From the NCBI GenBank assembly GCA_028278425.1, contig JANQEJ010000196.1:1-64000 (forward strand): a stretch of 64,000 bases of DNA, in the 5' to 3' direction. A program made the position numbers and the translations under genes. This stretch comes from Planctomycetota bacterium (lineage in GTDB: Bacteria > Planctomycetota > UBA1135 > GCA-002686595). The notes beneath the pieces were generated by a model. The model worked only from the letters and a program-made list of their open reading frames with translations. It had not been told where the DNA came from and made no database searches. Positions 1 through 64,000 of the stretch are shown piece by piece; within the stretch, counting starts at the first letter, position 1; each line of letters opens with the position of its first letter.

Positions 1-698
1 TCGCCGAACAACCCGGTGCCGTCGGTGTTCTGGTGCCAGCCGATCTCGCCCGAAGCGTCCCACGCGACGGCGGCGTCCAGGTCTCCGTCGCCGTCGAGGT
101 CGGCTTGGATCGACGTGGGGTCGGAGTCGAAGGCGTTCAGGACCTGCTCGGCGCCGAACGCGCCCAGGCCGTCGGTGTTCTCGTACCAGGCCACCTTGTC
201 GTCGAACTTCGACGTCGAGAGCACGTCCCGGTCGCCGTCGCCGTCGACGTCGGCGGCGAAGACGAAGCTCGCGCCGTCCGCCGCGGTCGTGATGACCTGT
301 TGCGGCCCGAACGCGCCCAGGCCGTCGGTGTTCTCGTACCAGGCGATCTTGTCGTCGTCCTGCGACGCGGAGAGGACGTCGTTGTCTCCGTCGCCGTCGA
401 GGTCCGCCGCGAACACCGAGAACGGCGCGAAGACCGTGACGACGCCCGCGGCGATGACCTGGCGCGGGCCGAAGGTTCCGAAGCCGTCGGTGTTCTCGTA
501 CCAGCCGACCGCGTGATCGTCGGTGGAGGCGGAGAGGACGTCGTTGTCCCCGTCGCCGTCCATGTCGGCCGCGAACACCGCTCGCGCGGCGAGAGCCCCG
601 GTCGTGATGACCTGTTCGGGGCCGAAGCCGCACCCGTCGGCAACCGCCGTGGGCGCCAGCAGACCAACGATGGCAGCCGCTGCTGCGAGCGAACGCAT
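1..698 (-). CDS. Secreted FG-GAP/VCBS-repeat protein (partial, C-terminus off window)
   Basis: The reading frame starts at ATG 698-696 and runs off the left edge, giving about 232 residues. It opens with a signal peptide (MRSLAAAAAIVGLLAPTAVA), then 'CGFGPEQVITTG', then repeats of about 45 residues with the pattern 'VFAADxDGDGDNDVLSAS...WYENTDGxGxFGxxQVI'. DGDGD is a calcium-binding-loop type motif of FG-GAP/VCBS beta-propeller repeats. The protein is probably exported and may bind calcium; no enzymatic motif is visible. It is a paralogue of the decayed gene at 1414-2917 and of the short gene at 32426-32965. The family assignment is firm from the repeats, but the function is unknown. Confidence 0.85.
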   Translation of the reverse strand, partial: MRSLAAAAAIVGLLAPTAVADGCGFGPEQVITTGALAARAVFAADMDGDGDNDVLSASTDDHAVGWYENTDGFGTFGPRQVIAAGVVTVFAPFSVFAADLDGDGDNDVLSASQDDDKIAWYENTDGLGAFGPQQVITTAADGASFVFAADVDGDGDRDVLSTSKFDDKVAWYENTDGLGAFGAEQVLNAFDSDPTSIQADLDGDGDLDAAVAWDASGEIGWHQNTDGTGLFG

Positions 699-840
699 GA
701 CGCGTACCTCCTCAATCCTTGCCGTCGTGGAGCGATCCACCCGAGCATACGCCACAGTGCGAAGAGACGGCCAGGGGGCGCGGCTGCGAAACTGACCGCT
801 GCTGCTCGCACGCATGAACCGAACCCCACGGAGGTGTGTC

Positions 841-1404
841 ATGCGATCGAATCGAAAGGCTCGCGCCGCGCGGGCTCTCGCTCCTTTGCTCCTCGGCTCC
901 CTCGTCTCCTGCGCGACGGGGATGAACATGACCGCGGACGATCTCCGGGACGTCGGGCCGGAGGAAGGACTCGTCCTGGGGTCCTTCAAGGTCGAAGGCG
1001 GCGACGACTTCCTCGGCCGCAAGCGTTGGGAGCTCCTCGCCAGGGAAGCGGGGGGAGGGTTCCACTTGACCGGTCCCGGCGATTACACGATCGAGGCGGA
1101 TCGCGACGCGGACGAAGTGGTCTTCCTCACGAAGATGCCGGCCGGCGACTACCACTTCTACCGACTCATCCAGCCCGGCTTCTCGAGCTTCGAGGCCGAC
1201 ATCGACGTTCCCTTCCGCGTTCAACCCGGCAAGACCGTCTACCTCGGCCGCCTGGTCCTGCGCTTCCCGTCCGGTCAGATCACGGCGTTCACGATGGTCG
1301 GCTTCGACGTCGAGAACGACAAGTTCGCGGCCGTCGCCACCGCGGAGCGCGAGCACGGGATCCCGCTCGACGACGTCGTCACGGACCTGATGGGTCCGAA
1401 CTGA
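841..1404 (+). CDS. Putative lipoprotein, unknown function
   Basis: This is a 187-residue protein. I chose ATG 841 because GGAGG lies about 8 nt upstream; an in-frame ATG at 814 has no comparable site. The N-terminus is basic (MRSNRKARAARA), followed by a hydrophobic stretch and a lipobox-like LGSLVSC, so it is probably a lipid-anchored envelope protein. The rest looks like a small beta-rich domain ('GDYHFYRLIQPGFSSFEADID', 'FRVQPGKTVYLGRLVL'), the type seen in small lipoproteins of the DUF2846 kind. I do not recognise it securely. It stands alone between two FG-GAP genes on the other strand. Confidence 0.7.
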   Translation: MRSNRKARAARALAPLLLGSLVSCATGMNMTADDLRDVGPEEGLVLGSFKVEGGDDFLGRKRWELLAREAGGGFHLTGPGDYTIEADRDADEVVFLTKMPAGDYHFYRLIQPGFSSFEADIDVPFRVQPGKTVYLGRLVLRFPSGQITAFTMVGFDVENDKFAAVATAEREHGIPLDDVVTDLMGPN

Positions 1405-1413
1405 GGGCGACGT

Positions 1414-2917
1414 TCAGAAGGTTCCGATCGTCACGTCGAGCGCGTTGGTCAACGCGATGGTTCCGGTGGAGTCCACCGAGGCCGCCTGCACGCAAGCGGT
1501 GCTCCCGACCAGCGCGCAGTCGCCCGGAACCGGGATCTGGAACGGAAGGCCGATCGCGGGCGCGAGCTTGAAGAACGTCAGCGACGGCGGCGGCAGGGTG
1601 CAGAGCAGCGTCCCGAAGGCCGTCGGGACGTTGATCGCGTTCTTCGAGACGGCGAGGTACTCCGCGATCGCCGCCGGCTGGAACGAGCTGTGGTCGACGC
1701 GCGGGCGCCAGGTGCGGCAGACCACCGGACCGCCGGCCGGGTCATTGAGCAGGGCGGCCGGGTTCGGCGGCGTGCCAAGGCGAACGACGGCCGAGGCCGG
1801 CAGCGACGTCGGGCACAGGTTCTTCCGGAACCACACGATCTCGTCGTCGGAGAGCGTCGAGACGAAATCGGTCGTCGAGAGCACGTCCGGTCCGCCGTCG
1901 GCGTTCAGGTCGGCCGCGAAGATGGCCGTGGAGAGAGCCGGTCCGACGGCCTGCTCGGAGAAGGTCCCGGACCCGTCGTTCCGGAACCAGTCGACGTTGC
2001 TGATGTTCGCGACGACGACGTCCAAAGCTCCGTCGCCGTCCACGTCCTCCGCCAGAGCCTGGATGTCAAGAGCGCCGCTCCCGATGTCCTGCGCCGGTCC
2101 GAACGTGCCGAGCCCGTCGACGTTCTCATACCAATAGGTTCCCGGCCCGATCGCCGTCGCCGTCGAGATCCGCGGCGAAGACGCCGCTCACGGCGTTCGC
2201 CGTGGAGATCACCTGCTGCGGCCCGAACGAGCCGAGACCGTCGTTCGCGTACCACGCGACCGTGTCGTCCGCGCTGGAGGCTGACAGGGCGTCCCGGTCC
2301 CCGTCGCCGTCCAGGTCGGCCGCGAAGACCGAGCGCGGGTTGTCGACGCCCGCGGCGATCACCTGCTGCGGTCCGAAGGTGCCGGCCCCATCGGTGTTCT
2401 CGTATCAGACGATCGTGTCGTCGCAGGGAAGGGCCACGAGCGCGTCCGGGTCGGAGTCGCCGTCCAGGTCCGCCGCAACCAGCTCCCCCAGGCAGCCCGG
2501 GACGTCGATGAGGTGTTCGACGAAGGTGCCCAGACCATCCGAGTTCTCGTACCAGGCGAGCTCGGCGCCACCGGACGCGCCGACCGAAGCCAGGAGATCC
2601 ACGTCCCCGTCACCGTCGACGTCGGCCGCCGCGATGAAGTAGGCGGGCTTGGCGGAGCCGGGGAACAACTCCGGGGTGACCGCCCGCTCCGTGCCGAACG
2701 TCCCCAGGCCGTTCGTGTTCTCGATCCAGACGGTCTTCGGGGAGCCTTCGTCGCTCGTCGCGATTGCGTCCTCGTCGCCATCGCCGTCCACGTCCGCCGC
2801 GAGGATCTCGACCGGGCCGTCGAACGGCGTCTTGATGACCTGCTTCGAGAAGTCGGCGCAGAACGCCGGCGCGGACAGGAAGAGGAGGGTGCAGGGGAGC
2901 GTAGCGAGGGCGTTCAT
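1414..2917 (-). pseudogene. Decayed secreted FG-GAP/VCBS-repeat protein
   Basis: The gene starts at ATG 2917 with a signal peptide (MNALATLPCTLLFLSAPAFC) and carries repeats with 'AADVDGDGDEDAIA' and 'WYENSDGLGTF'. At 2407-2405 the frame hits TGA exactly where every other repeat has the Trp of WYENT (TGATACGAG instead of TGGTACGAG). The same frame continues through two more repeats to about 2140. There the DGDGDR...WYEN spacing is roughly 23 nt short and the frame changes, reading on to a stop at 1414. The last part holds a C-terminal domain ending 'TIALTNALDVTIGTF', shared with the gene at 32426-32965. Two independent lesions make an intact product of about 500 residues impossible. Truncated fragments may still be expressed. 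Confidence 0.85.
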
Positions 2918-2970
2918 CGTTGCCTCCAGCTTCGAAGGACCGTTCGGAGAAGCCAGGACTTTCCCCGTGG

Positions 2971-5900
2971 TCAGAACCTGTGGATCGCGCGCTTGCGGCC
3001 GCGCTGCAGCACCAGCGCGTCGGGGTCGACCAGCACGCGGTCCGGCTCGAACGCGCAGGGGATCTCGACCTCGGCGGACTCGCCCGCGCCTCCTCGAACG
3101 GGTCGGGCTCGTCGTCCTCGTCCGGGAAGCGCTCGCCCGCCATGGCCGCGACCGTGACCGGCATCGCGCCGGTGCCGGCGTTCGTCAGCGTGAGCCGCAC
3201 GACACCGTCCCCGTAGCTCACGTCGTCGAGCTCGTACTCCGGAAGCACCACCTCGAGGAACCACTGCCGGACGAAGTCGTCGTAGGCCTCCGCGTCCGGC
3301 GCGAACGGCCGCAGGTGCGCGACGAAGTCCTGGAGCACCGGATGGTCCCGCGACTTCGTGTAGTGCTCGAAGAACGACCGCATCCCCGCGAGCATGTTGT
3401 CGCGCCCCATGTGGTGCATCAGCATGAAGGTCACCCAACCCATCTTCTCGTAGGTGACCGTTGTGTCGCCGTCGCGGGAGCCGTCGACCTTGACCATCTC
3501 GCGCTCGGAGTCGAGGACGCGCCCTTCGTTGTACTCGGCCTCGAACTGCTTGTTGAGCTCGATGCGGGCCTGAAGTCCCTTCACCTCCTCCATCAGGAGC
3601 ATGGTCGAGAAGTGCGACGTGCCCTCGGACAGCAGGTTCCCGCCCGGACCTTCGCCGGGCACGAGGATGTTCCCGAACCACTGGTGCGCCGCTTCGTGCG
3701 CCGTGACGTAGAAAGCGGTGTTGGAGCGATCCTCGCTTTTGGTCAGGAAGCCGATCGCCTCGGAGAAGGTGATGTTCGTCGGGAAGCCCTGGGCGTAGCC
3801 GGCGTAGGCGGGGAACTCCGAGAGCTTCAGCTCCTTCCACGGGAAGGGGTGGAACCACTCGGAGTAGAAGCGCCGCGCCCCGTCGAGCGCCTCGATCATC
3901 TCGTCGAGGTTGTAGGTGTGCGCCGGATGGTGGAAGACCGCGGTGTCGTCGCCGCGGCGAACGTCCCACAGCCCGCCGACGACGTTGAAGAAGCGCACCG
4001 GCTGGTCGCTCTCCCAGGTGACGGTGCGGCGGCCGTCGACCGCCTCGTCGGCGGTCAGCACGCCGACCCCGTTCATCACGTACCGCTCGGGTGCCGTGAT
4101 CGTCGTGCGCACGGTGAACGGCACGTCGGGGCCGAAGAGCGCGTGCGTCTCGCCGTCGTGGAAGTCGTCGGGGTACTCGCGCGCGTCGTAGCGGTTGTCC
4201 TCGTCGACGCCGACGCCCTCCGCGAAGCCGACGATCGGCACGAAGGTCGGCGTGAAGCTGGTGAGGACGACGCCGGACTCCAGGATGAACTCGGACGCGC
4301 GGCCGCCGTTCTTCGAGTAGCCGTCGAGGAGCACGCCCTGGAAGTCGAAGCCGACCGAGCAGCGCGCGTCGCCGGCGAGCGGCTCGTCGAGCGCGAAGAC
4401 GTAGAGGCCCTCGCGCTCCTCCGGTTCGTACGGTTCGTCGTTCAGCGCCCAGGTGAGCTCTCTCCAGTGCGTGCCGCCGGTCAGGGCGAACTGCGCGAGC
4501 GGCTCCGCGTGCGGGTTGACGAGCTCGAAGCGGCCCTTGCTGTGCAGCCAGCGCTTCTCCGGCTCGATCTCCAGCGCCACCTCGACGTCGGCGACGTCCG
4601 GCTGCGGCGCGTCGAGCCACGTGCGGAAGTTCTTGCGCCAGTACCTCTTCTCGGCGCGCTCCTCGCGCGTGCCGCTCGGCCCCGCGTTGACGCCGCGCTG
4701 CAGCTCGATACCCAGAGCGATCGGCACCACCGCCCACGGCAGGAGCCTCAGCGCGGTTATCGCCAGCGCCCGCGGCCGCAGGCGCAGGAGCGTGCGCGTC
4801 GAGTCGAACTCGCGGCGCGGGAAGACGCGGGCCGCCAGCGCGAAGAGGAACGCCGCCGCGCCGACGATCATCAGGCGGTTGAGCATGAGCGGCACGCGGT
4901 CCATCTCGAACGGCCCGAGGTCGGTCCAGCGCAGCGCCGAAACCAGGGACCAGTTCCACACCCAGCTCATGTTGCCGAGCGCGAGCTCGATGCCCGTCCA
5001 GATCATCACGCCGAGCCCGATCGCGTAGGTCGCGAAGCGGTTGCGCGAGACGGCGTAGATCGCGGCGATGAACGCGTTCCAGAAGAGGATGATCGGTACG
5101 ACGAGGAGCCCGTACACGATCAGGTACGGCCGCACGTCGAGCGCGACCTTGCCCTGGACCGCGATCAGGATCGCGCATACAGCGAAGACCGCCGCGACGC
5201 ACACCACGCCGAGCGCGCTCGTCGCGAGCAGCTTCCCGAGGACCAACGTTCGCGTCGAGACCGGCGCCGAGTAGGCGATGGTCCCGAGTCGCGTGCTCCG
5301 CTCACGGCGCAGCCCTTCGACGGTGAAGAACATCAGGAGCATGCAGAGCGTGAAGGTGAGCTCGGTCAGCGAGCCCACCGCGCTGCGCCCCGGCGTGAGC
5401 CACAGGAGCGTGTCGAACGCCCCGGTCGAGTAGATCGCGTCGAAGGTCGCGTTCATCACCAGGAGCGGCAGGAAGAGCCAGACCCCCGGGCTCGCCATGA
5501 GGATGCGCGACTCCACGCGGGCGATCTCGAGCATCGCGCCGATCGCGGACGGACGCTTGCGCCGCATGCCGAGATCGGCCAGCGAGCGCCGGCGCGCCGG
5601 CGCCAGCGCGCCGCGGTGTCGCGCCGCGTCGGCCAGGCTCCGTTGCGCGACGCGCTCCTTGACGCGCTTGCCGCGCAGGGAGCGGCCGAGGTGGAGCTGC
5701 GACGACAGCACCGCTCCGACGCCGATCAGGACCATCAGCGCTCGCGACGCGTAGAACGCGAAGTCGAAACCGATCAGGTTGTAGTTGTAGAACTCCGCGC
5801 CGCGGTCGACCTCGAGCCACGTCTGGTTCAGCCAGCGGAAGCCCGTCGGGTCGACGCACATCAGGAAGCGGTTCCCGCGCTCGTCGAGCCACGACGGCGT

Positions 5901-6521
5901 CCAGAGCCACAGGACGAAGATGCTGACGAGCAGGAGCGCCAGCGGGAACATGTTCACGAGGATCGGCCGCCGCGTGCGCTCGCCGATCGCGAACGACACA
6001 CCCGCCATGAAAACGATCAGCGGCACGCCGAAGAGCACCGCCGGCTGGAGGTAGGCGAGGAGCGAGAAGTTGCCGATCAGCTCCGGCTGGCTCTGGGCGG
6101 TGACGACCTGCTTGAAGAACGCGCTCAGCAGGACCTGGAAGCCGAGCATGCCGAGCGAGGCGACCAGCGCCGCGAGGAACTTGCCCCACACGTACTCCCC
6201 CGGCCGCAGCGGCGTCGCGTGCAGCAGCGGGTCGAGCCGCTCCTCCCGGTCGCGGATCACCTCCATGCCCGCCGCCACCGCGACGAAGAACGTGTAGAAG
6301 AGGCCGCCGAGCAACGTCAGCTCGAGCGCGTTGCCGAAGGCCGACGTGAGGTGCGCCTGCGTGCCCCCGGTCGACGAGTCGCCGGCCTGGATCTGCATCG
6401 AGCCGTTCGACAGCCCGAGGGCGCAAAGGAAGACGATGAAGCCCCAGATCCAGAACAGGGGGCGCTTGAGCGCATGGAGCAGGTCCAGCCGCGCGACCGC
6501 CCAGAGGCGCGCGACGTTCAA
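2971..6521 (-). CDS. ABC-2 type permease fused to M1-family aminopeptidase (probable frameshift near 3' end)
   Basis: The start is TTG 6521-6519, overlapping the stop of the ATPase gene (TTGA). The N-terminal ~600 residues hold two sets of transmembrane segments typical of ABC-2 permeases ('LFWIWGFIVFLCALGLSNG', 'PGVWLFLPLLVMNATF'). The rest is an M1 zinc peptidase with HEAAH at residues 942-946 and the third ligand Glu 20 residues later (NLLSEG). That spacing is one longer than classical HEXXH-X18-E; I believe it is usual in this permease-peptidase fusion family. After '...DPFEEAR' the frame turns Arg-rich, whereas a 1-nt shift near 3085-3092 gives a sensible tail ending 'LVLQRGRKRAIHRF' at 2971. 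So either the assembly lacks one base or the tail is mutated. The substrate is unknown. Confidence 0.85.
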
Positions 6522-7435
6522 GCGCCCGCTCCCGCCACCTCGGGCCGCACCTCGGGCAACGCGCCCTCGCCCAGGCGCATGACCGTGAGGTACGCGTCCT
6601 CGAGCGTCGCGTCGACGCGCTCGAAACCCGGGTGCAGCTCGTCGCCCTCGAAGTGGATCCGCAGCCGGTCCTTCCCGTTGACGAGCTTCTCCTGGATGAC
6701 GGTGTGCTCCGCGCGGAGCGCCTGAAGCTCGGCCTCCGGCGCCTCTCCCTCCCAGATCCTCCCGGCGACCGCCTCGACGGCCGCGCCCGGCGTCGTCCGC
6801 GCCGCGAGGCGACCGCGACGGATGATCGCGAAGTGCGAGCAGAGCACGGACACGTCCTCGACGATGTGCGTCGAAAGGAGAACGATTCGCTCCTGCGAGA
6901 GCTCCGCCAGGAGGTGGTAGAAGCGCTGCCGCTCCTCCGGGTCGAGCCCCGCCGTCGGCTCGTCGACGACGAGCACCCGCGGATCGCCGGCGATCGCCTG
7001 CGCGATCGCGAGGCGCTGCCGCATGCCGCCGGAGTAGCCGCGTACTCGGCGCTTGCCGGCGTCGGCCAGGTTGACGCGCTCTAGCAGATCGTTGCAGAGC
7101 TTCTTCAGCCCGCCCGGCGCCCGCACGCCCTTCAGCCGCAGGAGGTGCGCGAGCATCGCGCGCCCCGAAAGGTGCCCGTAGAAGCCGAAGTCCTGAGGCA
7201 GGTAGCCCAGCCGCTCCCAGACGTGCTCCGGCTTCGCCGTGACGTCGACGCCGTCGAGCAGCACCTCGCCCGAGGTCGGCTCGAGGATGCCGGCGACGAT
7301 CTGCATCAGCGTCGACTTCCCGGCTCCGTTGGGGCCGAGGAGCCCGAACATCCCCTCGGAGAGCTCCAGGTCGACGCCCTGCAGGGCGGCCACGGGACCG
7401 GGATAGACCTTGGTCAGGGCACGGATCTCAAGCAT
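6518..7435 (-). CDS. ABC transporter ATP-binding protein
   Basis: This is a 305-residue ABC ATPase starting at ATG 7435 (MLEIRALTKVYPGPVAALQG). Upstream in-frame sequence reads as Arg/Pro-rich noise, so the shorter start is preferred. It shows Walker A GPNGAGKST, a Q-loop (YLPQDFGFYGHLSG), the ABC signature YSGGMRQRLAIAQA, Walker B RVLVVDEPTAGLDP and a switch His (LLSTHIVED). This is the drug/bacitracin/copper-export type of ATPase that pairs with ABC-2 permeases. It overlaps the downstream permease-peptidase start by 3 nt, so the two are almost certainly one transporter. The C-terminal ~80 residues follow the usual accessory domain of this class. Confidence 0.95.
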   Translation of the reverse strand: MLEIRALTKVYPGPVAALQGVDLELSEGMFGLLGPNGAGKSTLMQIVAGILEPTSGEVLLDGVDVTAKPEHVWERLGYLPQDFGFYGHLSGRAMLAHLLRLKGVRAPGGLKKLCNDLLERVNLADAGKRRVRGYSGGMRQRLAIAQAIAGDPRVLVVDEPTAGLDPEERQRFYHLLAELSQERIVLLSTHIVEDVSVLCSHFAIIRRGRLAARTTPGAAVEAVAGRIWEGEAPEAELQALRAEHTVIQEKLVNGKDRLRIHFEGDELHPGFERVDATLEDAYLTVMRLGEGALPEVRPEVAGAGA

Positions 7436-7678
7436 GGCAGGAAGGCTGGGGACGGCCGGGAACGCGGCGGTGGAGCGGTGAGCGTGCCCCGCGTACGAAG
7501 AGCGTGGGCGGGGATTTCTCCGCAAGCCGAACGACCGCCGCGGCGAAGGAAGACGCGCGAAGGTGGGGCCGGGTAGCCGGCGCAAGCGAAGCGCGTTAGG
7601 CTCGAAGCGAGGTTCCGGCCGAATGAGCTCGCAGCGGAATCACCCTTCCTTCGTTCGCGCGGACATGGGGGCGACGGG

Positions 7679-10222
7679 ATGCTGATCGTCCTCGCGCCGC
7701 TGGTCGCCGTCGGTACGGTTTTGCAATCCGGCGGTTGCGATGCCCCCGTCTCCGTCCAGACGGTGGGCGTCGGAACGGCGGGCGCCACGGGCGTTCCCGA
7801 GCTGCGGAACGAGGGGGCTCCGGTCGTTCAGACGCCCTTCTCTCTGCGCGTGAGCGGAGCTCCGGCTTCGAGCGGGCTCTTGGCCTTCGGAGTCGTCGAG
7901 GCGCCCTTGTTCGTGCCCCTCTTGGGAGGAGTCTTCCATCCGAGTCCGCCCTTTCTCACGGAGGCGTTTGCTCTGGACGACGACGGTCAGGCGTCCGGGT
8001 TGCTGGGAGGGATCCAGCTCGATCCGGCCTTCTGTGGGCTGACCGTGATCGCCCAGGCGGGCGTCTTCGACGCCGCGGCGCAGGGTGGGGTCGCGCTCAC
8101 CAACGCCCTGCGCTTCCGCGTCGGCGTTGTGCGGGGCTACTTGTTCTCGGGCGCGCGCGTTTCGACGGTTTCCTCGACGACTCCCAAGCAGCTCGTCGCC
8201 GTCGACGCGAACCAGGACGGCGAGCAGGACGTGCTGGTCACCGAGGGCATCAGTGGAATCGTGTCGATCCTTGTTGGAGCCGGAGAAGGGAAGCTCGCGA
8301 GCGCACAGACCGTCGACAACACGCTCAACGAGGCGCACGGCGTCGACGCCGGCGACTGGGACGGTGACGGTGTCCCCGACCTGGCCGTGACGGACCGGAG
8401 CCAGAGCAGGGTGTTCGTCTACCTCGGAGCGGGGGACGGGACTTTCGCGCGGATCGAGGATCACTACGCGGGACTGGAGCCGGTCGACGTCGCGAGCGGC
8501 GACCTTTCCGGCGATGGAGCGAGGGAGCTGCTCGTCGTCAGCCAGGGAATGGACGACCTCTTCGTGTTCGACGGTCAGGGCGACGGCTCGTTCGTTTCCG
8601 GCGGGACGATCGCGGTCGGAGATCAACCGCACACCGCGCTCATCGGGGATTGGAACGCGGACGGCATGCTCGACGCCGCCGTGACGAACTCGTCGGATCA
8701 CAACCTCTCCGTCTTCTTGAACGTGGGGGGCGGCCAGTTGGCCGGCGGCGGCACCTATCTGGCGGGAAATTTTCCCGCAGCCGCCGTCGCCTGCGACCTC
8801 GACCTGAACGGTTTCACCGACGTCGCCGTCGCCGGCACGACGACCGGGTTCAAGAACGTGACCGTTCAGCTTGGTCAGGGCGATGGTTCGTTCCTGACGC
8901 TTCCCTCTCTGGACCTAAGCGGCTCCGCCAACGGGCTTGCGTGCCTTGACCTCGACGGCGATTCCGATCCGGATCTCGTCTTCCCGGACGCGAACACGGG
9001 CCTGCTCGTGGCGCTCTACGGGAATGGGGACGGAACGCTCACCGAGGGAGAACGTCTCTTCGCGGCGAACGGCCTTCGCCTTCCAATCGCCGTCGATCTG
9101 GAGGGAGACGCTGTGCTGGATCTGGTGGCGGCAAGCGGCAGCGACGGCGAAGTCGTCGTCGTTCCACGGCGTGATCCGGGCGGAGGTCTGCCGGGCGGCG
9201 TCGGGGAGCTTCCCGCGGATGCGGACGCGGAAGGACTGGATCTGGCCGATTTCAACAACGACGGAGAGTTCGACGCGTGTGTGGCTTACGCGTCGCCGAT
9301 GCCGCGGCTCGTCGTCCTGCGTGGCGACGGTACGGGCTCGATGGTGCAGGCAAGCTCCCTGATTCCGATCGGTCAGCCTAGGGACATCGCGGCGGGAGAC
9401 CTGGATTCGGATGGCAACCCCGACTGCTGCATTCCCGTGGCGAACGGCTTCGTCGAAGTCCACCTGGGCAACGGGTTCTTCGGATTCTCGGAGGTGACGA
9501 GTCCCCAGGTGGGCCAGGAGCCCGTCCGCGCGAAGCTGGGCGATCTCAACCTGGACGGACACCTGGATCTGGTCGTCGCCAACCAGAACTCCGACGACGC
9601 GGCGGTTCTGATCGGAACGGGCGACGGTTCCCTACTGAACCGCGGTTTCCTCGCGACGGGGCAGGGGCCGAACGACGTGGTCATCAGCGAGTTCGACCTG
9701 GACGGGGTGCCGGACATCGCCGTCGCGAACCTGAGCTCTCAGAGCATCAGCGCCTTCGTGGGGCTTGGGGCGGGCGGATTCCTGCTCTTCGAGGAGCACT
9801 CCATGGTGCAGCAGGTCAAGCAGGTCGAAGCCAGCGACGTCGACGACGACGGCAGCGTGGACCTCGTCGGAGTGATGTTCGGGAGCGGCCAGGTCCTTCT
9901 GGGAGCGGGAGACGGCACCTTCGCCGACGGACCGCCCGTGGACTTCGGCGGCGGCGAGCCCATGGGGGTCGTGCTCGTGGACGTGGACGGCGACGATCGC
10001 GAGGATCTGCTCGTCGCGCGCAAACCGCACGAGCTGCTCGTCATGGGCGGCATGGCCGCTGGGACGTTCGTAGAGCTGGACACGTTCAACGTCGGCCGGT
10101 TTGCGAGCGACAACCTGCTGGCGACCGCCGATCTCAACCACGACGGAATGCCCGACGCCGTCATGGCGAGGACGGCCTTCAAAGCCGTGCAGACCTTCCT
10201 CAACCTGGCTTTGCATCCGTAG
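7679..10222 (+). CDS. Large secreted FG-GAP/VCBS-repeat protein
   Basis: This 847-residue protein starts at ATG 7679, preceded by a purine-rich GGGGGCG. The hydrophobic leader (MLIVLAPLVAVGTVLQSGGC) indicates export. After a ~140-residue N-terminal domain, about 14 repeats follow with the core 'GDWDGDGVPDLAV...SVFLGxGDGTF', typical of FG-GAP/VCBS propellers; residues in 'DxNxDGxxD' would bind calcium. No protease, glycosidase or anchoring motif is visible, and it ends shortly after the last repeat. Such proteins are abundant in planctomycetes and are often predicted to be surface or adhesive proteins. It is divergent from the ABC transporter and convergent with the FHA gene. Confidence 0.9.
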   Translation: MLIVLAPLVAVGTVLQSGGCDAPVSVQTVGVGTAGATGVPELRNEGAPVVQTPFSLRVSGAPASSGLLAFGVVEAPLFVPLLGGVFHPSPPFLTEAFALDDDGQASGLLGGIQLDPAFCGLTVIAQAGVFDAAAQGGVALTNALRFRVGVVRGYLFSGARVSTVSSTTPKQLVAVDANQDGEQDVLVTEGISGIVSILVGAGEGKLASAQTVDNTLNEAHGVDAGDWDGDGVPDLAVTDRSQSRVFVYLGAGDGTFARIEDHYAGLEPVDVASGDLSGDGARELLVVSQGMDDLFVFDGQGDGSFVSGGTIAVGDQPHTALIGDWNADGMLDAAVTNSSDHNLSVFLNVGGGQLAGGGTYLAGNFPAAAVACDLDLNGFTDVAVAGTTTGFKNVTVQLGQGDGSFLTLPSLDLSGSANGLACLDLDGDSDPDLVFPDANTGLLVALYGNGDGTLTEGERLFAANGLRLPIAVDLEGDAVLDLVAASGSDGEVVVVPRRDPGGGLPGGVGELPADADAEGLDLADFNNDGEFDACVAYASPMPRLVVLRGDGTGSMVQASSLIPIGQPRDIAAGDLDSDGNPDCCIPVANGFVEVHLGNGFFGFSEVTSPQVGQEPVRAKLGDLNLDGHLDLVVANQNSDDAAVLIGTGDGSLLNRGFLATGQGPNDVVISEFDLDGVPDIAVANLSSQSISAFVGLGAGGFLLFEEHSMVQQVKQVEASDVDDDGSVDLVGVMFGSGQVLLGAGDGTFADGPPVDFGGGEPMGVVLVDVDGDDREDLLVARKPHELLVMGGMAAGTFVELDTFNVGRFASDNLLATADLNHDGMPDAVMARTAFKAVQTFLNLALHP

Positions 10223-10269
10223 AGCCGGCCCGGTGGAGCCGCCGCGGCCCGCGGGAGACCGTGACGTCT

Positions 10270-10596
10270 CTACGCGCTGAGCCGCGCGTCCTCGGGCCGC
10301 CGCAGGAGCAGGAATCCCCGCTGGACGAGCAGCACGAAACCCTGGATCTCGACGCGGTCCTTGGGCCGAAGCTGCGTCCTCCCCGGCGCGGCGCGTCCGT
10401 TGAGCGTGGTTCCGTTCGTGCTCTTGTCCTCGAGCTCCCAGCCGTCGCCGCTGGGGCGGAGGACGAGGTGCTCCCGGGAGACCCGCGGGTCGGGCAGGCG
10501 GACCCGGCAACCGGTGCCCCGTCCGATCGTGATCTCGCCCTCGAGCTCGACGCGCTCGAAGAGGTGGATCTGGGCCTCGTGAAGGGCGGGGGACAT
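10270..10596 (-). CDS. Small FHA-domain protein
   Basis: This 108-residue protein is essentially one forkhead-associated domain. The phosphothreonine-binding residues are present: GR at 25-26, SREH at 40-43 and the 'STNGT' loop near residue 59. There is no signal peptide or membrane segment, so it is cytoplasmic and probably docks onto a Thr-phosphorylated partner. A GGAAGG-type ribosome site precedes ATG 10596. It lies back to back with the exopolysaccharide operon, which might suggest a regulatory link. The only Ser/Thr kinase in the window is at 22656-25460, and a connection to it is speculative. Confidence 0.9.
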   Translation of the reverse strand: MSPALHEAQIHLFERVELEGEITIGRGTGCRVRLPDPRVSREHLVLRPSGDGWELEDKSTNGTTLNGRAAPGRTQLRPKDRVEIQGFVLLVQRGFLLLRRPEDARLSA

Positions 10597-10724
10597 CGGG
10601 GGCTTCCTTCCCCCTCAGGAACGCCGTCCGCGTCCGCGGCCTGCACCGATTCCCTCCAAAAACCGGGGTGGCCGCTACTCCCTTTAAAGCCCCGCCGCGG
10701 ATCGCGTCGATATTCGTGGCGGAC

Positions 10725-10741
10725 GTCCACAGGTTGTGGAC
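10725..10741. promoter_or_regulatory. Perfect 17-bp inverted repeat upstream of the exopolysaccharide operon
   Basis: The sequence GTCCACA-GGT-TGTGGAC has two perfect 7-bp arms around a 3-bp spacer. It lies 31 nt before the chosen start of the Wza-like gene, in the 175-bp gap between that gene and the divergent FHA gene. Its place and symmetry suit an operator for a dimeric regulator. The arms also resemble half a DnaA box, so that alternative remains open. Confidence 0.4.
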
Positions 10742-10771
10742 CCGGGCTACCCCTATGTCCAAGCCACCACG

Positions 10772-11476
10772 ATGGCCACCGGAAAGATCTTCCCCATGCT
10801 CCTCGCGACCGCGCTCTTCGCGGCGGGCTGCGCTTCCACGGAGACCTACGACCCGGAGGCGGCGCTCGCGGGGTTGAGCGGCGAAGACCCCGATTGGAGC
10901 TGGGCCGCGCTCGGCCCGAACGACGTCGTGCGCGTCATCGTCTACGGCCACGACGAGGCCTCGACGCGGGCGGAGGGGGAGCGGATCGACCTCACCGGCG
11001 TGGTCACGCTGCCGCTGATCGGTCCGGTCGAGATCGGCGGGCTGAAGCTGGACGAGGCGCGCGACGAGCTCGTGCGGCTCTACTCGCCCTTCATCCGGGA
11101 GCCCAAGGTGGCGGTGACCGTGCTCCAGTACGGCGCGCGCGAGTTCTTCCTGCTCGGGCACGTCGAGACGCCGGGGCCCTACACGCTCAACCGTCCGCTG
11201 GCCGCGTTGCAGGCGCTCTCGCACGGCGGCAACCTGCTGCGCGGCGCGGAGCGCGAGAGCGTGCTGCTCTTCCGGCGGCTGCCGGAGCGCTACGACGTCT
11301 ATTCCTTCGACGCCACACGCCCGGGCCCCGACGGCATGATCCCCGTCGAGCCCAACGACTTGATCTTTGTGGCCCGCAGCGACAGCGGGCGTTTCTACGA
11401 AGACGTTCTGCCCTATCTGCAGGGCGCCGGCTTCCTCGCCGCGGTTCCCGTGGGCATCGCCACCGTCGTGAAGTAA
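10772..11476 (+). CDS. Polysaccharide export lipoprotein (Wza-like)
   Basis: This is a 234-residue protein. ATG 10772 gives a clean lipoprotein signal (MATGKIFPMLLATALFAAGC, lipobox LFAAGC, Cys 20); an upstream GTG at 10736 would add an unhelpful extension. The Poly_export domain follows ('LGPNDVVRVIVYGHDE...GVVTLPLIGPVEIGGL'), then an SLBB-like segment ('EFFLLGHVETPGPYTLNRPL'). It ends with a hydrophobic stretch (PYLQGAGFLAAVPVGIATVVK) that could cross the outer membrane as in Wza. Role: outer-membrane exit for the polysaccharide made by this operon. It is the first gene; the next starts 6 nt after its stop. Confidence 0.9.
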   Translation: MATGKIFPMLLATALFAAGCASTETYDPEAALAGLSGEDPDWSWAALGPNDVVRVIVYGHDEASTRAEGERIDLTGVVTLPLIGPVEIGGLKLDEARDELVRLYSPFIREPKVAVTVLQYGAREFFLLGHVETPGPYTLNRPLAALQALSHGGNLLRGAERESVLLFRRLPERYDVYSFDATRPGPDGMIPVEPNDLIFVARSDSGRFYEDVLPYLQGAGFLAAVPVGIATVVK

Positions 11477-11482
11477 AGAGCC

Positions 11483-14281
11483 GTGGGAGAAGGAGGAGTG
11501 AAGAGCCAGCGGGACGACTTCCCGCTCTCGCCGGCGGAGGTGTTCGCGCTTCTGCTGCGCTACCCGCTCACCGTGCTCGGGTGCGCGGCGTTCGTGGTGC
11601 TCGCCGCGTTCGTCTACGTCGGGACCCGGACGCCGGTGTGGGAGGCGACGGCGACGCTGCTCCTGCGATCGGAGGAGGCGAGCTACAAACCGGCCTGGGC
11701 GGAGGGCTCCGACCTGCCCAACACGGCGAGCGAGCTCGCGCTCTTGACCGCGCGCGGGCCCGCCGAGGCGGCGGTGCTCGCGCCGTTCGACGGCATGCCG
11801 GCGACGCCGGACAACCCGGACGCGGAGCACCACCTCGGCCTGCAGACGACCGTGGACGACGAGTCGCGCCTCCCGCTGCGCAGCTTCGCGCGCCAGCTCA
11901 TGGGACGGCCGCTTCCGGAAGGGCGGCTCTTCGCGCGCGCGGAGCGGACGCGGTCCGAAGCGCCCGAGCTCGTGCGCGTACGCTTCCTCGACGGCGACCG
12001 GGTGCGCGTCGCGCTGCCCGGCAGGTTCGGAACGGACCGCCGCCCGAAGGAGCTCGCCTGGACATCCGGCGTTCCCGTCGACTACCTCGGGACGTCCTTG
12101 CTGCTCGAGCCGCGCGGCGACGTCGTAGACCGCAGCTTCCTCGTCCGCGCGCACAACGAGCGGGAGGCGGTGCGCGGCCTCCTCGAGCGCGTGCACGCGA
12201 GCGAGTCCGAGCCGGGCTCCGGCGTCCTGTACCTCTCGCTGCGCGACACCGACCCGTTCCGCGCGGCCGAGACCGTCAACGCGCTCTGCCGCAACTACCT
12301 CGACCAGGCGGCGCAGCGCACGACCGACCGCGCGAGGGATGCGCACCGGCGCTTCGAGGGCGAGCTCGCGCGGCTGCGGAGCGGGCTGGACGAGGCGCAC
12401 CAGGAGCTGGTCCAGCTTCAGCGCGAGAACCCGATGTCGGTGCACACCGGCGAGTCGGCCAAGTTCATCCTGCTCGACCTCGTCAACCTCGAGGTGCAGC
12501 TCGCCGACGCGCAGCTCCAGAGCACGCTCGTGGAGGAGGCGCTCGCGGAGCTCGAGGAGGGCCGGCTCGGCGCCCTTTCCAAGGTCTCCGAGCAGACCGC
12601 CGACAAGTCGACGCTCATCGTCATCGAGCACATCACGCACCTCGCCGCGCAGGCGCGCATGCAGGAGCGCAGCGACGCCGGCGCGTACCGCCACCTCTTG
12701 CAGGTGCGGCTGCTCGAGCTCGAGAAGGCCCGCGGCGCGGTGTTGCTCGAGATCACGGGACTGCTCGCCGCCCTCACCGCCGTCGGCGAGGAGGGCGTCG
12801 CCGCGCTCTCGCGCTTCGGCGGGGAGGGCCCGGGCGCCACCGCGGTCAGCCCCGTCACCGGCGTGCTCGCCGACCGGGCGGCGCGGCTCGCGGCCGAGCG
12901 CGACGGCCTCCTCGCCGGCGACTACACCGCGGCGCACCCCGACGTCGTGCGGATCGACGCGGCGCTCGCCGAGCTGCTCGGGCGCGTCGAGGAGCAGTTG
13001 CGGAGCCGGCTCGCCTCCCTGCGCGAGCTGCGCGACCAGCACGACGCCTTCGTCGAGGAGACGCGCACCACGCTCGAGGACCACCCCGAGCTCGAGCGCG
13101 CCGAGCTCGAAGGCGCCATCGAGCGCCTGCGGCCGCTCGTCGCCGATCACCTGGCCAGCCTCCACGATTCGCTGCGCGAGCGCGCCGCGTCGATCTCCGC
13201 CGAGATCACGCACCTGCGCGCGAACCTTGCGAGCCTCCCCGCGAGCGAGCGCGAGCAGCTCGGCCCGCTGCAGCTCGTCGACGAGTACAAGGCGCGCGTG
13301 GCCGAGCTGCTCCAGGCCAAAGAGGAAACCAAGATCGCCCACGCGTTCGCCGAGCCGCCGGCGGAGCTGATCGATCCGGCGACGCCGCTGGCGCGGCGCG
13401 AGTCGCCGCGCATGGGCTTCAGCCTGCTGCTCGCCGCAGCCATCGGCCTGGCGCTCGGGCTGCTCGTCGCCTTCGTGCGCGACCGGGCCTTCGGCATCGT
13501 CGAAGGCGAGGCGGACCTCGCCGACTCCGCCGGCGTTTCGCTGCTCGCCGCCGTGCCGGACTTCCGCCGCGCCGGCGTGAAGGTGCGCGATCTGCGCGAG
13601 CTGCGGCTCGCGCTGGCGGAATCGCCGTCGGGACCGCTCGCGGCCGCGTACCGCAGCCTGCGCGCGAGCCTGCGCTTCCCGCTCGCCAAGGAGGGCTGCG
13701 CGCTCGGCGTGACCTCGGCCGGCGAGGGGGAAGGCAAGAGCGCGACCGCGATCGGCCTCGCGACAGCTCTCGCCGACGGCGGGCAGCGCGTCCTCCTCGT
13801 CAAGGCGAGCCCCGACCCGAACGACACCGGGCTCGGGCTCTTCCCGAGCCTCGCCGGCGAGGCCCGCTGGTCCGACGCCGTCGTGTCGTCCGGCCGCGCC
13901 GAGCTTCACCTGCTTCCCGCCGGCGCGGTCAACGCCGTGCCCGCCGACCTTTTCGCGAGCAAGAGCGCCGCGGCGCTCGTGGCCGACCTCGCCGGCGCGT
14001 ACGACGTCGTTCTCTTCGACCTGCCTGCGCTCGATGTCGGGGCGGAGGTCGAGACGCTCGCGCCCAAGCTCACGGGCGTCCTGCTGGTCGTGAGCCACGG
14101 ACTCCCGCGCCGCGCGGCGCTGCGCGCGGCGGAGCGCCTGCGCCGCGCCGGCGCGGCGACGGTCGGCGCCGTCCTCAACCGGGCCGGCGGCGGCGGATCG
14201 GTCGAGACTCTGCGCGGCGTGCTGGTCAAGCGCGGCGCCGCGTCGCGTCCGCGGCCTTCGGCGGAGGAACGCGCCGCCTGA
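11483..14281 (+). CDS. Wzz/Wzc-like polysaccharide chain-length protein with degenerate BY-kinase domain
   Basis: This is a 932-residue inner-membrane protein. GTG 11483 is the start given; GTG 11498 is also plausible because GGAGAAGGAG lies just upstream. One transmembrane segment (~residues 18-45) precedes the Wzz region, a long alpha-helical periplasmic coiled coil (~270-640) and a second membrane segment (~645-665, 'GFSLLLAAAIGLALGLLVAF'). The C-terminal domain has Walker A SAGEGEGKSA (~745-754) and Walker B VVLFDLPAL (~842). The Walker A' segment reads VLLVKASPDP instead of the usual VLLIDADxRxP, losing its aspartates, and the C-terminus has no tyrosine cluster. It probably acts in chain-length control with impaired or altered kinase activity. 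Confidence 0.85.
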   Translation: MGEGGVKSQRDDFPLSPAEVFALLLRYPLTVLGCAAFVVLAAFVYVGTRTPVWEATATLLLRSEEASYKPAWAEGSDLPNTASELALLTARGPAEAAVLAPFDGMPATPDNPDAEHHLGLQTTVDDESRLPLRSFARQLMGRPLPEGRLFARAERTRSEAPELVRVRFLDGDRVRVALPGRFGTDRRPKELAWTSGVPVDYLGTSLLLEPRGDVVDRSFLVRAHNEREAVRGLLERVHASESEPGSGVLYLSLRDTDPFRAAETVNALCRNYLDQAAQRTTDRARDAHRRFEGELARLRSGLDEAHQELVQLQRENPMSVHTGESAKFILLDLVNLEVQLADAQLQSTLVEEALAELEEGRLGALSKVSEQTADKSTLIVIEHITHLAAQARMQERSDAGAYRHLLQVRLLELEKARGAVLLEITGLLAALTAVGEEGVAALSRFGGEGPGATAVSPVTGVLADRAARLAAERDGLLAGDYTAAHPDVVRIDAALAELLGRVEEQLRSRLASLRELRDQHDAFVEETRTTLEDHPELERAELEGAIERLRPLVADHLASLHDSLRERAASISAEITHLRANLASLPASEREQLGPLQLVDEYKARVAELLQAKEETKIAHAFAEPPAELIDPATPLARRESPRMGFSLLLAAAIGLALGLLVAFVRDRAFGIVEGEADLADSAGVSLLAAVPDFRRAGVKVRDLRELRLALAESPSGPLAAAYRSLRASLRFPLAKEGCALGVTSAGEGEGKSATAIGLATALADGGQRVLLVKASPDPNDTGLGLFPSLAGEARWSDAVVSSGRAELHLLPAGAVNAVPADLFASKSAAALVADLAGAYDVVLFDLPALDVGAEVETLAPKLTGVLLVVSHGLPRRAALRAAERLRRAGAATVGAVLNRAGGGGSVETLRGVLVKRGAASRPRPSAEERAA

Positions 14282-14282
14282 G

Positions 14283-15479
14283 ATGAAGCGCCGTACCCCG
14301 CGCGTCGCGTACCTGGTCTCCCACCCGATCCAGTACCAGGCCCCGTTCCTGCGCCGGCTCGCCGCGAGCGGCGCGGTCGAGCTGAAGGTGTTCTTCCTCT
14401 CGGACTTCTCCGCGCGCGATCACGTGGACCGCGACTTCGGCGCGCGCGTCGAATGGGACGTGCCGCTGCTCGACGGCTACGAGAGCGTCGCGCTCTCGAG
14501 CTCGTCGCGGCTCGGTTTCCTGCGGCCCTTGGCGTGGGAGCTGCCGAAGCTCGTCGCCGCCGGCGGCTTCGACGCGCTCTGGGTCCACGGCTGGGCGCAG
14601 CTCGCGCACCTGCGTGCGATCGCGGCCGCCGCGCGCGCCGGGGTGCCGGTCTTCCTGCGCGGCGAGTCGGTGCCGGGCGAGCGCGGCTTCCCGCGCAACG
14701 CGCTGCTCAGGGGCGTCCTGCGGCGCGCTTCCGCCTTCCTCGCGATCGGCAGGCGCAACCGCGCCTTCTACGAGGAGCACGGCGTCGAGCCGAGCCGCGT
14801 CTTCTTCGTGCCGTACGCCGTCGACAACGAGCGCTTTCGCCGCTCGGCGGAAGAGGCCGCCGTCCGGCGCGAGGAGCTGCGCGCTGAGCTCGGCCTCGAG
14901 GCGGGAAGGCCGGTGCTGCTCTACGCCTCGAAGCTGATCGAGCGCAAGCGCCCGGAGCTCCTCTTCGACGCCTACCGCTCACTCTCGCCGGACGGGCGGC
15001 GCGAGCCGGAGCCGTACCTGCTCTACGCCGGCGAGGGAACGCTGCGCGGCAGGCTGGAGCGACGCGCCGCCGCGACCGGCTGGTCGACCGTGCGCTTTCT
15101 CGGCTTCCGCAACCAGACCGAGCTGCCGGCGTTGTACGACCTTTGCGACGCGTTCGTGCTGCCGTCCGTTTTCGAGACGTGGGGCCTCGTCGTCAACGAG
15201 GCGATGAACGCGGCGCGCCCGATCGTCGCGAGCGACGGCGTCGGCGCGGTCGCGGACCTGGTGCGCGACGGCGAGACCGGCTGGACCTTTCCCAAGGACG
15301 ACGCGGGCGCCCTGGCGGAGCGGCTGCGCGCGCTTCTGGCCGACCCGGCCGCGGCGCGCGCGATGGGGGAGCGCGCCCGCGACGTCGTCGGCGCGTACAG
15401 CTTCGAGGCGGGCCAGCGCGGGCTGCTCGAAGCGCTCGCCGCCTTCGGTGCGGGAGCCTGGGCGAGGCAAGCGGCATGA
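14283..15479 (+). CDS. Glycosyltransferase family 4
   Basis: This is a 398-residue GT-B enzyme. The N-terminal domain begins 'RVAYLVSHPIQYQAPFLRRLA' (14304 onwards). The C-terminal domain carries the donor-binding pattern 'LLYASKLIERKRPELL' and the EX7E motif in 'ETWGLVVNEAMN', both typical of GT4 retaining transferases. Its stop overlaps the next start (ATGA at 15476-15479), so translation is coupled. It is a cytoplasmic sugar transferase extending the lipid-linked oligosaccharide; donor and acceptor cannot be read from sequence. Confidence 0.9.
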   Translation: MKRRTPRVAYLVSHPIQYQAPFLRRLAASGAVELKVFFLSDFSARDHVDRDFGARVEWDVPLLDGYESVALSSSSRLGFLRPLAWELPKLVAAGGFDALWVHGWAQLAHLRAIAAAARAGVPVFLRGESVPGERGFPRNALLRGVLRRASAFLAIGRRNRAFYEEHGVEPSRVFFVPYAVDNERFRRSAEEAAVRREELRAELGLEAGRPVLLYASKLIERKRPELLFDAYRSLSPDGRREPEPYLLYAGEGTLRGRLERRAAATGWSTVRFLGFRNQTELPALYDLCDAFVLPSVFETWGLVVNEAMNAARPIVASDGVGAVADLVRDGETGWTFPKDDAGALAERLRALLADPAAARAMGERARDVVGAYSFEAGQRGLLEALAAFGAGAWARQAA

Positions 15480-16552
15480 AGCGTGTCCTCTTCGTCGGCG
15501 ACCTGCGGCCGCACTCGCGTTCGTACCAGCGCCTGCGGGCGATGCGCGCGCTCGGATGCGACGTCACCGCCGTGACGACCGTCCCGGTCGACGAGCCGCC
15601 GCCCGGCGGGCGTGGCGCGCGGCTCTCCGACCGCGTGCGCCACCGCCTCGGCGTGCCGCGCGACGGCGCCGGCGCGAACGCGGCTCTGCTCGCGGCGCTC
15701 GCGGAGGGGGAGTTCGAGCTCCTCTGGGTCGAGAAGGCGCTCTCGCTGCGTTCCTCGACCCTGCGCGCCGCCTGCCGGCGGGCGCCGCGCATGCTCTTCG
15801 CGTTCTTCTCCGAGGACGACATGTTCCGCCGCGACAACGGCTCGCGCTGGTTCCGCGATTCGCTGTCGCTCTACGACGTCGTCTTCACGACGAAGTCCTT
15901 CAACGCCGCCCCCAAGGAGCTCCCGGCCCTCGGCGCGCGACACGTCATCTACGTGCCGAAGTCGTTCGACAAGGCGCTCCACCGCCCGGTCGAGGTCGAC
16001 GCGGACGCCGTGCGGCGTCTGGGCGCGCCGGTCGGCTTCGTCGGGACCTTCGAGGAGAGCCGGGCGGAGAGCCTCGCCTTCCTCGCGCGCGAGCTCGCGC
16101 CCGACGGCGTCCCCGTGCGCGTCTGGGGGAACGGCTGGGAAGCGTGGCGCGACCGCCCCGACGGCCTGCGGATCGAGGGCCGCGCGATCTACGGCGACGA
16201 ATACGTCCGCGCGCTCTGCGCCACGGACGTCAACTTGGGCTTCCTGCGCCGCGCCAACCGCGACCTGCACACCGACCGCAGCGTCGAGATCCCGGCCTGC
16301 GGAGCGCTTCTGCTCGCCGAGCGAACGAGCGAGCACGCCGAGCTCTTCGAGGAGGGCGTCGAGGCGGAGCTCTTCGCGGACCGCGACGAGATGCTCGTCA
16401 AGGTGCGGCGCTACGTCGCGGATCCGGAGGCGCGCGCCCGGATCGCGGCGGCGGGACGCGAGCGCTGCCTCAGGAGCGACTACAGCCACGAGGCCGCCGT
16501 GCGGCGCATGCTCGCCGCGCTGGAGGCTCGGGAGGGGAGGCGCGCGGCGTGA
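15476..16552 (+). CDS. Glycosyltransferase, CgeB/GT1-like
   Basis: This 358-residue protein starts at ATG 15476 inside the stop of the preceding gene. The fold looks like a GT-B transferase: an N-terminal Rossmann half ('KRVLFVGDLRPHSRSYQRL') and a C-terminal half with 'VGFVGTFEESRAESLAFL', 'DVNLGFLRRANRDLHTDRSVEIPACGA' (16231-16306) and a terminal 'RRYVADPEARARIAAAGRER'. The last segments match the glycosyl-transferase-for-dystroglycan/CgeB style of family (Glyco_trans_1_2). It ends with a GTGA overlap onto the next gene. Confidence 0.8.
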   Translation: MKRVLFVGDLRPHSRSYQRLRAMRALGCDVTAVTTVPVDEPPPGGRGARLSDRVRHRLGVPRDGAGANAALLAALAEGEFELLWVEKALSLRSSTLRAACRRAPRMLFAFFSEDDMFRRDNGSRWFRDSLSLYDVVFTTKSFNAAPKELPALGARHVIYVPKSFDKALHRPVEVDADAVRRLGAPVGFVGTFEESRAESLAFLARELAPDGVPVRVWGNGWEAWRDRPDGLRIEGRAIYGDEYVRALCATDVNLGFLRRANRDLHTDRSVEIPACGALLLAERTSEHAELFEEGVEAELFADRDEMLVKVRRYVADPEARARIAAAGRERCLRSDYSHEAAVRRMLAALEAREGRRAA

Positions 16553-17715
16553 AGGCGATCGTGTCGGTGCTCGGGCGCTTCCACGCGTTCTACTTGGCGC
16601 AGGAGCTCTACGCGCGGGACAAGCTCGCGCGGCTCTACACGTCCTACCCGCGCGCGCAGGCCGAGCGCTACGGCGTGCCGGGCAAGCTGGTCGAGAGCTC
16701 GCCCCTGCACGAGGTCTTCAACCGCGCCGCGCAGCGGGCGCTTCCCTTCGACGTGCGCCACCTCGCCCATGCCGCGTTCGAAGGCCACGTGGCGCGCCGG
16801 CTCCGGCCGGAAGCCGACGTGTTCACCGGCTGGTCGGGGTCGTCGCTCGCCGCGCTGCGGGCCGCGCGCGAGCTGGGTATGCTCGCCGTCGTCGAGCGCG
16901 GCAGCACGCACATCGAGCACCAGCGCGACGTGATGCGGGCGGAGTACGACCGCCTCGGCGTGCGCGGCCGGATGCCGCACCCGCGCACGGTCGAGAAGGA
17001 GCTCGCGGAATACGAGCTGGCCGACCGCATCGCCGTGCCGACGCGCTTCTGCGCGCGGACGTTCACCGAGCGCGGCGTTCCGCCCGAGAAGCTGATCCAG
17101 GTGCCGTACGGCGTTTCGCTCGACACCTTCCGGCCGCCGGAGAAGGAGCGCGACCCGCGCGCGTTCCGGATCGTCCAGTGCGGCAACGTGAGCTTCCGGA
17201 AGGGCGCTCACCTCCTCGTCGAGGCGTTCCGCGGCCTCGACGTGCCCGGCGCCAGGCTCGACTTCGTCGGGCCGATCGCGCGCGAGGTCGAGCCGTTCCT
17301 CGCGGACTGGCGCTCCGACGCGATCGCGTTCCACGGGCGCGTGTCGCAGTCGGAGCTCCCGCGCTTCTACCACCGCGCGTCGGTCTTCGCGATGGCTTCG
17401 CTCGAGGAAGGCATGGCGATGGTGATCGCGCAGGCGATGGCCACCGGCCTGCCGGTGGTCGCGACCGAGGCGAGCGGAGCCGGCGAGCTCGTGCGCGACG
17501 ACCTCGAGGGCTACGTCGTGCCCGCCGGCGACGTCGACGCGCTGCGGGCGCGGCTGCGCGCCGCGTACCGCGTGCCGGAGATCCGCGCGGAGATGGGGCG
17601 TTCCTCCGCCGAGCGCGTAGCCGGCGGCTTCACGTGGGCCGACTACGGCCGCCGGATCGCGGCGGCCTACGAGCGGGCGCTTCGCGAGCGCGCGCGCGGC
17701 CGGAAGGCGGGATAG
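16549..17715 (+). CDS. Glycosyltransferase family 4
   Basis: This 388-residue enzyme starts at GTG 16549, overlapping the previous stop and preceded by a strong GGGAGGGGAGG. The GT-B C-terminal half contains 'QCGNVSFRKGAHLLVEAF', 'FHGRVSQSELPRFYHRASVF' and 'SLEEGMAMVIAQAMATGLPV', where the usual EX7E has Gln in the second position (E-x7-Q). That variation occurs in some GT4 members, so activity is still likely. It belongs to the exopolysaccharide operon; the substrate is unknown. Confidence 0.88.
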   Translation: MKAIVSVLGRFHAFYLAQELYARDKLARLYTSYPRAQAERYGVPGKLVESSPLHEVFNRAAQRALPFDVRHLAHAAFEGHVARRLRPEADVFTGWSGSSLAALRAARELGMLAVVERGSTHIEHQRDVMRAEYDRLGVRGRMPHPRTVEKELAEYELADRIAVPTRFCARTFTERGVPPEKLIQVPYGVSLDTFRPPEKERDPRAFRIVQCGNVSFRKGAHLLVEAFRGLDVPGARLDFVGPIAREVEPFLADWRSDAIAFHGRVSQSELPRFYHRASVFAMASLEEGMAMVIAQAMATGLPVVATEASGAGELVRDDLEGYVVPAGDVDALRARLRAAYRVPEIRAEMGRSSAERVAGGFTWADYGRRIAAAYERALRERARGRKAG

Positions 17716-17719
17716 GCCG

Positions 17720-18574
17720 ATGACGAACCTCGTTCCCCGCATCGAGTTCCTCCTGCAGGCGGTCTTTCGCCGGCGGCGCGACTGCCCGCACTGCGGGTGG
17801 GAGCGGACGGATCTCCTCGCCCGCAAGCACGTCGTCGTGCGCGTCCGGCGCTGCCCGCAGTGCGCGCTCTGCTTCACCGATCCCGTCTACGACCGGAGCG
17901 TCCTCGGCGTGCTCTACGACAAGGTCTACGGAGCGGAAGGGTCGACGACGGCGATGCCCGCGCCCGACGAGCTGGGGGAGCTCAAGCGCACCTCCTTCGC
18001 AGGGACGGACAAGGACGCGCACGACCGGCTGAAGCGGCTGCGCGCGCTCGCCGGCGGCGAGCGCCTGCTCGAGGTCGGCTCGTCGTGGGGCTACTTCCTC
18101 TTCCAGGCGGCGAGCGAGGGCTTCAACCCCACCGGCGTGGAGATCTCCGACACGCGGCGCGAGTTCGGGCGGCGGGAGCTCGGCGTGGACGTGCGCGCCT
18201 CGCTCGACGAGCTCGGCGACGAGCGCTTCGACGTCGTCTACACCGCGCACACGCTGGAGCACTTCACCGACTTCCGCGGCGTGCTCGAGCGGCTGCACGG
18301 CTTGTTGAAGCCGGGCGGCCTGCTCGCGGTCGAGGTGCCGCACTTCGACCATCACCTGCCGGGCGAGCGTGCGCTGAGCGCCGTCGGCGCGGTCCATCCG
18401 CTCGGCTTCACGACCGAGTTCTTCCGGCGCAACCTCCCGCGCGCGGGCTTCGAGGTGCGCTCGTTCCACGACGCGTGGGAAGGCGTCCCCGACGAAACCG
18501 TGGCGGAGTGCGGCGGCGACGTCGTGATCGTTCTCGCCACGCGGCCGGCCGAGGCGCGAAAGGCCGCCGCGTGA
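17720..18574 (+). CDS. SAM-dependent methyltransferase with N-terminal zinc-ribbon
   Basis: This is a 284-residue protein. Residues ~20-55 carry two Cys pairs (CPHC...CPQC), a zinc-ribbon-like start common in sugar methyltransferases. Then comes a class I Rossmann methyltransferase with motif I 'LLEVGSSWGYFLFQ', 'FDVVYTAHTLEHFTD' and 'LLKPGGLLAVEVPHFDHH'. It probably methylates a sugar of the polysaccharide or its precursor. It sits 4 nt after one glycosyltransferase and overlaps the flippase gene by GTGA. Confidence 0.88.
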   Translation: MTNLVPRIEFLLQAVFRRRRDCPHCGWERTDLLARKHVVVRVRRCPQCALCFTDPVYDRSVLGVLYDKVYGAEGSTTAMPAPDELGELKRTSFAGTDKDAHDRLKRLRALAGGERLLEVGSSWGYFLFQAASEGFNPTGVEISDTRREFGRRELGVDVRASLDELGDERFDVVYTAHTLEHFTDFRGVLERLHGLLKPGGLLAVEVPHFDHHLPGERALSAVGAVHPLGFTTEFFRRNLPRAGFEVRSFHDAWEGVPDETVAECGGDVVIVLATRPAEARKAAA

Positions 18575-20112
18575 CGAGCGCGCGCCAGAGGTTCCGCGCC
18601 GGCGCGCTCGCGTCGCTCGCTTCGCACGTCGTCGGCGCGGGCGGGCAGATCCTGCTCGTGCCGGCGTTCCTCGCGGCGTGGGGCGCGCAGCTCTACGGCG
18701 AGTGGCTGACGCTCGCGGCGGCGGTCTCCTACGCCGCCTTCGCGGACCTCGGGTTCTCGACGTACGTCGTGAACCGGCTGAACGCCTGCAAGGCGCGCGA
18801 CGAGATGGAGGAGTACGCCCGCGTGCTGCACAGCGCGCTCGCGTTCTCGCTGAAGGTCTCGCTGGTCGTGTTCGTCGCGCTCGCGGCCGGCGCCGCGCTG
18901 GTGCCGTTCGAGCGCGTCTTCGCCTTCGAGGCGACGCCGCGCGCGACGGCCGCTCTGGTCGCGGCGCTGCTCGCGCTGCAGGTGACCTGCACGATCCCGC
19001 GCGGGCTCGTGTTCGGGCTGTACCGCACGATCGGCGAGTACGCGCGCGGCACGAACCTCGCGAACGTGCTGCGGGTCCTGCACGTGGGCGTGTCGCTCGT
19101 CGCGCTCGCGCTCGGCGGCGGGCTCCTCGCCGTGGCGGCGGCGCAGCTCGCGCCGGTGGCGCTGACGATCGCGTGGGCGCTTCGCGACTTGAGACGACGC
19201 CATCCCGAGCTGCCACTCGGCCTCGGCGAGCGCGTGCCCGGCCTCGCGCGCACGTTCCTGGGGCCGAGCCTGCTCTTCCTCGCGATCCAGGCGAGCCTGA
19301 TCGGCGTGCTGCAGGGCAGCACGCTCATCGTCGGCGCCCTCTTCGGCGCGGGGAGCGTCGCCGTGTTCGTCAGCCTGCGCACGCTCGCGAACTTCGTGCG
19401 CCAGGCCGGCGGCTCGCTCTCCAACGCGGTCTGGCCGGAGCTGACGCGGCTCGCGGCGCAGGGCTCGGTCGACGTGTTGCGCGCCGTACACCGTTTGAAG
19501 GTGAAGCTGCTCTGGGCGATCACGCTCGGCGCGGCGGCGTTCCTGCAGCTCGCGGGCGAGGACGTCTTCACGACGTGGACGGGGGGCAAGCTCGCCTTCG
19601 ACGAGGCGCTCTTCGACGCGTTCCTCGTCCTGCTCGTGGTCCAGGCGCCGTGGACCGCGAGCTCGTACGTGCTGCTCGCCTCGAACCGCCACGCCGCGCT
19701 GGCGCGCCGTCAGGGGCTCGCCGCCGCGCTCGGCCTGGCGGTCGGCGGCCTCGCCGCGGCCGCGTGGGGGCTTCCGGCCTTCCTCTACGGGCTGTGCGCG
19801 GCCGAGCTCGTCCTCTGCGGTCTCGCCGTGCCGGCGATCGTCTGCCGCGAGATCGGCGATCCGTTCGGAGCGTTCCTCGCCGACGTGTTCGGCCGCGGTC
19901 TCGTCGTGACGCTCGCCGTGGTCGGCGCGGTCGTGCTCTTCGACCGCTGGATCGGCGACCCGGGCGTCGCGGCGCGCATCGGCCTGGCGGCGCTGGCGGC
20001 CGGCGGAACCGTGATCGGGCTCACGCTCACGCTCTGGCTTCGGAGCGAGGAGCGCGAGCGGCTCGCCGGCGTTCTGCTGCCGAGGCTGCGCACCGCGGAG
20101 GCGCGCCGGTGA
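18571..20112 (+). CDS. Polysaccharide flippase (Wzx/MATE-like membrane protein)
   Basis: This 513-residue protein starts at GTG 18571 within the previous stop. It consists of about 12-14 hydrophobic helices from start to end ('ASHVVGAGGQILLVPAFLAA', 'LKVSLVVFVALAAGAALV', 'GLVVTLAVVGAVVLF'), matching the MOP-superfamily polysaccharide transport proteins. It would flip the lipid-linked repeat unit across the inner membrane for the Wza/Wzc-like exporter encoded upstream. No Wzy-type polymerase is encoded beside it. Its end overlaps the next start by GTGA. Confidence 0.88.
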   Translation: MTSARQRFRAGALASLASHVVGAGGQILLVPAFLAAWGAQLYGEWLTLAAAVSYAAFADLGFSTYVVNRLNACKARDEMEEYARVLHSALAFSLKVSLVVFVALAAGAALVPFERVFAFEATPRATAALVAALLALQVTCTIPRGLVFGLYRTIGEYARGTNLANVLRVLHVGVSLVALALGGGLLAVAAAQLAPVALTIAWALRDLRRRHPELPLGLGERVPGLARTFLGPSLLFLAIQASLIGVLQGSTLIVGALFGAGSVAVFVSLRTLANFVRQAGGSLSNAVWPELTRLAAQGSVDVLRAVHRLKVKLLWAITLGAAAFLQLAGEDVFTTWTGGKLAFDEALFDAFLVLLVVQAPWTASSYVLLASNRHAALARRQGLAAALGLAVGGLAAAAWGLPAFLYGLCAAELVLCGLAVPAIVCREIGDPFGAFLADVFGRGLVVTLAVVGAVVLFDRWIGDPGVAARIGLAALAAGGTVIGLTLTLWLRSEERERLAGVLLPRLRTAEARR

Positions 20113-21011
20113 GCGTCACCGTCCTGATCCCGGTCTACAACGAGGAGGCGCACCTCGAGGCGTGTCTCGCGAGCGTCGCCTACTGGGCGGAGCGCGTCGT
20201 CGTCGTCGACAGCTTCTCGACCGACCGCACCCTGGAGATCGCCGCGTCCTTCGCCGACCGCGGCGTCGAGGTCGTGCAAAACCGCTACGCCGGTCCCGCC
20301 GACCAGAAGAACTGGGCGCTCGACCACTGCGGAGTCGAGACGGACTGGGTGCTCTTCCTCGACGCGGACGAGCTGGTTTCGCCGGAGCTCGCGCGCGAGA
20401 TCCTCGCCGTGACGGAGGACGCCGCGAACGAGGTGGCCGGCTACTTCGTCAACCGTCGCATTATCTGGTACGGCAAGTGGATCCGCCACGGCGGCTGGTT
20501 CCCGAACTGGAACCTGCGGCTCTTCCGCTCGCACCGCGCACGCTACGAGCAGCGCCGCGTGCACGAGCACATGGTCGTCGACGGCCCGACGGCGCGGCTC
20601 GAGGGCCATCTCATCCACGAGGACTTGCGCGACCTGACGCATTCCATCGCGAAGCACAACCGCTACTCCAACCTCGAGGCGGCGGAGTACCTCGAGGCGC
20701 TCGAAGGCGAGCGCGACGCCTATGCGCGCCTCTTCTCGCACGACCCGCTCGCGCGCCGGCGCTGGATCAAGACGCGCGTGTGGGCGCCGCTGCCGTGCAA
20801 GGGGCTCCTGTACTTCGTGTGGTGTTACTTCTTCCGTCTCGGCTTCCTCGACGGCGCTCTGGGGCTGCGCTACCACGTGATGCACGCCATCTACAAGCAC
20901 TTCGACGAGGCGAAGCTGTGGGAGCTGCGGAACCTGAAGCCCGGGAGTACGGAGGAGACGGTGCGCGTCGATCCGACGTACTGGCAGCGCTACCGGAAGC
21001 GGGCGGGCTAG
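20109..21011 (+). CDS. Glycosyltransferase family 2 (WaaE/KdtX-like)
   Basis: This 300-residue GT-A enzyme starts at GTG 20109. It shows 'VTVLIPVYNEEAHLEACLAS', 'VVVVDSFSTDRTLEIA', the DXD-type 'LFLDADE' and a C-terminal 'WNLRLFRSHRARYE...HEHMVVDG', the pattern of the WaaE/KdtX group that adds glucose-like residues to lipopolysaccharide core. A partly hydrophobic segment near the end (GLLYFVWCYFFRLGFLDGAL) may touch the membrane. It is the last gene of the operon. Its TAG stop is part of the CTAG target duplicated by the insertion element that follows. Confidence 0.9.
   Translation: MSVTVLIPVYNEEAHLEACLASVAYWAERVVVVDSFSTDRTLEIAASFADRGVEVVQNRYAGPADQKNWALDHCGVETDWVLFLDADELVSPELAREILAVTEDAANEVAGYFVNRRIIWYGKWIRHGGWFPNWNLRLFRSHRARYEQRRVHEHMVVDGPTARLEGHLIHEDLRDLTHSIAKHNRYSNLEAAEYLEALEGERDAYARLFSHDPLARRRWIKTRVWAPLPCKGLLYFVWCYFFRLGFLDGALGLRYHVMHAIYKHFDEAKLWELRNLKPGSTEETVRVDPTYWQRYRKRAG
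21008..21011. repeat. Left 4-bp target-site duplication (CTAG)
   Basis: CTAG here and CTAG at 22600-22603 flank the insertion element directly. CTAG fits the YTAR target and 4-bp duplication that I recall for IS701-family elements. The last three bases are the stop codon of the glycosyltransferase gene. Confidence 0.75.
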
Positions 21012-21030
21012 CCTCGAGTTTGGCCCTTTT
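21012..21030 (+). repeat. Left terminal inverted repeat of the insertion element
   Basis: CCTCGAGTTTGGCCCTTTT matches the reverse complement of the right end except at the first base and at one internal base. It begins one base after the upstream gene's stop codon. Confidence 0.8.
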
Positions 21031-21141
21031 CCGAGTGGCCGGAGTCGCGGATCCTCGCCAGGGATTCTCGAGATTGAGAATCTGATGTGAGTCGAGCAGT
21101 CGCAGGGCAAGGCGCGCGCTCTACCCCGCGATGCCATCGGT

Positions 21142-22581
21142 GTGAAAACAAAACAACACCGAAGGGCGAGCGCGCGAGGGCAGTCTATCCCGGCGTCGTT
21201 CCATGGCATCCTTGATTCCTTCGCCGGCTGCTTCACTCGTCCCACCTTTGAGAACTTCGTGAGCCTTGTTGCTGGCTGGATCGTCTGCCGTAGACGGCGC
21301 TGGATCAGCCAGGTCCTGTTGGCGGCGGGATTGACTGCCGCGACGCACCATTCGCGCTTCTACCGTTTCTTCTCGCGTGCCCGATGGGCACCTGACTTGC
21401 TCGGTCGGTGCCTATTCGAGCTGCTGCTTGCGTTCCTCGGCGAACACATCACCGCCCTGGTCGACGACACGCTCTGCCGTCGGGCAGGTCCTCGGATCTT
21501 CGGCGTATCCATGCACCACGACGGCGCTGCCTCCAGCTACGCAGTGGAAGGTCGGCGCGGCGCGAGGTCCTTGGCCTGCGGGCACCTCTGGGTCGTCCTC
21601 GCGGTGCGCGTTCCCTTGCCCTGGAGCGACAAAGGAATCGCGATTCCGGTCCTGGCCAGGCTGTACCGCTCGCCGAAGCGTTGCTCGAAACGGGAGTATC
21701 GAAAGCGCACCGAGCTTGCTCATGAGCTGCTCGACATCCTGGCTGACTGGACTCCTGTCGATCGGCGCCTGCATCTGGTCGGAGATCGAGAATACGCTTG
21801 TCGGACGCTGCTCGAAGACCTGCCAGCCTCGATCCAGTTCACGGGCCCGATGCCGTTGAACGCCGGTTTGTATGGCTTGGTGCCCAAGTACTCAGGGCGT
21901 GGCCGGCCGCGGACACGTGGACGACGACTCCGAAGCCCCGCAGAGCGAGTGAAGGATCGCCGCCGCAAGTGGAAGCTTGCGAGAGTCCGGCTCTACGGCA
22001 ATCGCACCACCAAGCTGAAGGTCATGACCTGGGTGTGCCTGTGGTACAGGGCGACAGGGCAGCGCCCAGTGCGCGTCGTGGTCACCCGTGATCCCAAGGG
22101 CAACTTCGCGGATCGAGCCTTCTTTTCAACGGACGTGGAGGCCAGCCCCGAGGCGATCCTGGAGAGAGTCGCGAGTCGATGGCTCATCGAAGTCGGCTTC
22201 CGCGATGCGAAGCAGCATCTAGGTCTGACCGAGCCGAGCAACGGATGGAGCCGCGGAAAGCGAAGGACGCGCCCGAAGCCCGGCCCGCAACCCCGCGGGA
22301 ATCGCGGACGAAGGGCTGTACAACGGACGACGCCGTTCATCTGGATCGTCTACGGCGTCGTCGTCGTCTGGTATCTCCGCGAGGACCGGTGGAAACGCGA
22401 CGTCGAGACTCGCCGCAGTCAGGCTCTCTGGTACACCCACAAATCGGCTCCAAGCTTCACAGACATGCTGGATGCCTTGAGAACCGAGATCCTCGCACTC
22501 AGACTTTGGAAGAGACCTCTTCCTACGCGCACTCTCCAAGAAACCCGACAGGCCGTCACCGCCCTTGGCCTCGCCGCATGA
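21142..22581 (+). CDS. Transposase, IS701/IS4-type DDE
   Basis: This 479-residue protein starts at GTG 21142. DDE features are present: first Asp in 'ITALVDDTL', second Asp in 'LHLVGDREYACR', and the R-x3-E-x6-K signature in 'SRWLIEVGFRDAKQHLGL', which is the IS4/IS701 type. The basic insertion 'GRGRPRTRGRRLRSP' fits DNA binding. The frame is unbroken and ends inside the right inverted repeat, so the element may be active. Its codon use is less GC-saturated than the upstream operon, in line with recent arrival. Confidence 0.92.
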   Translation: MKTKQHRRASARGQSIPASFHGILDSFAGCFTRPTFENFVSLVAGWIVCRRRRWISQVLLAAGLTAATHHSRFYRFFSRARWAPDLLGRCLFELLLAFLGEHITALVDDTLCRRAGPRIFGVSMHHDGAASSYAVEGRRGARSLACGHLWVVLAVRVPLPWSDKGIAIPVLARLYRSPKRCSKREYRKRTELAHELLDILADWTPVDRRLHLVGDREYACRTLLEDLPASIQFTGPMPLNAGLYGLVPKYSGRGRPRTRGRRLRSPAERVKDRRRKWKLARVRLYGNRTTKLKVMTWVCLWYRATGQRPVRVVVTRDPKGNFADRAFFSTDVEASPEAILERVASRWLIEVGFRDAKQHLGLTEPSNGWSRGKRRTRPKPGPQPRGNRGRRAVQRTTPFIWIVYGVVVVWYLREDRWKRDVETRRSQALWYTHKSAPSFTDMLDALRTEILALRLWKRPLPTRTLQETRQAVTALGLAA

Positions 22582-22599
22582 AAACGGCCAAACTCGAGA
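22581..22599 (-). repeat. Right terminal inverted repeat of the insertion element
   Basis: AAAACGGCCAAACTCGAGA is the partner of the left repeat. It is followed directly by the second CTAG at 22600-22603. The transposase stop codon overlaps its first base. Confidence 0.8.
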
Positions 22600-22655
22600 C
22601 TAGAACTTCGTGAGCCAAGGACCAGGGCCGGGAGGCAACGACCTCTCCGAACCCG

Positions 22656-25460
22656 TCATCCATTGGCCAAGGACAATTCGATCTCCCGGAGCCAGTAGGT
22701 CGTTGTCGAAGCTGGCAACCGAATCGTTAGGGTGTCCGGCCCCGGCTCAAGAATCCCGGGGCTGATCGAGATTTCGCACGTTTGGAAGCCGTGATCCGAA
22801 ACGAGAAAACGGCTTACGAGGCTGTGCCCCCCGATGGAGACATCGATGTACGCCAAGCCTTGATAAGGAACATAGCGGCGGGTTGCCGCCAGATGCCGAA
22901 TTCTGAGGACCAGGGGCTTTTCCCGAGCTGCCTCGGGAAGCTCGAAGTCGAGTTCCATCCAGGAGGAACCGAAGGCGGACATGCGCCAGTGATGAGTGGA
23001 TCTTCCCGGACCCTCGTCTAGGACGTGGCGAACGTCGCCGCTGACGCGTACCTCTCCCGCCTCGGCGCCCAACTTGATTGTGGGAAGCAGGAAGTCCCAA
23101 GTCGCCAAGACCCCTGAGTCCGCGCTTGCGCGGCCTTCCGTCTTGGGCTTCCAAGGTTGCTTCGCTTGTTTGAGAAGCTCGGCCAAGTGACTGCGGTCGT
23201 CCGTCTCGAAGTCCTTGAGACGTCCGTTTACCACCTCCTGCCGGCCCTTCTCCAGTTCGATCAGGAACACCTCGCTGGCGCTCTCGTCGTCCAGGAAGAT
23301 CACCGGCAGCCTGGTGACGACACTCCGCGTCAGCTCGTTGTCACCGTAATAGGCACAGCAGAACCCCCAAAGCTCGGGATAGCCCGTCAGTTCCATGAGC
23401 CCGTGTCCGGCCTCGAGCGTTCTCGCCACGTCCGGATTCCCTGCGCCTCTCAAGGCGCACCGAAGGCGAAAGGCGACCTCGTCGGGGAAGAGGTCCAGAT
23501 CCACGTCAATCTGTGTCTCGACTCCGCGGCTTCGCTGAAGGAAGGTGAGCGCCAGCATGTATGCGCTCCAGGGACCAAAGACGTGCGATGGCGGACGCGC
23601 TCCCGCCGCCATGGCCTCCAGCGATTCCTGGGCAAGTTCAGCCGAGCGGGCTGTGACGGCGCTCCAGTCGCGATCGTTGAGGTAGTCGCTCGTGCCACAC
23701 GGCCGGCAGCGACGGACGATTCTCTCCGCGCAGACAATCCCCATTCGGAAGGCTTCGCCGTTCAGCTCCTGTACCGACAACCACTCGAACAGGGGGTAAA
23801 GCTGGTCCGGAGTTCCACATCCAGCCAATGCGGTCAGGGCGTACAGCTTGTCGTTCTCGGGGACATCTTCCCGGAGCATCTGCATCAAGCGAGCCCGGAA
23901 CGGAGCACTCGCTTGCATGGTTTCGGCGTCGCGGTCGGGGAGATCGAGGAACAGCCGGGCCGTCAGCAGCGTGGCGTTCGATCGACCTCCGACGTCTTTC
24001 GTCTCCAACTGCCGTAGTAGGAACTGCGCTAGCCATGGGTGCCTGTCCAGACCGTCTCTTTCGAGATAGGCCGCCGCTGTCAAAACAGCGTCCGGTAGAC
24101 CCATTCGTTCGAGGACGGTCAACACATGGGCCACCGGCTCATCGGTCGCCTGCTCTTCCAGTCGCTCCGCGAGGTGTTCGAGTGTGAGCGGCAAGATTGC
24201 GCTCGCCAGGGCCGGAATCGACTCCAGTCGTGCACGCCCCCCTTGGAAGTCTCCCGACTCCAGCAACTCCGCGGCCTCTCGGGCTGACCTGAACCATCCG
24301 AGGAGAACGAGGAGGAATGCCGCCGCCATCAAACCAGCCAGGGACTGGAACGCTCGCTTGAGGACCAGCCAGCGATATCGAACGAGCCGGTAGGTCATGG
24401 TCTCTACGAGCCCGAGGGGCCGGGCCAGGACGGGCTGGTCGTTCAGCCAGGCTTGAAGGTCCCGGTTGAACTCGGAGGCATCCTCGTAGCGTTCCTTCGG
24501 GTCCGGCGCGGTTGCCCGATCGAGAACCGCGGCGAGATTGCGGTCCATGCCGGCTCCTTGGCCGTTTGGTCCTAAGAGACCGCTGAAGCCCGAGGGGCGT
24601 GGACGCTTGCCGGTTAGAAGCTCCGCCAGCGTGACCCCAAGGCTGTACACATCGCTACGGAAACTGGCAATGCCGTGGGTGATCTGCTCGGGAGCGGCGT
24701 ATTCCTTCGTGAACGCGCTGCTGCCGACGTGGCCGGTGTCGTTCATCCCGACGGAGCGCGCCAAGCCGAAATCTATGAGTACCGCCGGACTCTCCGGAAC
24801 CGCCGCGCCGTCATCCTCTCGCAAGAGGATGTTGCCCGGCTTGACGTCTCGATGGACCAAGCCATCCGCGTGGATCTTGCCCAGAGCCGCGGCCACTCCC
24901 GCGATCCTCTGGACGATCTTCTTTGTGTTTCGCGCGTCGAGTTCTCCGCCCCGGAATCGCAGACGGAACAGGAGATCCGCCAGGCTAGGACCCCGTAGGT
25001 ACTCCATTGCGTAGTAGAGGACACCATCCGTTTCCCAGAGGCCGTAGATCTCAGCGAGGTGGCTGTCATGGAGCTTTCCCGCCCTCCTCGCTTCCTCCAG
25101 GAACCTGTTTCTCGCCCGACGATCGCCCTCAGACGGCGGAAAGACCTTGAGCGCGACAGGGCGATCCATGGTCAGGTGATCGGCGAGATAGACTTCTCCC
25201 ATGCCGCCCCGTCCGATGCGACGGCGCACCCGGAACTCGCCGACCTTCTGACCGCGACTGAGGAGGGCCTGCCCGTTCCGATCGGCTAGGACCTTCTCGA
25301 TGCGACGGCAGCCATCGACGCCCTGGCAGAGCTTCTCGACGATCTCCGGGTGGTCGGGATACTTCCGCAGCAAGGCGGCTCGATCCACGGGCGATTCGTT
25401 CTCCATGAGGCGCGAGATCTCGACGGCGATCTCCAGCTCCAGGTCGTCTGTCGATTTCAT
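22656..25460 (-). CDS. Membrane Ser/Thr protein kinase with large extracytoplasmic region
   Basis: This is a 934-residue protein. ATG 25460 (after GGGGCGGG) is preferred; an in-frame GTG at 25493 would overlap the sigma-factor gene. Kinase landmarks: glycine loop GRGGMG at 83-88, Lys 105, HRD at 203-205, DFG at 230-232 and APEQ. A transmembrane segment lies near residues 370-395. About 540 residues follow, including helical repeat-like sequence and a C-terminal beta-rich domain ('LVLRIRHLAA', 'LAYIDVSIGGHSLVSRFLVS', 'PDTLTIRLPA') resembling a carbohydrate-binding jelly-roll. It lies 19 nt after an ECF sigma gene, the classic planctomycete pair, and probably controls that sigma factor in response to an outside ligand. 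Confidence 0.9.
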   Translation of the reverse strand: MKSTDDLELEIAVEISRLMENESPVDRAALLRKYPDHPEIVEKLCQGVDGCRRIEKVLADRNGQALLSRGQKVGEFRVRRRIGRGGMGEVYLADHLTMDRPVALKVFPPSEGDRRARNRFLEEARRAGKLHDSHLAEIYGLWETDGVLYYAMEYLRGPSLADLLFRLRFRGGELDARNTKKIVQRIAGVAAALGKIHADGLVHRDVKPGNILLREDDGAAVPESPAVLIDFGLARSVGMNDTGHVGSSAFTKEYAAPEQITHGIASFRSDVYSLGVTLAELLTGKRPRPSGFSGLLGPNGQGAGMDRNLAAVLDRATAPDPKERYEDASEFNRDLQAWLNDQPVLARPLGLVETMTYRLVRYRWLVLKRAFQSLAGLMAAAFLLVLLGWFRSAREAAELLESGDFQGGRARLESIPALASAILPLTLEHLAERLEEQATDEPVAHVLTVLERMGLPDAVLTAAAYLERDGLDRHPWLAQFLLRQLETKDVGGRSNATLLTARLFLDLPDRDAETMQASAPFRARLMQMLREDVPENDKLYALTALAGCGTPDQLYPLFEWLSVQELNGEAFRMGIVCAERIVRRCRPCGTSDYLNDRDWSAVTARSAELAQESLEAMAAGARPPSHVFGPWSAYMLALTFLQRSRGVETQIDVDLDLFPDEVAFRLRCALRGAGNPDVARTLEAGHGLMELTGYPELWGFCCAYYGDNELTRSVVTRLPVIFLDDESASEVFLIELEKGRQEVVNGRLKDFETDDRSHLAELLKQAKQPWKPKTEGRASADSGVLATWDFLLPTIKLGAEAGEVRVSGDVRHVLDEGPGRSTHHWRMSAFGSSWMELDFELPEAAREKPLVLRIRHLAATRRYVPYQGLAYIDVSIGGHSLVSRFLVSDHGFQTCEISISPGILEPGPDTLTIRLPASTTTYWLREIELSLANG

Positions 25461-25479
25461 CCCGCCCCATGCCTTGAAG

Positions 25480-26145
25480 TCATCTGGTGTCACTCTCCTG
25501 GAATCCCAGGTCAGCGAGAACCTTCACGACTTTCCCGCGGGCACGGTGAAAGAGCGGGCGGACCTGCGCCTCGGTCTCCCCGATCTCCGCTGCAATCTCG
25601 GAATAGGCGAGCTGCTTGTATTGCCGCAGTTGCCAGACGGCAAGCTCGCGCTGGTTGAGGATCTCCTCCGCCTGTCTAAGCGCTTCCATCAGCTCCGTCC
25701 TGTATGCGTTTTCCGAAGGCGTGGACTGCTCGGCCGCCAGGGACTCGCCAAGGCTTCTGCTGGTTCCGGTCCTGGCCTTCCCATCGAGGGAAAGCTGAGG
25801 AGCGTTCGGAGATCTCTTGATTCTCTCCTCCCGGCGGCGCATGTCGCGGATGGTCCAGGCGAGCTTCTGTCTCAGGAGCTTCCGCCAGGCCCCAGGGCGC
25901 CGAGGCCGAAACCAGGACGTGAGGTTCTTCTCCAGGACGTTGACCCACATCGTCCCGACGGCATCTTCGGGATCGTGCCGGCTCTGCATGCCCGGCATCG
26001 ACGGGTGCGCTCGGGCAGCCTTCTCGAGCCTGGCCGACTCCTCGCCGTAGACCTGCTGCTGGGCCTTCGTGTCGTTGGCCTGGGCCTTGTCGTAGGCCTC
26101 CGCAGTCGAAGGCTTAGAGGTCCCCTCCTTGTCTGGTTTGGCCAT
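25480..26145 (-). CDS. ECF-type RNA polymerase sigma factor
   Basis: This 221-residue protein starts at ATG 26145 (MAKPDKEG); further upstream the frame is not protein-like. Region 2 reads '[21 protein letters not shown]...[20 protein letters not shown]'. Region 4 reads '[27 protein letters not shown]...[12 protein letters not shown]', a helix-turn-helix for the -35 element. It resembles the planctomycete sigma factors that go with Ser/Thr kinases. An N-terminal ~60-residue charged segment ([20 protein letters not shown]) is longer than in a minimal ECF factor. The kinase gene follows directly, and the collagen-like gene is divergent from it and may be its target. Confidence 0.88.
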
Positions 26146-26342
26146 CTTCGCCCTGGACGAGACATACAAGGGTGCCAGGAGTCTCCGGATTTCGAAAGGG
26201 ACCGATGGGGATCGTCCGCCACGAATCGAGGCGGGAGCTCCGGACGTCGAGGGTCGTAGCGACGGTAAGAGCAGTGGAGGCTCTCGCCACGGGGGCCACG
26301 ACAACCGCGAATCGCCTGTCGGCAAAGGGAAGGAGAAGCTCC

Positions 26343-28280
26343 ATGAGTCTTGCCTACACCGCGAGCGCTCCCGTGTTGGCCCTCGCAGCCGCGCTCTGCC
26401 ACCAATCGATCCCTGCTCCTCAGCATCTGCACGGCCCGGGGGAGCCTGTTCTCGCGGGGACGTTGCCGCCGCACACCGCGACCTATTCGAGCTCGACCGG
26501 CTCGATGCGCTTGATCGACATCACTGGAGACGGTGCGCTGGACAAGGTTTTCTTCGGATCCGACGGATCACTCACGGTTGCGGTCTACGTGGGCGGCCGC
26601 GACTTCCAGCCCATCGAGCAGACGCTCCCGAATGTCAACGTGACCCACGTCCTGCGGCACGATCTGAACGGGGATGGCTTGCTCGACATGTACCTTGTTT
26701 CCACCGGCCCAAACGTCGCCCTCCTCGGGGATGGTACGGGGCATTTCCAGGACGCCACCCTGAGCCTTGGTCTCGTGGATGACGGCCCGGGCCTATCTGC
26801 CGAATCGACAGATATTGACGGCGATGGGCTGGAAGAGATCCTGCTCCATAACCGCGGAACCGACGTCCTCTTCTGGGCGCAGCCGCTCGGATACTCTCGC
26901 GTCGAGGGCGACGCGAACCAGTCGACGGCGGACGGTTCTCTCGTTTCGGGCCCGCGCGATCGGATTTCGTATGCCGCCTCCGGTGCTCCGGGCGGGCCGA
27001 CCGCGCACGACTTCTTCGCGACGATCTCGGTGCCCGACCTAGTCAACATCCTCGACTCCGCCTACGTCAATGACAACGACGATGAGATTGACCACAGGGA
27101 CGTTCTCGACGGATCTCTGAGGGGCGCGGACGTATCGACCACGACAGGGAACGTCACGCACATGGGCGGGGGCGTAGGCATCGGGACCGCGTCTCCCTCC
27201 AGACCTTTGGATGTGGCGGGGGTCATCCGCTCAACGACCGGCGGTTTCGAATTCCCAGACGGCTCCGTCCAGAGCACGGCGACCGTCGCCGGTCCACCGG
27301 GTCCGACTGGTCCTCCGGGTCTGGACGGCGCGCCGGGTTCTCCGGGTCCGACTGGTCCTCCGGGCCTGGACGGCGCGCCGGGTTCTCCGGGTCCGACTGG
27401 TCCTCCGGGTCTGGACGGCGCGCCGGGTTCTCCGGGTCCGACTGGTCCTCCGGGTCCGGACGGCGCGCCGGGTCCTCCGGGTCTGGACGGGGCACCGGGT
27501 CCTCCGGGTCCGACTGGGCCGCAGGGTGCGTCGCCGTGGGGACTCAGCGGAAGCAACACGTACTACACGCAAGGAAACGTCGGCATCGGGACAACGAGCC
27601 CTTTTCACGATCTCGAAGTAATCACCTCGGACGGCAGTGTCGCTTCTCGGGCGATCCATACGGGGTCAAGTGGTACGGGTAGTCTCGGCGTGGGCAACAA
27701 TCAGGGAGTAGGTACCGTCCTTTCGACCGGTTCAGGCGCTGCGGGAACAGGTAGCAGATTCGGGATCTTTGGGAAGGCAAACCTGGGAGGCAACGACGGT
27801 CAGGCGGGGGGCTACTTCGCCACCAATGCCACCTCGTCGTTCTGCTACGTTGCCTACCGCAGCACGGCTGGCACCAACTACAAGATCAATGGGAACGGAC
27901 TTGTAGCCAGCATCGTCGACACTTCAGAGGGGAGCGTCAATCTCATCGCTCCGGAGAGTCCGGAGGCATGGGTCATGGACTTCGGGTCAGGCCAGCTTTT
28001 CAACGGCGCGGCGCGCATTGACCTCGAGCAGACGTTCCTGGACTCCGTCACGGTCAACGGTCAGCACCCGCTAAAGGTGTTCGTTCAGCTCACTTCCGCG
28101 GGTTCCGCTAGCGTCTATGTGGCAAAGCACGAGACCGGTTTCGTTGTGTTCGACTCGCTTGGCTGGCCGAGCGATGCGACTTTCGATTACCAGGTCGTCG
28201 GCAAGTGGCGTGGATACGAGCACATCCGTTTCGAGTCAGCACCGGAACCTGCGCAAGAACTGGCAGCGGCCTCTGATTAG
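26343..28280 (+). CDS. Secreted collagen-like repeat protein with FG-GAP and tail-fibre-like segments
   Basis: This 645-residue protein starts at ATG 26343, after AAGGAG. A signal peptide ([19 protein letters not shown]) is followed by FG-GAP-like repeats ('[14 protein letters not shown]', '[13 protein letters not shown]', '[13 protein letters not shown]'). Then comes '[17 protein letters not shown]', a Gly-X-Y collagen region (~320-397), and '[17 protein letters not shown]'. The GIGTxSP..LxV motifs occur in phage-tail-like fibres and secreted adhesins. The C-terminal ~200 residues form a beta-rich domain without a recognisable endosialidase chaperone. Probably a trimeric surface fibre. It is divergent from the ECF sigma/kinase pair and convergent with the MORN gene, with only 3 nt between them. 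Confidence 0.85.
27300..27506 (+). repeat. 45-bp tandem repeats encoding Gly-X-Y
   Basis: There are four 45-bp units (27300-27344, 27345-27389, 27390-27434, 27435-27479) and one 27-bp partial unit, each encoding [15 protein letters not shown] or a close variant. The units are almost identical at DNA level, so copy number may vary between strains by slippage or recombination. The reading frame stays open for any number of whole units. Confidence 0.92.
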
Positions 28281-28283
28281 GGG

Positions 28284-29081
28284 CTATTCGCCCACCTTCA
28301 CGCCCTTCTCGTACAACCCCGACTTCTCCTCCCACACGCTGCCGTCCGGCTTCCACGCCGTCCAGCGCCCCGTCATCTCGTCGTTGTCGTAGCTTCCCGC
28401 CGCCGCGCGCGAGCCGTCGGCGTGGTAGAGGACGTACTTCCCGTGGCGCACACCGTCGCGGTATTCGCTCACCGATTGCTTGCGTCCGTCGGCCGCGTAG
28501 ACGGTCCAGGTGCCGTGCTTGAGGCCGCCCGCCTGCGTGCCGTCCTCGATCAGCGTTCCGTTCGGCTGCCAGCGCCGCGTGCGGCCGTTGGGAACGCCGC
28601 CGACGTGCTCGATCTCCGAGAGCATCTGACCGGCCGCGTTCCGCTGCCGCAGGGGCCCGTTCACCAGACCGCGCTCGAACGGACAGTGGACGAGCTCGAG
28701 GCCCTCCTCGTTGAACTCGTTCCAGACGCCCTCGCGCAGGCCGTTCACGAACGTGCCCCGCACCTGGAGCGTGCCGTCGGGGAACCAGGTCGACCACTCG
28801 CCGTGGGGGAGGCCGGCCGCGTAGGGATGGTCGAAGTGCGGCGTGCCGTCGGATCCCCAACCGCGGGAGGGACCGTCGAGCAGGCCGTCGACGTAGCGCT
28901 CCTCCGACTTCTTGCGCCCGTCGGGATGCCAGGTCGTCCACGTGCCGTGGGGGACGCCGTCGCGGAAGGAGACGCGCGACCAGAGGCCGCCGTCGGGATA
29001 CCGCATCTCGCGCACGTCGGCGCCGTCGCACGCGGCGAGCAGGCTCGTCGCGGCGAGCGTGGTGCTAGCGATCGCCCGCAT
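28284..29081 (-). CDS. MORN-repeat lipoprotein (copy 2 of duplicated module)
   Basis: This 265-residue protein starts at ATG 29081, overlapping the sulfatase-like gene by 17 nt. A signal with lipobox SLLAAC (Cys near 18) is followed by about nine repeats of ~23 residues such as 'GVPHGTWTTWHPDGRKKSEERY' with split Gly/Trp/Asp-Gly spacing, the MORN_2 or YwqK-antitoxin-like repeat. It is probably a surface-exposed beta-hairpin lipoprotein in the periplasm or outer membrane. The same gene order recurs immediately upstream (30329-32396). The function is unknown, and homology to YwqK does not mean it is an antitoxin. Confidence 0.88.
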   Translation of the reverse strand: MRAIASTTLAATSLLAACDGADVREMRYPDGGLWSRVSFRDGVPHGTWTTWHPDGRKKSEERYVDGLLDGPSRGWGSDGTPHFDHPYAAGLPHGEWSTWFPDGTLQVRGTFVNGLREGVWNEFNEEGLELVHCPFERGLVNGPLRQRNAAGQMLSEIEHVGGVPNGRTRRWQPNGTLIEDGTQAGGLKHGTWTVYAADGRKQSVSEYRDGVRHGKYVLYHADGSRAAAGSYDNDEMTGRWTAWKPDGSVWEEKSGLYEKGVKVGE

Positions 29082-30327
29082 AGCCGAGGTCCTCGATGCG
29101 CTGGACGTCGCCGGGGAGCAGGCCGACGTCGGTCTCCGCGCTGAAGCCGGCGGCGCGCCGCCGCGAGCGCGCGAGCTCCGCGTCGAGGCGCGCGGACATG
29201 CGATCGCCGACGTCGGCGTCGCTCGCGCGGCGGTCCGCGGTCTCGCCCGGGTCGTCGCCGAGGTGGAAGAGCGTCTCCTCCGGCGGGTTCGTCGCGCGGA
29301 TGAGCTTCCACGGCCCCTCCACCAGTCCGGAGAGCGGCCGCGTGGCGCGGTGGAGCTCGAGCAGCGTCGCCCGCTCTGGAAGCGTCGCGCCGCGCATCGC
29401 CGGAACCAGGCTCCGGCCGCCGGCCGTCGGCGGCGGCGCGAGCCCGACCAGCTCGATCAGCGTGGGGAGAAGGTCGACGAGCCCCACGTTTCCCGCGACG
29501 CGCCGCGGCGTGAAGCCCGGCGCGCGGACGATCAGGGGAACCCGCACGAGCTCGCCGAAGAGCGTGTGCCCGTGCAGCGTCATGCCGTGGTCCTCGAACT
29601 CCTCGCCGTGGTCGGAGAAGAGGACGACGATCGTGTCGTCGGCCAGGCCGCCCTCCTCCAGCGCGTCGAGAACGCGGCCGACCTGCAGGTCGGTGAAGGC
29701 GACCTCGCCGTCGTAGAGGTCGACGCGCTCGGTGCCGAAGCGCTCGGTGATGCCCTCGTGCGGCACGTACTCCCAGTGCGGGTCGAAGAAGTGAAGCCAG
29801 AGGAGCCACGGCGCGTCGTCGGAGCTCTCCGCCTTCCAGCGGATCCACTGCACGCCCCGATCGGCTAGCGGCTCGCCGGTCTCCAGCCGCTCGGGATCCG
29901 AGGAGCGCGCGAGCGTCTCGTCGAAGTGGATGAACCCCTGGCGCAGGCCGTAGCGGCGCGAGAAGAGGAAGTTGGTGGAGAAGCCCGCCGTGTCGTAGCC
30001 GGCGTCGCGCAGGCGCTCCGGAAGCGTCTCGAAGCCGTCGCTGAGCCGCTTCGTGAAGTGTGTCGTACCGTGGGTCGAGGCCTCGAACGAGGTGAGCGCG
30101 GTCGTCATCGTCGGGAGCGTCCACGACGACGGAGCGCGGGCGCTCTCGAAGAGCACGCCCCGGTCCGCGAGCGCGTCGATGCGCGGCGAGGTCGGCCGCT
30201 CGTACCCGTAACAGCCGAGGTGGTCGGCGCGCAGCGTGTCGATGCTGAGGACGAGCACGTTCGGCCGCCGCAGCGCCGGCTCGCCGCCGCAACCTGCGAG
30301 CAGGAGAACGAGGGCGAGCGCGCGCAC
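29065..30327 (-). CDS. Sulfatase-like lipoprotein (alkaline phosphatase superfamily), copy 2
   Basis: This 420-residue protein starts at GTG 30327, one base after the stop of the upstream MORN gene. The lipobox is LLLAGC (Cys 13). The sulfatase fold is clear: metal ligand in 'VLVLSIDTLRADHLG' (Asp 30), 'DHGEEFEDHG', 'VPLIVRAPGF' and a C-terminal 'LIRATNPPEETLFHL' typical of the family. The formylglycine signature C/S-x-P-S-R is absent; at that place stands 'SSWTLPT', so the nucleophile is probably Thr 70. That suggests a phosphohydrolase-like or other hydrolase rather than a formylglycine sulfatase. It is closely related to the gene at 31116-32396. Confidence 0.88.
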   Translation of the reverse strand: MRALALVLLLAGCGGEPALRRPNVLVLSIDTLRADHLGCYGYERPTSPRIDALADRGVLFESARAPSSWTLPTMTTALTSFEASTHGTTHFTKRLSDGFETLPERLRDAGYDTAGFSTNFLFSRRYGLRQGFIHFDETLARSSDPERLETGEPLADRGVQWIRWKAESSDDAPWLLWLHFFDPHWEYVPHEGITERFGTERVDLYDGEVAFTDLQVGRVLDALEEGGLADDTIVVLFSDHGEEFEDHGMTLHGHTLFGELVRVPLIVRAPGFTPRRVAGNVGLVDLLPTLIELVGLAPPPTAGGRSLVPAMRGATLPERATLLELHRATRPLSGLVEGPWKLIRATNPPEETLFHLGDDPGETADRRASDADVGDRMSARLDAELARSRRRAAGFSAETDVGLLPGDVQRIEDLGYAGDR

Positions 30328-30328
30328 G

Positions 30329-31123
30329 TCAGTCCGACACCTTGACGCCGTCCTCGTAGACGCCGGACTGCTCGGCGTCGACGCTGCCGTCGTCGTGCCG
30401 GAAGTCCCAGCGGCCGACGCGCTTACCGTCGGCGAACGCGCCGGCGGCCACGCGCACGCCGCTCTCGTTCCAGGCCGCGAAGGCGCCCTCGAGCTTGCCC
30501 TCGGAATAGGTCCGGAACGAGCGCTTGCTGCCGTCCGCGTGGAAGTCCGCCCAGGATCCGTGCAGTTTGCCGTCGACGTAGTGGGCGTCGTCGATCGGCA
30601 CGCCCTTGGGCGTCCACTTGGCGAAGCGGCCGTTCAGGACGCCCTCGTTGAAGTTGGAGATCGCGCGGCGCTCGCCGTTGGGGTGCCAGCTCTCCCACTC
30701 GCCGTGCGGCCGGCCGTCGAGGAAGCGGCTGACCGAGGTCTTCACGCCGCTCTTGTCGAAGGCGAGCCACGTTCCCGTGCGCCGGCCGTCGGCGTACTCG
30801 CCGTCGAGCTTCGTCGAGCCGTCGGCGTGCCGCGTCGTCCACCTGCCGTGCGGCTGCCCGCCGCGGAATTCGAACGACTGAACGAGGACGCCGTCGCGGT
30901 TCCAGGTGCGGAGCGGACCGTCGAGCTCGCCCGCCGCGTAGGTCACCTCGGACTTGTTCGCGCCGTCCTCGTACCAGGTCCGCCACGTGCCGTCCGGCCG
31001 GCCGCCGACGAAGCGCGTCTCCGACCAGCGCGCGCCGCTCGGGTAGTGCGTGACGCGAACGCCGTCCTCGTCGCCGCACGCGGTGAGCAGCGCGAGCGCG
31101 AGGGCTGCCGCGACCCTAGTCAT
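30329..31123 (-). CDS. MORN-repeat lipoprotein (copy 1 of duplicated module)
   Basis: This 264-residue protein starts at ATG 31123, overlapping the upstream sulfatase-like gene by 8 nt. The signal has lipobox ALLTAC, followed by repeats such as 'GGRPDGTWRTWYEDGANKSE' and 'DGRPHGEWESWHPNGERR', and it ends 'SGVYEDGVKVSD'. The paralogue at 28284-29081 ends 'SGLYEKGVKVGE', and the length is nearly equal, so the pair arose by duplication. It is a predicted envelope lipoprotein, co-transcribed with the sulfatase-like genes on both sides. Confidence 0.88.
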   Translation of the reverse strand: MTRVAAALALALLTACGDEDGVRVTHYPSGARWSETRFVGGRPDGTWRTWYEDGANKSEVTYAAGELDGPLRTWNRDGVLVQSFEFRGGQPHGRWTTRHADGSTKLDGEYADGRRTGTWLAFDKSGVKTSVSRFLDGRPHGEWESWHPNGERRAISNFNEGVLNGRFAKWTPKGVPIDDAHYVDGKLHGSWADFHADGSKRSFRTYSEGKLEGAFAAWNESGVRVAAGAFADGKRVGRWDFRHDDGSVDAEQSGVYEDGVKVSD

Positions 31124-32396
31124 CGCCGATGTAGCCGAGCCGCGTGAGCTCGTCGATCTCCGCCTGTGTCAGTCCGTGGCCGAGCGACTGGTGGTAGTCG
31201 AGCGACTTCGCCCGCGCTTCGTCGCGCAACGCGTCGAGCTGCTCCCGCATCCGCGCCAGGCGTTCCGGTTCCGCGGCGGAGAGGTCGTTCTTCTCGCCCG
31301 GATCCGCGGCGAGGTCGAAGAGCTCCTCGCTCGCCGGCCTGTTGACGCGGATCAGCTTCCAGTTCCCGTCGACGAGTGCCTCGAAGGCGTGGTCCGGGTC
31401 GATCGAGAGCTCCATCAGCGCCGGCTCGTCCGGCAGGCCCTCGCCGCGCATCAGCGGAACGAGGCTGCGTCCGACGACGTCGGACGTCTGTCCGATGCCG
31501 GCGAGCTCGAGCGCGGTCGGAAGGAGGTCGATCATCCGCACGTTCTGGTCCACGCGGCGGGGCGCGATCCCGGGCGCGCGCACGATCAGCGGTATGCGCA
31601 CCAGCTCGCGGTAGAGCGTGTGCGCGTGGTTCGTCTTCCCGTGGTCGCCGAACTCTTCACCGTGGTCGGCGAAGAGCAGGACGACGGTGTTCTCCGCGAA
31701 GCCGTGCTCGTCGAGCGCGTCGAGGACGCGCCCGAGGTGGAGGTCGGTGTGCGCGATCTCCCCGTCGTAACGGTCGACCGGCCGCTCGTCGCCGAAGGCG
31801 GAGCCCGCGTGGCTCTTGTAGGCGTCGTGCGGATCGAAGTAGTGCAGCCAGAGCAGCCACGGAAGGTCGTCGGCGGAGCCGGCCTTGCGCTCGATCCAGC
31901 GGATGCCGCGATCGGAGACGCCCTCGGAGCTGACGAGCTCGAGCAGGTCGTCCGTTTCGAGCACGAGCTCCTCGTCGAAGTGGATGAACCCCTGGCGCAT
32001 CCCCGACTGCGTCGAGAAGAAGTTGTGGCTGGTCACACCGCAGGTGTCGTAACCCGCGTCGCGGAAGAACTCCGGCAGCGTCCGGAACGACTCGTCGAGC
32101 CGCGCCTCGAGGCTCTGCACGCCGTGGGTCGACGGGTAGAGGGAAGTCACCGCCGAAGCGAAGGCCGGGAGCGTCCACGACGACGACGAATACGCGCTCT
32201 CGAAGACCACTCCCCCGGCGCCGAGCGCGTCGATCCGCGGCGAGGTGTCCCGCCCGTGCCCGTAGAGCCCGAGGTGGTCGGCCCGCAGCGTGTCGATGCT
32301 GAGGATCAGAAAGTTCGGACGCGAATCCCGCTCGCCGCCGCAGCTCGCGGCGACGCAGACGAGGAGCATCGCGGTCCAGGCGCGCGCGAAGGTCAT
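31116..32396 (-). CDS. Sulfatase-like lipoprotein (alkaline phosphatase superfamily), copy 1
   Basis: This 426-residue protein starts at ATG 32396 (MTFARAWTAMLLVCVAASC, lipobox VAASC). It has 'FLILSIDTLRADHLGLYGHG', 'SSSWTLPAFASA' where the formylglycine motif would be, 'LLFADHGEEFGDHG' and 'IPLIVRAPGI'. As in its paralogue at 29065-30327, the Cys/Ser of C/S-x-P-S-R is missing and Thr of 'WTLP' takes its place. It is the first gene of a four-gene operon (sulfatase-like, MORN, sulfatase-like, MORN) with overlapping ends. The substrate is not readable from sequence. Confidence 0.88.
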   Translation of the reverse strand: MTFARAWTAMLLVCVAASCGGERDSRPNFLILSIDTLRADHLGLYGHGRDTSPRIDALGAGGVVFESAYSSSSWTLPAFASAVTSLYPSTHGVQSLEARLDESFRTLPEFFRDAGYDTCGVTSHNFFSTQSGMRQGFIHFDEELVLETDDLLELVSSEGVSDRGIRWIERKAGSADDLPWLLWLHYFDPHDAYKSHAGSAFGDERPVDRYDGEIAHTDLHLGRVLDALDEHGFAENTVVLLFADHGEEFGDHGKTNHAHTLYRELVRIPLIVRAPGIAPRRVDQNVRMIDLLPTALELAGIGQTSDVVGRSLVPLMRGEGLPDEPALMELSIDPDHAFEALVDGNWKLIRVNRPASEELFDLAADPGEKNDLSAAEPERLARMREQLDALRDEARAKSLDYHQSLGHGLTQAEIDELTRLGYIGDD

Positions 32397-32425
32397 GCGG
32401 CGAGCATACCGCTGATGCGCGGGAC

Positions 32426-32965
32426 TCAGAACGTGCCGATGACGATATCGAGCGCGTTCGTGAGCTGGATCGTTCCCCCCGCATCGATCGACGCTCCCTG
32501 ACCGCACGCGGCGGCGCCGACCAGGGTGCAGTCCGCGGGGAAGTCGATCGGGACGTTGAGCGGCGCGCCGAACAGGATCGCGACGTCGAGCACCGCGGTC
32601 GGGAGGAACGCCGTGTGGTCGATGACCGGATCCCAGGTCGAGCAGATGGTCGGCCCCGAGGTCACGCCCGGAAGGAACGCCGCGGGGTTGGGCGGCGAGC
32701 CGAGCCGCACGACCTCCGACGACGGAGCGGTCAGCGAGCAGCGCCCGTTGTCGTACCACGCGATCTTGTCGTCGACGAACGACGCGGAGAGGACGTCGGC
32801 GTCGCCGTCGTTGTCCAGGTCGGCCGCCCACAGCTCGTTCGGGTGATCGACGGTGGGGACGAGCGGCTGCTCGGGGCCGAACTGAAACGCCGCGGCGCTC
32901 TGGGCCAGCAGGCCGCCGACCAGAAGAGGAGCCGAACGTCGAACGACGGCGCGAAGCGGCTTCAT
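32426..32965 (-). CDS. Small secreted protein with one FG-GAP repeat
   Basis: This 179-residue protein starts at ATG 32965 after GGAGGAG. After a signal peptide (PLLVGGLLAQSAAA) comes 'FQFGPEQPLVPTVDHPNELW', one repeat 'AADLDNDGDADVLSAS...WYDNG', then a C-terminal domain of ~110 residues ending 'GGTIQLTNALDIVIGTF'. That domain is shared with the decayed gene at 1414-2917, where it also begins 'VVRLGxPPNPAA' and has paired cysteines. This looks like a minimal version of the same family with most propeller repeats lost. Its stop lies 29 nt beyond the start of the downstream sulfatase-like gene. Confidence 0.85.
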   Translation of the reverse strand: MKPLRAVVRRSAPLLVGGLLAQSAAAFQFGPEQPLVPTVDHPNELWAADLDNDGDADVLSASFVDDKIAWYDNGRCSLTAPSSEVVRLGSPPNPAAFLPGVTSGPTICSTWDPVIDHTAFLPTAVLDVAILFGAPLNVPIDFPADCTLVGAAACGQGASIDAGGTIQLTNALDIVIGTF

Positions 32966-33019
32966 GACTCCTCCCGGAGAGCGGAAAGCCCCAGGCTAGC
33001 ACGGAAGCCGAAACCGCGG

Positions 33020-34102
33020 TCAGACCACCAGGTTCGAGACCTTCTGCCCGAGGAGCCCCTTCAGCCGGCCCATCACGTTGGAGTGGATCTGGCAGACGCG
33101 GCTCTCGGTCAGCGCGAGCATCTCGCCGATCTCGCGCATCGTGTGTCCGTACTGGTAGTACTGCTCGATGATGAAGCGCTCCTTGTGGGTGAGCGAGCGC
33201 GTGATGAAGCCCATCAGGTCGCGCCGGTTGAGCTCGCCCACGGGGTCGATGGCGGTGCGGTCCTCGAGGACCTCGACCTTTTCGACGGAGCCGTCGTCGT
33301 CCTCCCACTTCTCCGAGAGGGAGAACATGGTCTTGGCGCGGGCCTCCTGCATCTCGAGCACGAGCTCCTCGTGCTCCATCTCGAGCGCGCGGGCGAGCTC
33401 GGCGTGCGTGGGCTCGCGGCCGTACTCGGCGGTCAGGCGCTGGAGCGCGCGGTCGATGCGGCCGGCCTTGAGCCGGACGAGGCGCGGCACCCAGTCCTGC
33501 GAGCGGAGCTGGTCCAGGATCGCGCCGCGGATGCGGGTGGAGCAGTAGGTCTTGAACTTGATCCCGCGGCTGGCGTCGAAGCCGCGGATCGCGTCCATCA
33601 GCCCGAAGAGGCCGGCGCTGATCAGGTCGTCGAGCTCGATCGACTTCGGGAGCGTTTGGAGCAGGCGCTCCGCGATGTAGCGCACCAGCGGGTAGTGCCG
33701 CTCGATCAGGGCGTTGCGCAGCTCCTCGAGGTGGGGCGACGGCTTGCCCTTGGTGCGGTTCGTCTCCTTGCGGTAGAGCTCCCAGAGCTCCTCGGTCGGC
33801 GTGTCCTCGAGCAGCGTGATCGCCGCCTTCTTCGGCGCGGCCTTCTTCTTGACGGTCGTCTTCTTGGCCGTCGCCTTCTTGGACGCGGTCTTCTTCGCCG
33901 CCGTCTTCTTCGCGCTCGACTTGCTCGCCTTGGCGGCGGTCGTCTTCTTGGCAGTCGGCCTGCGCGGAGCGGTCTTCTTGGTGGTCTTCTTCGCCGTCTT
34001 CTTGACGGCCTTCTTCTTGGTCTTGGTCTTCCCCGTCACCTTCTTCTTCCCGGCCTTCCCCTTGGTGGCGGTCTTCTTGGCCGCCTTTTTCCTGGTCGTC
34101 AT
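33020..34102 (-). CDS. WhiG/FliA-type sigma-70 factor with histone-H1-like N-terminal tail
   Basis: This 360-residue protein starts at ATG 34102 after GAGGG. Residues 4-93 are almost only Lys, Ala and Thr, with 37 lysines in the first 93 residues and many 'AKKT' units. They are followed by a complete group-3 sigma factor: region 2 ('LVRYIAERLLQTLPKSIELD...GFDASRGIKFKTYCSTRIRGA'), region 3 ('EYGREPTHAELARALEM') and region 4 ('LTHKERFIIEQYYQYGHTMREIG...ALTESRVCQIH'). Past the GTG at residue 22 there is no start codon before region 2, so most of the tail must be translated. The tail should bind DNA or RNA nonspecifically. Lys/Ala tails are known in actinobacterial primary sigma factors, not typically in this class. 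No flagellar genes lie nearby. Confidence 0.93.
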   Translation of the reverse strand: MTTRKKAAKKTATKGKAGKKKVTGKTKTKKKAVKKTAKKTTKKTAPRRPTAKKTTAAKASKSSAKKTAAKKTASKKATAKKTTVKKKAAPKKAAITLLEDTPTEELWELYRKETNRTKGKPSPHLEELRNALIERHYPLVRYIAERLLQTLPKSIELDDLISAGLFGLMDAIRGFDASRGIKFKTYCSTRIRGAILDQLRSQDWVPRLVRLKAGRIDRALQRLTAEYGREPTHAELARALEMEHEELVLEMQEARAKTMFSLSEKWEDDDGSVEKVEVLEDRTAIDPVGELNRRDLMGFITRSLTHKERFIIEQYYQYGHTMREIGEMLALTESRVCQIHSNVMGRLKGLLGQKVSNLVV

Positions 34103-34198
34103 GATCCCTCGCCGTCCTTCCGCATCGGAGCCTCGGAGGCGGCGCGGGACGGCAGTCTTCGGGTGTCGGCCATATCGCAGGAAAGCCTTAGGCAGATC

Positions 34199-34711
34199 TC
34201 AGACCCGGACCAGGGCATGGACGGGGATGTCGCCGAGCTTCTCCCGGCCGGGAAGAAAACCAAGTTCGATGACGACGGCACAGGCGACGGGATCCCCGCC
34301 GATTTTCCGGACCAGCTTGAGCGCGGCCTCCATCGTTCCGCCCGTCGCGAGGAGGTCGTCCACGACGAGCACGCGCTTGACCGTCTCGTTCACGGCGTCC
34401 ACGTGGATCTCGATCGTGTCCGTGCCGTACTCGAGCTCGTAGGACTCCGACGCCGTCTTCCAGGGGAGCTTGCCGGGCTTCCTGATAGGGATAAACCCCT
34501 TGCCGATCTTGTTGGCGAGCGCCGTCCCGAAGATGAAGCCGCGCGATTCGATGCCGCAGACGAGGTCGTAGCTCGCCGGATCCACCACCTCGGCCAGGAG
34601 GTCGATCGACTTCGCCAGCCCGACGGGGTCGGAGAGCAGCGGCGTGATGTCCTTGAACAGGATCCCCGGCTTTGGAAAGTCGGGTACGTCGCGGATGTAG
34701 CCTTCGATCAC
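34199..34711 (-). CDS. apt: Adenine phosphoribosyltransferase
   Basis: This 170-residue enzyme starts at GTG 34711, preceded by GGAGG; longer in-frame starts give an unlikely Arg-rich leader, and 170 residues is the usual size. It shows 'IRDVPDFPKPGILFKDITPL', 'CGIESRGFIFG', 'LPWKTASESYELEYG' and the PRPP-binding 'VLVVDDLLATGGT'. It converts adenine and PRPP to AMP in purine salvage. It lies between argS and the tailed sigma factor on the same strand. Confidence 0.96.
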   Translation of the reverse strand: MIEGYIRDVPDFPKPGILFKDITPLLSDPVGLAKSIDLLAEVVDPASYDLVCGIESRGFIFGTALANKIGKGFIPIRKPGKLPWKTASESYELEYGTDTIEIHVDAVNETVKRVLVVDDLLATGGTMEAALKLVRKIGGDPVACAVVIELGFLPGREKLGDIPVHALVRV

Positions 34712-34870
34712 GGGCTCCTCCAGGGCACGGGCTCCTCCAGGGGTGGGACGGCGGCTCCGGAGGGGAGAGCGCCGTCTCTCGTAGCTTCGGCCGGAATCGG
34801 ACGTCCCTTGAGGGCCGCCCGCCACATTCTTCCCCAGCGTTAATACGGATCCAGACGGCGCTGGCAAGCC

Positions 34871-36640
34871 CTACATCTCTTCCACGGGCTCGATCCCGAT
34901 GGCGCGGAGCCCGCGGCCGAGGACCTCGCGGGCGGCCAGGACGAGCCCCAGACGCGCCTCGCGCAGGGGTTCCTCCGCCTGGAGCACGGGGCAGTCGTGG
35001 TAGAAGCGGCTGAAGAGCTTGGCGCCGTCGTAGACGTAGGTCGCCATCAGCGAGGGCTCGCAGGTCCGCACCACCGCCGCGAGCGTGCGCGGGTAGAGCA
35101 GGAGGTGGTTGAGGAGCATCCGCTCGGCCTCGGCGCCGAAGTCGGAGCTCTCCGCCGCGGCGCCGGCGAGGGACGGGGTGTCGACGTCCCCGGCCTTGCG
35201 GAAGATCCCGGAGATGCGGGCGAGGCTGTAGAGCAGGTACGCGCCGGAGTCGCCGAGCACGTTGGTCCAGGCCTTCATGTCGAAGACGACGCGCGTCGTG
35301 TTCGTGACCTGGAGCATCCCGTAGCGCAGGCAGGCGAGCGTGACCTTGTGCACGGTCTCGTTCCACTGCTCCCGGGTCCAGCCCGAGCGGTCGGCGCCGC
35401 CGTCGCTGGCGCGCATCTGCTCGTCGACCGCGTCGGTGATCCCGCGCTTCAGGTCCTCGAAGTAGATCACGTTGCCCGCGCGGCTCGACATCTTGCCCTC
35501 GGGGAGCATGACGAGCTCGTAGGGCACGTGGCGGCAGTCGGCGGCGCGCTCGTAGCCCATGCGCTTCAGCGTGGCGAAGAGCTGGCGGAAGTGGTGCGAT
35601 TGCTCGCTGCCGACGACGTAGAGCGAGCGCTCGATGCCGAAGTCGTCGAACTTGACGCGCGCCAGGTGGAGGTCCCAGGTGAGGTAGAGGCTCGTCCCGT
35701 CGGTCTTGCGCACGAGCGCGGCGCCGAGGCCTTCCTCCTCGAGGTCGCAGATGATCGCGCCCTGGCTGGGGACGAAGACGCCCTTCTCGAGGTACTCGTC
35801 GACGATCTTCTGCCCGGCCTCCTCGAGGTCGGACTCGAAGAAGTCGTGGTCGAAGTGCACGTCGAGCCACTCGTAGATCGCCGCGAACTCGTCGAGGCAC
35901 CATTGGCGCGTCCGCTGGTAGAGCCCGGCGAGCTGCGGGTCGCCCGCCGTGATGAGCGCGAGGATCTCGCGCAGGCGCGCCATGATGCGCGTGTGCTCCT
36001 CAGGGGCGTTCTCCTTGGCCTCCTTGAGCGCGTCGTTCGCCGCTGCGTAGACCTTGCCGAGCCAAGTGCAGCGGTCGGAGTCGGGCGGATCCCGGTGCTC
36101 GATCTCCTCGAGGCCCCACAGGCACTTCGCCACGTCGATGCCGAAGTCGCCGTAGTAGTTCGCCGCCACGACCTCGTGCCCGCGCGCGCGGTGGATCCGC
36201 GTGAGCGCGTCGCCGACCGCCACGTTGCGCAGGTGCCCGACGTGGAACACCTTGTGGGTGTTCGGCTGCGAGAACTCGATCATCACCTTCTGCGGCTTGT
36301 CGGTGCGCGCGGATGCGTCGAAGGCGCCGCTCTCGAGGTCGTCGAGCAGCGCCGCGAGCATCGCGCCCGGCCGGCCGTAGAAGTTCAGGTACGGCCCCGC
36401 GGCCTCCACGCGCGCGAGCGGCGCCTCGCATTCGATCGCGCCCGCGAGCTCGGCCGCGATCTTGGGCGGCGCCTGCCGCATCGTCTTCGCGAGCTGGAAG
36501 CACGGAAACGCCACGTCGCCGAGCTCGGGCTTCGAAGGGAACTCGAGCAGCTCTTCAATAGTCGCCGCGTCCATGCCGGCATCGCGCTCAGCCAGGGCGG
36601 CGGCGAGCGCACGCACGACCGCATCGTGAAGGTGTTGCAT
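34871..36640 (-). CDS. argS: Arginyl-tRNA synthetase
   Basis: This 589-residue class I synthetase starts at ATG 36640. It has the N-terminal additional domain ('FPSKPELGDVAFPCFQLAK'), the HIGH-type 'NTHKVFHVGHLRNVAVGD' and the KMSKS-type 'GKMSSRAGNVI'. The anticodon-binding domain ends 'ALRAIGIEPVEEM', typical of bacterial ArgRS. It charges tRNA-Arg. The ABC-F gene ends 14 nt upstream on the same strand, so the two may be co-transcribed. Confidence 0.97.
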   Translation of the reverse strand: MQHLHDAVVRALAAALAERDAGMDAATIEELLEFPSKPELGDVAFPCFQLAKTMRQAPPKIAAELAGAIECEAPLARVEAAGPYLNFYGRPGAMLAALLDDLESGAFDASARTDKPQKVMIEFSQPNTHKVFHVGHLRNVAVGDALTRIHRARGHEVVAANYYGDFGIDVAKCLWGLEEIEHRDPPDSDRCTWLGKVYAAANDALKEAKENAPEEHTRIMARLREILALITAGDPQLAGLYQRTRQWCLDEFAAIYEWLDVHFDHDFFESDLEEAGQKIVDEYLEKGVFVPSQGAIICDLEEEGLGAALVRKTDGTSLYLTWDLHLARVKFDDFGIERSLYVVGSEQSHHFRQLFATLKRMGYERAADCRHVPYELVMLPEGKMSSRAGNVIYFEDLKRGITDAVDEQMRASDGGADRSGWTREQWNETVHKVTLACLRYGMLQVTNTTRVVFDMKAWTNVLGDSGAYLLYSLARISGIFRKAGDVDTPSLAGAAAESSDFGAEAERMLLNHLLLYPRTLAAVVRTCEPSLMATYVYDGAKLFSRFYHDCPVLQAEEPLREARLGLVLAAREVLGRGLRAIGIEPVEEM

Positions 36641-36654
36641 CGCGGCTCAGGGTC

Positions 36655-38559
<1,905 letters not shown>

Positions 38560-38621
38560 GGGGGGCTTGGCTCGCGGAATCGAGCCGAGCATGATAGCGG
38601 CGCCAGCGAAAGGATTCCGCC

Positions 38622-39110
38622 GTGGCTCGACGTCTCGCCCTCTGCCTTCTTCTCGCCGCCTGCGCCTCCTCCGGCTCGTCCTCGGGGCTCGATCCGCGCA
38701 TCGAGGTCGAGCTCGTGCTCGACGACCTCCACCGCCTCGCGGCGCAGGCGGACGGCGAGAGTTACTTCGCGCTCTTCGCCGAGGATGCCGTGTTCTACGG
38801 CACCGACGCGACCGAGCGCTGGAGCGTGGCGGACTTTCGCAAGTACGCCGAGCCGCACTTCAGCCAGGGACGCGGCTGGACGTACACGGCGACCGAGCGG
38901 CACGTCTTCATCGGCGATTCCGGCGACGTCGCCTGGTTCGACGAACGGCTCGACAACGCGAAGTACGGCGAGGTGCGCGGCAGCGGGGTGCTCGTGCTCG
39001 AGGGCGGCGAGTGGAAGATCGCGCAGTACAACCTCGCCTTCCCGGTGCCCAACGAGCTGGCGGCGGACTTGGTCGAACGGATTCGGAGCTTTTCGTCGTC
39101 GGCCAACTAG
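38622..39110 (+). CDS. SnoaL/DUF4440-like lipoprotein
   Basis: This 162-residue protein starts at GTG 38622 after AAAGGA. The signal is MARRLALCLLLAAC with lipobox LLAAC. The remainder looks like the NTF2/SnoaL cone fold: an N-terminal helix ('VLDDLHRLAAQADGESYFAL'), 'FAEDAVFYGTDATERWSVAD', 'DVAWFDERLDNAKYGEVRGS' and 'WKIAQYNLAFPVP'. Members of this fold are small-molecule-binding or of unknown function. It is divergent from the ABC-F gene. Confidence 0.8.
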   Translation: MARRLALCLLLAACASSGSSSGLDPRIEVELVLDDLHRLAAQADGESYFALFAEDAVFYGTDATERWSVADFRKYAEPHFSQGRGWTYTATERHVFIGDSGDVAWFDERLDNAKYGEVRGSGVLVLEGGEWKIAQYNLAFPVPNELAADLVERIRSFSSSAN

Positions 39111-39217
39111 CGACCCGTTCGCCGGGAGCCCCGCGGAGCATTGGTTCCCGGCCCGGCTTGGTTGTTAGGCGACGGGATGTTCCAATGTGACCACGTCTCG
39201 AACAGGGAGAGAGGAGT

Positions 39218-39820
39218 ATGAAGCGCAAACTGCTCCAAGCTGGGATCCTGGGAATCGCGATCGCGCCCGTCTTGGCTTGCGCCACGGCTCAATATCAACC
39301 TCCGGCCGCCTCAGGCAGCGCGGAGGACTCTCAGCGGGAGATCGACCTGTCCTACGACGAAGTGTGGGAGAGGCTTGTGCAGTTCACCGCCGGGACTTAC
39401 TTCGGAATCGACAACTTCGAGAAGGAATCCGGGCTGATGACGCTGAGCTTCGGAGCGGAGGATCCGGGCCGGTTCGTGGATGGCGGTCGCTGGAAGTCCA
39501 CCGCACCCGCCTTCGAAGGCAACTATGTTGACTACCTCGCGCGGTATCAGAATGGGCAGCTGACAGGGCGCATGAATATCGTTGTGACCGAGCTCGCGTC
39601 CAATAGGACGAGAGTCCGTGTGAACGCTCGCTACGTCTTTTCCAGTGTGGTGGTCGATCCGTATACGAGTCAGAGGATCACGAACAGCTGGAGCTTCAAC
39701 ACTGGAACGGCGGACACAGCAAGCGTAGCGAATGCGGCCATGGGCACTCCGCCCACGCGCACTCTCCGTCCCACGCACGCGGCGGAGCGAGAGATCCTCG
39801 ACGCGATCGACTCGCCCTAG
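39218..39820 (+). CDS. Putative lipoprotein, unknown function
   Basis: This 200-residue protein starts at ATG 39218 after AGGAG. Signal MKRKLLQAGILGIAIAPVLAC has a lipobox-like VLAC. A segment 'EIDLSYDEVWERLVQFTAG...IDNFEKESGLMTLSF' followed by 'VTELASNRTRVRVNARYVF' resembles the domain of small envelope lipoproteins of the BamC/DUF799 type, but I cannot name it with confidence. Its third codon positions are visibly less GC-rich than in its neighbours, which may point to later acquisition. It converges with the monooxygenase gene, with a 32-nt gap. Confidence 0.7.
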   Translation: MKRKLLQAGILGIAIAPVLACATAQYQPPAASGSAEDSQREIDLSYDEVWERLVQFTAGTYFGIDNFEKESGLMTLSFGAEDPGRFVDGGRWKSTAPAFEGNYVDYLARYQNGQLTGRMNIVVTELASNRTRVRVNARYVFSSVVVDPYTSQRITNSWSFNTGTADTASVANAAMGTPPTRTLRPTHAAEREILDAIDSP

Positions 39821-39852
39821 GACGCGGCGTAACAGGTAGCAGGTTGGAGGAG

Positions 39853-41052
39853 CTACCCGTGCACGTAGCGGACGTCGGCCGTTCCGGCGGCGAAGCGGCG
39901 CAGCAGCCCGCCGGCGAAGAGCTGCGCGATCCCCAGGCGCGCCAGGAGCGGCGCCGCGCGCCGGGTGGCGAAGCGCGTCGTCCAGCGGTCTTCGAAGAGC
40001 AGGCGCGGGCCGCGCTGTTGGAGCGCCTGGATCTCGGCGATCTCGGGCAGGCGCTCGTCGCGCACGCGCTCGGCGGCGGCGTCGAGCTCCGCCGGCGTCG
40101 CCCCGCCGACGAGAGCTTCGAAGTGGTTGGCCGCGACGACCGCGTCGCGCAGCGCGACGTTCAGGCCCTGGGCGCCGACCGGCGACATCGGGTGCGCCGC
40201 GTCGCCCAGCAGCAGGAGGCCGGGGCGGCTCCAGCGCTCGAGGTGGTCGCAGACGACGTTGAGCAGGTGGGGGCGCGTGATCTGCTCGAGGTTCTCCCGC
40301 ACGTGCGCCGCCCACCCCGGGGAGAGATGTCCGGCGAGCGTGTCCGCCCATTCTTCGATGGAACGCGCCTTCAGGTCGCCGTACGCACCCTTGTCGATCA
40401 CCCAGCCGAGCTGGACGCGCTCCTCGTGCGTTGGCACCACCAGCGCGAGCTGCGGGCTCCCCAGCCAGAAGACGAGCCTGCTCGGCAGATCCCGCGGCGC
40501 CGGGAGCTTGAACCAGACGACGTCGAAGTGCTGCGGCGTCCGCTCCCGGTCGAGCCCGGCGCGCGGGCGCAGCGTCGAGAACCGCCCGTCGCACCCGAAG
40601 ACGAAGTCCGCGCGGAGCTCCGCGTCGTCGGTCCGCACGCCGGCGATCCGTCCGTCCTCCTCGATCAGATCGCGCACGCCCGCGCCGAGCGCGAGGCCAA
40701 AACCCGGATGCCGACCCGCCGTCCCCGTCAGGGCCTCGAGCAGCCCGGGTTGCGAGACCGCGTGCGGCACGCCGATCGGACCCAGCTCGCGGTGCAGGTC
40801 GAGCTCGAAGAGGCGCCGCTCGCCCGTCCAGATCTCCACGGAATCCACCGCGCGTCGCGGAACGGCGGCGAGCTCTTCCGCGAGGCCGACCTGATCGAAC
40901 ATCGAAAGCCCGCTCGGCATCAGCACTTCGCCGCGGAACTCGCGCTCGAAGTCGGGCTGGCGCTCGAGCAGAGTCACCTCCGCGCCGCGCCGGGCGAAGA
41001 GCGTCGCGAGCAACGCGCCCGCGGGTCCGGCACCGACGACGAGGAACTTCAC
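39853..41052 (-). CDS. FAD-dependent monooxygenase (PHBH-like)
   Basis: This 399-residue enzyme starts at GTG 41052. It has the dinucleotide motif 'FLVVGAGPAGALLATLFARR' at the N-terminus, the DG motif 'FGCDGRFSTLR' and the FAD/ribityl motif 'LLLGDAAHPMSPVGAQGLN', the three marks of p-hydroxybenzoate-hydroxylase-type monooxygenases. The substrate is unknown; related enzymes hydroxylate aromatic or polyketide compounds. It is divergent from the PyrK-like gene across a 66-bp gap. Confidence 0.9.
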   Translation of the reverse strand: MKFLVVGAGPAGALLATLFARRGAEVTLLERQPDFEREFRGEVLMPSGLSMFDQVGLAEELAAVPRRAVDSVEIWTGERRLFELDLHRELGPIGVPHAVSQPGLLEALTGTAGRHPGFGLALGAGVRDLIEEDGRIAGVRTDDAELRADFVFGCDGRFSTLRPRAGLDRERTPQHFDVVWFKLPAPRDLPSRLVFWLGSPQLALVVPTHEERVQLGWVIDKGAYGDLKARSIEEWADTLAGHLSPGWAAHVRENLEQITRPHLLNVVCDHLERWSRPGLLLLGDAAHPMSPVGAQGLNVALRDAVVAANHFEALVGGATPAELDAAAERVRDERLPEIAEIQALQQRGPRLLFEDRWTTRFATRRAAPLLARLGIAQLFAGGLLRRFAAGTADVRYVHG

Positions 41053-41118
41053 GGCGGCGCGATCTTCGCGCAAAACCCGCGCGGGGCGCAATTCGCTAAC
41101 CCTTATGCTTGGCGCGCA

Positions 41119-42006
41119 ATGCCCGCTCCCCCGCCCGACGCGCGCTCCTTCCTCGGCGAGGTCGTCTCCGTCGTCCCCTGCGGCGACGACGGCGTGATCC
41201 TCGCGCTCAAGCCCGAGCTTGACCTGCCGCCGGTCCGCGCGAGCCGCTTCTTCATGCTGAAGCCCGAAGAGCGGCTCGCCCCGCTGATCCCGCGGCCGTT
41301 TTCGATCTACCGCGAGCGCGACGGCGCGCTCGAGTTCCTGATCAAGGTGATGGGGCGCGGCACGAAGGCGCTTTCGCGCTGCCAGCCCGGCGAGACGGTG
41401 CGCATGGTCGGGCCGCTCGGCAACGGCTGGCCGACGCTCGACGGCGACGGACCGCCGTGGGTGATGCTCGCCGGGGGCGTCGGCTCGGCGCCCTTCTTCC
41501 TCGCAATCGAGCAGGCCCTGGCGGGGATGGACGACGCCGCGCCGGTGCCGAAAGACCGTCTGACCTACCTCTTCGGCGCGGCGACCCGCGGCCTGCTCTA
41601 CGACGTCGACGGCTTCCGCGAGCTGGGCGTCACCGTGCACACCGCGACCGACGACGGCTCCGACGGCTTCCGCGGCAACGTCGTTCAGCTCGTGAAGAAG
41701 CTCTGGGACGCGGGCGACGTGCCGCGCGAGTGCCGCATCCTCGCCTGCGGGCCGGATCCGATGCTCGAGGCGGTCGAGGACCTGACCCGCGAGCACGGCC
41801 TCGAGGCCTGGCTCTCGCTCGAGACGCTGATGGGCTGCGGCGTCGGCATCTGCAACGGCTGCCCGGTCGAGACCCGGCCCGACGGGCCGATGGGGGACTG
41901 GCCCAACGCCAAGTGCTGCGTCGAGGGGCCGGTCTTCAAGACCGACGCGATCACGCTCCACGGCCGCGAGACGCACGAGCCGGCGAAGGGTCGCAGCGGA
42001 AACTGA
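41119..42006 (+). CDS. PyrK-like dihydroorotate dehydrogenase electron-transfer subunit
   Basis: This 295-residue protein starts at ATG 41119. It has 'RPFSIYRERDG' for FAD binding, 'MLAGGVGSAPFFLAI' for NAD binding and a C-terminal [2Fe-2S] Cys set at 240, 245, 248 and 266/267 ('GCGVGICNGC...KCCVEGPVF'). That order is typical of PyrK, which passes electrons from NADH to the PyrD subunit. It is about 35 residues longer than usual PyrK, and no pyrD lies next to it here. Another member of this ferredoxin-reductase family is possible. Confidence 0.85.
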   Translation: MPAPPPDARSFLGEVVSVVPCGDDGVILALKPELDLPPVRASRFFMLKPEERLAPLIPRPFSIYRERDGALEFLIKVMGRGTKALSRCQPGETVRMVGPLGNGWPTLDGDGPPWVMLAGGVGSAPFFLAIEQALAGMDDAAPVPKDRLTYLFGAATRGLLYDVDGFRELGVTVHTATDDGSDGFRGNVVQLVKKLWDAGDVPRECRILACGPDPMLEAVEDLTREHGLEAWLSLETLMGCGVGICNGCPVETRPDGPMGDWPNAKCCVEGPVFKTDAITLHGRETHEPAKGRSGN

Positions 42007-42044
42007 CTTTCGAGCTTGTGCCCCCCGGGGAGCCGTTCTAGCAT

Positions 42045-42065
42045 TCCCCTAGAAACTCTAGGGGA
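42045..42065. promoter_or_regulatory. Perfect 21-bp inverted repeat, probable PadR operator
   Basis: Two perfect 9-bp arms, TCCCCTAGA and TCTAGGGGA, surround AAC. The repeat ends 6 nt before ATG 42072, and its right arm contains GGGGA, the ribosome-binding site. Binding of the dimeric PadR protein here would block its own transcription or translation. The CTAGA...TCTAG core resembles sites before other PadR genes as far as I recall. Confidence 0.7.
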
Positions 42066-42071
42066 GTCTGG

Positions 42072-42416
42072 ATGCCCAAGGAACGCGACGATCTACTGCG
42101 CGGAACGCTCGACATGCTGGTGTTGAAGACGCTGGCGGGCGAGCCCCGACACGGCTACGGCATCGTCAGCCGAATCCAGCAGGTGAGCGGCGACGTCCTC
42201 CAGGTCGAGGAGGGCTCGCTCTACCCGGCCCTGCACCGCATGGAGCGGCGCGGGTGGATCCGCTCGAGCTGGGGGCTCTCGGACTCCAACCGGCGCGCGA
42301 AGTACTACGAGCTCACCGACGCGGGGCGGAAGCAGCTCGCCGCCTCCAAGGAGGCGTGGACGCGCGTCTCGGGCGCCATCGGGAAGGTCCTTCGAGCGCG
42401 GGCGGTGGGGGCGTGA
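42072..42416 (+). CDS. PadR-family transcriptional regulator
   Basis: This 114-residue protein starts at ATG 42072. It shows the PadR winged helix: 'LRGTLDMLVLKTLAGEPRHG', 'VEEGSLYPALHRMERRGWI' and 'AKYYELTDAGRKQL'. The length matches the short (PadR-s1) form. It overlaps the next gene by GTGA, so both are made together. A perfect palindrome just upstream is the likely autoregulatory operator. In related bacteria such regulators control ABC-type permeases with an N-terminal prefix domain, which explains the prefix-like start of the next gene. Confidence 0.95.
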   Translation: MPKERDDLLRGTLDMLVLKTLAGEPRHGYGIVSRIQQVSGDVLQVEEGSLYPALHRMERRGWIRSSWGLSDSNRRAKYYELTDAGRKQLAASKEAWTRVSGAIGKVLRARAVGA

Positions 42417-43105
42417 GGCCGGCGTCGCTCTTCGAGGGCCTCGGCGTCTTCCGCGCCGCGCCGGACGCGCGGTCGGTCGACGACGTCGACGGGGAGATCC
42501 GCGAGGAGCTCGAGCTACACCTCGCGCTCCGGACCGAAGCGAACATCGCGGCTGGCATGGATCCCGACGCCGCCCGGCGGGACGCGGAGGCGCGTTTCGG
42601 CGACGTCGAGAAGATCCGGCGGAGCTGCCGCCGCGTGCAACTCGGAGAACGAATCATGCTGCAACGTGCGAAGACCGCCCTCCTGGGCGTGCTCGTGATC
42701 GCGGTCGGCTTCCTGGCGGTCGACTCGTACCTGATGCGCCGGGAGACGACCGCCTCGATGGTCCGGATGAGCTCGGCGATGAACGAGATGACCTGGGCCC
42801 TGCGCGGCGAGGAGCCGCCCGCGTTCGAGGCGCGAGGGCTGGTCACTCTGCCGGAGCTCTTCGCGAGCCGCCAGCCGCGCGAGGTCGTGATCCGCGTCGG
42901 CGACCAGCTCAAGATCCAGGACTTCAACAACGTCGGCCTCGACATCACCGAGCGCGTCGCGCGCGACGGGATGGTGCTCGTTCCGGACGTCGGCTGGGTT
43001 CCCGTGGCCGGCCTGACGCGGGCCGAGGTCGAGAAGACGCTGTCGGAGGCCTACGCGCCGTTCTACGCGTCGCCGCCGGACGTGAAGGTGAAGGTCGTCG
43101 AGTAA
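42413..43105 (+). CDS. Fusion of permease-prefix-like domain with polysaccharide-export-like domain
   Basis: This 230-residue protein starts at GTG 42413. Residues ~1-75 ('VDGEIREELELHLALRTEAN', 'MDPDAARRDAEARFGDVEKI') match the prefix domain normally found before MacB-type permeases regulated by PadR. Then comes one transmembrane segment ('LLGVLVIAVGFLAVDSYLM'), a linker, and a C-terminal ~80-residue domain ('VVIRVGDQLKIQDFNNVGLD', 'DGMVLVPDVGWVPVAGLTRA', 'YASPPDVKVKVVE') like the Poly_export domain of Wza. The permease itself is absent. I know of no such pairing. It is probably a single-pass membrane protein with a periplasmic export-like domain; the function is unknown. Confidence 0.8.
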   Translation: MRPASLFEGLGVFRAAPDARSVDDVDGEIREELELHLALRTEANIAAGMDPDAARRDAEARFGDVEKIRRSCRRVQLGERIMLQRAKTALLGVLVIAVGFLAVDSYLMRRETTASMVRMSSAMNEMTWALRGEEPPAFEARGLVTLPELFASRQPREVVIRVGDQLKIQDFNNVGLDITERVARDGMVLVPDVGWVPVAGLTRAEVEKTLSEAYAPFYASPPDVKVKVVE

Positions 43106-43114
43106 GATCCGGGC

Positions 43115-44080
43115 GTGATCCGCTCGCTCCTCGCCCTGGCCCTCGTCTGCGGTCCGGCCGCGGCCCAGGTCCAACCCGACGCGCAGAAGCTGCGCGTCCC
43201 CGGCCGCAACGCCTACGTGTACATGTGCGTCTTCAACGCCTTCGCGGGGCAGTACGACCAGCTCGCGGGCGAGATGCGCGATCTCGGCGTCGTCCGCGTT
43301 CGGCTGAGCACGAGCGCCAAGACGCTCCCGATCGACCCGGCCTACGTGCAGCAGGTGAAGGCGTTCAATCGCGCGATGCACGCCCGCGGGATCGCGGTGG
43401 CGGGGCTCTACCTCCAGGACGCGCTCTTCCTCCACGATCCGGCCAAGGTGGCCGAGCGCACCGACCAGATGCTCGATTACAACGAGGGCCTGTTCGGCGG
43501 GATCGCCGCCGGAGAGAGGTTCGACGCCCTCGACGTCGACGTCGAGCCGCCGCAGGACCCGGCGTGGAGCGGCGCCACCTGGGCGGAGAAGGACGTGCTC
43601 GTGCAGGACCTCTTGACCAACGTGGTCGCCGTGATCCGCACGACGATCGACCTGCGCCTCGGCGCGGCGGCCGACGAGCTCCCGTTCTCGGTCGGCGCCC
43701 AGCACTACTTCCACGACCGCGTCCTGAGCGGCGACCTGACCGTCGGGAAGACGGAGGACTTCCTCCTCGCCGGCGCCAACGTGGTCAGCCTCTTCACCTA
43801 CGACGACGACCTGAACGACGTGGTCTCGCGCGCGAGCGCCGAGGTCATCGACACCACGACGCCGAACAGCATCGAGATCGTCCTGAAGACGGTGAACGAC
43901 GGCCTCGACGACCAGACCTTCTTCGAGGAGGGCTGCGCGCCGATGGCGGTAACCTCGCTCCAGGCGATGCTCCAGCTCGCGCAGCTCTCGCCCGCGCCCA
44001 ACCTCGTGCCGGAGGTCGGGATCTTCGAGTACGACTCGTTCCGCGAGATCTGCCTGCCGGGTCCGGCGGTCTGCCCGTGA
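43115..44080 (+). CDS. Secreted protein, possible TIM-barrel hydrolase
   Basis: This 321-residue protein starts at GTG 43115. Signal peptide MIRSLLALALVCGPAAAQ. The body suggests an alpha/beta barrel: 'NAYVYMCVFNAFAGQYDQLA', 'VVRVRLSTSAKTLPIDPAYV', 'RFDALDVDVEPPQDPAW', where the DVDVE segment sits where a barrel active site would place acidic residues, and 'GIFEYDSFREIC' near the end. I do not recognise the family and infer only a possible glycoside-hydrolase-like fold. It lies 9 nt after the fusion gene and overlaps the GIY-YIG gene by GTGA, so it is probably in the PadR operon. Confidence 0.65.
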   Translation: MIRSLLALALVCGPAAAQVQPDAQKLRVPGRNAYVYMCVFNAFAGQYDQLAGEMRDLGVVRVRLSTSAKTLPIDPAYVQQVKAFNRAMHARGIAVAGLYLQDALFLHDPAKVAERTDQMLDYNEGLFGGIAAGERFDALDVDVEPPQDPAWSGATWAEKDVLVQDLLTNVVAVIRTTIDLRLGAAADELPFSVGAQHYFHDRVLSGDLTVGKTEDFLLAGANVVSLFTYDDDLNDVVSRASAEVIDTTTPNSIEIVLKTVNDGLDDQTFFEEGCAPMAVTSLQAMLQLAQLSPAPNLVPEVGIFEYDSFREICLPGPAVCP

Positions 44081-44346
44081 GCTGGCACGTCTACGTCCTC
44101 CTCTCCGAGGCCTCCGGGACGACCTACGCCGGCTCGACCACCGACGCCGAGCGCCGGCTCATGCAGCACAACGGCGAGCTTCCCGGTGGAGCCAAGGCGA
44201 CCCGCGCCGGGCGGCCGTGGACGCTCGGAGCCGTCTACGGCCCGTTCGAGGACCGCGCCGAAGCGCAGGCGGCGGAGTACCAGGTCAAGCGGCTGCGCGG
44301 GACGGAGCGGCTCAACTGGGACGGAAGGTTCTCTTCAGCTCCGTGA
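44077..44346 (+). CDS. GIY-YIG domain protein (UPF0213-like)
   Basis: This 89-residue protein starts at GTG 44077, overlapping the previous stop. It has 'WHVYVLLSEASGTTYAGSTT' in place of GIY...YIG, the catalytic-type Arg in 'DAERRLMQHN', and 'AEAQAAEYQVKRLRG' with a Glu in the position of the metal ligand. This is the small stand-alone GIY-YIG group (YhbQ-like). Its last 35 nt overlap the DinB-like gene on the opposite strand. Confidence 0.88.
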   Translation: MSWHVYVLLSEASGTTYAGSTTDAERRLMQHNGELPGGAKATRAGRPWTLGAVYGPFEDRAEAQAAEYQVKRLRGTERLNWDGRFSSAP

Positions 44347-44833
44347 TCCGCGCGAGGTGGTGGTCGTCGTGCTCCGCCTGGAAGAAGCAGAGGTCGACGA
44401 GCCGCATCCGGGTCTTCACGCGCGGATGCTGCGCGCTCCGCGCGAAGTCGTCCGTCGAGAGACCGTCGAGGAGCTCCACGAGCCGCTCCCGCTGCGCGCG
44501 AAAGTCGCGCAGGAGCTCCGCGACGTCCGCGGCGTTGTGGTTCGCGTCGTCGGTCGCCTGATTGCCCTCCCAGGCGGTCATCACCTCGGCGCCGGCGAGG
44601 ATCTCCTCCGCGCGCACGCGCGGGAGGTACTCGAGGTCGGCCATGTGCCCCACGTTCTCCTGAATCGACCAGCTCTCGCCGTCGCGGCGCGTCCGGACGT
44701 CGGCGGGAAGGCCGGCGACCATCTCCTCGAGCCGCGCGGGCGTGCCGCGGAGGCGCTCGACCAGGGAGAAGTGCAGCTCGACCGGGAAGTCGAGCGACCA
44801 CGGCCGTTCGAGCCAGGGGATCTTCGGCGCCAT
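44312..44833 (-). CDS. DinB-like metal-dependent protein
   Basis: This 173-residue four-helix protein starts at ATG 44833, overlapping the stop of the upstream gene (TGATG). Putative metal-binding histidines lie in 'SWSIQENVGHMADLEYLPRV' and 'CFFQAEHDDHHLARITELKR', the pattern of the DinB_2/YfiT superfamily. Such proteins are often thiol transferases or of unknown function; no SOS role is implied. It is translationally coupled to the PMT/TPR gene and overlaps the GIY-YIG gene tail to tail. Confidence 0.88.
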   Translation of the reverse strand: MAPKIPWLERPWSLDFPVELHFSLVERLRGTPARLEEMVAGLPADVRTRRDGESWSIQENVGHMADLEYLPRVRAEEILAGAEVMTAWEGNQATDDANHNAADVAELLRDFRAQRERLVELLDGLSTDDFARSAQHPRVKTRMRLVDLCFFQAEHDDHHLARITELKRTFRPS

Positions 44834-47511
44834 CAGCCTCCCTCCGGCGACGGCGGTCCGACGAGCGGGACCGCTTCGCCCGCCTTCAGCGCGCCGATGA
44901 CGCGCTCGATGTTCTGGATCGCGCCGGCCGCCTGCTGCGGCTCCCAGGTGTCCGGCGGTCCGATCTCGAGCGCGCGCTCGAGGCTCGCGATCGCCTCGTC
45001 GCTCCGCCGCAGGTCGGCGAGCACGAGCCCGTACTCGAAGCGCGGGACGAAGCGCTCCGGCAGGAGCTCGCACGAGCGCGCCATCAGGTCCGCCGCGCCC
45101 GCGAGGTCGCCGCGGTCGCGGAGCAGGCGCGCCTTGTGGAAGAGCACTTCTCCGTTCTCCGGGTCGAAGCCGATCGCCCGGTCGAACCAGAGCTCCGCGT
45201 CGTCAAATCGCTTGCGCAGACGCTCGACGTTGCCGAGTTGCGTCGCCTGCTCGGCGTCGATCGGGAGTTGGAGAAGCGTCTCGCGGATCTGCACGTACAG
45301 GTTGGGGTCCGGGCAAAGCGCATAGGCGGTCACGAGGTACGGAAGCCCGGCGTCGACCGCGCCCGAGCGCAACAGGATCACCGCGAAGTCGTAGTGGACC
45401 GCGAAGCTCCGCGGGTTGAGCTGCGCCGCGCGCCGGTAGGCGACGATGGCCTCCTGGTTCTCGTTCAGCGCGAGCAGCGCCTGCGCCTTGCGCTCCCAGG
45501 CGCCCGGGTGATCCGGCGCGACGGCGAGAACGCGGTCGACCCAGGCGAGCGAGCCGCTCGGGTTCTTGCGCAGCCCCTCGATCGTCGCGAGCAGCACCAT
45601 CGTCTCGGGCTCCTCCGGACTCTCCGCGTGAAGCTCCCGCGCAACCTCGGCGGCCTGCTCGGGCCAGCCGTCCTCGAAGAGCGCCCTTGCGAGCAGGAAG
45701 CGGTCCTTGAAGCTCTCCGGACGCTGCTCGAGCGCGCGGTCGAGATGCACGCGCGCGCGCTTCGGGTCGCCCGCATCCAGAAGGAGCTTCCCGTAGTTGG
45801 AGTGCGCCTCGGGGTAGTTCGGGTTCTCCGCCAGCGCCGCGCGGAAGGCCTTCTCGGCGGACGCGGTGCGGCCGGCGAGCGCGTGCGCGACGCCGATCGC
45901 GGTGTGGACCAGCTCGAGCTCGAGCGGCTCGACGTAGGGGCTGTCGCGGACCTCGTACGCGCGCTCGAGCACCTGCTCGAGGACCGCGATCGGCGTGTCG
46001 AAGTCGCGGTAGTCGTCGATCTGCGCCTCGAGGATCAAGCACCACGCGAAGCCGAGGTTCACCTGGAGGAAGTCGGTCGAGCTCGCGAAGACGTCGGTGT
46101 CGGGGTCGTCGAGCACTTCCTCGAGCAGATCCTGCGCCGACTCGTAGACGCCGAACGCCTCGTCGAGGTAGACGCGGTCGCCGGTCTGCCCGTAGCGGTC
46201 GAGCAACGCGCGGCCGAGACCCCACTTCGCGTACGGGCTGCGCGGATCCGCTTCGACCGTGGAGCGGAAGAGCGCCACCTCGTTGCTCCACACGCCGATC
46301 CGGTCGAAGCTCAGATAGGAGTAGACGGCGGCGATCGCGGTCAGAGCGGCGAACCCGAGCCAGCGCGGGCGTAGCTTCAGCAAACCGAGCGCGACCAGCA
46401 GCGTGAACCCGAGCACGGGCAGGTAGAGGAAGCGGTCGGAGAGCGGGAACCGCCCCAGCGACTCCACCCGGAGCAGGATCGGGACGACGCCCGCCGGCAT
46501 GAAGAGCAAGGCCAGCGCGGCGGGGCGAGCCTGCTTGACGAGCGCCCAGACGATGCCGCCGGCGGTGAGGAGCAGGCAGACGATCGGCAGCACGAGATCG
46601 CCCGGCGGAAGCGTCGGCTTGAAGGGGCGGAAGAGGTTCAGGTCGAGAGGCAGCGCGAGAAGCTGCAGCGCTCCGCCGAGGAGCTCGACCCGCAGCTCGA
46701 CGAGGCGCGCGGCACCGACGCCGAAACCCGTCGTGATGCGGTCCAGCCCGGCCGCGGGACTCTCGAACACGGCGGCGCGGGCGAGGTAGTACGCGAATCC
46801 GACGGCGACGAACGGGGCGTAGGCGCGCAGCGGCGCGGTGAAGCCGCCGAGGATCCCCTCGCCGTCGCCTTCGGTCCTGCGCCGCCCGAGGTCGATCGCG
46901 AGCGCCATCGGGACGACCGCGAACGCGAGCTCCTTCGCGAGCAGCGCGGGAACGAGCCACAGCGCCGCGGCGAGCGGAATTCCGACGGATCCGCGGTCGC
47001 GCCAGCGCAGGAAGGCGTCGAGCGAGAGCAACCCGAAGAGCCCGAAGAGCGGATCGTTCAGCGCCGTGATCCAGGCCACGCTCTCCACGTGCACCGGGTG
47101 GAGCCCGAAGAGCAGCGCCGCGAAGAACCCGATCCACGCGTCGCCGGTCACCCGCCGCGCGAAGAAGAACGCGACGGCCGTCGCGGCGAGGTGGACGAGG
47201 ATGCAGAGCGCGTGGAACGCCGCGACGCTCGCGCCGCCGAGCACGTAGGCCACGGTCAGCATCGTCGCCGTCAGCGGCCGCCAGTACCCGGTGTAGTCCG
47301 CCGACTCGTCGCCGAGGAAGTCCCAGTAGGACTGGGTGAAGTGGTTCGGGATGTTCCCGAGCTGCGTGATCTCCGGGTTGCGCGCGATCATCTGAAGGTC
47401 GTCGTAGACCAGCTCGCCGTCGAGGGCGGGCCAGTACACGAGCGCCGTGACGAGCAGGACGACGGGCAACATCCAGAGCGGCGTTCGCCGCGTTTGGGCT
47501 TCGGCGGGCAT
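44833..47511 (-). CDS. PMT/ArnT-like membrane protein with C-terminal TPR repeats
   Basis: This 892-residue protein starts at ATG 47511. About 11-12 membrane segments cover residues ~12-430. The first periplasmic loop has 'ELVYDDLQMIARNPEI', an acidic-pair motif of GT-C mannosyltransferases, and 'FGLHPVHVESVAWITALNDP' follows. The C-terminal half is a series of TPR units ('PNYPEAHSNYGKLLLDAGDP', 'FDPENGEVLFHKARLLRDRG'). This layout matches bacterial TMTC-like proteins, which may O-mannosylate exported proteins. Substrate and donor are unknown. It ends on the DinB-like start. Confidence 0.87.
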   Translation of the reverse strand: MPAEAQTRRTPLWMLPVVLLVTALVYWPALDGELVYDDLQMIARNPEITQLGNIPNHFTQSYWDFLGDESADYTGYWRPLTATMLTVAYVLGGASVAAFHALCILVHLAATAVAFFFARRVTGDAWIGFFAALLFGLHPVHVESVAWITALNDPLFGLFGLLSLDAFLRWRDRGSVGIPLAAALWLVPALLAKELAFAVVPMALAIDLGRRRTEGDGEGILGGFTAPLRAYAPFVAVGFAYYLARAAVFESPAAGLDRITTGFGVGAARLVELRVELLGGALQLLALPLDLNLFRPFKPTLPPGDLVLPIVCLLLTAGGIVWALVKQARPAALALLFMPAGVVPILLRVESLGRFPLSDRFLYLPVLGFTLLVALGLLKLRPRWLGFAALTAIAAVYSYLSFDRIGVWSNEVALFRSTVEADPRSPYAKWGLGRALLDRYGQTGDRVYLDEAFGVYESAQDLLEEVLDDPDTDVFASSTDFLQVNLGFAWCLILEAQIDDYRDFDTPIAVLEQVLERAYEVRDSPYVEPLELELVHTAIGVAHALAGRTASAEKAFRAALAENPNYPEAHSNYGKLLLDAGDPKRARVHLDRALEQRPESFKDRFLLARALFEDGWPEQAAEVARELHAESPEEPETMVLLATIEGLRKNPSGSLAWVDRVLAVAPDHPGAWERKAQALLALNENQEAIVAYRRAAQLNPRSFAVHYDFAVILLRSGAVDAGLPYLVTAYALCPDPNLYVQIRETLLQLPIDAEQATQLGNVERLRKRFDDAELWFDRAIGFDPENGEVLFHKARLLRDRGDLAGAADLMARSCELLPERFVPRFEYGLVLADLRRSDEAIASLERALEIGPPDTWEPQQAAGAIQNIERVIGALKAGEAVPLVGPPSPEGG

Positions 47512-47574
47512 GGGCGGCTGCTAGGTTATTACGGAGGACTAGGCCGGATCCACGCCACGGACACAGGGGAATCG

Positions 47575-48405
47575 ATGACGCACCTTGCGCTCCTGCTCGC
47601 CGCACCGCTCGCCCTCCAGTCCGCCGCGCCCCCGCCGGCCGCGGAGGCGACGAGCGAAGCCGGTCTCTTCGCGCGCATGGCCGTGATCGGCGCGAGCGTG
47701 TCGGACGGTTTCGGGCTCAAGAGGGAGGCCGGCCGCAACGTGAAGCTGGCGCACCTCATCGAGGAGGTGGTCGTCGCCGAGCACGGCCCGGTTCACGCGG
47801 GCGGTGCGAACATGATGTTCCTCAACCCGCAGAAGCTCGGCGAGAAGAAGGTGAAGGAGGCGCTGGCCACGGAGCCGACCCTGCTCTTCGCCGTCGATTT
47901 CCTCTTCTGGTTCTCCTACGGCAACGTCGAGAGGGAGGACGACCGGTTCGCGCTCCTCGAGGAAGGGCTCGCCCTGCTCGACCGCTTTCCGTGCCCGATG
48001 CTCGTCAGCGACCTGCCGGACATGCGGCCCGCGCTGAACGGCGTCCCGCGGATGATCTTCCCGCAGCAAGTTCCCCAGGCCGCCACGCTGAAGAAGCTGA
48101 ACGCGCGCCTCGCCGCGTGGGCGAAGGAGCGGCCGCGCGTGACGGTCGTCCCGCTCGCGGAGTTCGTGCGGCGCACGTTCGCGGGCGACGAGATCGAGCT
48201 GCGCGGCAACAAGTGGACGGCCGACGACCGCGAGCGCATGTTGCAGCCCGACCTCCTGCACCCCACGGTCGCCGGGACGTTCGCCGTGGCGCTCCTGGCC
48301 TGCGACGCCCTGGTCGACGCGCGCGAGGACGTGAAGGCCGCCGCCTTCCGCTGGGACGTGGAGGAGCTGACGGCGACGGTCGTGCCGCCGCCCGAGGAAG
48401 ACTGA
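47575..48405 (+). CDS. Secreted SGNH/GDSL-type hydrolase
   Basis: This 276-residue protein starts at ATG 47575 after GGGGA. Signal MTHLALLLAAPLALQSA. The SGNH pattern is present: 'MAVIGASVSDGFGL' with the nucleophile Ser in the GxSxS-like block, an Asn/Gly region ('HAGGANMMF'), and 'LQPDLLHPTVAGT' with the Asp-x-x-His dyad. It probably hydrolyses an ester, perhaps on a polysaccharide. It converges with the last matrixin-like gene with only 1 nt between the stops. Confidence 0.85.
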   Translation: MTHLALLLAAPLALQSAAPPPAAEATSEAGLFARMAVIGASVSDGFGLKREAGRNVKLAHLIEEVVVAEHGPVHAGGANMMFLNPQKLGEKKVKEALATEPTLLFAVDFLFWFSYGNVEREDDRFALLEEGLALLDRFPCPMLVSDLPDMRPALNGVPRMIFPQQVPQAATLKKLNARLAAWAKERPRVTVVPLAEFVRRTFAGDEIELRGNKWTADDRERMLQPDLLHPTVAGTFAVALLACDALVDAREDVKAAAFRWDVEELTATVVPPPEED

Positions 48406-48406
48406 C

Positions 48407-49753
48407 CTACGGGCAGATCGAGATCACGACCCCGTTCGAGAGCGCCACGCCGCCCGGTAGCCCGCCGTCGAACTGACCGGCCTGGCCGTGGACCTTCGCG
48501 CCGACGAGCGCGGGCGTCGCCGGGACGCCGATCGGCTGCGTCCCGGTGCCGCTCGAGATCGCGGTCGCCAGGGTCGTGAAGATCGTCCCCGGGTCGATCA
48601 GCACCGTGCCGCCGAAGAGCGGCAGCGAGGCGTTGTTCGTGGCGACGATCGTGAGCGCGATTCCGTCGACGTTGAAGTCCGCGAGGTCGAGCGTGACGGT
48701 GCCTCCCGGGCCGGCGGCCGAGGTGCTCGACAGGCTCGCGACGTTCGCTCCGCCGGCGTCGGTCCCGTACTTGGCGACGCCGCAGGAGGGGAACGCGCCC
48801 GTCGCGTTGAACGGGAAGGCGTTGGAGAGCGAGGAGAAGCCCGAGTTCGGCTTCCTCACCAGGACGTCGCCGGAGCCGGCGGCCGCGGGCAGCGTCACCT
48901 CGATCATCGTGCCGCCGAAGGTCGAGACCACGCCGAAGAGCTTGACCGGATCGCCGGTGCCGCCGGCGCCCGCCTGGGTGAACCAGACCTCGTTCGCGGT
49001 CGGCGCGAAGTTCTGCCCGAGGATCGTGACGAGCGCGCCCTGGCCGGCGAACGCCGCTTCGATGAGCGGCTTGTCGGGCGGCACCGCGCCGTAGAGGAAC
49101 TGCATCCCGGCCTGGTCGTCCGGGCACAGGTCCCGCCCGCTGGGACCGGGCGAGTAGAAGGGCGACATCACGCAGCCCGAGACGGACGTATGCCCGAGGC
49201 CGAGCGCGTGCCCATACTGGTGCGTCGCGATCGTCTGGAGGTCGAACTGCCCCGACGGCGCGAGCCCGGGGCCGTCGTCGAACACCGAGTCGTCGTTGTA
49301 GCGGATGCGCCAGCCGCCGCCCGGTCCGAACTCGGTGATGGCGATGATGCCGGCGCCCAGGCCGAACGCGGCCGAGTGCGTGTTGCTGTCCAGGTCGCCG
49401 GCGCTCGTGTTCAGGCCCTGGAAGCTCGGGTCGAAGTTGGCGCCGCTCGAGCCGAGGTCGAACGGCTGCGTCGGATCGCCGCTGCCGTCGCCGTGCAGCG
49501 TGCTGCCCCATTCGACGGTCGCCTTCCAGATCGCGAGCGTCGCGCCCGTGTGTCCCGGGAAGTTCGGGTCCGGCGTGGTGTTGTCGTTCGCCGAGACGTC
49601 GGCGAAGTTGTTGAAGACGCGGAAGTCGCGCTGATCGAGGCCGAGCGCCGGGCCGAAGATCGTGAAGCCGAGCGCCGTAGGCGCGACCAGGAAATAGGTG
49701 CCGGTGAGCGCTGCGCCGGCGGGCAACAGCGAGAGGAGTCGTTTTGCCTTCAC
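48407..49753 (-). CDS. Matrixin-like secreted protein E, catalytic Glu replaced (HQYGH)
   Basis: This 448-residue protein starts at GTG 49753 after AAGGGA. A signal precedes 'GFTIFGPALGLDQRDFRVFN', the conserved array N-terminus. The zinc site reads HQYGHALGLGH at 178-188: all three His ligands are kept but the catalytic Glu is Gln 179 (CAG instead of GAG). One IPT/TIG-like domain follows ('NEVWFTQAGAGGTGDP...GDVLVRKPNSGFSSLSNAFP'). The C-terminal domain then differs from the other four and ends 'GGVALSNGVVISICP', with more cysteines. It is probably a zinc-binding but weakly active or inactive paralogue. Last gene of the array, 11 nt after protease D. Confidence 0.88.
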   Translation of the reverse strand: MKAKRLLSLLPAGAALTGTYFLVAPTALGFTIFGPALGLDQRDFRVFNNFADVSANDNTTPDPNFPGHTGATLAIWKATVEWGSTLHGDGSGDPTQPFDLGSSGANFDPSFQGLNTSAGDLDSNTHSAAFGLGAGIIAITEFGPGGGWRIRYNDDSVFDDGPGLAPSGQFDLQTIATHQYGHALGLGHTSVSGCVMSPFYSPGPSGRDLCPDDQAGMQFLYGAVPPDKPLIEAAFAGQGALVTILGQNFAPTANEVWFTQAGAGGTGDPVKLFGVVSTFGGTMIEVTLPAAAGSGDVLVRKPNSGFSSLSNAFPFNATGAFPSCGVAKYGTDAGGANVASLSSTSAAGPGGTVTLDLADFNVDGIALTIVATNNASLPLFGGTVLIDPGTIFTTLATAISSGTGTQPIGVPATPALVGAKVHGQAGQFDGGLPGGVALSNGVVISICP

Positions 49754-49764
49754 GTTGTGCTCCC

Positions 49765-51330
49765 TTAAATGACGAGGACCGACGCGACGTTGGACACGGG
49801 CATCGGCAGGGTCCCAAGCGTGTCGAACACCGCTACCTGGAAGTAGACGGTCGAGAAGGGCGGCAGCCCCGAGATGGGGAACGCGAGCTCGAGCGAGCCG
49901 TCGGCCGGCCCGGTCGAGATGGAAACCAGCGTGATCGTCGTGAACCCCGCGCCGATGTCCGCCGAGATGAGCCCCGGCAGGACCGACGGCGTGTTGTCGG
50001 GCGACGAAGCGAGGTAGACGACCGACCCGGGCAGCGCGCCGACGGTGAAGTCGACGTTCGTGCCGCTGAAGATCACCGCGGCCTCGTTGAGCAGCTCCGG
50101 CGGGTCGTTCGCCACGATGTTCATCTGCGTCGTGCCGGTGCCGAAGAGGGTCTGGACCCCCACGGTCACCGCCCCGAGCTTCGGAGCGACCTGGAAGTCG
50201 AAGGTGAGCGCGTTGTCGCTCTGCACGACGAACGGGACCGACTGGCCGTCGAACTGGACGTCGAGCGTCGTGTCGAAGCCGTTGCCGTTCACCGTCACGG
50301 TGACCGCGCCCTGGTTGACGGCGTTGGCCGTCGCGGGCGTGACGCCGGTCAGCGTCGGCGCGCCGGGTCCCCCGGAGGGGTCGACGGGCCACGCGTTGGA
50401 GAGCGCCGCGTTCCCCGAGGCGTTCCGGCGGACCAGGACGTCGCCGGCGCCCGCGGCCCCGGGCACGTTGACGGTGATCGTCGTCCCGCCGCCGCTGGAG
50501 GAGACGCCGCTCACGACGACGAACGGGTCGGAGCCGGCGGAGGTGACGTTCCCGTTGGTGAACCACACCTCGTTGCCGCCGCCCGAGAAGCCCGAGCCGT
50601 TGATGGTCAGCGAGCTCCCGTTCACCGAGGTGGAGAAGATGCGCGGCTTGGAGGGAGAGCGGGGGCCGTAGATCGCCTGAACCCCGGCGACGTCGTCGGC
50701 CTCGATCGAGCGCTGAGCGTTGCCCGACGCGCTCGCCGTGGCGAACATCGTCGTGCCGCCGACGAGCGAGTGGCCGAGCCCGAGGGCGTGGCCGTACTCG
50801 TGGCAGGCGATGCCCTGGAGGTCCCATTCGCCGAAGCCGGCCGGGCCGGGGCCGTCCGTCCACGTGTGGGACTCGTAGTAGCGGATCCGCCACCCGCTCG
50901 TGAAGAGGCCGCCCTCCGCGAAGGCGAGCACGCCGCCGCCTCCGCCGCTGATCGCCGAGTGGATGTTGTCCCCGGTGCCGCCGACGCTCGCGGCGTTGCC
51001 CTGGAAGCTCGGGTCGAAGTTGGCGCCGCCCGATCCCAGCCCGCCGGGCTGGCTGGGATCGCCGTTGCCGGCGCCGTGGAGCTCGCTGCCCCACTCGATG
51101 CAGCCCTTCCAGATCGCCATCTCGGCGCCGTCGAAGCCGGGGAAGTTGTCGTCGGGGGTGACGTTGTCGTTCGTCTCGGGGTCGACGAAGTTGTTGAACA
51201 GGCGGAAGTCGCGTTGCGAGAGCCCGAGGCTGTCGCCGAGGAGCGAATAGCCGGACGAGCGCGGCGCCGGCGCCAGGAGCACCGCGGCACCCCCGAGCGC
51301 CAGCGCGGGCAGAAGGAATGGGGTTCGCAT
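49765..51330 (-). CDS. Matrixin-type secreted metalloprotease D
   Basis: This 521-residue protein starts at ATG 51330, overlapping the stop of protease C (TGATG). It has a signal peptide, the family opening 'GYSLLGDSLGLSQRDFRLFN', 'FPGFDGAEMAIWKGCIEWGS', and the zinc site HEYGHALGLGH at 177-187. IPT/TIG domains follow ('NEVWFTNGN', 'APTLTGVTPATANAV'). The C-terminal beta domain ends 'SNVASVLVI', close to protease A. It has no partner gene of its own and is coupled to protease C. Probably exported and calcium- and zinc-dependent; substrate unknown. Confidence 0.92.
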   Translation of the reverse strand: MRTPFLLPALALGGAAVLLAPAPRSSGYSLLGDSLGLSQRDFRLFNNFVDPETNDNVTPDDNFPGFDGAEMAIWKGCIEWGSELHGAGNGDPSQPGGLGSGGANFDPSFQGNAASVGGTGDNIHSAISGGGGGVLAFAEGGLFTSGWRIRYYESHTWTDGPGPAGFGEWDLQGIACHEYGHALGLGHSLVGGTTMFATASASGNAQRSIEADDVAGVQAIYGPRSPSKPRIFSTSVNGSSLTINGSGFSGGGNEVWFTNGNVTSAGSDPFVVVSGVSSSGGGTTITVNVPGAAGAGDVLVRRNASGNAALSNAWPVDPSGGPGAPTLTGVTPATANAVNQGAVTVTVNGNGFDTTLDVQFDGQSVPFVVQSDNALTFDFQVAPKLGAVTVGVQTLFGTGTTQMNIVANDPPELLNEAAVIFSGTNVDFTVGALPGSVVYLASSPDNTPSVLPGLISADIGAGFTTITLVSISTGPADGSLELAFPISGLPPFSTVYFQVAVFDTLGTLPMPVSNVASVLVI

Positions 51331-52928
51331 CAGAAGAGGAGCTGCACTTCCTGCTTGTTGGAGTCCGGGATCGGGAAGACCGGCACCGGATCGAGCGCGA
51401 TGCCCTCGATGAAGAACGTCGTTCCCGGCGGCAGGCCGGGGGCGGACGGCAGGTTGAACATCTCCCACCCGTCGGGGCCGATCACGGTCTGCGGGCCGAC
51501 GGGGAAGAGCGACGTGAAGCCGTTGCCGATCTCGAGCGAAACGAGTCCCGGCAGGACCGAGGGGATGCAGTCGAACGAGATGGCGATCAGGAAGACGGAG
51601 CCCGGCGTGTAGCCGACGGTCAGGTCGATGCCGGCGAAGGAGAAGAAGCTCACCGGCTCGTCGCCCGTGCCCGCCTGGAGCGCGGGCGTGGCGTTGGCCA
51701 CGCGGTTCACCTGGGTCGAGTCCGATCCGTTGATGTTGGAGATCGACAGGGTGACCTGGCCGAGCTGGATCGGCTCGGGCGGGTCGAAGGTGATGAGGTT
51801 CGGGCTCACGACCGTGTAGGGGGAAGGGAACCCCGTGACGGGCTGGCCGTCGAGCGTCAGCGTGGTCGCCGGGAGGAACCCGGCCCCGTTGATGCTGACG
51901 ATCTGGGCCGTCCCCACGTTGACGGCCTCGATCGTCGGAGGCGACACCGAGGAGATCGTCGGCGCCGTGGGGCCGGCGCCCATCCCGTCGAGCGGGAACG
52001 CGTTCGAGAGTTGCGAGTGCGCGGTCCCCGGGATCTTGACGAGCACGTCGCCGGGTCCGGCCAGGTCGGGGATCTGAAGGCTGATCAGCGTTCCGCCCGT
52101 GGAGCCGATGCCCGTCGCCCGGACGATGGGATCCTGGTTCGTGGCGGTCTGCGCCTGGTTCGTGAACCAGACCTCGTTGTTGTTCAGGTCGAAGTTCGTT
52201 CCCGTGATCGTGACCGTGCTGCCGGCGATCGAGACGTTCGTGATCGTCGGCTTGAACGCCGACTTGGCTCCGTAGATGAACTGAACCCCGGCCTGGTCGT
52301 CGCCGACCAGGTCGCGCTGGTTGTTCCCGCTGAAGGTCGAGGGGAACATGACGGCGCCGCTCACCGAGGTGTGCCCGAGTCCGAGCGCGTGCCCGTACTC
52401 GTGGCAGCCCACGCCCTGGAGGTCCTTCTGATTCAGAATCGCGCTGCCGGGACCGTCGGACCAGTTCCAGTTCGCGTAGTACCGGATCCGCCAGCCGTTC
52501 GAGATCGGCGTCTCGGTGAAGGCGAGAACGCCGCCGCCGCCGCCGGAGATCTCGGAGTGGATGTTGTCGTTCGAGGTGCCGACGCCGGTGGCCTCGCCCT
52601 GGAAGCTCCCGTCGAAGTTGGCGTTGCCGCTGCCGAGGTCGCCCGGGTTGAGGGGATCGCCGTTGCCGTTGCCGTGGAGCTCGCTGCCCCATTCGACCGT
52701 GGACTTCCAGAGCGCCATCACCGCGCCCTGGTGACCGGGGAACTGCGGGTCCGGCACTTGGTTGTTGTTGGCGCTGACGTCGGTGAAGTTGTTGAAGATG
52801 CGGACGTCGCGCTGCGTCAGGTCGAGGTCGCCGCCGATCGTGGAGAAAGCGAAGCCGCCGGTCGGGGCGAGGAGCATCGCGCCCGCGCCAAGGGCGACCG
52901 CTGGGAGGAAGAGTGTCGTGAGTTTCAT
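51330..52928 (-). CDS. Matrixin-type secreted metalloprotease C
   Basis: This 532-residue protein starts at ATG 52928 after GGGAGG. Signal MKLTTLFLPAVALGAGAMLL, then 'FSTIGGDLDLTQRDVRIFNN'. The zinc site HEYGHALGLGH lies at 176-186, in the sequence 'LQGVGCHEYGHALGLGHTSV'. Two IPT/TIG domains ('KPTITNVSIAGSTVTITG', 'APTISSVSPPTIEAVNVG') and a C-terminal domain ending 'PIPDSNKQEVQLLF' follow. That end is closest to protease B ('PLPDTNHQEVDILF'). Its partner gene ends 15 nt upstream. Confidence 0.93.
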   Translation of the reverse strand: MKLTTLFLPAVALGAGAMLLAPTGGFAFSTIGGDLDLTQRDVRIFNNFTDVSANNNQVPDPQFPGHQGAVMALWKSTVEWGSELHGNGNGDPLNPGDLGSGNANFDGSFQGEATGVGTSNDNIHSEISGGGGGVLAFTETPISNGWRIRYYANWNWSDGPGSAILNQKDLQGVGCHEYGHALGLGHTSVSGAVMFPSTFSGNNQRDLVGDDQAGVQFIYGAKSAFKPTITNVSIAGSTVTITGTNFDLNNNEVWFTNQAQTATNQDPIVRATGIGSTGGTLISLQIPDLAGPGDVLVKIPGTAHSQLSNAFPLDGMGAGPTAPTISSVSPPTIEAVNVGTAQIVSINGAGFLPATTLTLDGQPVTGFPSPYTVVSPNLITFDPPEPIQLGQVTLSISNINGSDSTQVNRVANATPALQAGTGDEPVSFFSFAGIDLTVGYTPGSVFLIAISFDCIPSVLPGLVSLEIGNGFTSLFPVGPQTVIGPDGWEMFNLPSAPGLPPGTTFFIEGIALDPVPVFPIPDSNKQEVQLLF

Positions 52929-52942
52929 GGTCTGCGCCTCCC

Positions 52943-53497
52943 TTATCGCTTCTCGATCTCTTCGGCGATCGAAGCGACCGCCTGCCGCAGGCTGGCGAGG
53001 TCGCGGTTCGTCGTGACGGCGTAGCCTTCCCCGCGACCTAGAACGACCTGTCCGGTCGGGCCCGGAACGGTCCGGTAGAGGCCGCCGTGGGACGCGTACA
53101 GCGCGTTGGCCGCCACGTCGCCGCCCATGTTGTCGGTCCACTTGTAAAAGGCGACGACGAGGTTCCCGACGCGGACGTCGTCCGCCGAGGGAGCCTCGGA
53201 GTTGTAGACGCCCTCCTCGTCGTTGATGAAGCCGCCCGGGTAGGTGACGTCGACGGTCATCGGCGTCCCGTCGATGAGGGACGTGCCCTCGAGCGTGAGC
53301 GTCGTGTAGTAGAGCTCCGGACCATCGACGGGGTGGTCCACGCGGAAGACGTGTTGGTCGGTGATCTCGGCGTACACGGCGTGGTCGCTCTTGGCCACGA
53401 TCTGGTCGAGCGTCAGGCGCTCGATCTGGCCGAGTCCGAGGGGAACCATCGACGCGCCCAGGACGAGGGCGGTCAGGGCCAGGATCCTGGTTTTCAT
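52943..53497 (-). CDS. Matrixin-associated secreted protein C
   Basis: This 184-residue protein starts at ATG 53497 (MKTRILALTALVLGASMVPL, a signal peptide). The mature part opens 'IERLTLDQIVAKSDHAVYAE' and contains the blocks 'DVTYPGGFINDEEGVYNSEA', 'AFYKWTDNMGGDVAANALYA' and 'SHGGLYRTVPGPTGQVVLGR', kept in all three copies. It has no catalytic motif or anchor. The pattern (variable exposed strand, PGG, then a hydrophobic FYKW strand) suggests a small beta-barrel. I recall similar proteins next to matrixin genes elsewhere. It could be an inhibitor, chaperone or substrate adaptor for the protease; this is inference. Confidence 0.85.
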   Translation of the reverse strand: MKTRILALTALVLGASMVPLGLGQIERLTLDQIVAKSDHAVYAEITDQHVFRVDHPVDGPELYYTTLTLEGTSLIDGTPMTVDVTYPGGFINDEEGVYNSEAPSADDVRVGNLVVAFYKWTDNMGGDVAANALYASHGGLYRTVPGPTGQVVLGRGEGYAVTTNRDLASLRQAVASIAEEIEKR

Positions 53498-53616
53498 GAT
53501 CGGTCTCGCTGGATTGGGGACGGGGAAGCGCAGCCGGTCGGCCACCATCCTGCCACTTCCGGCGTGAATCGGACGAACCTTCGTGCCCGGGAGTTCCCCG
53601 GGGGCCCAAACGAGAG

Positions 53617-53650
53617 CGGGCCGGCGCCCCGTTCTGGGGACGCCGGCCCG
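53617..53650 (-). terminator. Strong GC hairpin after protease B, probable terminator
   Basis: A 10-bp arm CGGGCCGGCG (53617-53626) pairs with CGCCGGCCCG (53641-53650), extended by CCCC/GGGG around a GTTCT loop, with one unpaired A. It lies 23 nt past the protease B stop on the minus strand. Only a weak run of T follows, so it may stop transcription partly or be Rho-assisted. It separates unit B from unit C. Confidence 0.6.
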
Positions 53651-53672
53651 CGTATTTCCGTGCCTGGGGCCT

Positions 53673-55259
53673 CTAGAAGAGGATGTCGACCTCCTGGTGG
53701 TTGGTGTCAGGCAGGGGGAACGAACCGTCGAACGTGATGCCCTCGATCCAGAAGGTCACGCCCGGCGCCGACGGGATCGGGACGTTGAGCGTCGCCAGAC
53801 CCACGCTGTCGAGGTTCAGGGTCGCCAGGTGCAGGAGCGACGTCAGGTTGTTGCCGATCGCCAGCGAGAAGAAGCCCGGGACGACGCTCGGGATCTCGTC
53901 GAGCGAGGCAAACAGGAAGAACGTGTCGCTGGGCCCGCCGGCGGCCGTGACGTCGAGGCCCGCGAACGAGAAGACCGAGACGGGCTCGTCGCCGGTCCCG
54001 CCCTGGAGCGCCGGGGGATCGTTCGCCACGAACGTGATCGTCGTGGAGTCGGAGTCCGAGCCCTCCTTCACCGTCAGAGTCGCGTTGCCGAGCGCCGTCG
54101 CGTTCGGCGGATCCAGCGTGATCGTCGTGCTGCCGATGACGCTGTAGGGCGACGGGATGCCGGCCACCGGCACGCCGTTGATCTCGATCGTGGTCGTCGG
54201 CGAGAAGCCGGTCCCGGTGATCGTGACGAACTGGGAGGTGCCGACGTTCAGCGCGTCGATGGTGCTCGGCGTGACGCTCGTGATCGAGAGACCGCCCGGG
54301 CCGCCGCCGCCGCCGAGGTCGACGGGCCAACTGTTCGACAGCGACGAGTTACCGCTGGCGTTCTTCTGGACCATGATGTCGCCGTCGCCCGCGCCCGCGG
54401 GGATGGTGACGTTGATGACGCCGCCGGCGGAGCTCAAGCCGGCCACGACCACCTTCGGGTCGAGGCCGGTCGCGGTCGTGCTGCCGTTCGTGAACCAGAC
54501 CTGGTTGTTGCTGGCGCTGAACTGCGTGCCGGTGATGGTCACGAGGCTGCCGTTGACGCTCACGTTCGTGATCGTCGGCTTGGTACCCGACTTGGAGCCG
54601 TAGATGAACTGGACGCCGTTGATGTCGTCGGTCGCGATCGAGCGCTGGCTGACGCCCGTGCCGCTGATGAACGACGTCATCGTCGAGCCGGAGACCGTGG
54701 TGTGCCCGAGGCCGAGCGCGTGCCCGTACTCGTGGCAGGCCACGCCCTGGAGGTCGATCTGGTTGAAGGTCGGCGATTGGGGGCCGTCCTGCCAGATCCA
54801 CGACTCGTAGTACCGGATCCGCCAGCCGTTCGAGATCGGCGTCTCGGTGAAGGCGAGGACGCCGCCGCTGCCGCCGGAGAGCGCCGAGTGGATGTTGTTG
54901 TTGGTGGAGCCGACGCCGTTCGCCTCGCCCTGGAAGTTGGCGTCGAAGTTCGCGCCGCCGCTTCCGATAACGGCCTGCGAGGGGTCGCCGGTGCCGTCAC
55001 CGTGGATACCGCTGTTCCACTCGATGCACGCCTTCCAGATCGCCATGACCGCGCCCTGGTGGCCGGGGAACTGGTCGTCGGGGGTCTGGTTGTCGTTGGC
55101 GGTGGAGTCGGTGAAGTTGTTGAACGTGCGGAAGTCGCGCTGGCCCGTGCCGAGGCTTCCACCGATGGTGCTGAAGCCGTGGGAGTCGGGGGCGGGAGCG
55201 AGGAGCATGCCCGCGGCGCCGAGCGCGAGGGAGGGGAGGACGATGGTCTTGAATTTCAT
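53673..55259 (-). CDS. Matrixin-type secreted metalloprotease B
   Basis: This 528-residue protein starts at ATG 55259. After a signal peptide come 'GFSTIGGSLGTGQRDFRTFN' and 'FPGHQGAVMAIWKACIEWNS', and the zinc site HEYGHALGLGH at 176-186. Then two IPT/TIG domains ('KPTITNVSVNGSLVTITGTQ', 'LSITSVTPSTIDALNVGT') and the C-terminal domain ending 'NHQEVDILF'. Partner gene B ends 18 nt upstream and a strong hairpin follows its stop, so the pair forms one transcription unit. I see no anchor and no cysteine-switch propeptide. Confidence 0.93.
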   Translation of the reverse strand: MKFKTIVLPSLALGAAGMLLAPAPDSHGFSTIGGSLGTGQRDFRTFNNFTDSTANDNQTPDDQFPGHQGAVMAIWKACIEWNSGIHGDGTGDPSQAVIGSGGANFDANFQGEANGVGSTNNNIHSALSGGSGGVLAFTETPISNGWRIRYYESWIWQDGPQSPTFNQIDLQGVACHEYGHALGLGHTTVSGSTMTSFISGTGVSQRSIATDDINGVQFIYGSKSGTKPTITNVSVNGSLVTITGTQFSASNNQVWFTNGSTTATGLDPKVVVAGLSSAGGVINVTIPAGAGDGDIMVQKNASGNSSLSNSWPVDLGGGGGPGGLSITSVTPSTIDALNVGTSQFVTITGTGFSPTTTIEINGVPVAGIPSPYSVIGSTTITLDPPNATALGNATLTVKEGSDSDSTTITFVANDPPALQGGTGDEPVSVFSFAGLDVTAAGGPSDTFFLFASLDEIPSVVPGFFSLAIGNNLTSLLHLATLNLDSVGLATLNVPIPSAPGVTFWIEGITFDGSFPLPDTNHQEVDILF

Positions 55260-55277
55260 GGCTGTTTCCTCCCTGGA

Positions 55278-55823
55278 CTACTTGCCCTCGACTTTGATGG
55301 CCGTGATGGCCGCGTCGAGGCTCGCAAGGCTGCGGTTGGTGTCGATGGCGTAGCCCTCGCCCTGGCCGAGCACGACCGTTCCGGTCGGGCCGTCCACGGT
55401 GCGGAAGAGGCCGCCGTGAGAGGCGTACAGCGCGTTCGCGGCGACGTCGCCGCCGAGGTTGTCGCTCCACTTGTAGAAGGCGACGACCTTGTTGCCGACC
55501 TTGGCGTCGTCGTCGGACGGAGCCTCGGAGTTGTAGACGCCTTCCTGTTCGTTAATGAAGCCGCCGGGGTACGTCACGTCCACGGTCATGGGCGTGCCGT
55601 CAACGAGCGAGTAGCCATCAAGCGTGAGCGTGGTGAAGTAGAGCTCCGGACCGTCGACCGGGTGGTCGACGCGGAACACCGTCTTCCCGGTGATCTCGGC
55701 GTACACGGAGTTGTCGGTCTTGGCGACCATTTGATCGAGGTTCAGCTTCTCGATCTGCGCGCCGCCGAGCGCCGCCACCGCCGCGACGGCTAGCGCCGAC
55801 AGGACGAGGGACTGCTTTCTCAT
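55278..55823 (-). CDS. Matrixin-associated secreted protein B
   Basis: This 181-residue protein starts at ATG 55823 after AGGAAGG. Signal MRKQSLVLSALAVAAVAALG. The mature protein starts 'AQIEKLNLDQMVAKTDNSVY' and keeps the blocks 'YPGGFINEQEGVYNSEAPSD', 'AFYKWSDNLGGDVAANALYA' and 'SHGGLFRTVDGPTGTVVLGQ'. It is clearly more similar to partner C than to partner A. It directly precedes protease B. Secreted, unknown function, no catalytic residues recognised. Confidence 0.85.
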   Translation of the reverse strand: MRKQSLVLSALAVAAVAALGGAQIEKLNLDQMVAKTDNSVYAEITGKTVFRVDHPVDGPELYFTTLTLDGYSLVDGTPMTVDVTYPGGFINEQEGVYNSEAPSDDDAKVGNKVVAFYKWSDNLGGDVAANALYASHGGLFRTVDGPTGTVVLGQGEGYAIDTNRSLASLDAAITAIKVEGK

Positions 55824-56164
55824 GGGTCTGAAAATCCTTCCTGGTGGTTGGCTGCGGTTCGGCCCCCATCCGACGGCTGGAACGTCCTCGAATCCGGTCG
55901 GAGCTGGCCGGTGGATGGGCGGGACGGCCCGGGAAAGGGGGGGATGGAGGCCTACGGCCGTGCCCGGGGGAGCGCCCGGCGACCGTACACTCGGGCATTA
56001 GAAGGTAAGGAGCGACGGATAGGTTCCCTCGCATCCGATTTTCGGGGGCGGGGCCGGCCTGGACAAACGAAGCCCATACAGTCGACCCGGGGTCCCTCTC
56101 CGACGTACGGAGGCGCAGGAACCCAAACCTACCTCGCTTCCCGGCCCCTCCAGGGGGCTTCCGC
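55824..56164. other. 341-bp intergenic region between units A and B
   Basis: I find no gene here. Just after the protease A stop there is a short perfect hairpin, GCCCC-TCCAG-GGGGC (56144-56158), too small to call a terminator with confidence. The rest has no clear promoter or repeat, though the promoter for unit B should lie here. Confidence 0.5.
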
Positions 56165-57757
56165 TCAGAAGTAGAAGGTGCCGGTGGCCACGTTGCTCGT
56201 GGCGTAGGGGGGGCCCACGGCGGGGTCGAGGACCGCGGCCTGGAGGTGGATCTGGGTCCCGAAGGGCAGGCCGGGGGCGAGCGGAACGTCGAAACCGATC
56301 CAGGCGTGGGTCGGCACGGGACCCCCGCCGAGCAGCACGACCGAGGTCCCGCCCCCGATGTCGGCGGAGAGCACGCCGGGGATCACGGTCGGGGCGAGCA
56401 GGAGCGAGCCCGCGAGGTAAAGGCGGTGTCCCTCGGGGGCGCCGGCGGCGATCTTCATTCCGCTCGCGGAGAAGAGGAACGGGCTGTCCAGCGCGACGAC
56501 GGGCGGATCGTTGGCGACGACGTTGACCGCGCCGGGAGCCGAGGTGCCGAAGGCGTTGGTCAGCTCGAGCGGGAGCGCTCCCACCGCGTTCTGGAGCGGA
56601 ACGTCCACCGTCACCGACGTGTCGTCCAGCACGTTGACGAGCAGCGGGTCCACGACGACCCCGTCGATCCGCGTCTCCGTCAGGCCGGCGAAGCCGGTCC
56701 CGGTGATCGTGATCACGTTGGATCCGACGGCGACCGCGGCGACGCTGCTCGGCGACACCCCGCTGATCGTCGGCGGGCCGTACGGCGAGCCCTGGCCCTG
56801 CGGGTCGAGCGGCCAGGCGTTGGAGAGCGCCGCGTGCCCCGTCCCGGCGATCTTGACCAGGACGTCGCCCGGACCGGCCTCGGCGGGCAGCGCGACGATG
56901 ATCAGGGATCCGTTCTGGCTCGAGGCGATGCCGGTGACCTTCACGATCGGGTCGGCCTCCGGCGCCGTCGGCGCGGCGTTGGTGAACCACACCTCGTTGC
57001 CGACGGCCGAGAAGTTCACGCCGGAGATCGTGGCGGTGCCCGCCGCGGAGTCGACCACGACCTGGGTGATGCGCGGCTTGGTCGCGCTCTTGATGCCGTA
57101 GATCGCCTGCACGCCGGCGGCGTCGTCCGGCTCGATCGAACGCTGCGCCACGCCGGCGCCGCTGACCGTCGGGTACATCGTCGCGCCGACGACGCCGGAG
57201 TGCCCCAGCCCGAGCGCGTGCCCGTACTCGTGCGTCGCGACCCCCTGCAGGTCCATCGCGCCGGACTCCGGGTCCCCCGGCCCGTCGTCCCAGGTCCACG
57301 AGTCGTAGTAGCGGATCCGCCAGCCGTTCGCGATCGGCGTCTCGCAGTAGGCGAGCACCCCGCCGTTCTGCCCGCCGATCGCGGAGTGGACGTTGTCGTT
57401 GATCCCGCCGATCCCGGTCGCGTTGCTCTGCCAGACCGCGTCGAAGTTCGCGCCGCCGGAGCCCAGGTCGCCGAGTTGGTGCGGGTCGCCCTGCCCGTCG
57501 CCGTGCAGCTCGCTGCCCCATTCGACGGTCGCCTTCCAGATCGCGAGCTCGGCGCCGGTGTGGCCGGGGAAGCTCGGTTCCGGGGCCGCGTTGTCGTTCG
57601 CCTGCGGGTCGGCGAAGTTGTCGTAGACGCGCACGTCGCGCTGCGTCAGGCCGAGCGCGCCGCCGATGGTCGAGAACCCGGGCGCCGGCGCCGGCGCCAC
57701 CAACCAGGCGCCCGCGCCGACGGCGAGCGCGGCGGGAAGGAGCCGGAGGATCTTCAC
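56165..57757 (-). CDS. Matrixin-type secreted metalloprotease A
   Basis: This 530-residue protein starts at GTG 57757, one base after the stop of partner A. Signal MKILRLLPAALAVGAGAWLV, then 'GFSTIGGALGLTQRDVRVYD', 'FPGHTGAELAIWKATVEWGS', and the zinc site HEYGHALGLGH at 176-186 ('LQGVATHEYGHALGLGHSGV'). Two IPT/TIG domains follow ('KPRITQVVVDSAAGTATISG', 'PPTISGVSPSSVAAVAVG'). The C-terminal domain ends 'SNVATGTFYF', resembling protease D. Exported zinc metalloprotease; substrate unknown. Confidence 0.93.
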   Translation of the reverse strand: MKILRLLPAALAVGAGAWLVAPAPAPGFSTIGGALGLTQRDVRVYDNFADPQANDNAAPEPSFPGHTGAELAIWKATVEWGSELHGDGQGDPHQLGDLGSGGANFDAVWQSNATGIGGINDNVHSAIGGQNGGVLAYCETPIANGWRIRYYDSWTWDDGPGDPESGAMDLQGVATHEYGHALGLGHSGVVGATMYPTVSGAGVAQRSIEPDDAAGVQAIYGIKSATKPRITQVVVDSAAGTATISGVNFSAVGNEVWFTNAAPTAPEADPIVKVTGIASSQNGSLIIVALPAEAGPGDVLVKIAGTGHAALSNAWPLDPQGQGSPYGPPTISGVSPSSVAAVAVGSNVITITGTGFAGLTETRIDGVVVDPLLVNVLDDTSVTVDVPLQNAVGALPLELTNAFGTSAPGAVNVVANDPPVVALDSPFLFSASGMKIAAGAPEGHRLYLAGSLLLAPTVIPGVLSADIGGGTSVVLLGGGPVPTHAWIGFDVPLAPGLPFGTQIHLQAAVLDPAVGPPYATSNVATGTFYF

Positions 57758-57758
57758 G

Positions 57759-58307
57759 TCAGCGGTTCTCCCGCTCGCGGATGCGCGACACGGCCGTTTC
57801 GAGGCTCGCGGTGCTGACGTTGTTCGCGACGGCGAAGCTCGCGCCCCGCCCCAGCGCCACCGTCCCGAGCGGGCCGTCGACCGTGCGGAAGAGGCCGCCG
57901 TGCGCCGCGTAGAGCGCGTTGCCGGAGAAGCCGCCGCCCATGTTCTCCATCCACTTGTAGAAGACGACGGCCCGCGCTCCGATCCGCGTGTCGTCCGCGG
58001 AGGGCGCCTCGGAGTTGTACACGCCCTGCTCGTCGTCGATGAACCCGCCCTGGAAGTGGACGTCCACGCGGATCGGCACGCGGTCCCGCAGCGAGTAGCC
58101 CTCGATCGTGAGCCGCGTGAAGTAGAGCCGGTCCGCGCTTCCAGCCTCGTCGATCGCGAACACGTGGCGCGCGACGATCTCCCCGAGCACCGCGTTGTCG
58201 CAGCGCTTGACCATCGTCTCGAGGTCGAGCCGCTCGATCCGGGCGTGCGCCCCGGGCGTGGTGAAGAGAACGAGGAGGAGGGCGACGAGGGCGGGAAGTT
58301 TTTTCAT
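57759..58307 (-). CDS. Matrixin-associated secreted protein A
   Basis: This 182-residue protein starts at ATG 58307. Signal MKKLPALVALLLVLFTTPGAHA. The mature part begins 'RIERLDLETMVKRCDNAVLG' and shares 'GGFIDDEQGVYNSEAPSADD', 'VFYKWMENMGGGFSGNALYA' and 'AHGGLFRTVDGPLGTVALGR' with partners B and C. It is the most divergent of the three and first in transcription order. Its stop is 1 nt before protease A, suggesting equal amounts of both proteins are needed. Confidence 0.85.
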   Translation of the reverse strand: MKKLPALVALLLVLFTTPGAHARIERLDLETMVKRCDNAVLGEIVARHVFAIDEAGSADRLYFTRLTIEGYSLRDRVPIRVDVHFQGGFIDDEQGVYNSEAPSADDTRIGARAVVFYKWMENMGGGFSGNALYAAHGGLFRTVDGPLGTVALGRGASFAVANNVSTASLETAVSRIRERENR

Positions 58308-58382
58308 GGCGCTCGGGCGTGGGACCGCGTCCGGAATATCGGATCGAGGCCGCGCGCCACCCGAAGCAAACCGCCGCTTAGA

Positions 58383-60956
58383 TCAGTCGTGGTCGTGATC
58401 GTGGGCGCCCGGGACCGGCGGCCCGATGGCCTCGCGCGCGCCGGGGCCGTGCTCGATCAGCTCGATGAGCTCCTCGTCCTCGGGATGGCGCTTGAGCGCC
58501 GCCTCGAGGATCGCGCGCCCCGCCTCGTCGCCGGCGCGCAGGAGCGCCGCGCCCAGGCGCTTCGCCACGTCGAGGCGGTCGGGTTGGATGCCGTCGGCGC
58601 GTCGCAGGAGCTCGATTTCGCGCGCGTCGTCGCCGGCGCGACCGCTCCACTCCGCGGCGTCGAGGAGCAGGGCGATGTCGTAGGGCGCGGACTCCAGCGC
58701 GCGCCCGTACCAGTCGGCTGCCTCCGACGGCATCCCGAACTCCCGGTAGGCGGTCGCCACGGCGCGCTCGAGCGTCGGCCACGGACCGTGGGACTCCGCG
58801 ACGGGCTGGACGAACGTCAGGACCTTGTCCGGCATGCGCTTGCCGGTGAGAACCTCGGCGAGGCCTTCCCACCAACCGCGCGCGAAGGCGTCGGGCGCGG
58901 CCGCGTCCGCGGCGCGCGCGAAGGCCTCCAGCGCTTCGTCGTCGAGCTCCATCCGCTGCGCGGGCGTCTCGAAGGGCGAGCTGGGCCGCTGCGCGGCGGC
59001 GTGCAGCGCCAGCCCGGCGCAGAGGTCCGCCAGCGCTCCGCCTTCGTTGGCCGCCGCGATCCGCGCGATGACGTCGCGCTTCTGGCGGTCGGCCCGCATC
59101 AGCGCGCGCGTGCGAACGAAGGACAGCGCGCCCTGGCGCCACGCCGGCGGGCCGGGGTCGACGATCGCGGGCGCGTCCTTCTCCCGCTCCGTCGCGTCGC
59201 CCAGCACCATCCCGACGTTGAGGTCGTCCATGCCGCGCGAGCAGAGGATCGCGCGGTCGCCCAGGTCGCGGTTCGCGATCGGCGATGCCGCGTCGAGCCA
59301 CACGACCGCGGTGGTTCCATCGGGAACGTCGAGCGTCGCGGTCGCCGGCGCGGGCGCCGCCGCCCAGGGCATGTTGGCCGCGCTCTTGGGCAGGACCACG
59401 GGACCGTGGGCGGGCGGGACGATGACGAGGTCGTAGCTCCCGTCCTCCAGCCTTCGCCGCGCCTCCGCGGGCGCGAGCAGGGTCCCCGGCGGTTCCCCCT
59501 GCCCCTGGAACAGGAAGTCGTCGATCGGCTTCGCGTGGGAGTGCCAGGGCACCGTGCGGTCGAGACGGATCTCGCCCAGCGTGTCGAACGTGAACGCGCG
59601 CGCCGGCGTCATCTGGCCGACGAAGAGCACGCGCGCCGCGTCGCTCGCCCGCAGGTCGTGTCCGAGGAGGGCCCACGCGAACCGGATGCGGTCCGCGTCC
59701 TGGTCTTCCTCGATGCCGAGCGGCGTCACGCGCCGCCGGTCGACGGTAACGACCCGCGCACCGCCGCGGGCCGGTTCGACGGTCAACATGCCGTGGCGCG
59801 AGTGCAGCACGAGCTCGGGCTCGGCGGGCAGCCGCTGCCACGGGGCGAAGACCCAAAGTCCCCGGCGCGGCGGGGCGAAGACGAGGAGCGCGGCCAGGAG
59901 CGCCGCGCCGATCGCGGCGAGACGCGTGCGGCCGCTCGTGCCGAAGAAGGCTGCCACCGCCGCCCCCGCGGCGGCGATCCAGGTGGCGTGGGTGACGCGC
60001 TCCCAGGTCCAGGGGCCGGCCTCGCCGCGCGCGATCTGCCCGTAGCTCAAGGGGCTCATCGCGCGCATCTCGACGAACCACGGCCAAAGCGCGGTTCCGG
60101 CCGCGGCGCCGAGCAGGACGCAGGAGAGGCGCCGCCGGTGCCGCGCCCCGGCGAGCGCCGTCCCGGCCACGAAGCCGGGCACGACGAGGACCGCGCCGCC
60201 GATCAGCGCCAGGTACCGGAGCGTTCCGACGAGCCCCAGGTCCAGGCCGAAGCGGCGGACGTACGCGTCGAGCGCGCCCGGATCGAGCAGGCCGTGAAGG
60301 ATCTCAACCCCGGCGAGCGCGGCGACCGCGGCGAGCGCGAGCCCGCCGGCGAGCACCGCGGGCGCCCGGTCGCCCTTGGCGAGCGGCGCTCCGAAGGCCA
60401 CCGCTCCGACGGTGAGGAGCGCGAGGAAGACCAGCCCGAGCACCGTGTCGTCCTCCGGCTGCATCATCCCGAGGTGCCGCAGGTGGTACGCGAGGCACAG
60501 GAGCGCGAGCGTGGCCCCGGCCGCCGCGGCGCCGAGGCCCAGGCGCTCGATCGGGTTCGGCGCCTCGCCTTCGCCCTCGCCGCCGCGCCCGGGTCGGGAC
60601 ACCGCGAAGTAAGCGCCGGCCGTCAGGATCACGACGGTCGCGCCGAAGCCCAGCCGCGACTCGGGCTCCCACAGCGTCTTCAGCAAGAGCCCGTGCAGGC
60701 CGAAGCCCGCGGTGACCGCGGCGAGCAGCCACCCGACGGAAACGCCGCTGCCTTCCGTGACCTTCGCGACGCGGCCCATGACCGCGGCGAAGAGCAGGAG
60801 CCCGGCCGCACGGAAGAATGCCGCGGTCGTCCCGTCGACGGCCGGCACGTGCGTCACGTCCAGTCCGGTCGGCGCGCGCATCGCCGACAAGAGCACCCCG
60901 CCGAGCAGACCGGCGGCGATCAGTCGAAGGAGGGGCCGTCCCAAAACGGCGGACAC
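58383..60956 (-). CDS. Large membrane protein with possible spermidine-synthase-like domain and TPR tail
   Basis: This 857-residue protein starts at GTG 60956. About ten membrane segments cover residues ~8-360. The middle ('ARVVTVDRRRVTPLGIEEDQ', 'ARVLFVGQMTPARAFTFDTL', 'EARRRLEDGSYDLVIVPPAH') resembles the membrane-fused spermidine-synthase-like fold, but the usual GxGxG SAM motif is not clear, so catalysis is doubtful. TPR-like helices follow ('AADWYGRALESAPYDIALLL'). It ends in HDHDHD, a possible metal-binding tail. I do not recognise the function. The ExbD gene ends 36 nt upstream on the same strand. Confidence 0.7.
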   Translation of the reverse strand: MSAVLGRPLLRLIAAGLLGGVLLSAMRAPTGLDVTHVPAVDGTTAAFFRAAGLLLFAAVMGRVAKVTEGSGVSVGWLLAAVTAGFGLHGLLLKTLWEPESRLGFGATVVILTAGAYFAVSRPGRGGEGEGEAPNPIERLGLGAAAAGATLALLCLAYHLRHLGMMQPEDDTVLGLVFLALLTVGAVAFGAPLAKGDRAPAVLAGGLALAAVAALAGVEILHGLLDPGALDAYVRRFGLDLGLVGTLRYLALIGGAVLVVPGFVAGTALAGARHRRRLSCVLLGAAAGTALWPWFVEMRAMSPLSYGQIARGEAGPWTWERVTHATWIAAAGAAVAAFFGTSGRTRLAAIGAALLAALLVFAPPRRGLWVFAPWQRLPAEPELVLHSRHGMLTVEPARGGARVVTVDRRRVTPLGIEEDQDADRIRFAWALLGHDLRASDAARVLFVGQMTPARAFTFDTLGEIRLDRTVPWHSHAKPIDDFLFQGQGEPPGTLLAPAEARRRLEDGSYDLVIVPPAHGPVVLPKSAANMPWAAAPAPATATLDVPDGTTAVVWLDAASPIANRDLGDRAILCSRGMDDLNVGMVLGDATEREKDAPAIVDPGPPAWRQGALSFVRTRALMRADRQKRDVIARIAAANEGGALADLCAGLALHAAAQRPSSPFETPAQRMELDDEALEAFARAADAAAPDAFARGWWEGLAEVLTGKRMPDKVLTFVQPVAESHGPWPTLERAVATAYREFGMPSEAADWYGRALESAPYDIALLLDAAEWSGRAGDDAREIELLRRADGIQPDRLDVAKRLGAALLRAGDEAGRAILEAALKRHPEDEELIELIEHGPGAREAIGPPVPGAHDHDHD

Positions 60957-60992
60957 GTTACACGAACCGCCGCCCTCTCCTCAGCAGGATCC

Positions 60993-61487
60993 CTAGTCCC
61001 GGGCGCCGACGAAGGTGACGTCCTCGAAGCCCGCCAGCGCGAGCGCGTCGAGCACGCCGACCACGTCGGCGTAGACCGTGCCGGGGCGCGCGTCCACCAG
61101 GGCGGGACGCTCGGGATCGCGCTCGCGCAGGAACTCGAGCCGGGCCTGGACGTCGCCGAGGTCGTCGTAGGTCCGCGGGCCGACCCGGTACTCGAGCATC
61201 CGTCCGACCAGCTCGAAATGACCCTCGCCGCTCCACGCGCGCGACGGCCGTGCCGCGTCGCGACGAGCGCCCTCGTCGCGCACGGCGACGACGACGCGGA
61301 TCTTCTCGACGAGCTCGTCGCCCGCGTTGAGCCCTTGGTCCTTCGGCAGGTACGCGGAGAGCTTGCCCTCGAGCGTCTTGAACTGAAGCGTGCAGAGGAA
61401 GAACACGAGGAGCAGGAACGTGACGTCGATCATCGGCGTCATCTCGAGCTTCTGCTCTTCCTCGGCGATCGCGCGAAGTCTCGACAT
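60993..61487 (-). CDS. ExbD/TolR-family biopolymer transport protein
   Basis: This 164-residue protein starts at ATG 61487. It has the hallmark N-terminus 'EMTPMIDVTFLLLVFFLCTL' with the proton-relay Asp 21 in one transmembrane helix, a periplasmic domain and 'RPALVDARPGTVYADVVGVL' near the end. It would work with ExbB/TolQ to use proton-motive force for outer-membrane energising. No exbB or tonB lies in this window. It is divergent from the mutY-like gene. Confidence 0.92.
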   Translation of the reverse strand: MSRLRAIAEEEQKLEMTPMIDVTFLLLVFFLCTLQFKTLEGKLSAYLPKDQGLNAGDELVEKIRVVVAVRDEGARRDAARPSRAWSGEGHFELVGRMLEYRVGPRTYDDLGDVQARLEFLRERDPERPALVDARPGTVYADVVGVLDALALAGFEDVTFVGARD

Positions 61488-61590
61488 CGGATCGCTCCTT
61501 GAAGCGGTTCGAACTCTCTATCCCCGTCCGGCGCGCGGTAACCGAATCCACGGCGCGCGCCGCGGCGGCCGCGAATACAATCCCGCCGCC

Positions 61591-62616
61591 TTGGACGCGC
61601 TCCTCGCCTGGTACACGAAGCACCGCCGCGACCTCCCGTGGCGGCGAACGCGCGACGCCTACGCGATCTGGATCAGCGAGGCGATGCTCCAGCAGACGCG
61701 CGTCGAGGCGGTCGTCCCGTACTTCGAGCGCTTCCTCGCGCGCTTCCCGACGATCCAGGCCCTGGCGGCCGCGAGCGAAGACGACGTCGTCGCCGCGTGG
61801 AGCGGGCTCGGCTACTACCGGCGCGCCCGCGCGCTGCGCGCGGCGGCGCAAGCGATCGTCGAGCGGCACGGCGGGCGCTTCCCCGACGCGAAGAAGGACG
61901 CGCTCGCCCTTCCCGGCGTCGGACCCTACACCGCGGGCGCCGTCCTCTCGATCGCCTACGGCCTGCGCGAGCCCGCGGTCGACGGCAACGTGGCGCGGGT
62001 CTACGCGCGCCGCTTCGGGTTGGAGGACCCGCTCGGCTCGGGCGAGCTCAACCGCAGGTTGTGGGAGCTCGCCGGCGAGCTCCTGCCGCCGGAAGACCCG
62101 GGCGCGTGGAACCAGGCGCTGATGGAGCTCGGCGCGACGGTGTGTACGCCGCGCTCGCCCCGCTGCCTCGCGTGTCCCTGGATGGAGACCTGCGACGCGC
62201 GCCGGACCGGCCGCGTCGAATCGCTGCCGGTTCCCGCGCGGAAGCGCGAACCGGTCGACGTCGTGCTCGAGGTCGCGCTCGTGAAGCGCGACGGCGAGAT
62301 CCTCCTGCAGCGGCGTCCGGCGCGCGGTCGGATGGCGCGCATGTGGGAGCTGCCGACGCGCGAGCTCGGCGACGTCGGGCTCTGGCCGCCGGAGTTCACG
62401 CTGCCGATCCGCGAAGGCGAGCCGCTGGACGAGATCGGCCATGGGATCACGCACCACCGGATCCGCGCGCGCGTCCGGACGGGGGAGCTCGCGCCGGGCG
62501 GGGAGGGCGAGGCGCTCTGGATTCGCCCCCTGGACGCGCAGGAGCTCGCGCTGACCGGGATGGCGCGCAAGATCCTCCGGCGGCTAGGATCGGCGGAGGA
62601 GCGCGAAGGCTTTTGA
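61591..62616 (+). CDS. mutY: A/G-specific adenine glycosylase
   Basis: This 341-residue enzyme is given from TTG 61591 (LDALLAWYTKHRRDLPWRRT). No ATG or GTG is close by; an ATG at 61390 would overlap exbD antisense, so the start is tentative. It shows 'WISEAMLQQTRVEAVVPYF' with the catalytic Glu, the helix-hairpin-helix 'LPGVGPYTAGAVLSIAYG', the catalytic Asp in 'AVDGNVARV', the [4Fe-4S] pattern C-x6-C-x2-C-x5-C ('CTPRSPRCLACPWMETC') and a NUDIX-like C-terminal half. It removes A opposite 8-oxoG. It overlaps the next gene by TTGA. Confidence 0.92.
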   Translation: MDALLAWYTKHRRDLPWRRTRDAYAIWISEAMLQQTRVEAVVPYFERFLARFPTIQALAAASEDDVVAAWSGLGYYRRARALRAAAQAIVERHGGRFPDAKKDALALPGVGPYTAGAVLSIAYGLREPAVDGNVARVYARRFGLEDPLGSGELNRRLWELAGELLPPEDPGAWNQALMELGATVCTPRSPRCLACPWMETCDARRTGRVESLPVPARKREPVDVVLEVALVKRDGEILLQRRPARGRMARMWELPTRELGDVGLWPPEFTLPIREGEPLDEIGHGITHHRIRARVRTGELAPGGEGEALWIRPLDAQELALTGMARKILRRLGSAEEREGF

Positions 62617-63566
62617 CCAAGACCCAGGAGCGATCGGCCGATATCCCCAGGGTGGTACCCGCCCCCGATCCCGAGGAGCCGCCGGCGCCCGCCGCGCGCG
62701 GCGTGACGATCCTCGTTCCCGCCTTCAACGAGGAGCAGGGGATCGAAGGAGTGCTCGAGCGGCTGGCCAAGGTCGAGCTCGATCGCCCGATGGAGATCCT
62801 CGTGGTCGACGACGGCTCGACCGACGGGACGACCGAGATCCTGAAGCGGTGCGCCGAGCGGATGGACAACCTGCGCGTCATCGCGCCGGGGATGAACCAG
62901 GGCTACGGAGCGTCGCTCAAGCTCGGCTTCGCGAACGCCGCCTACGACGTGGTGGTGATGACCGACGCGGACGGCACGTACCCCGAGGACCGGATCGCGG
63001 ACCTCGTCGCGCGCGTCGACGACGGCGCGGAGATGGCGGTGGGCTCGCGCAGCGGCGCGGACGTCCACATCCCGCTCGTGCGGCGGCCGGCCAAGGCGGT
63101 GTTGAAGCTCCTCGCGTCCTACCTCGCGGGCACGCGGATTCCCGACCTCAACTCGGGGATGCGCGCCGTGCGCCGCGACCTGGTGCTGAAGTACCGCGCG
63201 ATCCTGCCGCAGGGCTTCAGCTTCACGACGACGATCACGCTCGCGTCGCTCACCAACCACCATCGCGTCGACTACGTCAACATCAGCTACGCGCAGCGCG
63301 CGGGGCACTCGAAGATCCGCCCGATCCGCGACACCGTCGGGTTCGTCAGCCTGATCGTGCGGACGGTGATGTACTTCAATCCGCTGAAGGTCTTTTACCC
63401 GGCGGCTACCGTCCTCTTCGTAGGCCTGTGCGTCTCCCTGTACTACGACATCTTCCGCCCGCCGGCGGACCTGGGCGACAAGTCGGTGATGCTCTTCGTC
63501 GCGCTGGTCCAGGTCCTCAGCATCGGGCTTCTGGCGGACCTGATCGAGAAGCGCTCACGCCTGTAG
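62613..63566 (+). CDS. GT2 glycosyltransferase, dolichol-phosphate-mannose-synthase-like, with two membrane helices
   Basis: This 317-residue protein starts at TTG 62613, inside the mutY stop, with AAGG upstream. GT-A core: 'VTILVPAFNEEQGIEGVLER', 'EILVVDDGSTDGTTEIL' and the DXD-like 'VVVMTDADGTYPEDRI'. Near the end, 'FYPAATVLFVGLCVSLYYDI' and 'MLFVALVQVLSIGLLADLI' form two transmembrane helices, as in the DPM1/GtrB group that makes polyprenyl-phosphate sugars. It could supply the lipid-linked sugar used by the PMT-like protein at 44833-47511; this link is inference. Confidence 0.9.
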   Translation: MTKTQERSADIPRVVPAPDPEEPPAPAARGVTILVPAFNEEQGIEGVLERLAKVELDRPMEILVVDDGSTDGTTEILKRCAERMDNLRVIAPGMNQGYGASLKLGFANAAYDVVVMTDADGTYPEDRIADLVARVDDGAEMAVGSRSGADVHIPLVRRPAKAVLKLLASYLAGTRIPDLNSGMRAVRRDLVLKYRAILPQGFSFTTTITLASLTNHHRVDYVNISYAQRAGHSKIRPIRDTVGFVSLIVRTVMYFNPLKVFYPAATVLFVGLCVSLYYDIFRPPADLGDKSVMLFVALVQVLSIGLLADLIEKRSRL

Positions 63567-63619
63567 ACGCGGGGCGCTAACATCGTCGGGTCCGCCCGAC
63601 CGCACCGCTCTCGATCGCC

Positions 63620-64000
63620 ATGCAGAAGCTCATCGCCTCCGCCCTTTCCCTCGCCGTCCTCGCCGCTCCCGCCGTTTGCCAGGAGGAGCAGAACGACCCC
63701 GAGAGCGTCGAGGCGCTCCTCAAGGAGCTCAAGGAGCAGCGCGACAACGCGGAAGTCGACGTCGTCAAGAAGCTCGCGAACAAGAAGTCGCGCGAGGCCA
63801 TGCAGGGGCTGATCGAGGTCTACGACGAGATGGCGAGCATCTACATGCGACGCGCCATCTGCCAGGGCCTCGCCCTTTACGACGACGTGGAAGGGGCGGA
63901 GCAGCCCGCGCTGCAGAAGCTCATGGACGTGGCGACGGGCGCCAAGGAGCGTGAGCTCCGCGAGACGAGCGTCGAGCTGATCGCCGGTGCCGACAACTAC
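63620..64000 (+). CDS. Secreted HEAT-like helical protein (partial)
   Basis: It starts at ATG 63620 with signal MQKLIASALSLAVLAAPAVC and runs past the right edge (127 residues seen). The mature part is charged and helical ('PESVEALLKELKEQRDNAEV', 'KKLANKKSREAMQGLIEVYD', 'RELRETSVELIAGADNY'), spaced like HEAT or PBS-lyase-type repeats. Periplasmic or secreted; function not readable from this part. Confidence 0.8.
   Translation, partial: MQKLIASALSLAVLAAPAVCQEEQNDPESVEALLKELKEQRDNAEVDVVKKLANKKSREAMQGLIEVYDEMASIYMRRAICQGLALYDDVEGAEQPALQKLMDVATGAKERELRETSVELIAGADNY

Follow-up and report, generated by a model that had tools for sequence, protein, structure and literature searches.

Why should a planctomycete encode, three times in succession, a small exported protein directly ahead of a metalloprotease? 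In animals, MMPs and the TIMPs that inhibit them form a regulatory couple familiar from textbooks, the TIMPs plugging the MMP zinc site with their N-terminal part. Is the bacterial arrangement to be read in the same sense?

Layout of the array

The window, by which is meant the whole 64,000-nucleotide stretch of DNA analysed, belongs to the genome of an uncultured planctomycete. On its minus strand, from 58307 to 48407, all eight genes of the array announced in the preliminary description are present, namely partner–protease pairs A, B and C followed by proteases D and E, and the spacing of 1–18 nt given there for the pairs is borne out. Partner A (57759..58307, 182 aa) is followed after 1 nt by matrixin A (56165..57757, 530 aa, GTG start), partner B (55278..55823, 181 aa) after 18 nt by matrixin B (53673..55259, 528 aa), and partner C (52943..53497, 184 aa) after 14 nt by matrixin C (51330..52928, 532 aa). 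Matrixin D (49765..51330, 521 aa) is without a partner of its own and its start overlaps the stop of C (TGATG), and matrixin E (48407..49753, 448 aa, GTG start) has a C-terminal domain that differs from that of A–D. The signal peptides at first ascribed to every product find their counterpart in a hydrophobic leader at each of the eight N-termini, as judged by eye and not by a predictor.

The three partners are homologues of one another (72% identity for B and C, 49% for A and B) and are the only copies in the genome; the array would have arisen by duplication of a pair. Between matrixin A and partner B lie 341 nt, and between matrixin B and partner C 175 nt. Matrixin B is followed by a terminator-like hairpin (53616..53651, minus strand) with a 15-bp GC-rich stem, by far the longest in a region where the count of such sites is at the level of shuffled sequence. 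Taken with the two gaps this strong hairpin suggests three units, A, B and C-D-E; a promoter scan of the region found nothing.

That the proteases are matrixins holds for all five, with Pfam PF00413 scores of 48.8–56.2 bits against a curated cut-off of 24 (E 4.8e-15 for A, 1.2e-14 for B and 7.1e-13 for C). The IPT/TIG domain proposed along with this assignment stands only in part: it exceeds the Pfam cut-off in A, C (E 2.6e-7) and D, falls under it in E and is unlisted for B. The zinc site HExxHxxGxxH with its catalytic Glu is there in A–D, each time as HEYGHALGLGH, and the Met of the Met-turn (Met 194 in protease B numbering) is invariant across 24 sequences. In E the site reads HQYGHALGLGH, Gln replacing the catalytic Glu with the zinc His retained, and E is on this ground probably a catalytically inactive pseudo-enzyme. 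The nearest NCBIfam models to the catalytic part are NF041905 (MXAN_2677/2678) and NF041938 (inactivated metalloprotease), both from Myxococcota, where an inactivated family is thus also on record; scores against them are far under the cut-offs (at best 47.5 of 250 bits), and their proteins are myxosortase-dependent or MYXO-CTERM anchored.

Constancy of the pairing

How general is the company that the two genes keep? With the window's own partner family, termed type 1, a matrixin lies directly downstream at 51 of 53 loci in named genomes, the remaining two being contig ends, and at 28 of 29 loci in relatives, where the exception is again a contig end, as are most of the apparently protease-less partners there. 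A sister family, type 2, stands directly upstream of another type of matrixin at 30/30 loci, mostly with a 1- or 4-nt overlap. Phylum-wide, 45 of 60 relatives precede a matrixin and seven have none nearby; in three more a single ORF encodes both, the TIMP-like part at the N-terminus and the matrixin, confirmed with Pfam, after it. The functional couple that the preliminary description had argued for, and would have had surrendered were homologues mostly found without a matrixin, has come through these counts and the fusions intact. What seems to be in view is an MMP–inhibitor couple, so far unnamed, that is spread widely through Planctomycetota. A plasmid collection gave no match to the partner, and for the two of ten plasmid matrixins inspected (Paenibacillus, Streptomyces) no such gene is annotated directly before the protease.

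Conservation of the pairing rules out a chance clustering of unrelated secreted genes. A toxin–antitoxin pair is also ruled out: both products have export leaders, and hence there would be no cytoplasmic antidote. Paired matrixins have the catalytic Glu in 51 of 52 cases versus 37 of 43 for unpaired ones (p 0.04). Partner and protease trees agree with r 0.72 (50 pairs from 38 genomes). When proteases were swapped within genomes among paralogous pairs, 1005 of 5000 trials matched or surpassed the observed agreement; since swapped pairs agree as well, the correlation, which is that of species phylogeny, does not demonstrate one-to-one specificity, and within-genome co-evolution of each partner with its own protease is rejected as a reading of it.

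A predicted TIMP-like fold without conserved cysteines

Neither Pfam nor NCBIfam has a model that matches the partner. The blocks VYNSEAPS, FYKW and GGL(F/Y)RTV.GP.G, reported at the outset as kept, do recur in all three copies. The leader ends in a signal-peptidase-I-type AxA site, with no Cys there in the alignment and no lipobox, and it is directly after this site, at the predicted mature N-terminus, that strictly conserved residues begin. They read Q-I-E-R-L in the window's type and G-T-A-V-R in the sister type, with I2 invariant in 32/32 type 1 sequences and T2 present in 29/30 of type 2, two families whose homology is remote (hhalign E 9e-7). In one genus in which the matrixin has been lost from the locus, the partner too is without the conserved N-terminal block. 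No cysteine column exceeds 17% in the partner alignment, so that a conserved Cys is absent.

AlphaFold models of both partner families (pLDDT 89; for partner B 89.2, with pTM 0.82) were compared blind with the PDB. The top two matches of the type 1 model are TIMP-2 (probabilities 1.00 and 0.99), and the first 18 entries for the type 2 model are without exception TIMP or other NTR-type domains, again headed by a probability of 1.00; for these predicted models the best E is 2.5e-3, with none at or below 1e-3, and TM-scores by query length are mostly 0.3–0.4, about 0.35 for the leading entries. A 90-sequence partner profile scored 24.8 against manually entered human TIMP sequences, versus 17.0 for the best of 60 column shuffles, and in this alignment position 8 falls on position 8 as counted from the predicted mature N-termini.

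Is the partner then a TIMP? Cys1 and the disulfides are the defining marks of TIMPs, and here there is no Cys1 and there are no conserved disulfides. The TIMP Pfam model PF00965 gave nothing over its cut-off in 61 genomes and is not listed for the partners, and a PDB-sequence search with the partner retrieved no TIMP. As these sequence searches are without a match, membership of the TIMP family (PF00965, MEROPS I35) is not claimed. Set beside the animal couple (MEROPS I35 / M10A), the bacterial one shares the protease family, PF00413, a predicted partner fold nearest to TIMP-1/-2 and NTR domains, and a conserved mature N-terminus equally far from the first strand; it differs in these missing marks and in that the partner is encoded with its protease.

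Inhibitor, helper, substrate or anchor

Among inhibitor, folding helper and adaptor, the predicted fold points to the first, since a TIMP comes first in the blind PDB comparison of either family's model. We consider it fairly probable that the partner, TIMP-like but free of cysteines, inhibits the matrixin encoded behind it or keeps it latent; the pairing, its conservation, the fusions and the catalytic motifs are shown, the fold is a prediction, and binding, inhibition, contact with the zinc and the physiological purpose are what we infer. On this reading the partner, small, exported and with an OB fold of the TIMP/NTR type, would bind in the catalytic cleft of the matrixin whose gene directly follows its own, and the protease would stay inactive until the two had left the cell or reached the place where its activity is needed. 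Cleavage by signal peptidase would free the conserved N-terminus, which would be placed over the catalytic zinc as that of TIMP is in MMPs. To go by the sequence of protease B, the matrixin appears to have no propeptide, so the co-translated partner may provide latency in trans; the three fused relatives have both in a single polypeptide. Against this reading count the structure hits that stop short of E 1e-3, the missing TIMP sequence match and conserved cysteines, the seven partners without a nearby matrixin, and the roughly 45% of type-1 matrixins, most of them active-looking, that have no adjoining partner.

One bacterial precedent is a metzincin with a co-encoded inhibitor that forms a zinc–NH2 bond; that protease is a serralysin, and the structure of its inhibitor is described as unlike TIMP. 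The closest precedents are the potempin–KLIKK pairs of Tannerella and Mtz-Tim of Listeria. Karilysin, a KLIKK protease, is a matrixin. In Tannerella forsythia the small potempin genes lie directly before those of the KLIKK proteases in several units, and inhibition is reported to be specific to the downstream protease (PMC7296668). The gene order is that seen here, but potempins are lipoproteins, whereas the partner has an AxA-type site with no Cys, and KLIKK proteases are of mixed classes in a bacteroidete host. Mtz-Tim of Listeria monocytogenes, a secreted metzincin adjacent to an exported protein whose predicted structure is TIMP-like without a sequence match, is one precedent in print for a TIMP-like protein that accompanies a metzincin in bacteria, and the type is reported from many Gram-positives (PMC8235301). 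Tim, however, is a lipobox lipoprotein, encoded after the protease and phage-associated with a CI/Cro-like switch (PMC8235301); the planctomycete partner comes first, is without a lipobox and shows no sign of phage at the locus.

Tim is cleaved and released by Mtz, with a phenotype that requires both (PMC8235301), and the partner might likewise be mainly a substrate or effector, its freed TIMP-like domain acting elsewhere, as the TIMP-like proteins that occur without a matrixin would allow. We think this quite unlikely, given the reversed gene order and a partner that, having no lipobox, offers no N-terminal linker to cut either, with conservation from the mature N-terminus and the domain immediately after it. 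Could it instead be a helper devoted to secretion or folding, in effect a prodomain acting in trans without which the protease stays inactive, with any inhibition incidental? A closely coupled first gene, the N-terminal, prodomain-like place of the partner in the fusions and the apparent want of a propeptide would all suit such a helper; yet the predicted fold is like that of a known MMP inhibitor family and not a foldase, and about 45% of type-1 matrixins, mostly active-looking from their sequences, do without an adjoining partner, so that we hold this to be unlikely.

An adaptor or surface anchor, placing the protease on cell or glycan, would make sense of the neighbours. Gene X (58383..60956, minus strand, 857 aa, with a hydrophobic N-terminal half and a TPR-like C-terminal part) lies upstream at 36 of the 41 loci that could be tested, and a TMTC-like gene (44833..47511, minus strand) for an 892-aa membrane protein with TPRs and a weak PMT match is downstream in 33 of 37; the matrixins of the set also carry IPT/TIG or PKD domains. 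Against it, a TIMP/NTR-like fold is not usual for anchors, and the sister family is paired with a different matrixin at another site of the window's own genome (C5), which makes the pairing independent of the X/TMTC-like neighbourhood and an anchor very unlikely.

If the partner is the inhibitor that its fold suggests, a cysteine-free TIMP-like protein co-encoded, and sometimes fused, with a matrixin across a phylum would be a testable bacterial counterpart of MMP–TIMP. It would name a probable function for a protein family that has no model, supply a small disulfide-free scaffold for metalloprotease inhibitors and shed light on the way in which Planctomycetota deal with secreted proteases seemingly devoid of a prodomain. 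A study of TIMP evolution treats TIMPs within Metazoa (PMC10755359). A bolder and, in our estimate, doubtful proposition is that the bacterial partner and animal TIMP are truly homologous; the MMP–TIMP couple would then have originated among bacteria, as a unit of two genes that are sometimes fused, and the cysteine-free planctomycete form would be related to the ancestral inhibitor.

Within the array D and E would probably make use of the partner of C, E as a dead paralogue; at another locus, L131, the matrixin that follows the partner has had its zinc site destroyed, a point against the inhibitor reading.

A tandem array in a conserved neighbourhood

The tight tandem arrangement of small exported partner proteins and matrixins that the preliminary description had proposed was borne out. 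Read along the minus strand, the order between 58307 and 48407 is partner A, matrixin A, partner B, matrixin B, partner C, matrixin C, matrixin D and matrixin E, with 1, 18 and 14 nt separating partner from protease in pairs A, B and C, matrixins C and D overlapping in a shared TGATG (stop and start), and matrixin E starting 11 nt after matrixin D. All five proteases exceed the Pfam matrixin cut-off, and searches of Pfam and NCBIfam yielded no model for the partner. The window partners have 49–72% identity to partner B, and the motifs earlier singled out as conserved (VYNSEAPS, FYKW and GGLxRTVxGPxG) are present in all three. The genome is 7.83 Mb in 364 contigs, and the window covers 64 kb of one of them, C348; the C-terminal domain of matrixins A–D looks like a shared surface-protein module, because it is also found in several other large ORFs of this genome with no matrixin part (contigs C112, C72, C60, C295 and C75).

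The pair's locus is a conserved neighbourhood. Gene X, encoding a membrane/TPR protein (58383–60956, minus strand), is 5′ of the pair in 36 of 41 testable loci, and the gene for a TMTC-like membrane protein with TPRs (44833–47511, minus strand; PMT match only E 0.065) is 3′ of it in 33 of 37. In animals TMTC1–4 and TMEM260 initiate O-mannosylation of cadherin and plexin-type domains (PMC11292533), and since the array matrixins bear IPT/TIG domains, modification of these proteins by the TMTC-like neighbour is a possible lead. An SGNH/GDSL-like hydrolase gene (about 47566–48405, plus strand; weak Pfam match, E 0.0034) occupies the interval separating matrixin E from the TMTC-like gene and is oriented toward the array.

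Pairing among relatives and across the phylum

The array's kind of partner (type 1) is present in 66 of 101 relatives and matrixins in 91. That partner homologues adjoin a matrixin gene held in both sets of loci: a matrixin with a likely start −4 to about +22 nt from the partner stop was found at 28 of 29 relatives' loci, and one directly 3′ of the partner at 51 of 53 loci from named genomes (all metagenome-assembled, most of them Planctomycetota by label, with a few called just ‘bacterium’), the rest being contig ends (the 29th locus, L101 and L121). Arrays of at least two pairs recur in genomes G030, G008 and G100, and one genome has two consecutive partners ahead of a single matrixin (L075). 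There are true exceptions. One genus (G038, with G055 concordant) has the partner between the same two flanking genes with the matrixin absent, and G063 has one solitary partner and another ahead of a matrixin whose zinc site is destroyed. Of the type-1 matrixins, 51 of the 52 with a partner retain HExxH, compared with 37 of the 43 lacking one (Fisher p 0.044), a weak trend among related proteins, consistent with the partner perhaps being required only by active enzyme; for the 37 active-looking type-1 matrixins with no adjoining partner, trans action or other regulation must therefore be assumed.

A further matrixin of the window's genome, on contig C5, is directly preceded by a different small exported protein (type 2). 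By profile comparison the two partner types share remote homology (hhalign probability 91%, E 9e-7, 90 columns). Type 2 is present in 70 of 101 relatives, with a matrixin next in all 30 loci read, mostly with an overlap of 1 or 4 nt, as is typical of translational coupling; its profile, searched across the phylum, finds matches in 117 of 392 genomes. Outside the order, 60 loci were opened and the matrixin motif scored by regular expression, with Pfam as a further check. The motif is directly 3′ in 45, and at L284 a motif overlooked by the expression belongs to a Pfam-verified matrixin. Three loci (L256, L271 and L276) encode partner and matrixin in a single ORF, the matrixin part over the Pfam cut-off in each and the partner part a profile match; the partner domain is N-terminal, the same order as in the two-gene pairs, and is separated from the protease by hydrophobic stretches in L256 and L276 and by a glycine-rich linker with no hydrophobic segment in L271. 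The downstream gene is possibly metalloprotease-like at L277 and L281, the motif is on the upstream side at L286 and L287, and at seven loci (L245, L251, L255, L257, L259, L261 and L269) there is no matrixin nearby. At L251, L257 and L261 the next gene is of one same kind, its product beginning MPDRI or VPDRI, and the function of this branch may differ from that of the rest.

A predicted TIMP-like fold and a possible mechanism

AlphaFold2 gave confident models of both types (type 1, pLDDT 89.2, pTM 0.82; type 2, pLDDT 89.1, pTM 0.75), and the fold they predict appears TIMP-like. In Foldseek searches of the PDB, TIMP-2 with MMP-13 (prob 1.00, E 0.007) and free TIMP-2 (prob 0.99, E 0.013) rank first and second for type 1, followed lower down by other OB folds and further NTR-type entries. 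For type 2, TIMP-1, TIMP-2 and same-fold relatives (agrin NtA, PCOLCE NTR) fill the first 18 rows, followed by the NTR domains of C3b and meteorin. No match of either type reached E ≤ 1e-3; most TM-scores, normalised to query length, lay at 0.3–0.4. A 90-sequence partner profile aligned by hhalign with provisional sequences of three human TIMP N-domains scored 24.8, the best of 60 column-shuffled controls reaching 17.0, with a probability of only 20%; the register sets residue 8 on residue 8, counted from the predicted mature N-termini of partner and TIMP. The type-1 profile alone gave no alignment to these domains. Assignment of the partner to TIMP itself was rejected because it has neither the match to the TIMP sequence model nor the cysteines.

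Inhibition of an MMP by a TIMP comes about through the TIMP N-terminus: its first residue sits on the zinc, and residue 2 points its side chain into the S1′ pocket. In both partner types the columns ahead of an AxA-type cleavage site are variable and strict conservation starts immediately after it, with Q-I-E-R-L in type 1 (Ile in 32 of 32) and G-T-A-V/L-R in type 2 (Thr in 29 of 30). The genus with no matrixin (G038, G055) retains the partner core and has lost the QIERL block, one evolutionary event only. Protease B, as read from its sequence, would have no propeptide: no cysteine-switch sequence was seen, and HExxH is about 148 residues past the presumed signal cleavage versus roughly 119 ahead of it in a mature MMP catalytic domain, an excess short of the roughly 80 residues of an MMP prodomain, so that there appears to be no room for one.

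We envisage that the TIMP-like partner, encoded and exported together with the matrixin, would bind and restrain the prodomain-less enzyme, probably by its N-terminus lying over the zinc. The partner could instead be a foldase for the matrixin, an adaptor, or a substrate or effector as in Listeria. The Listeria Mtz-Tim pair, whose authors were aware of no prior record of bacterial TIMP-like structures (PMC8235301), is the nearest published case found in the open-access literature, an earlier description elsewhere being possible, and differs from the planctomycete pair in gene order, lipidation, origin and proposed mechanism. For restraint by a partner whose gene comes before that of the protease, the potempins, with inhibitor genes immediately ahead of those of their proteases (PMC7296668), offer the functional precedent.

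Probable pseudo-matrixins

Matrixin E has the zinc site HQYGHALGLGH (about 49222–49190, minus strand), with the catalytic Glu replaced by Gln, and a C-terminal part unlike that of A–D. In metzincins this substitution normally abolishes catalysis. Glu to Gln or His with the zinc histidines retained is also seen in G005:C49, G044:C126, G001:C535 and G063:C117, and these proteins and matrixin E are probably pseudo-matrixins recurring in several genomes. An adjoining partner is absent from all five.
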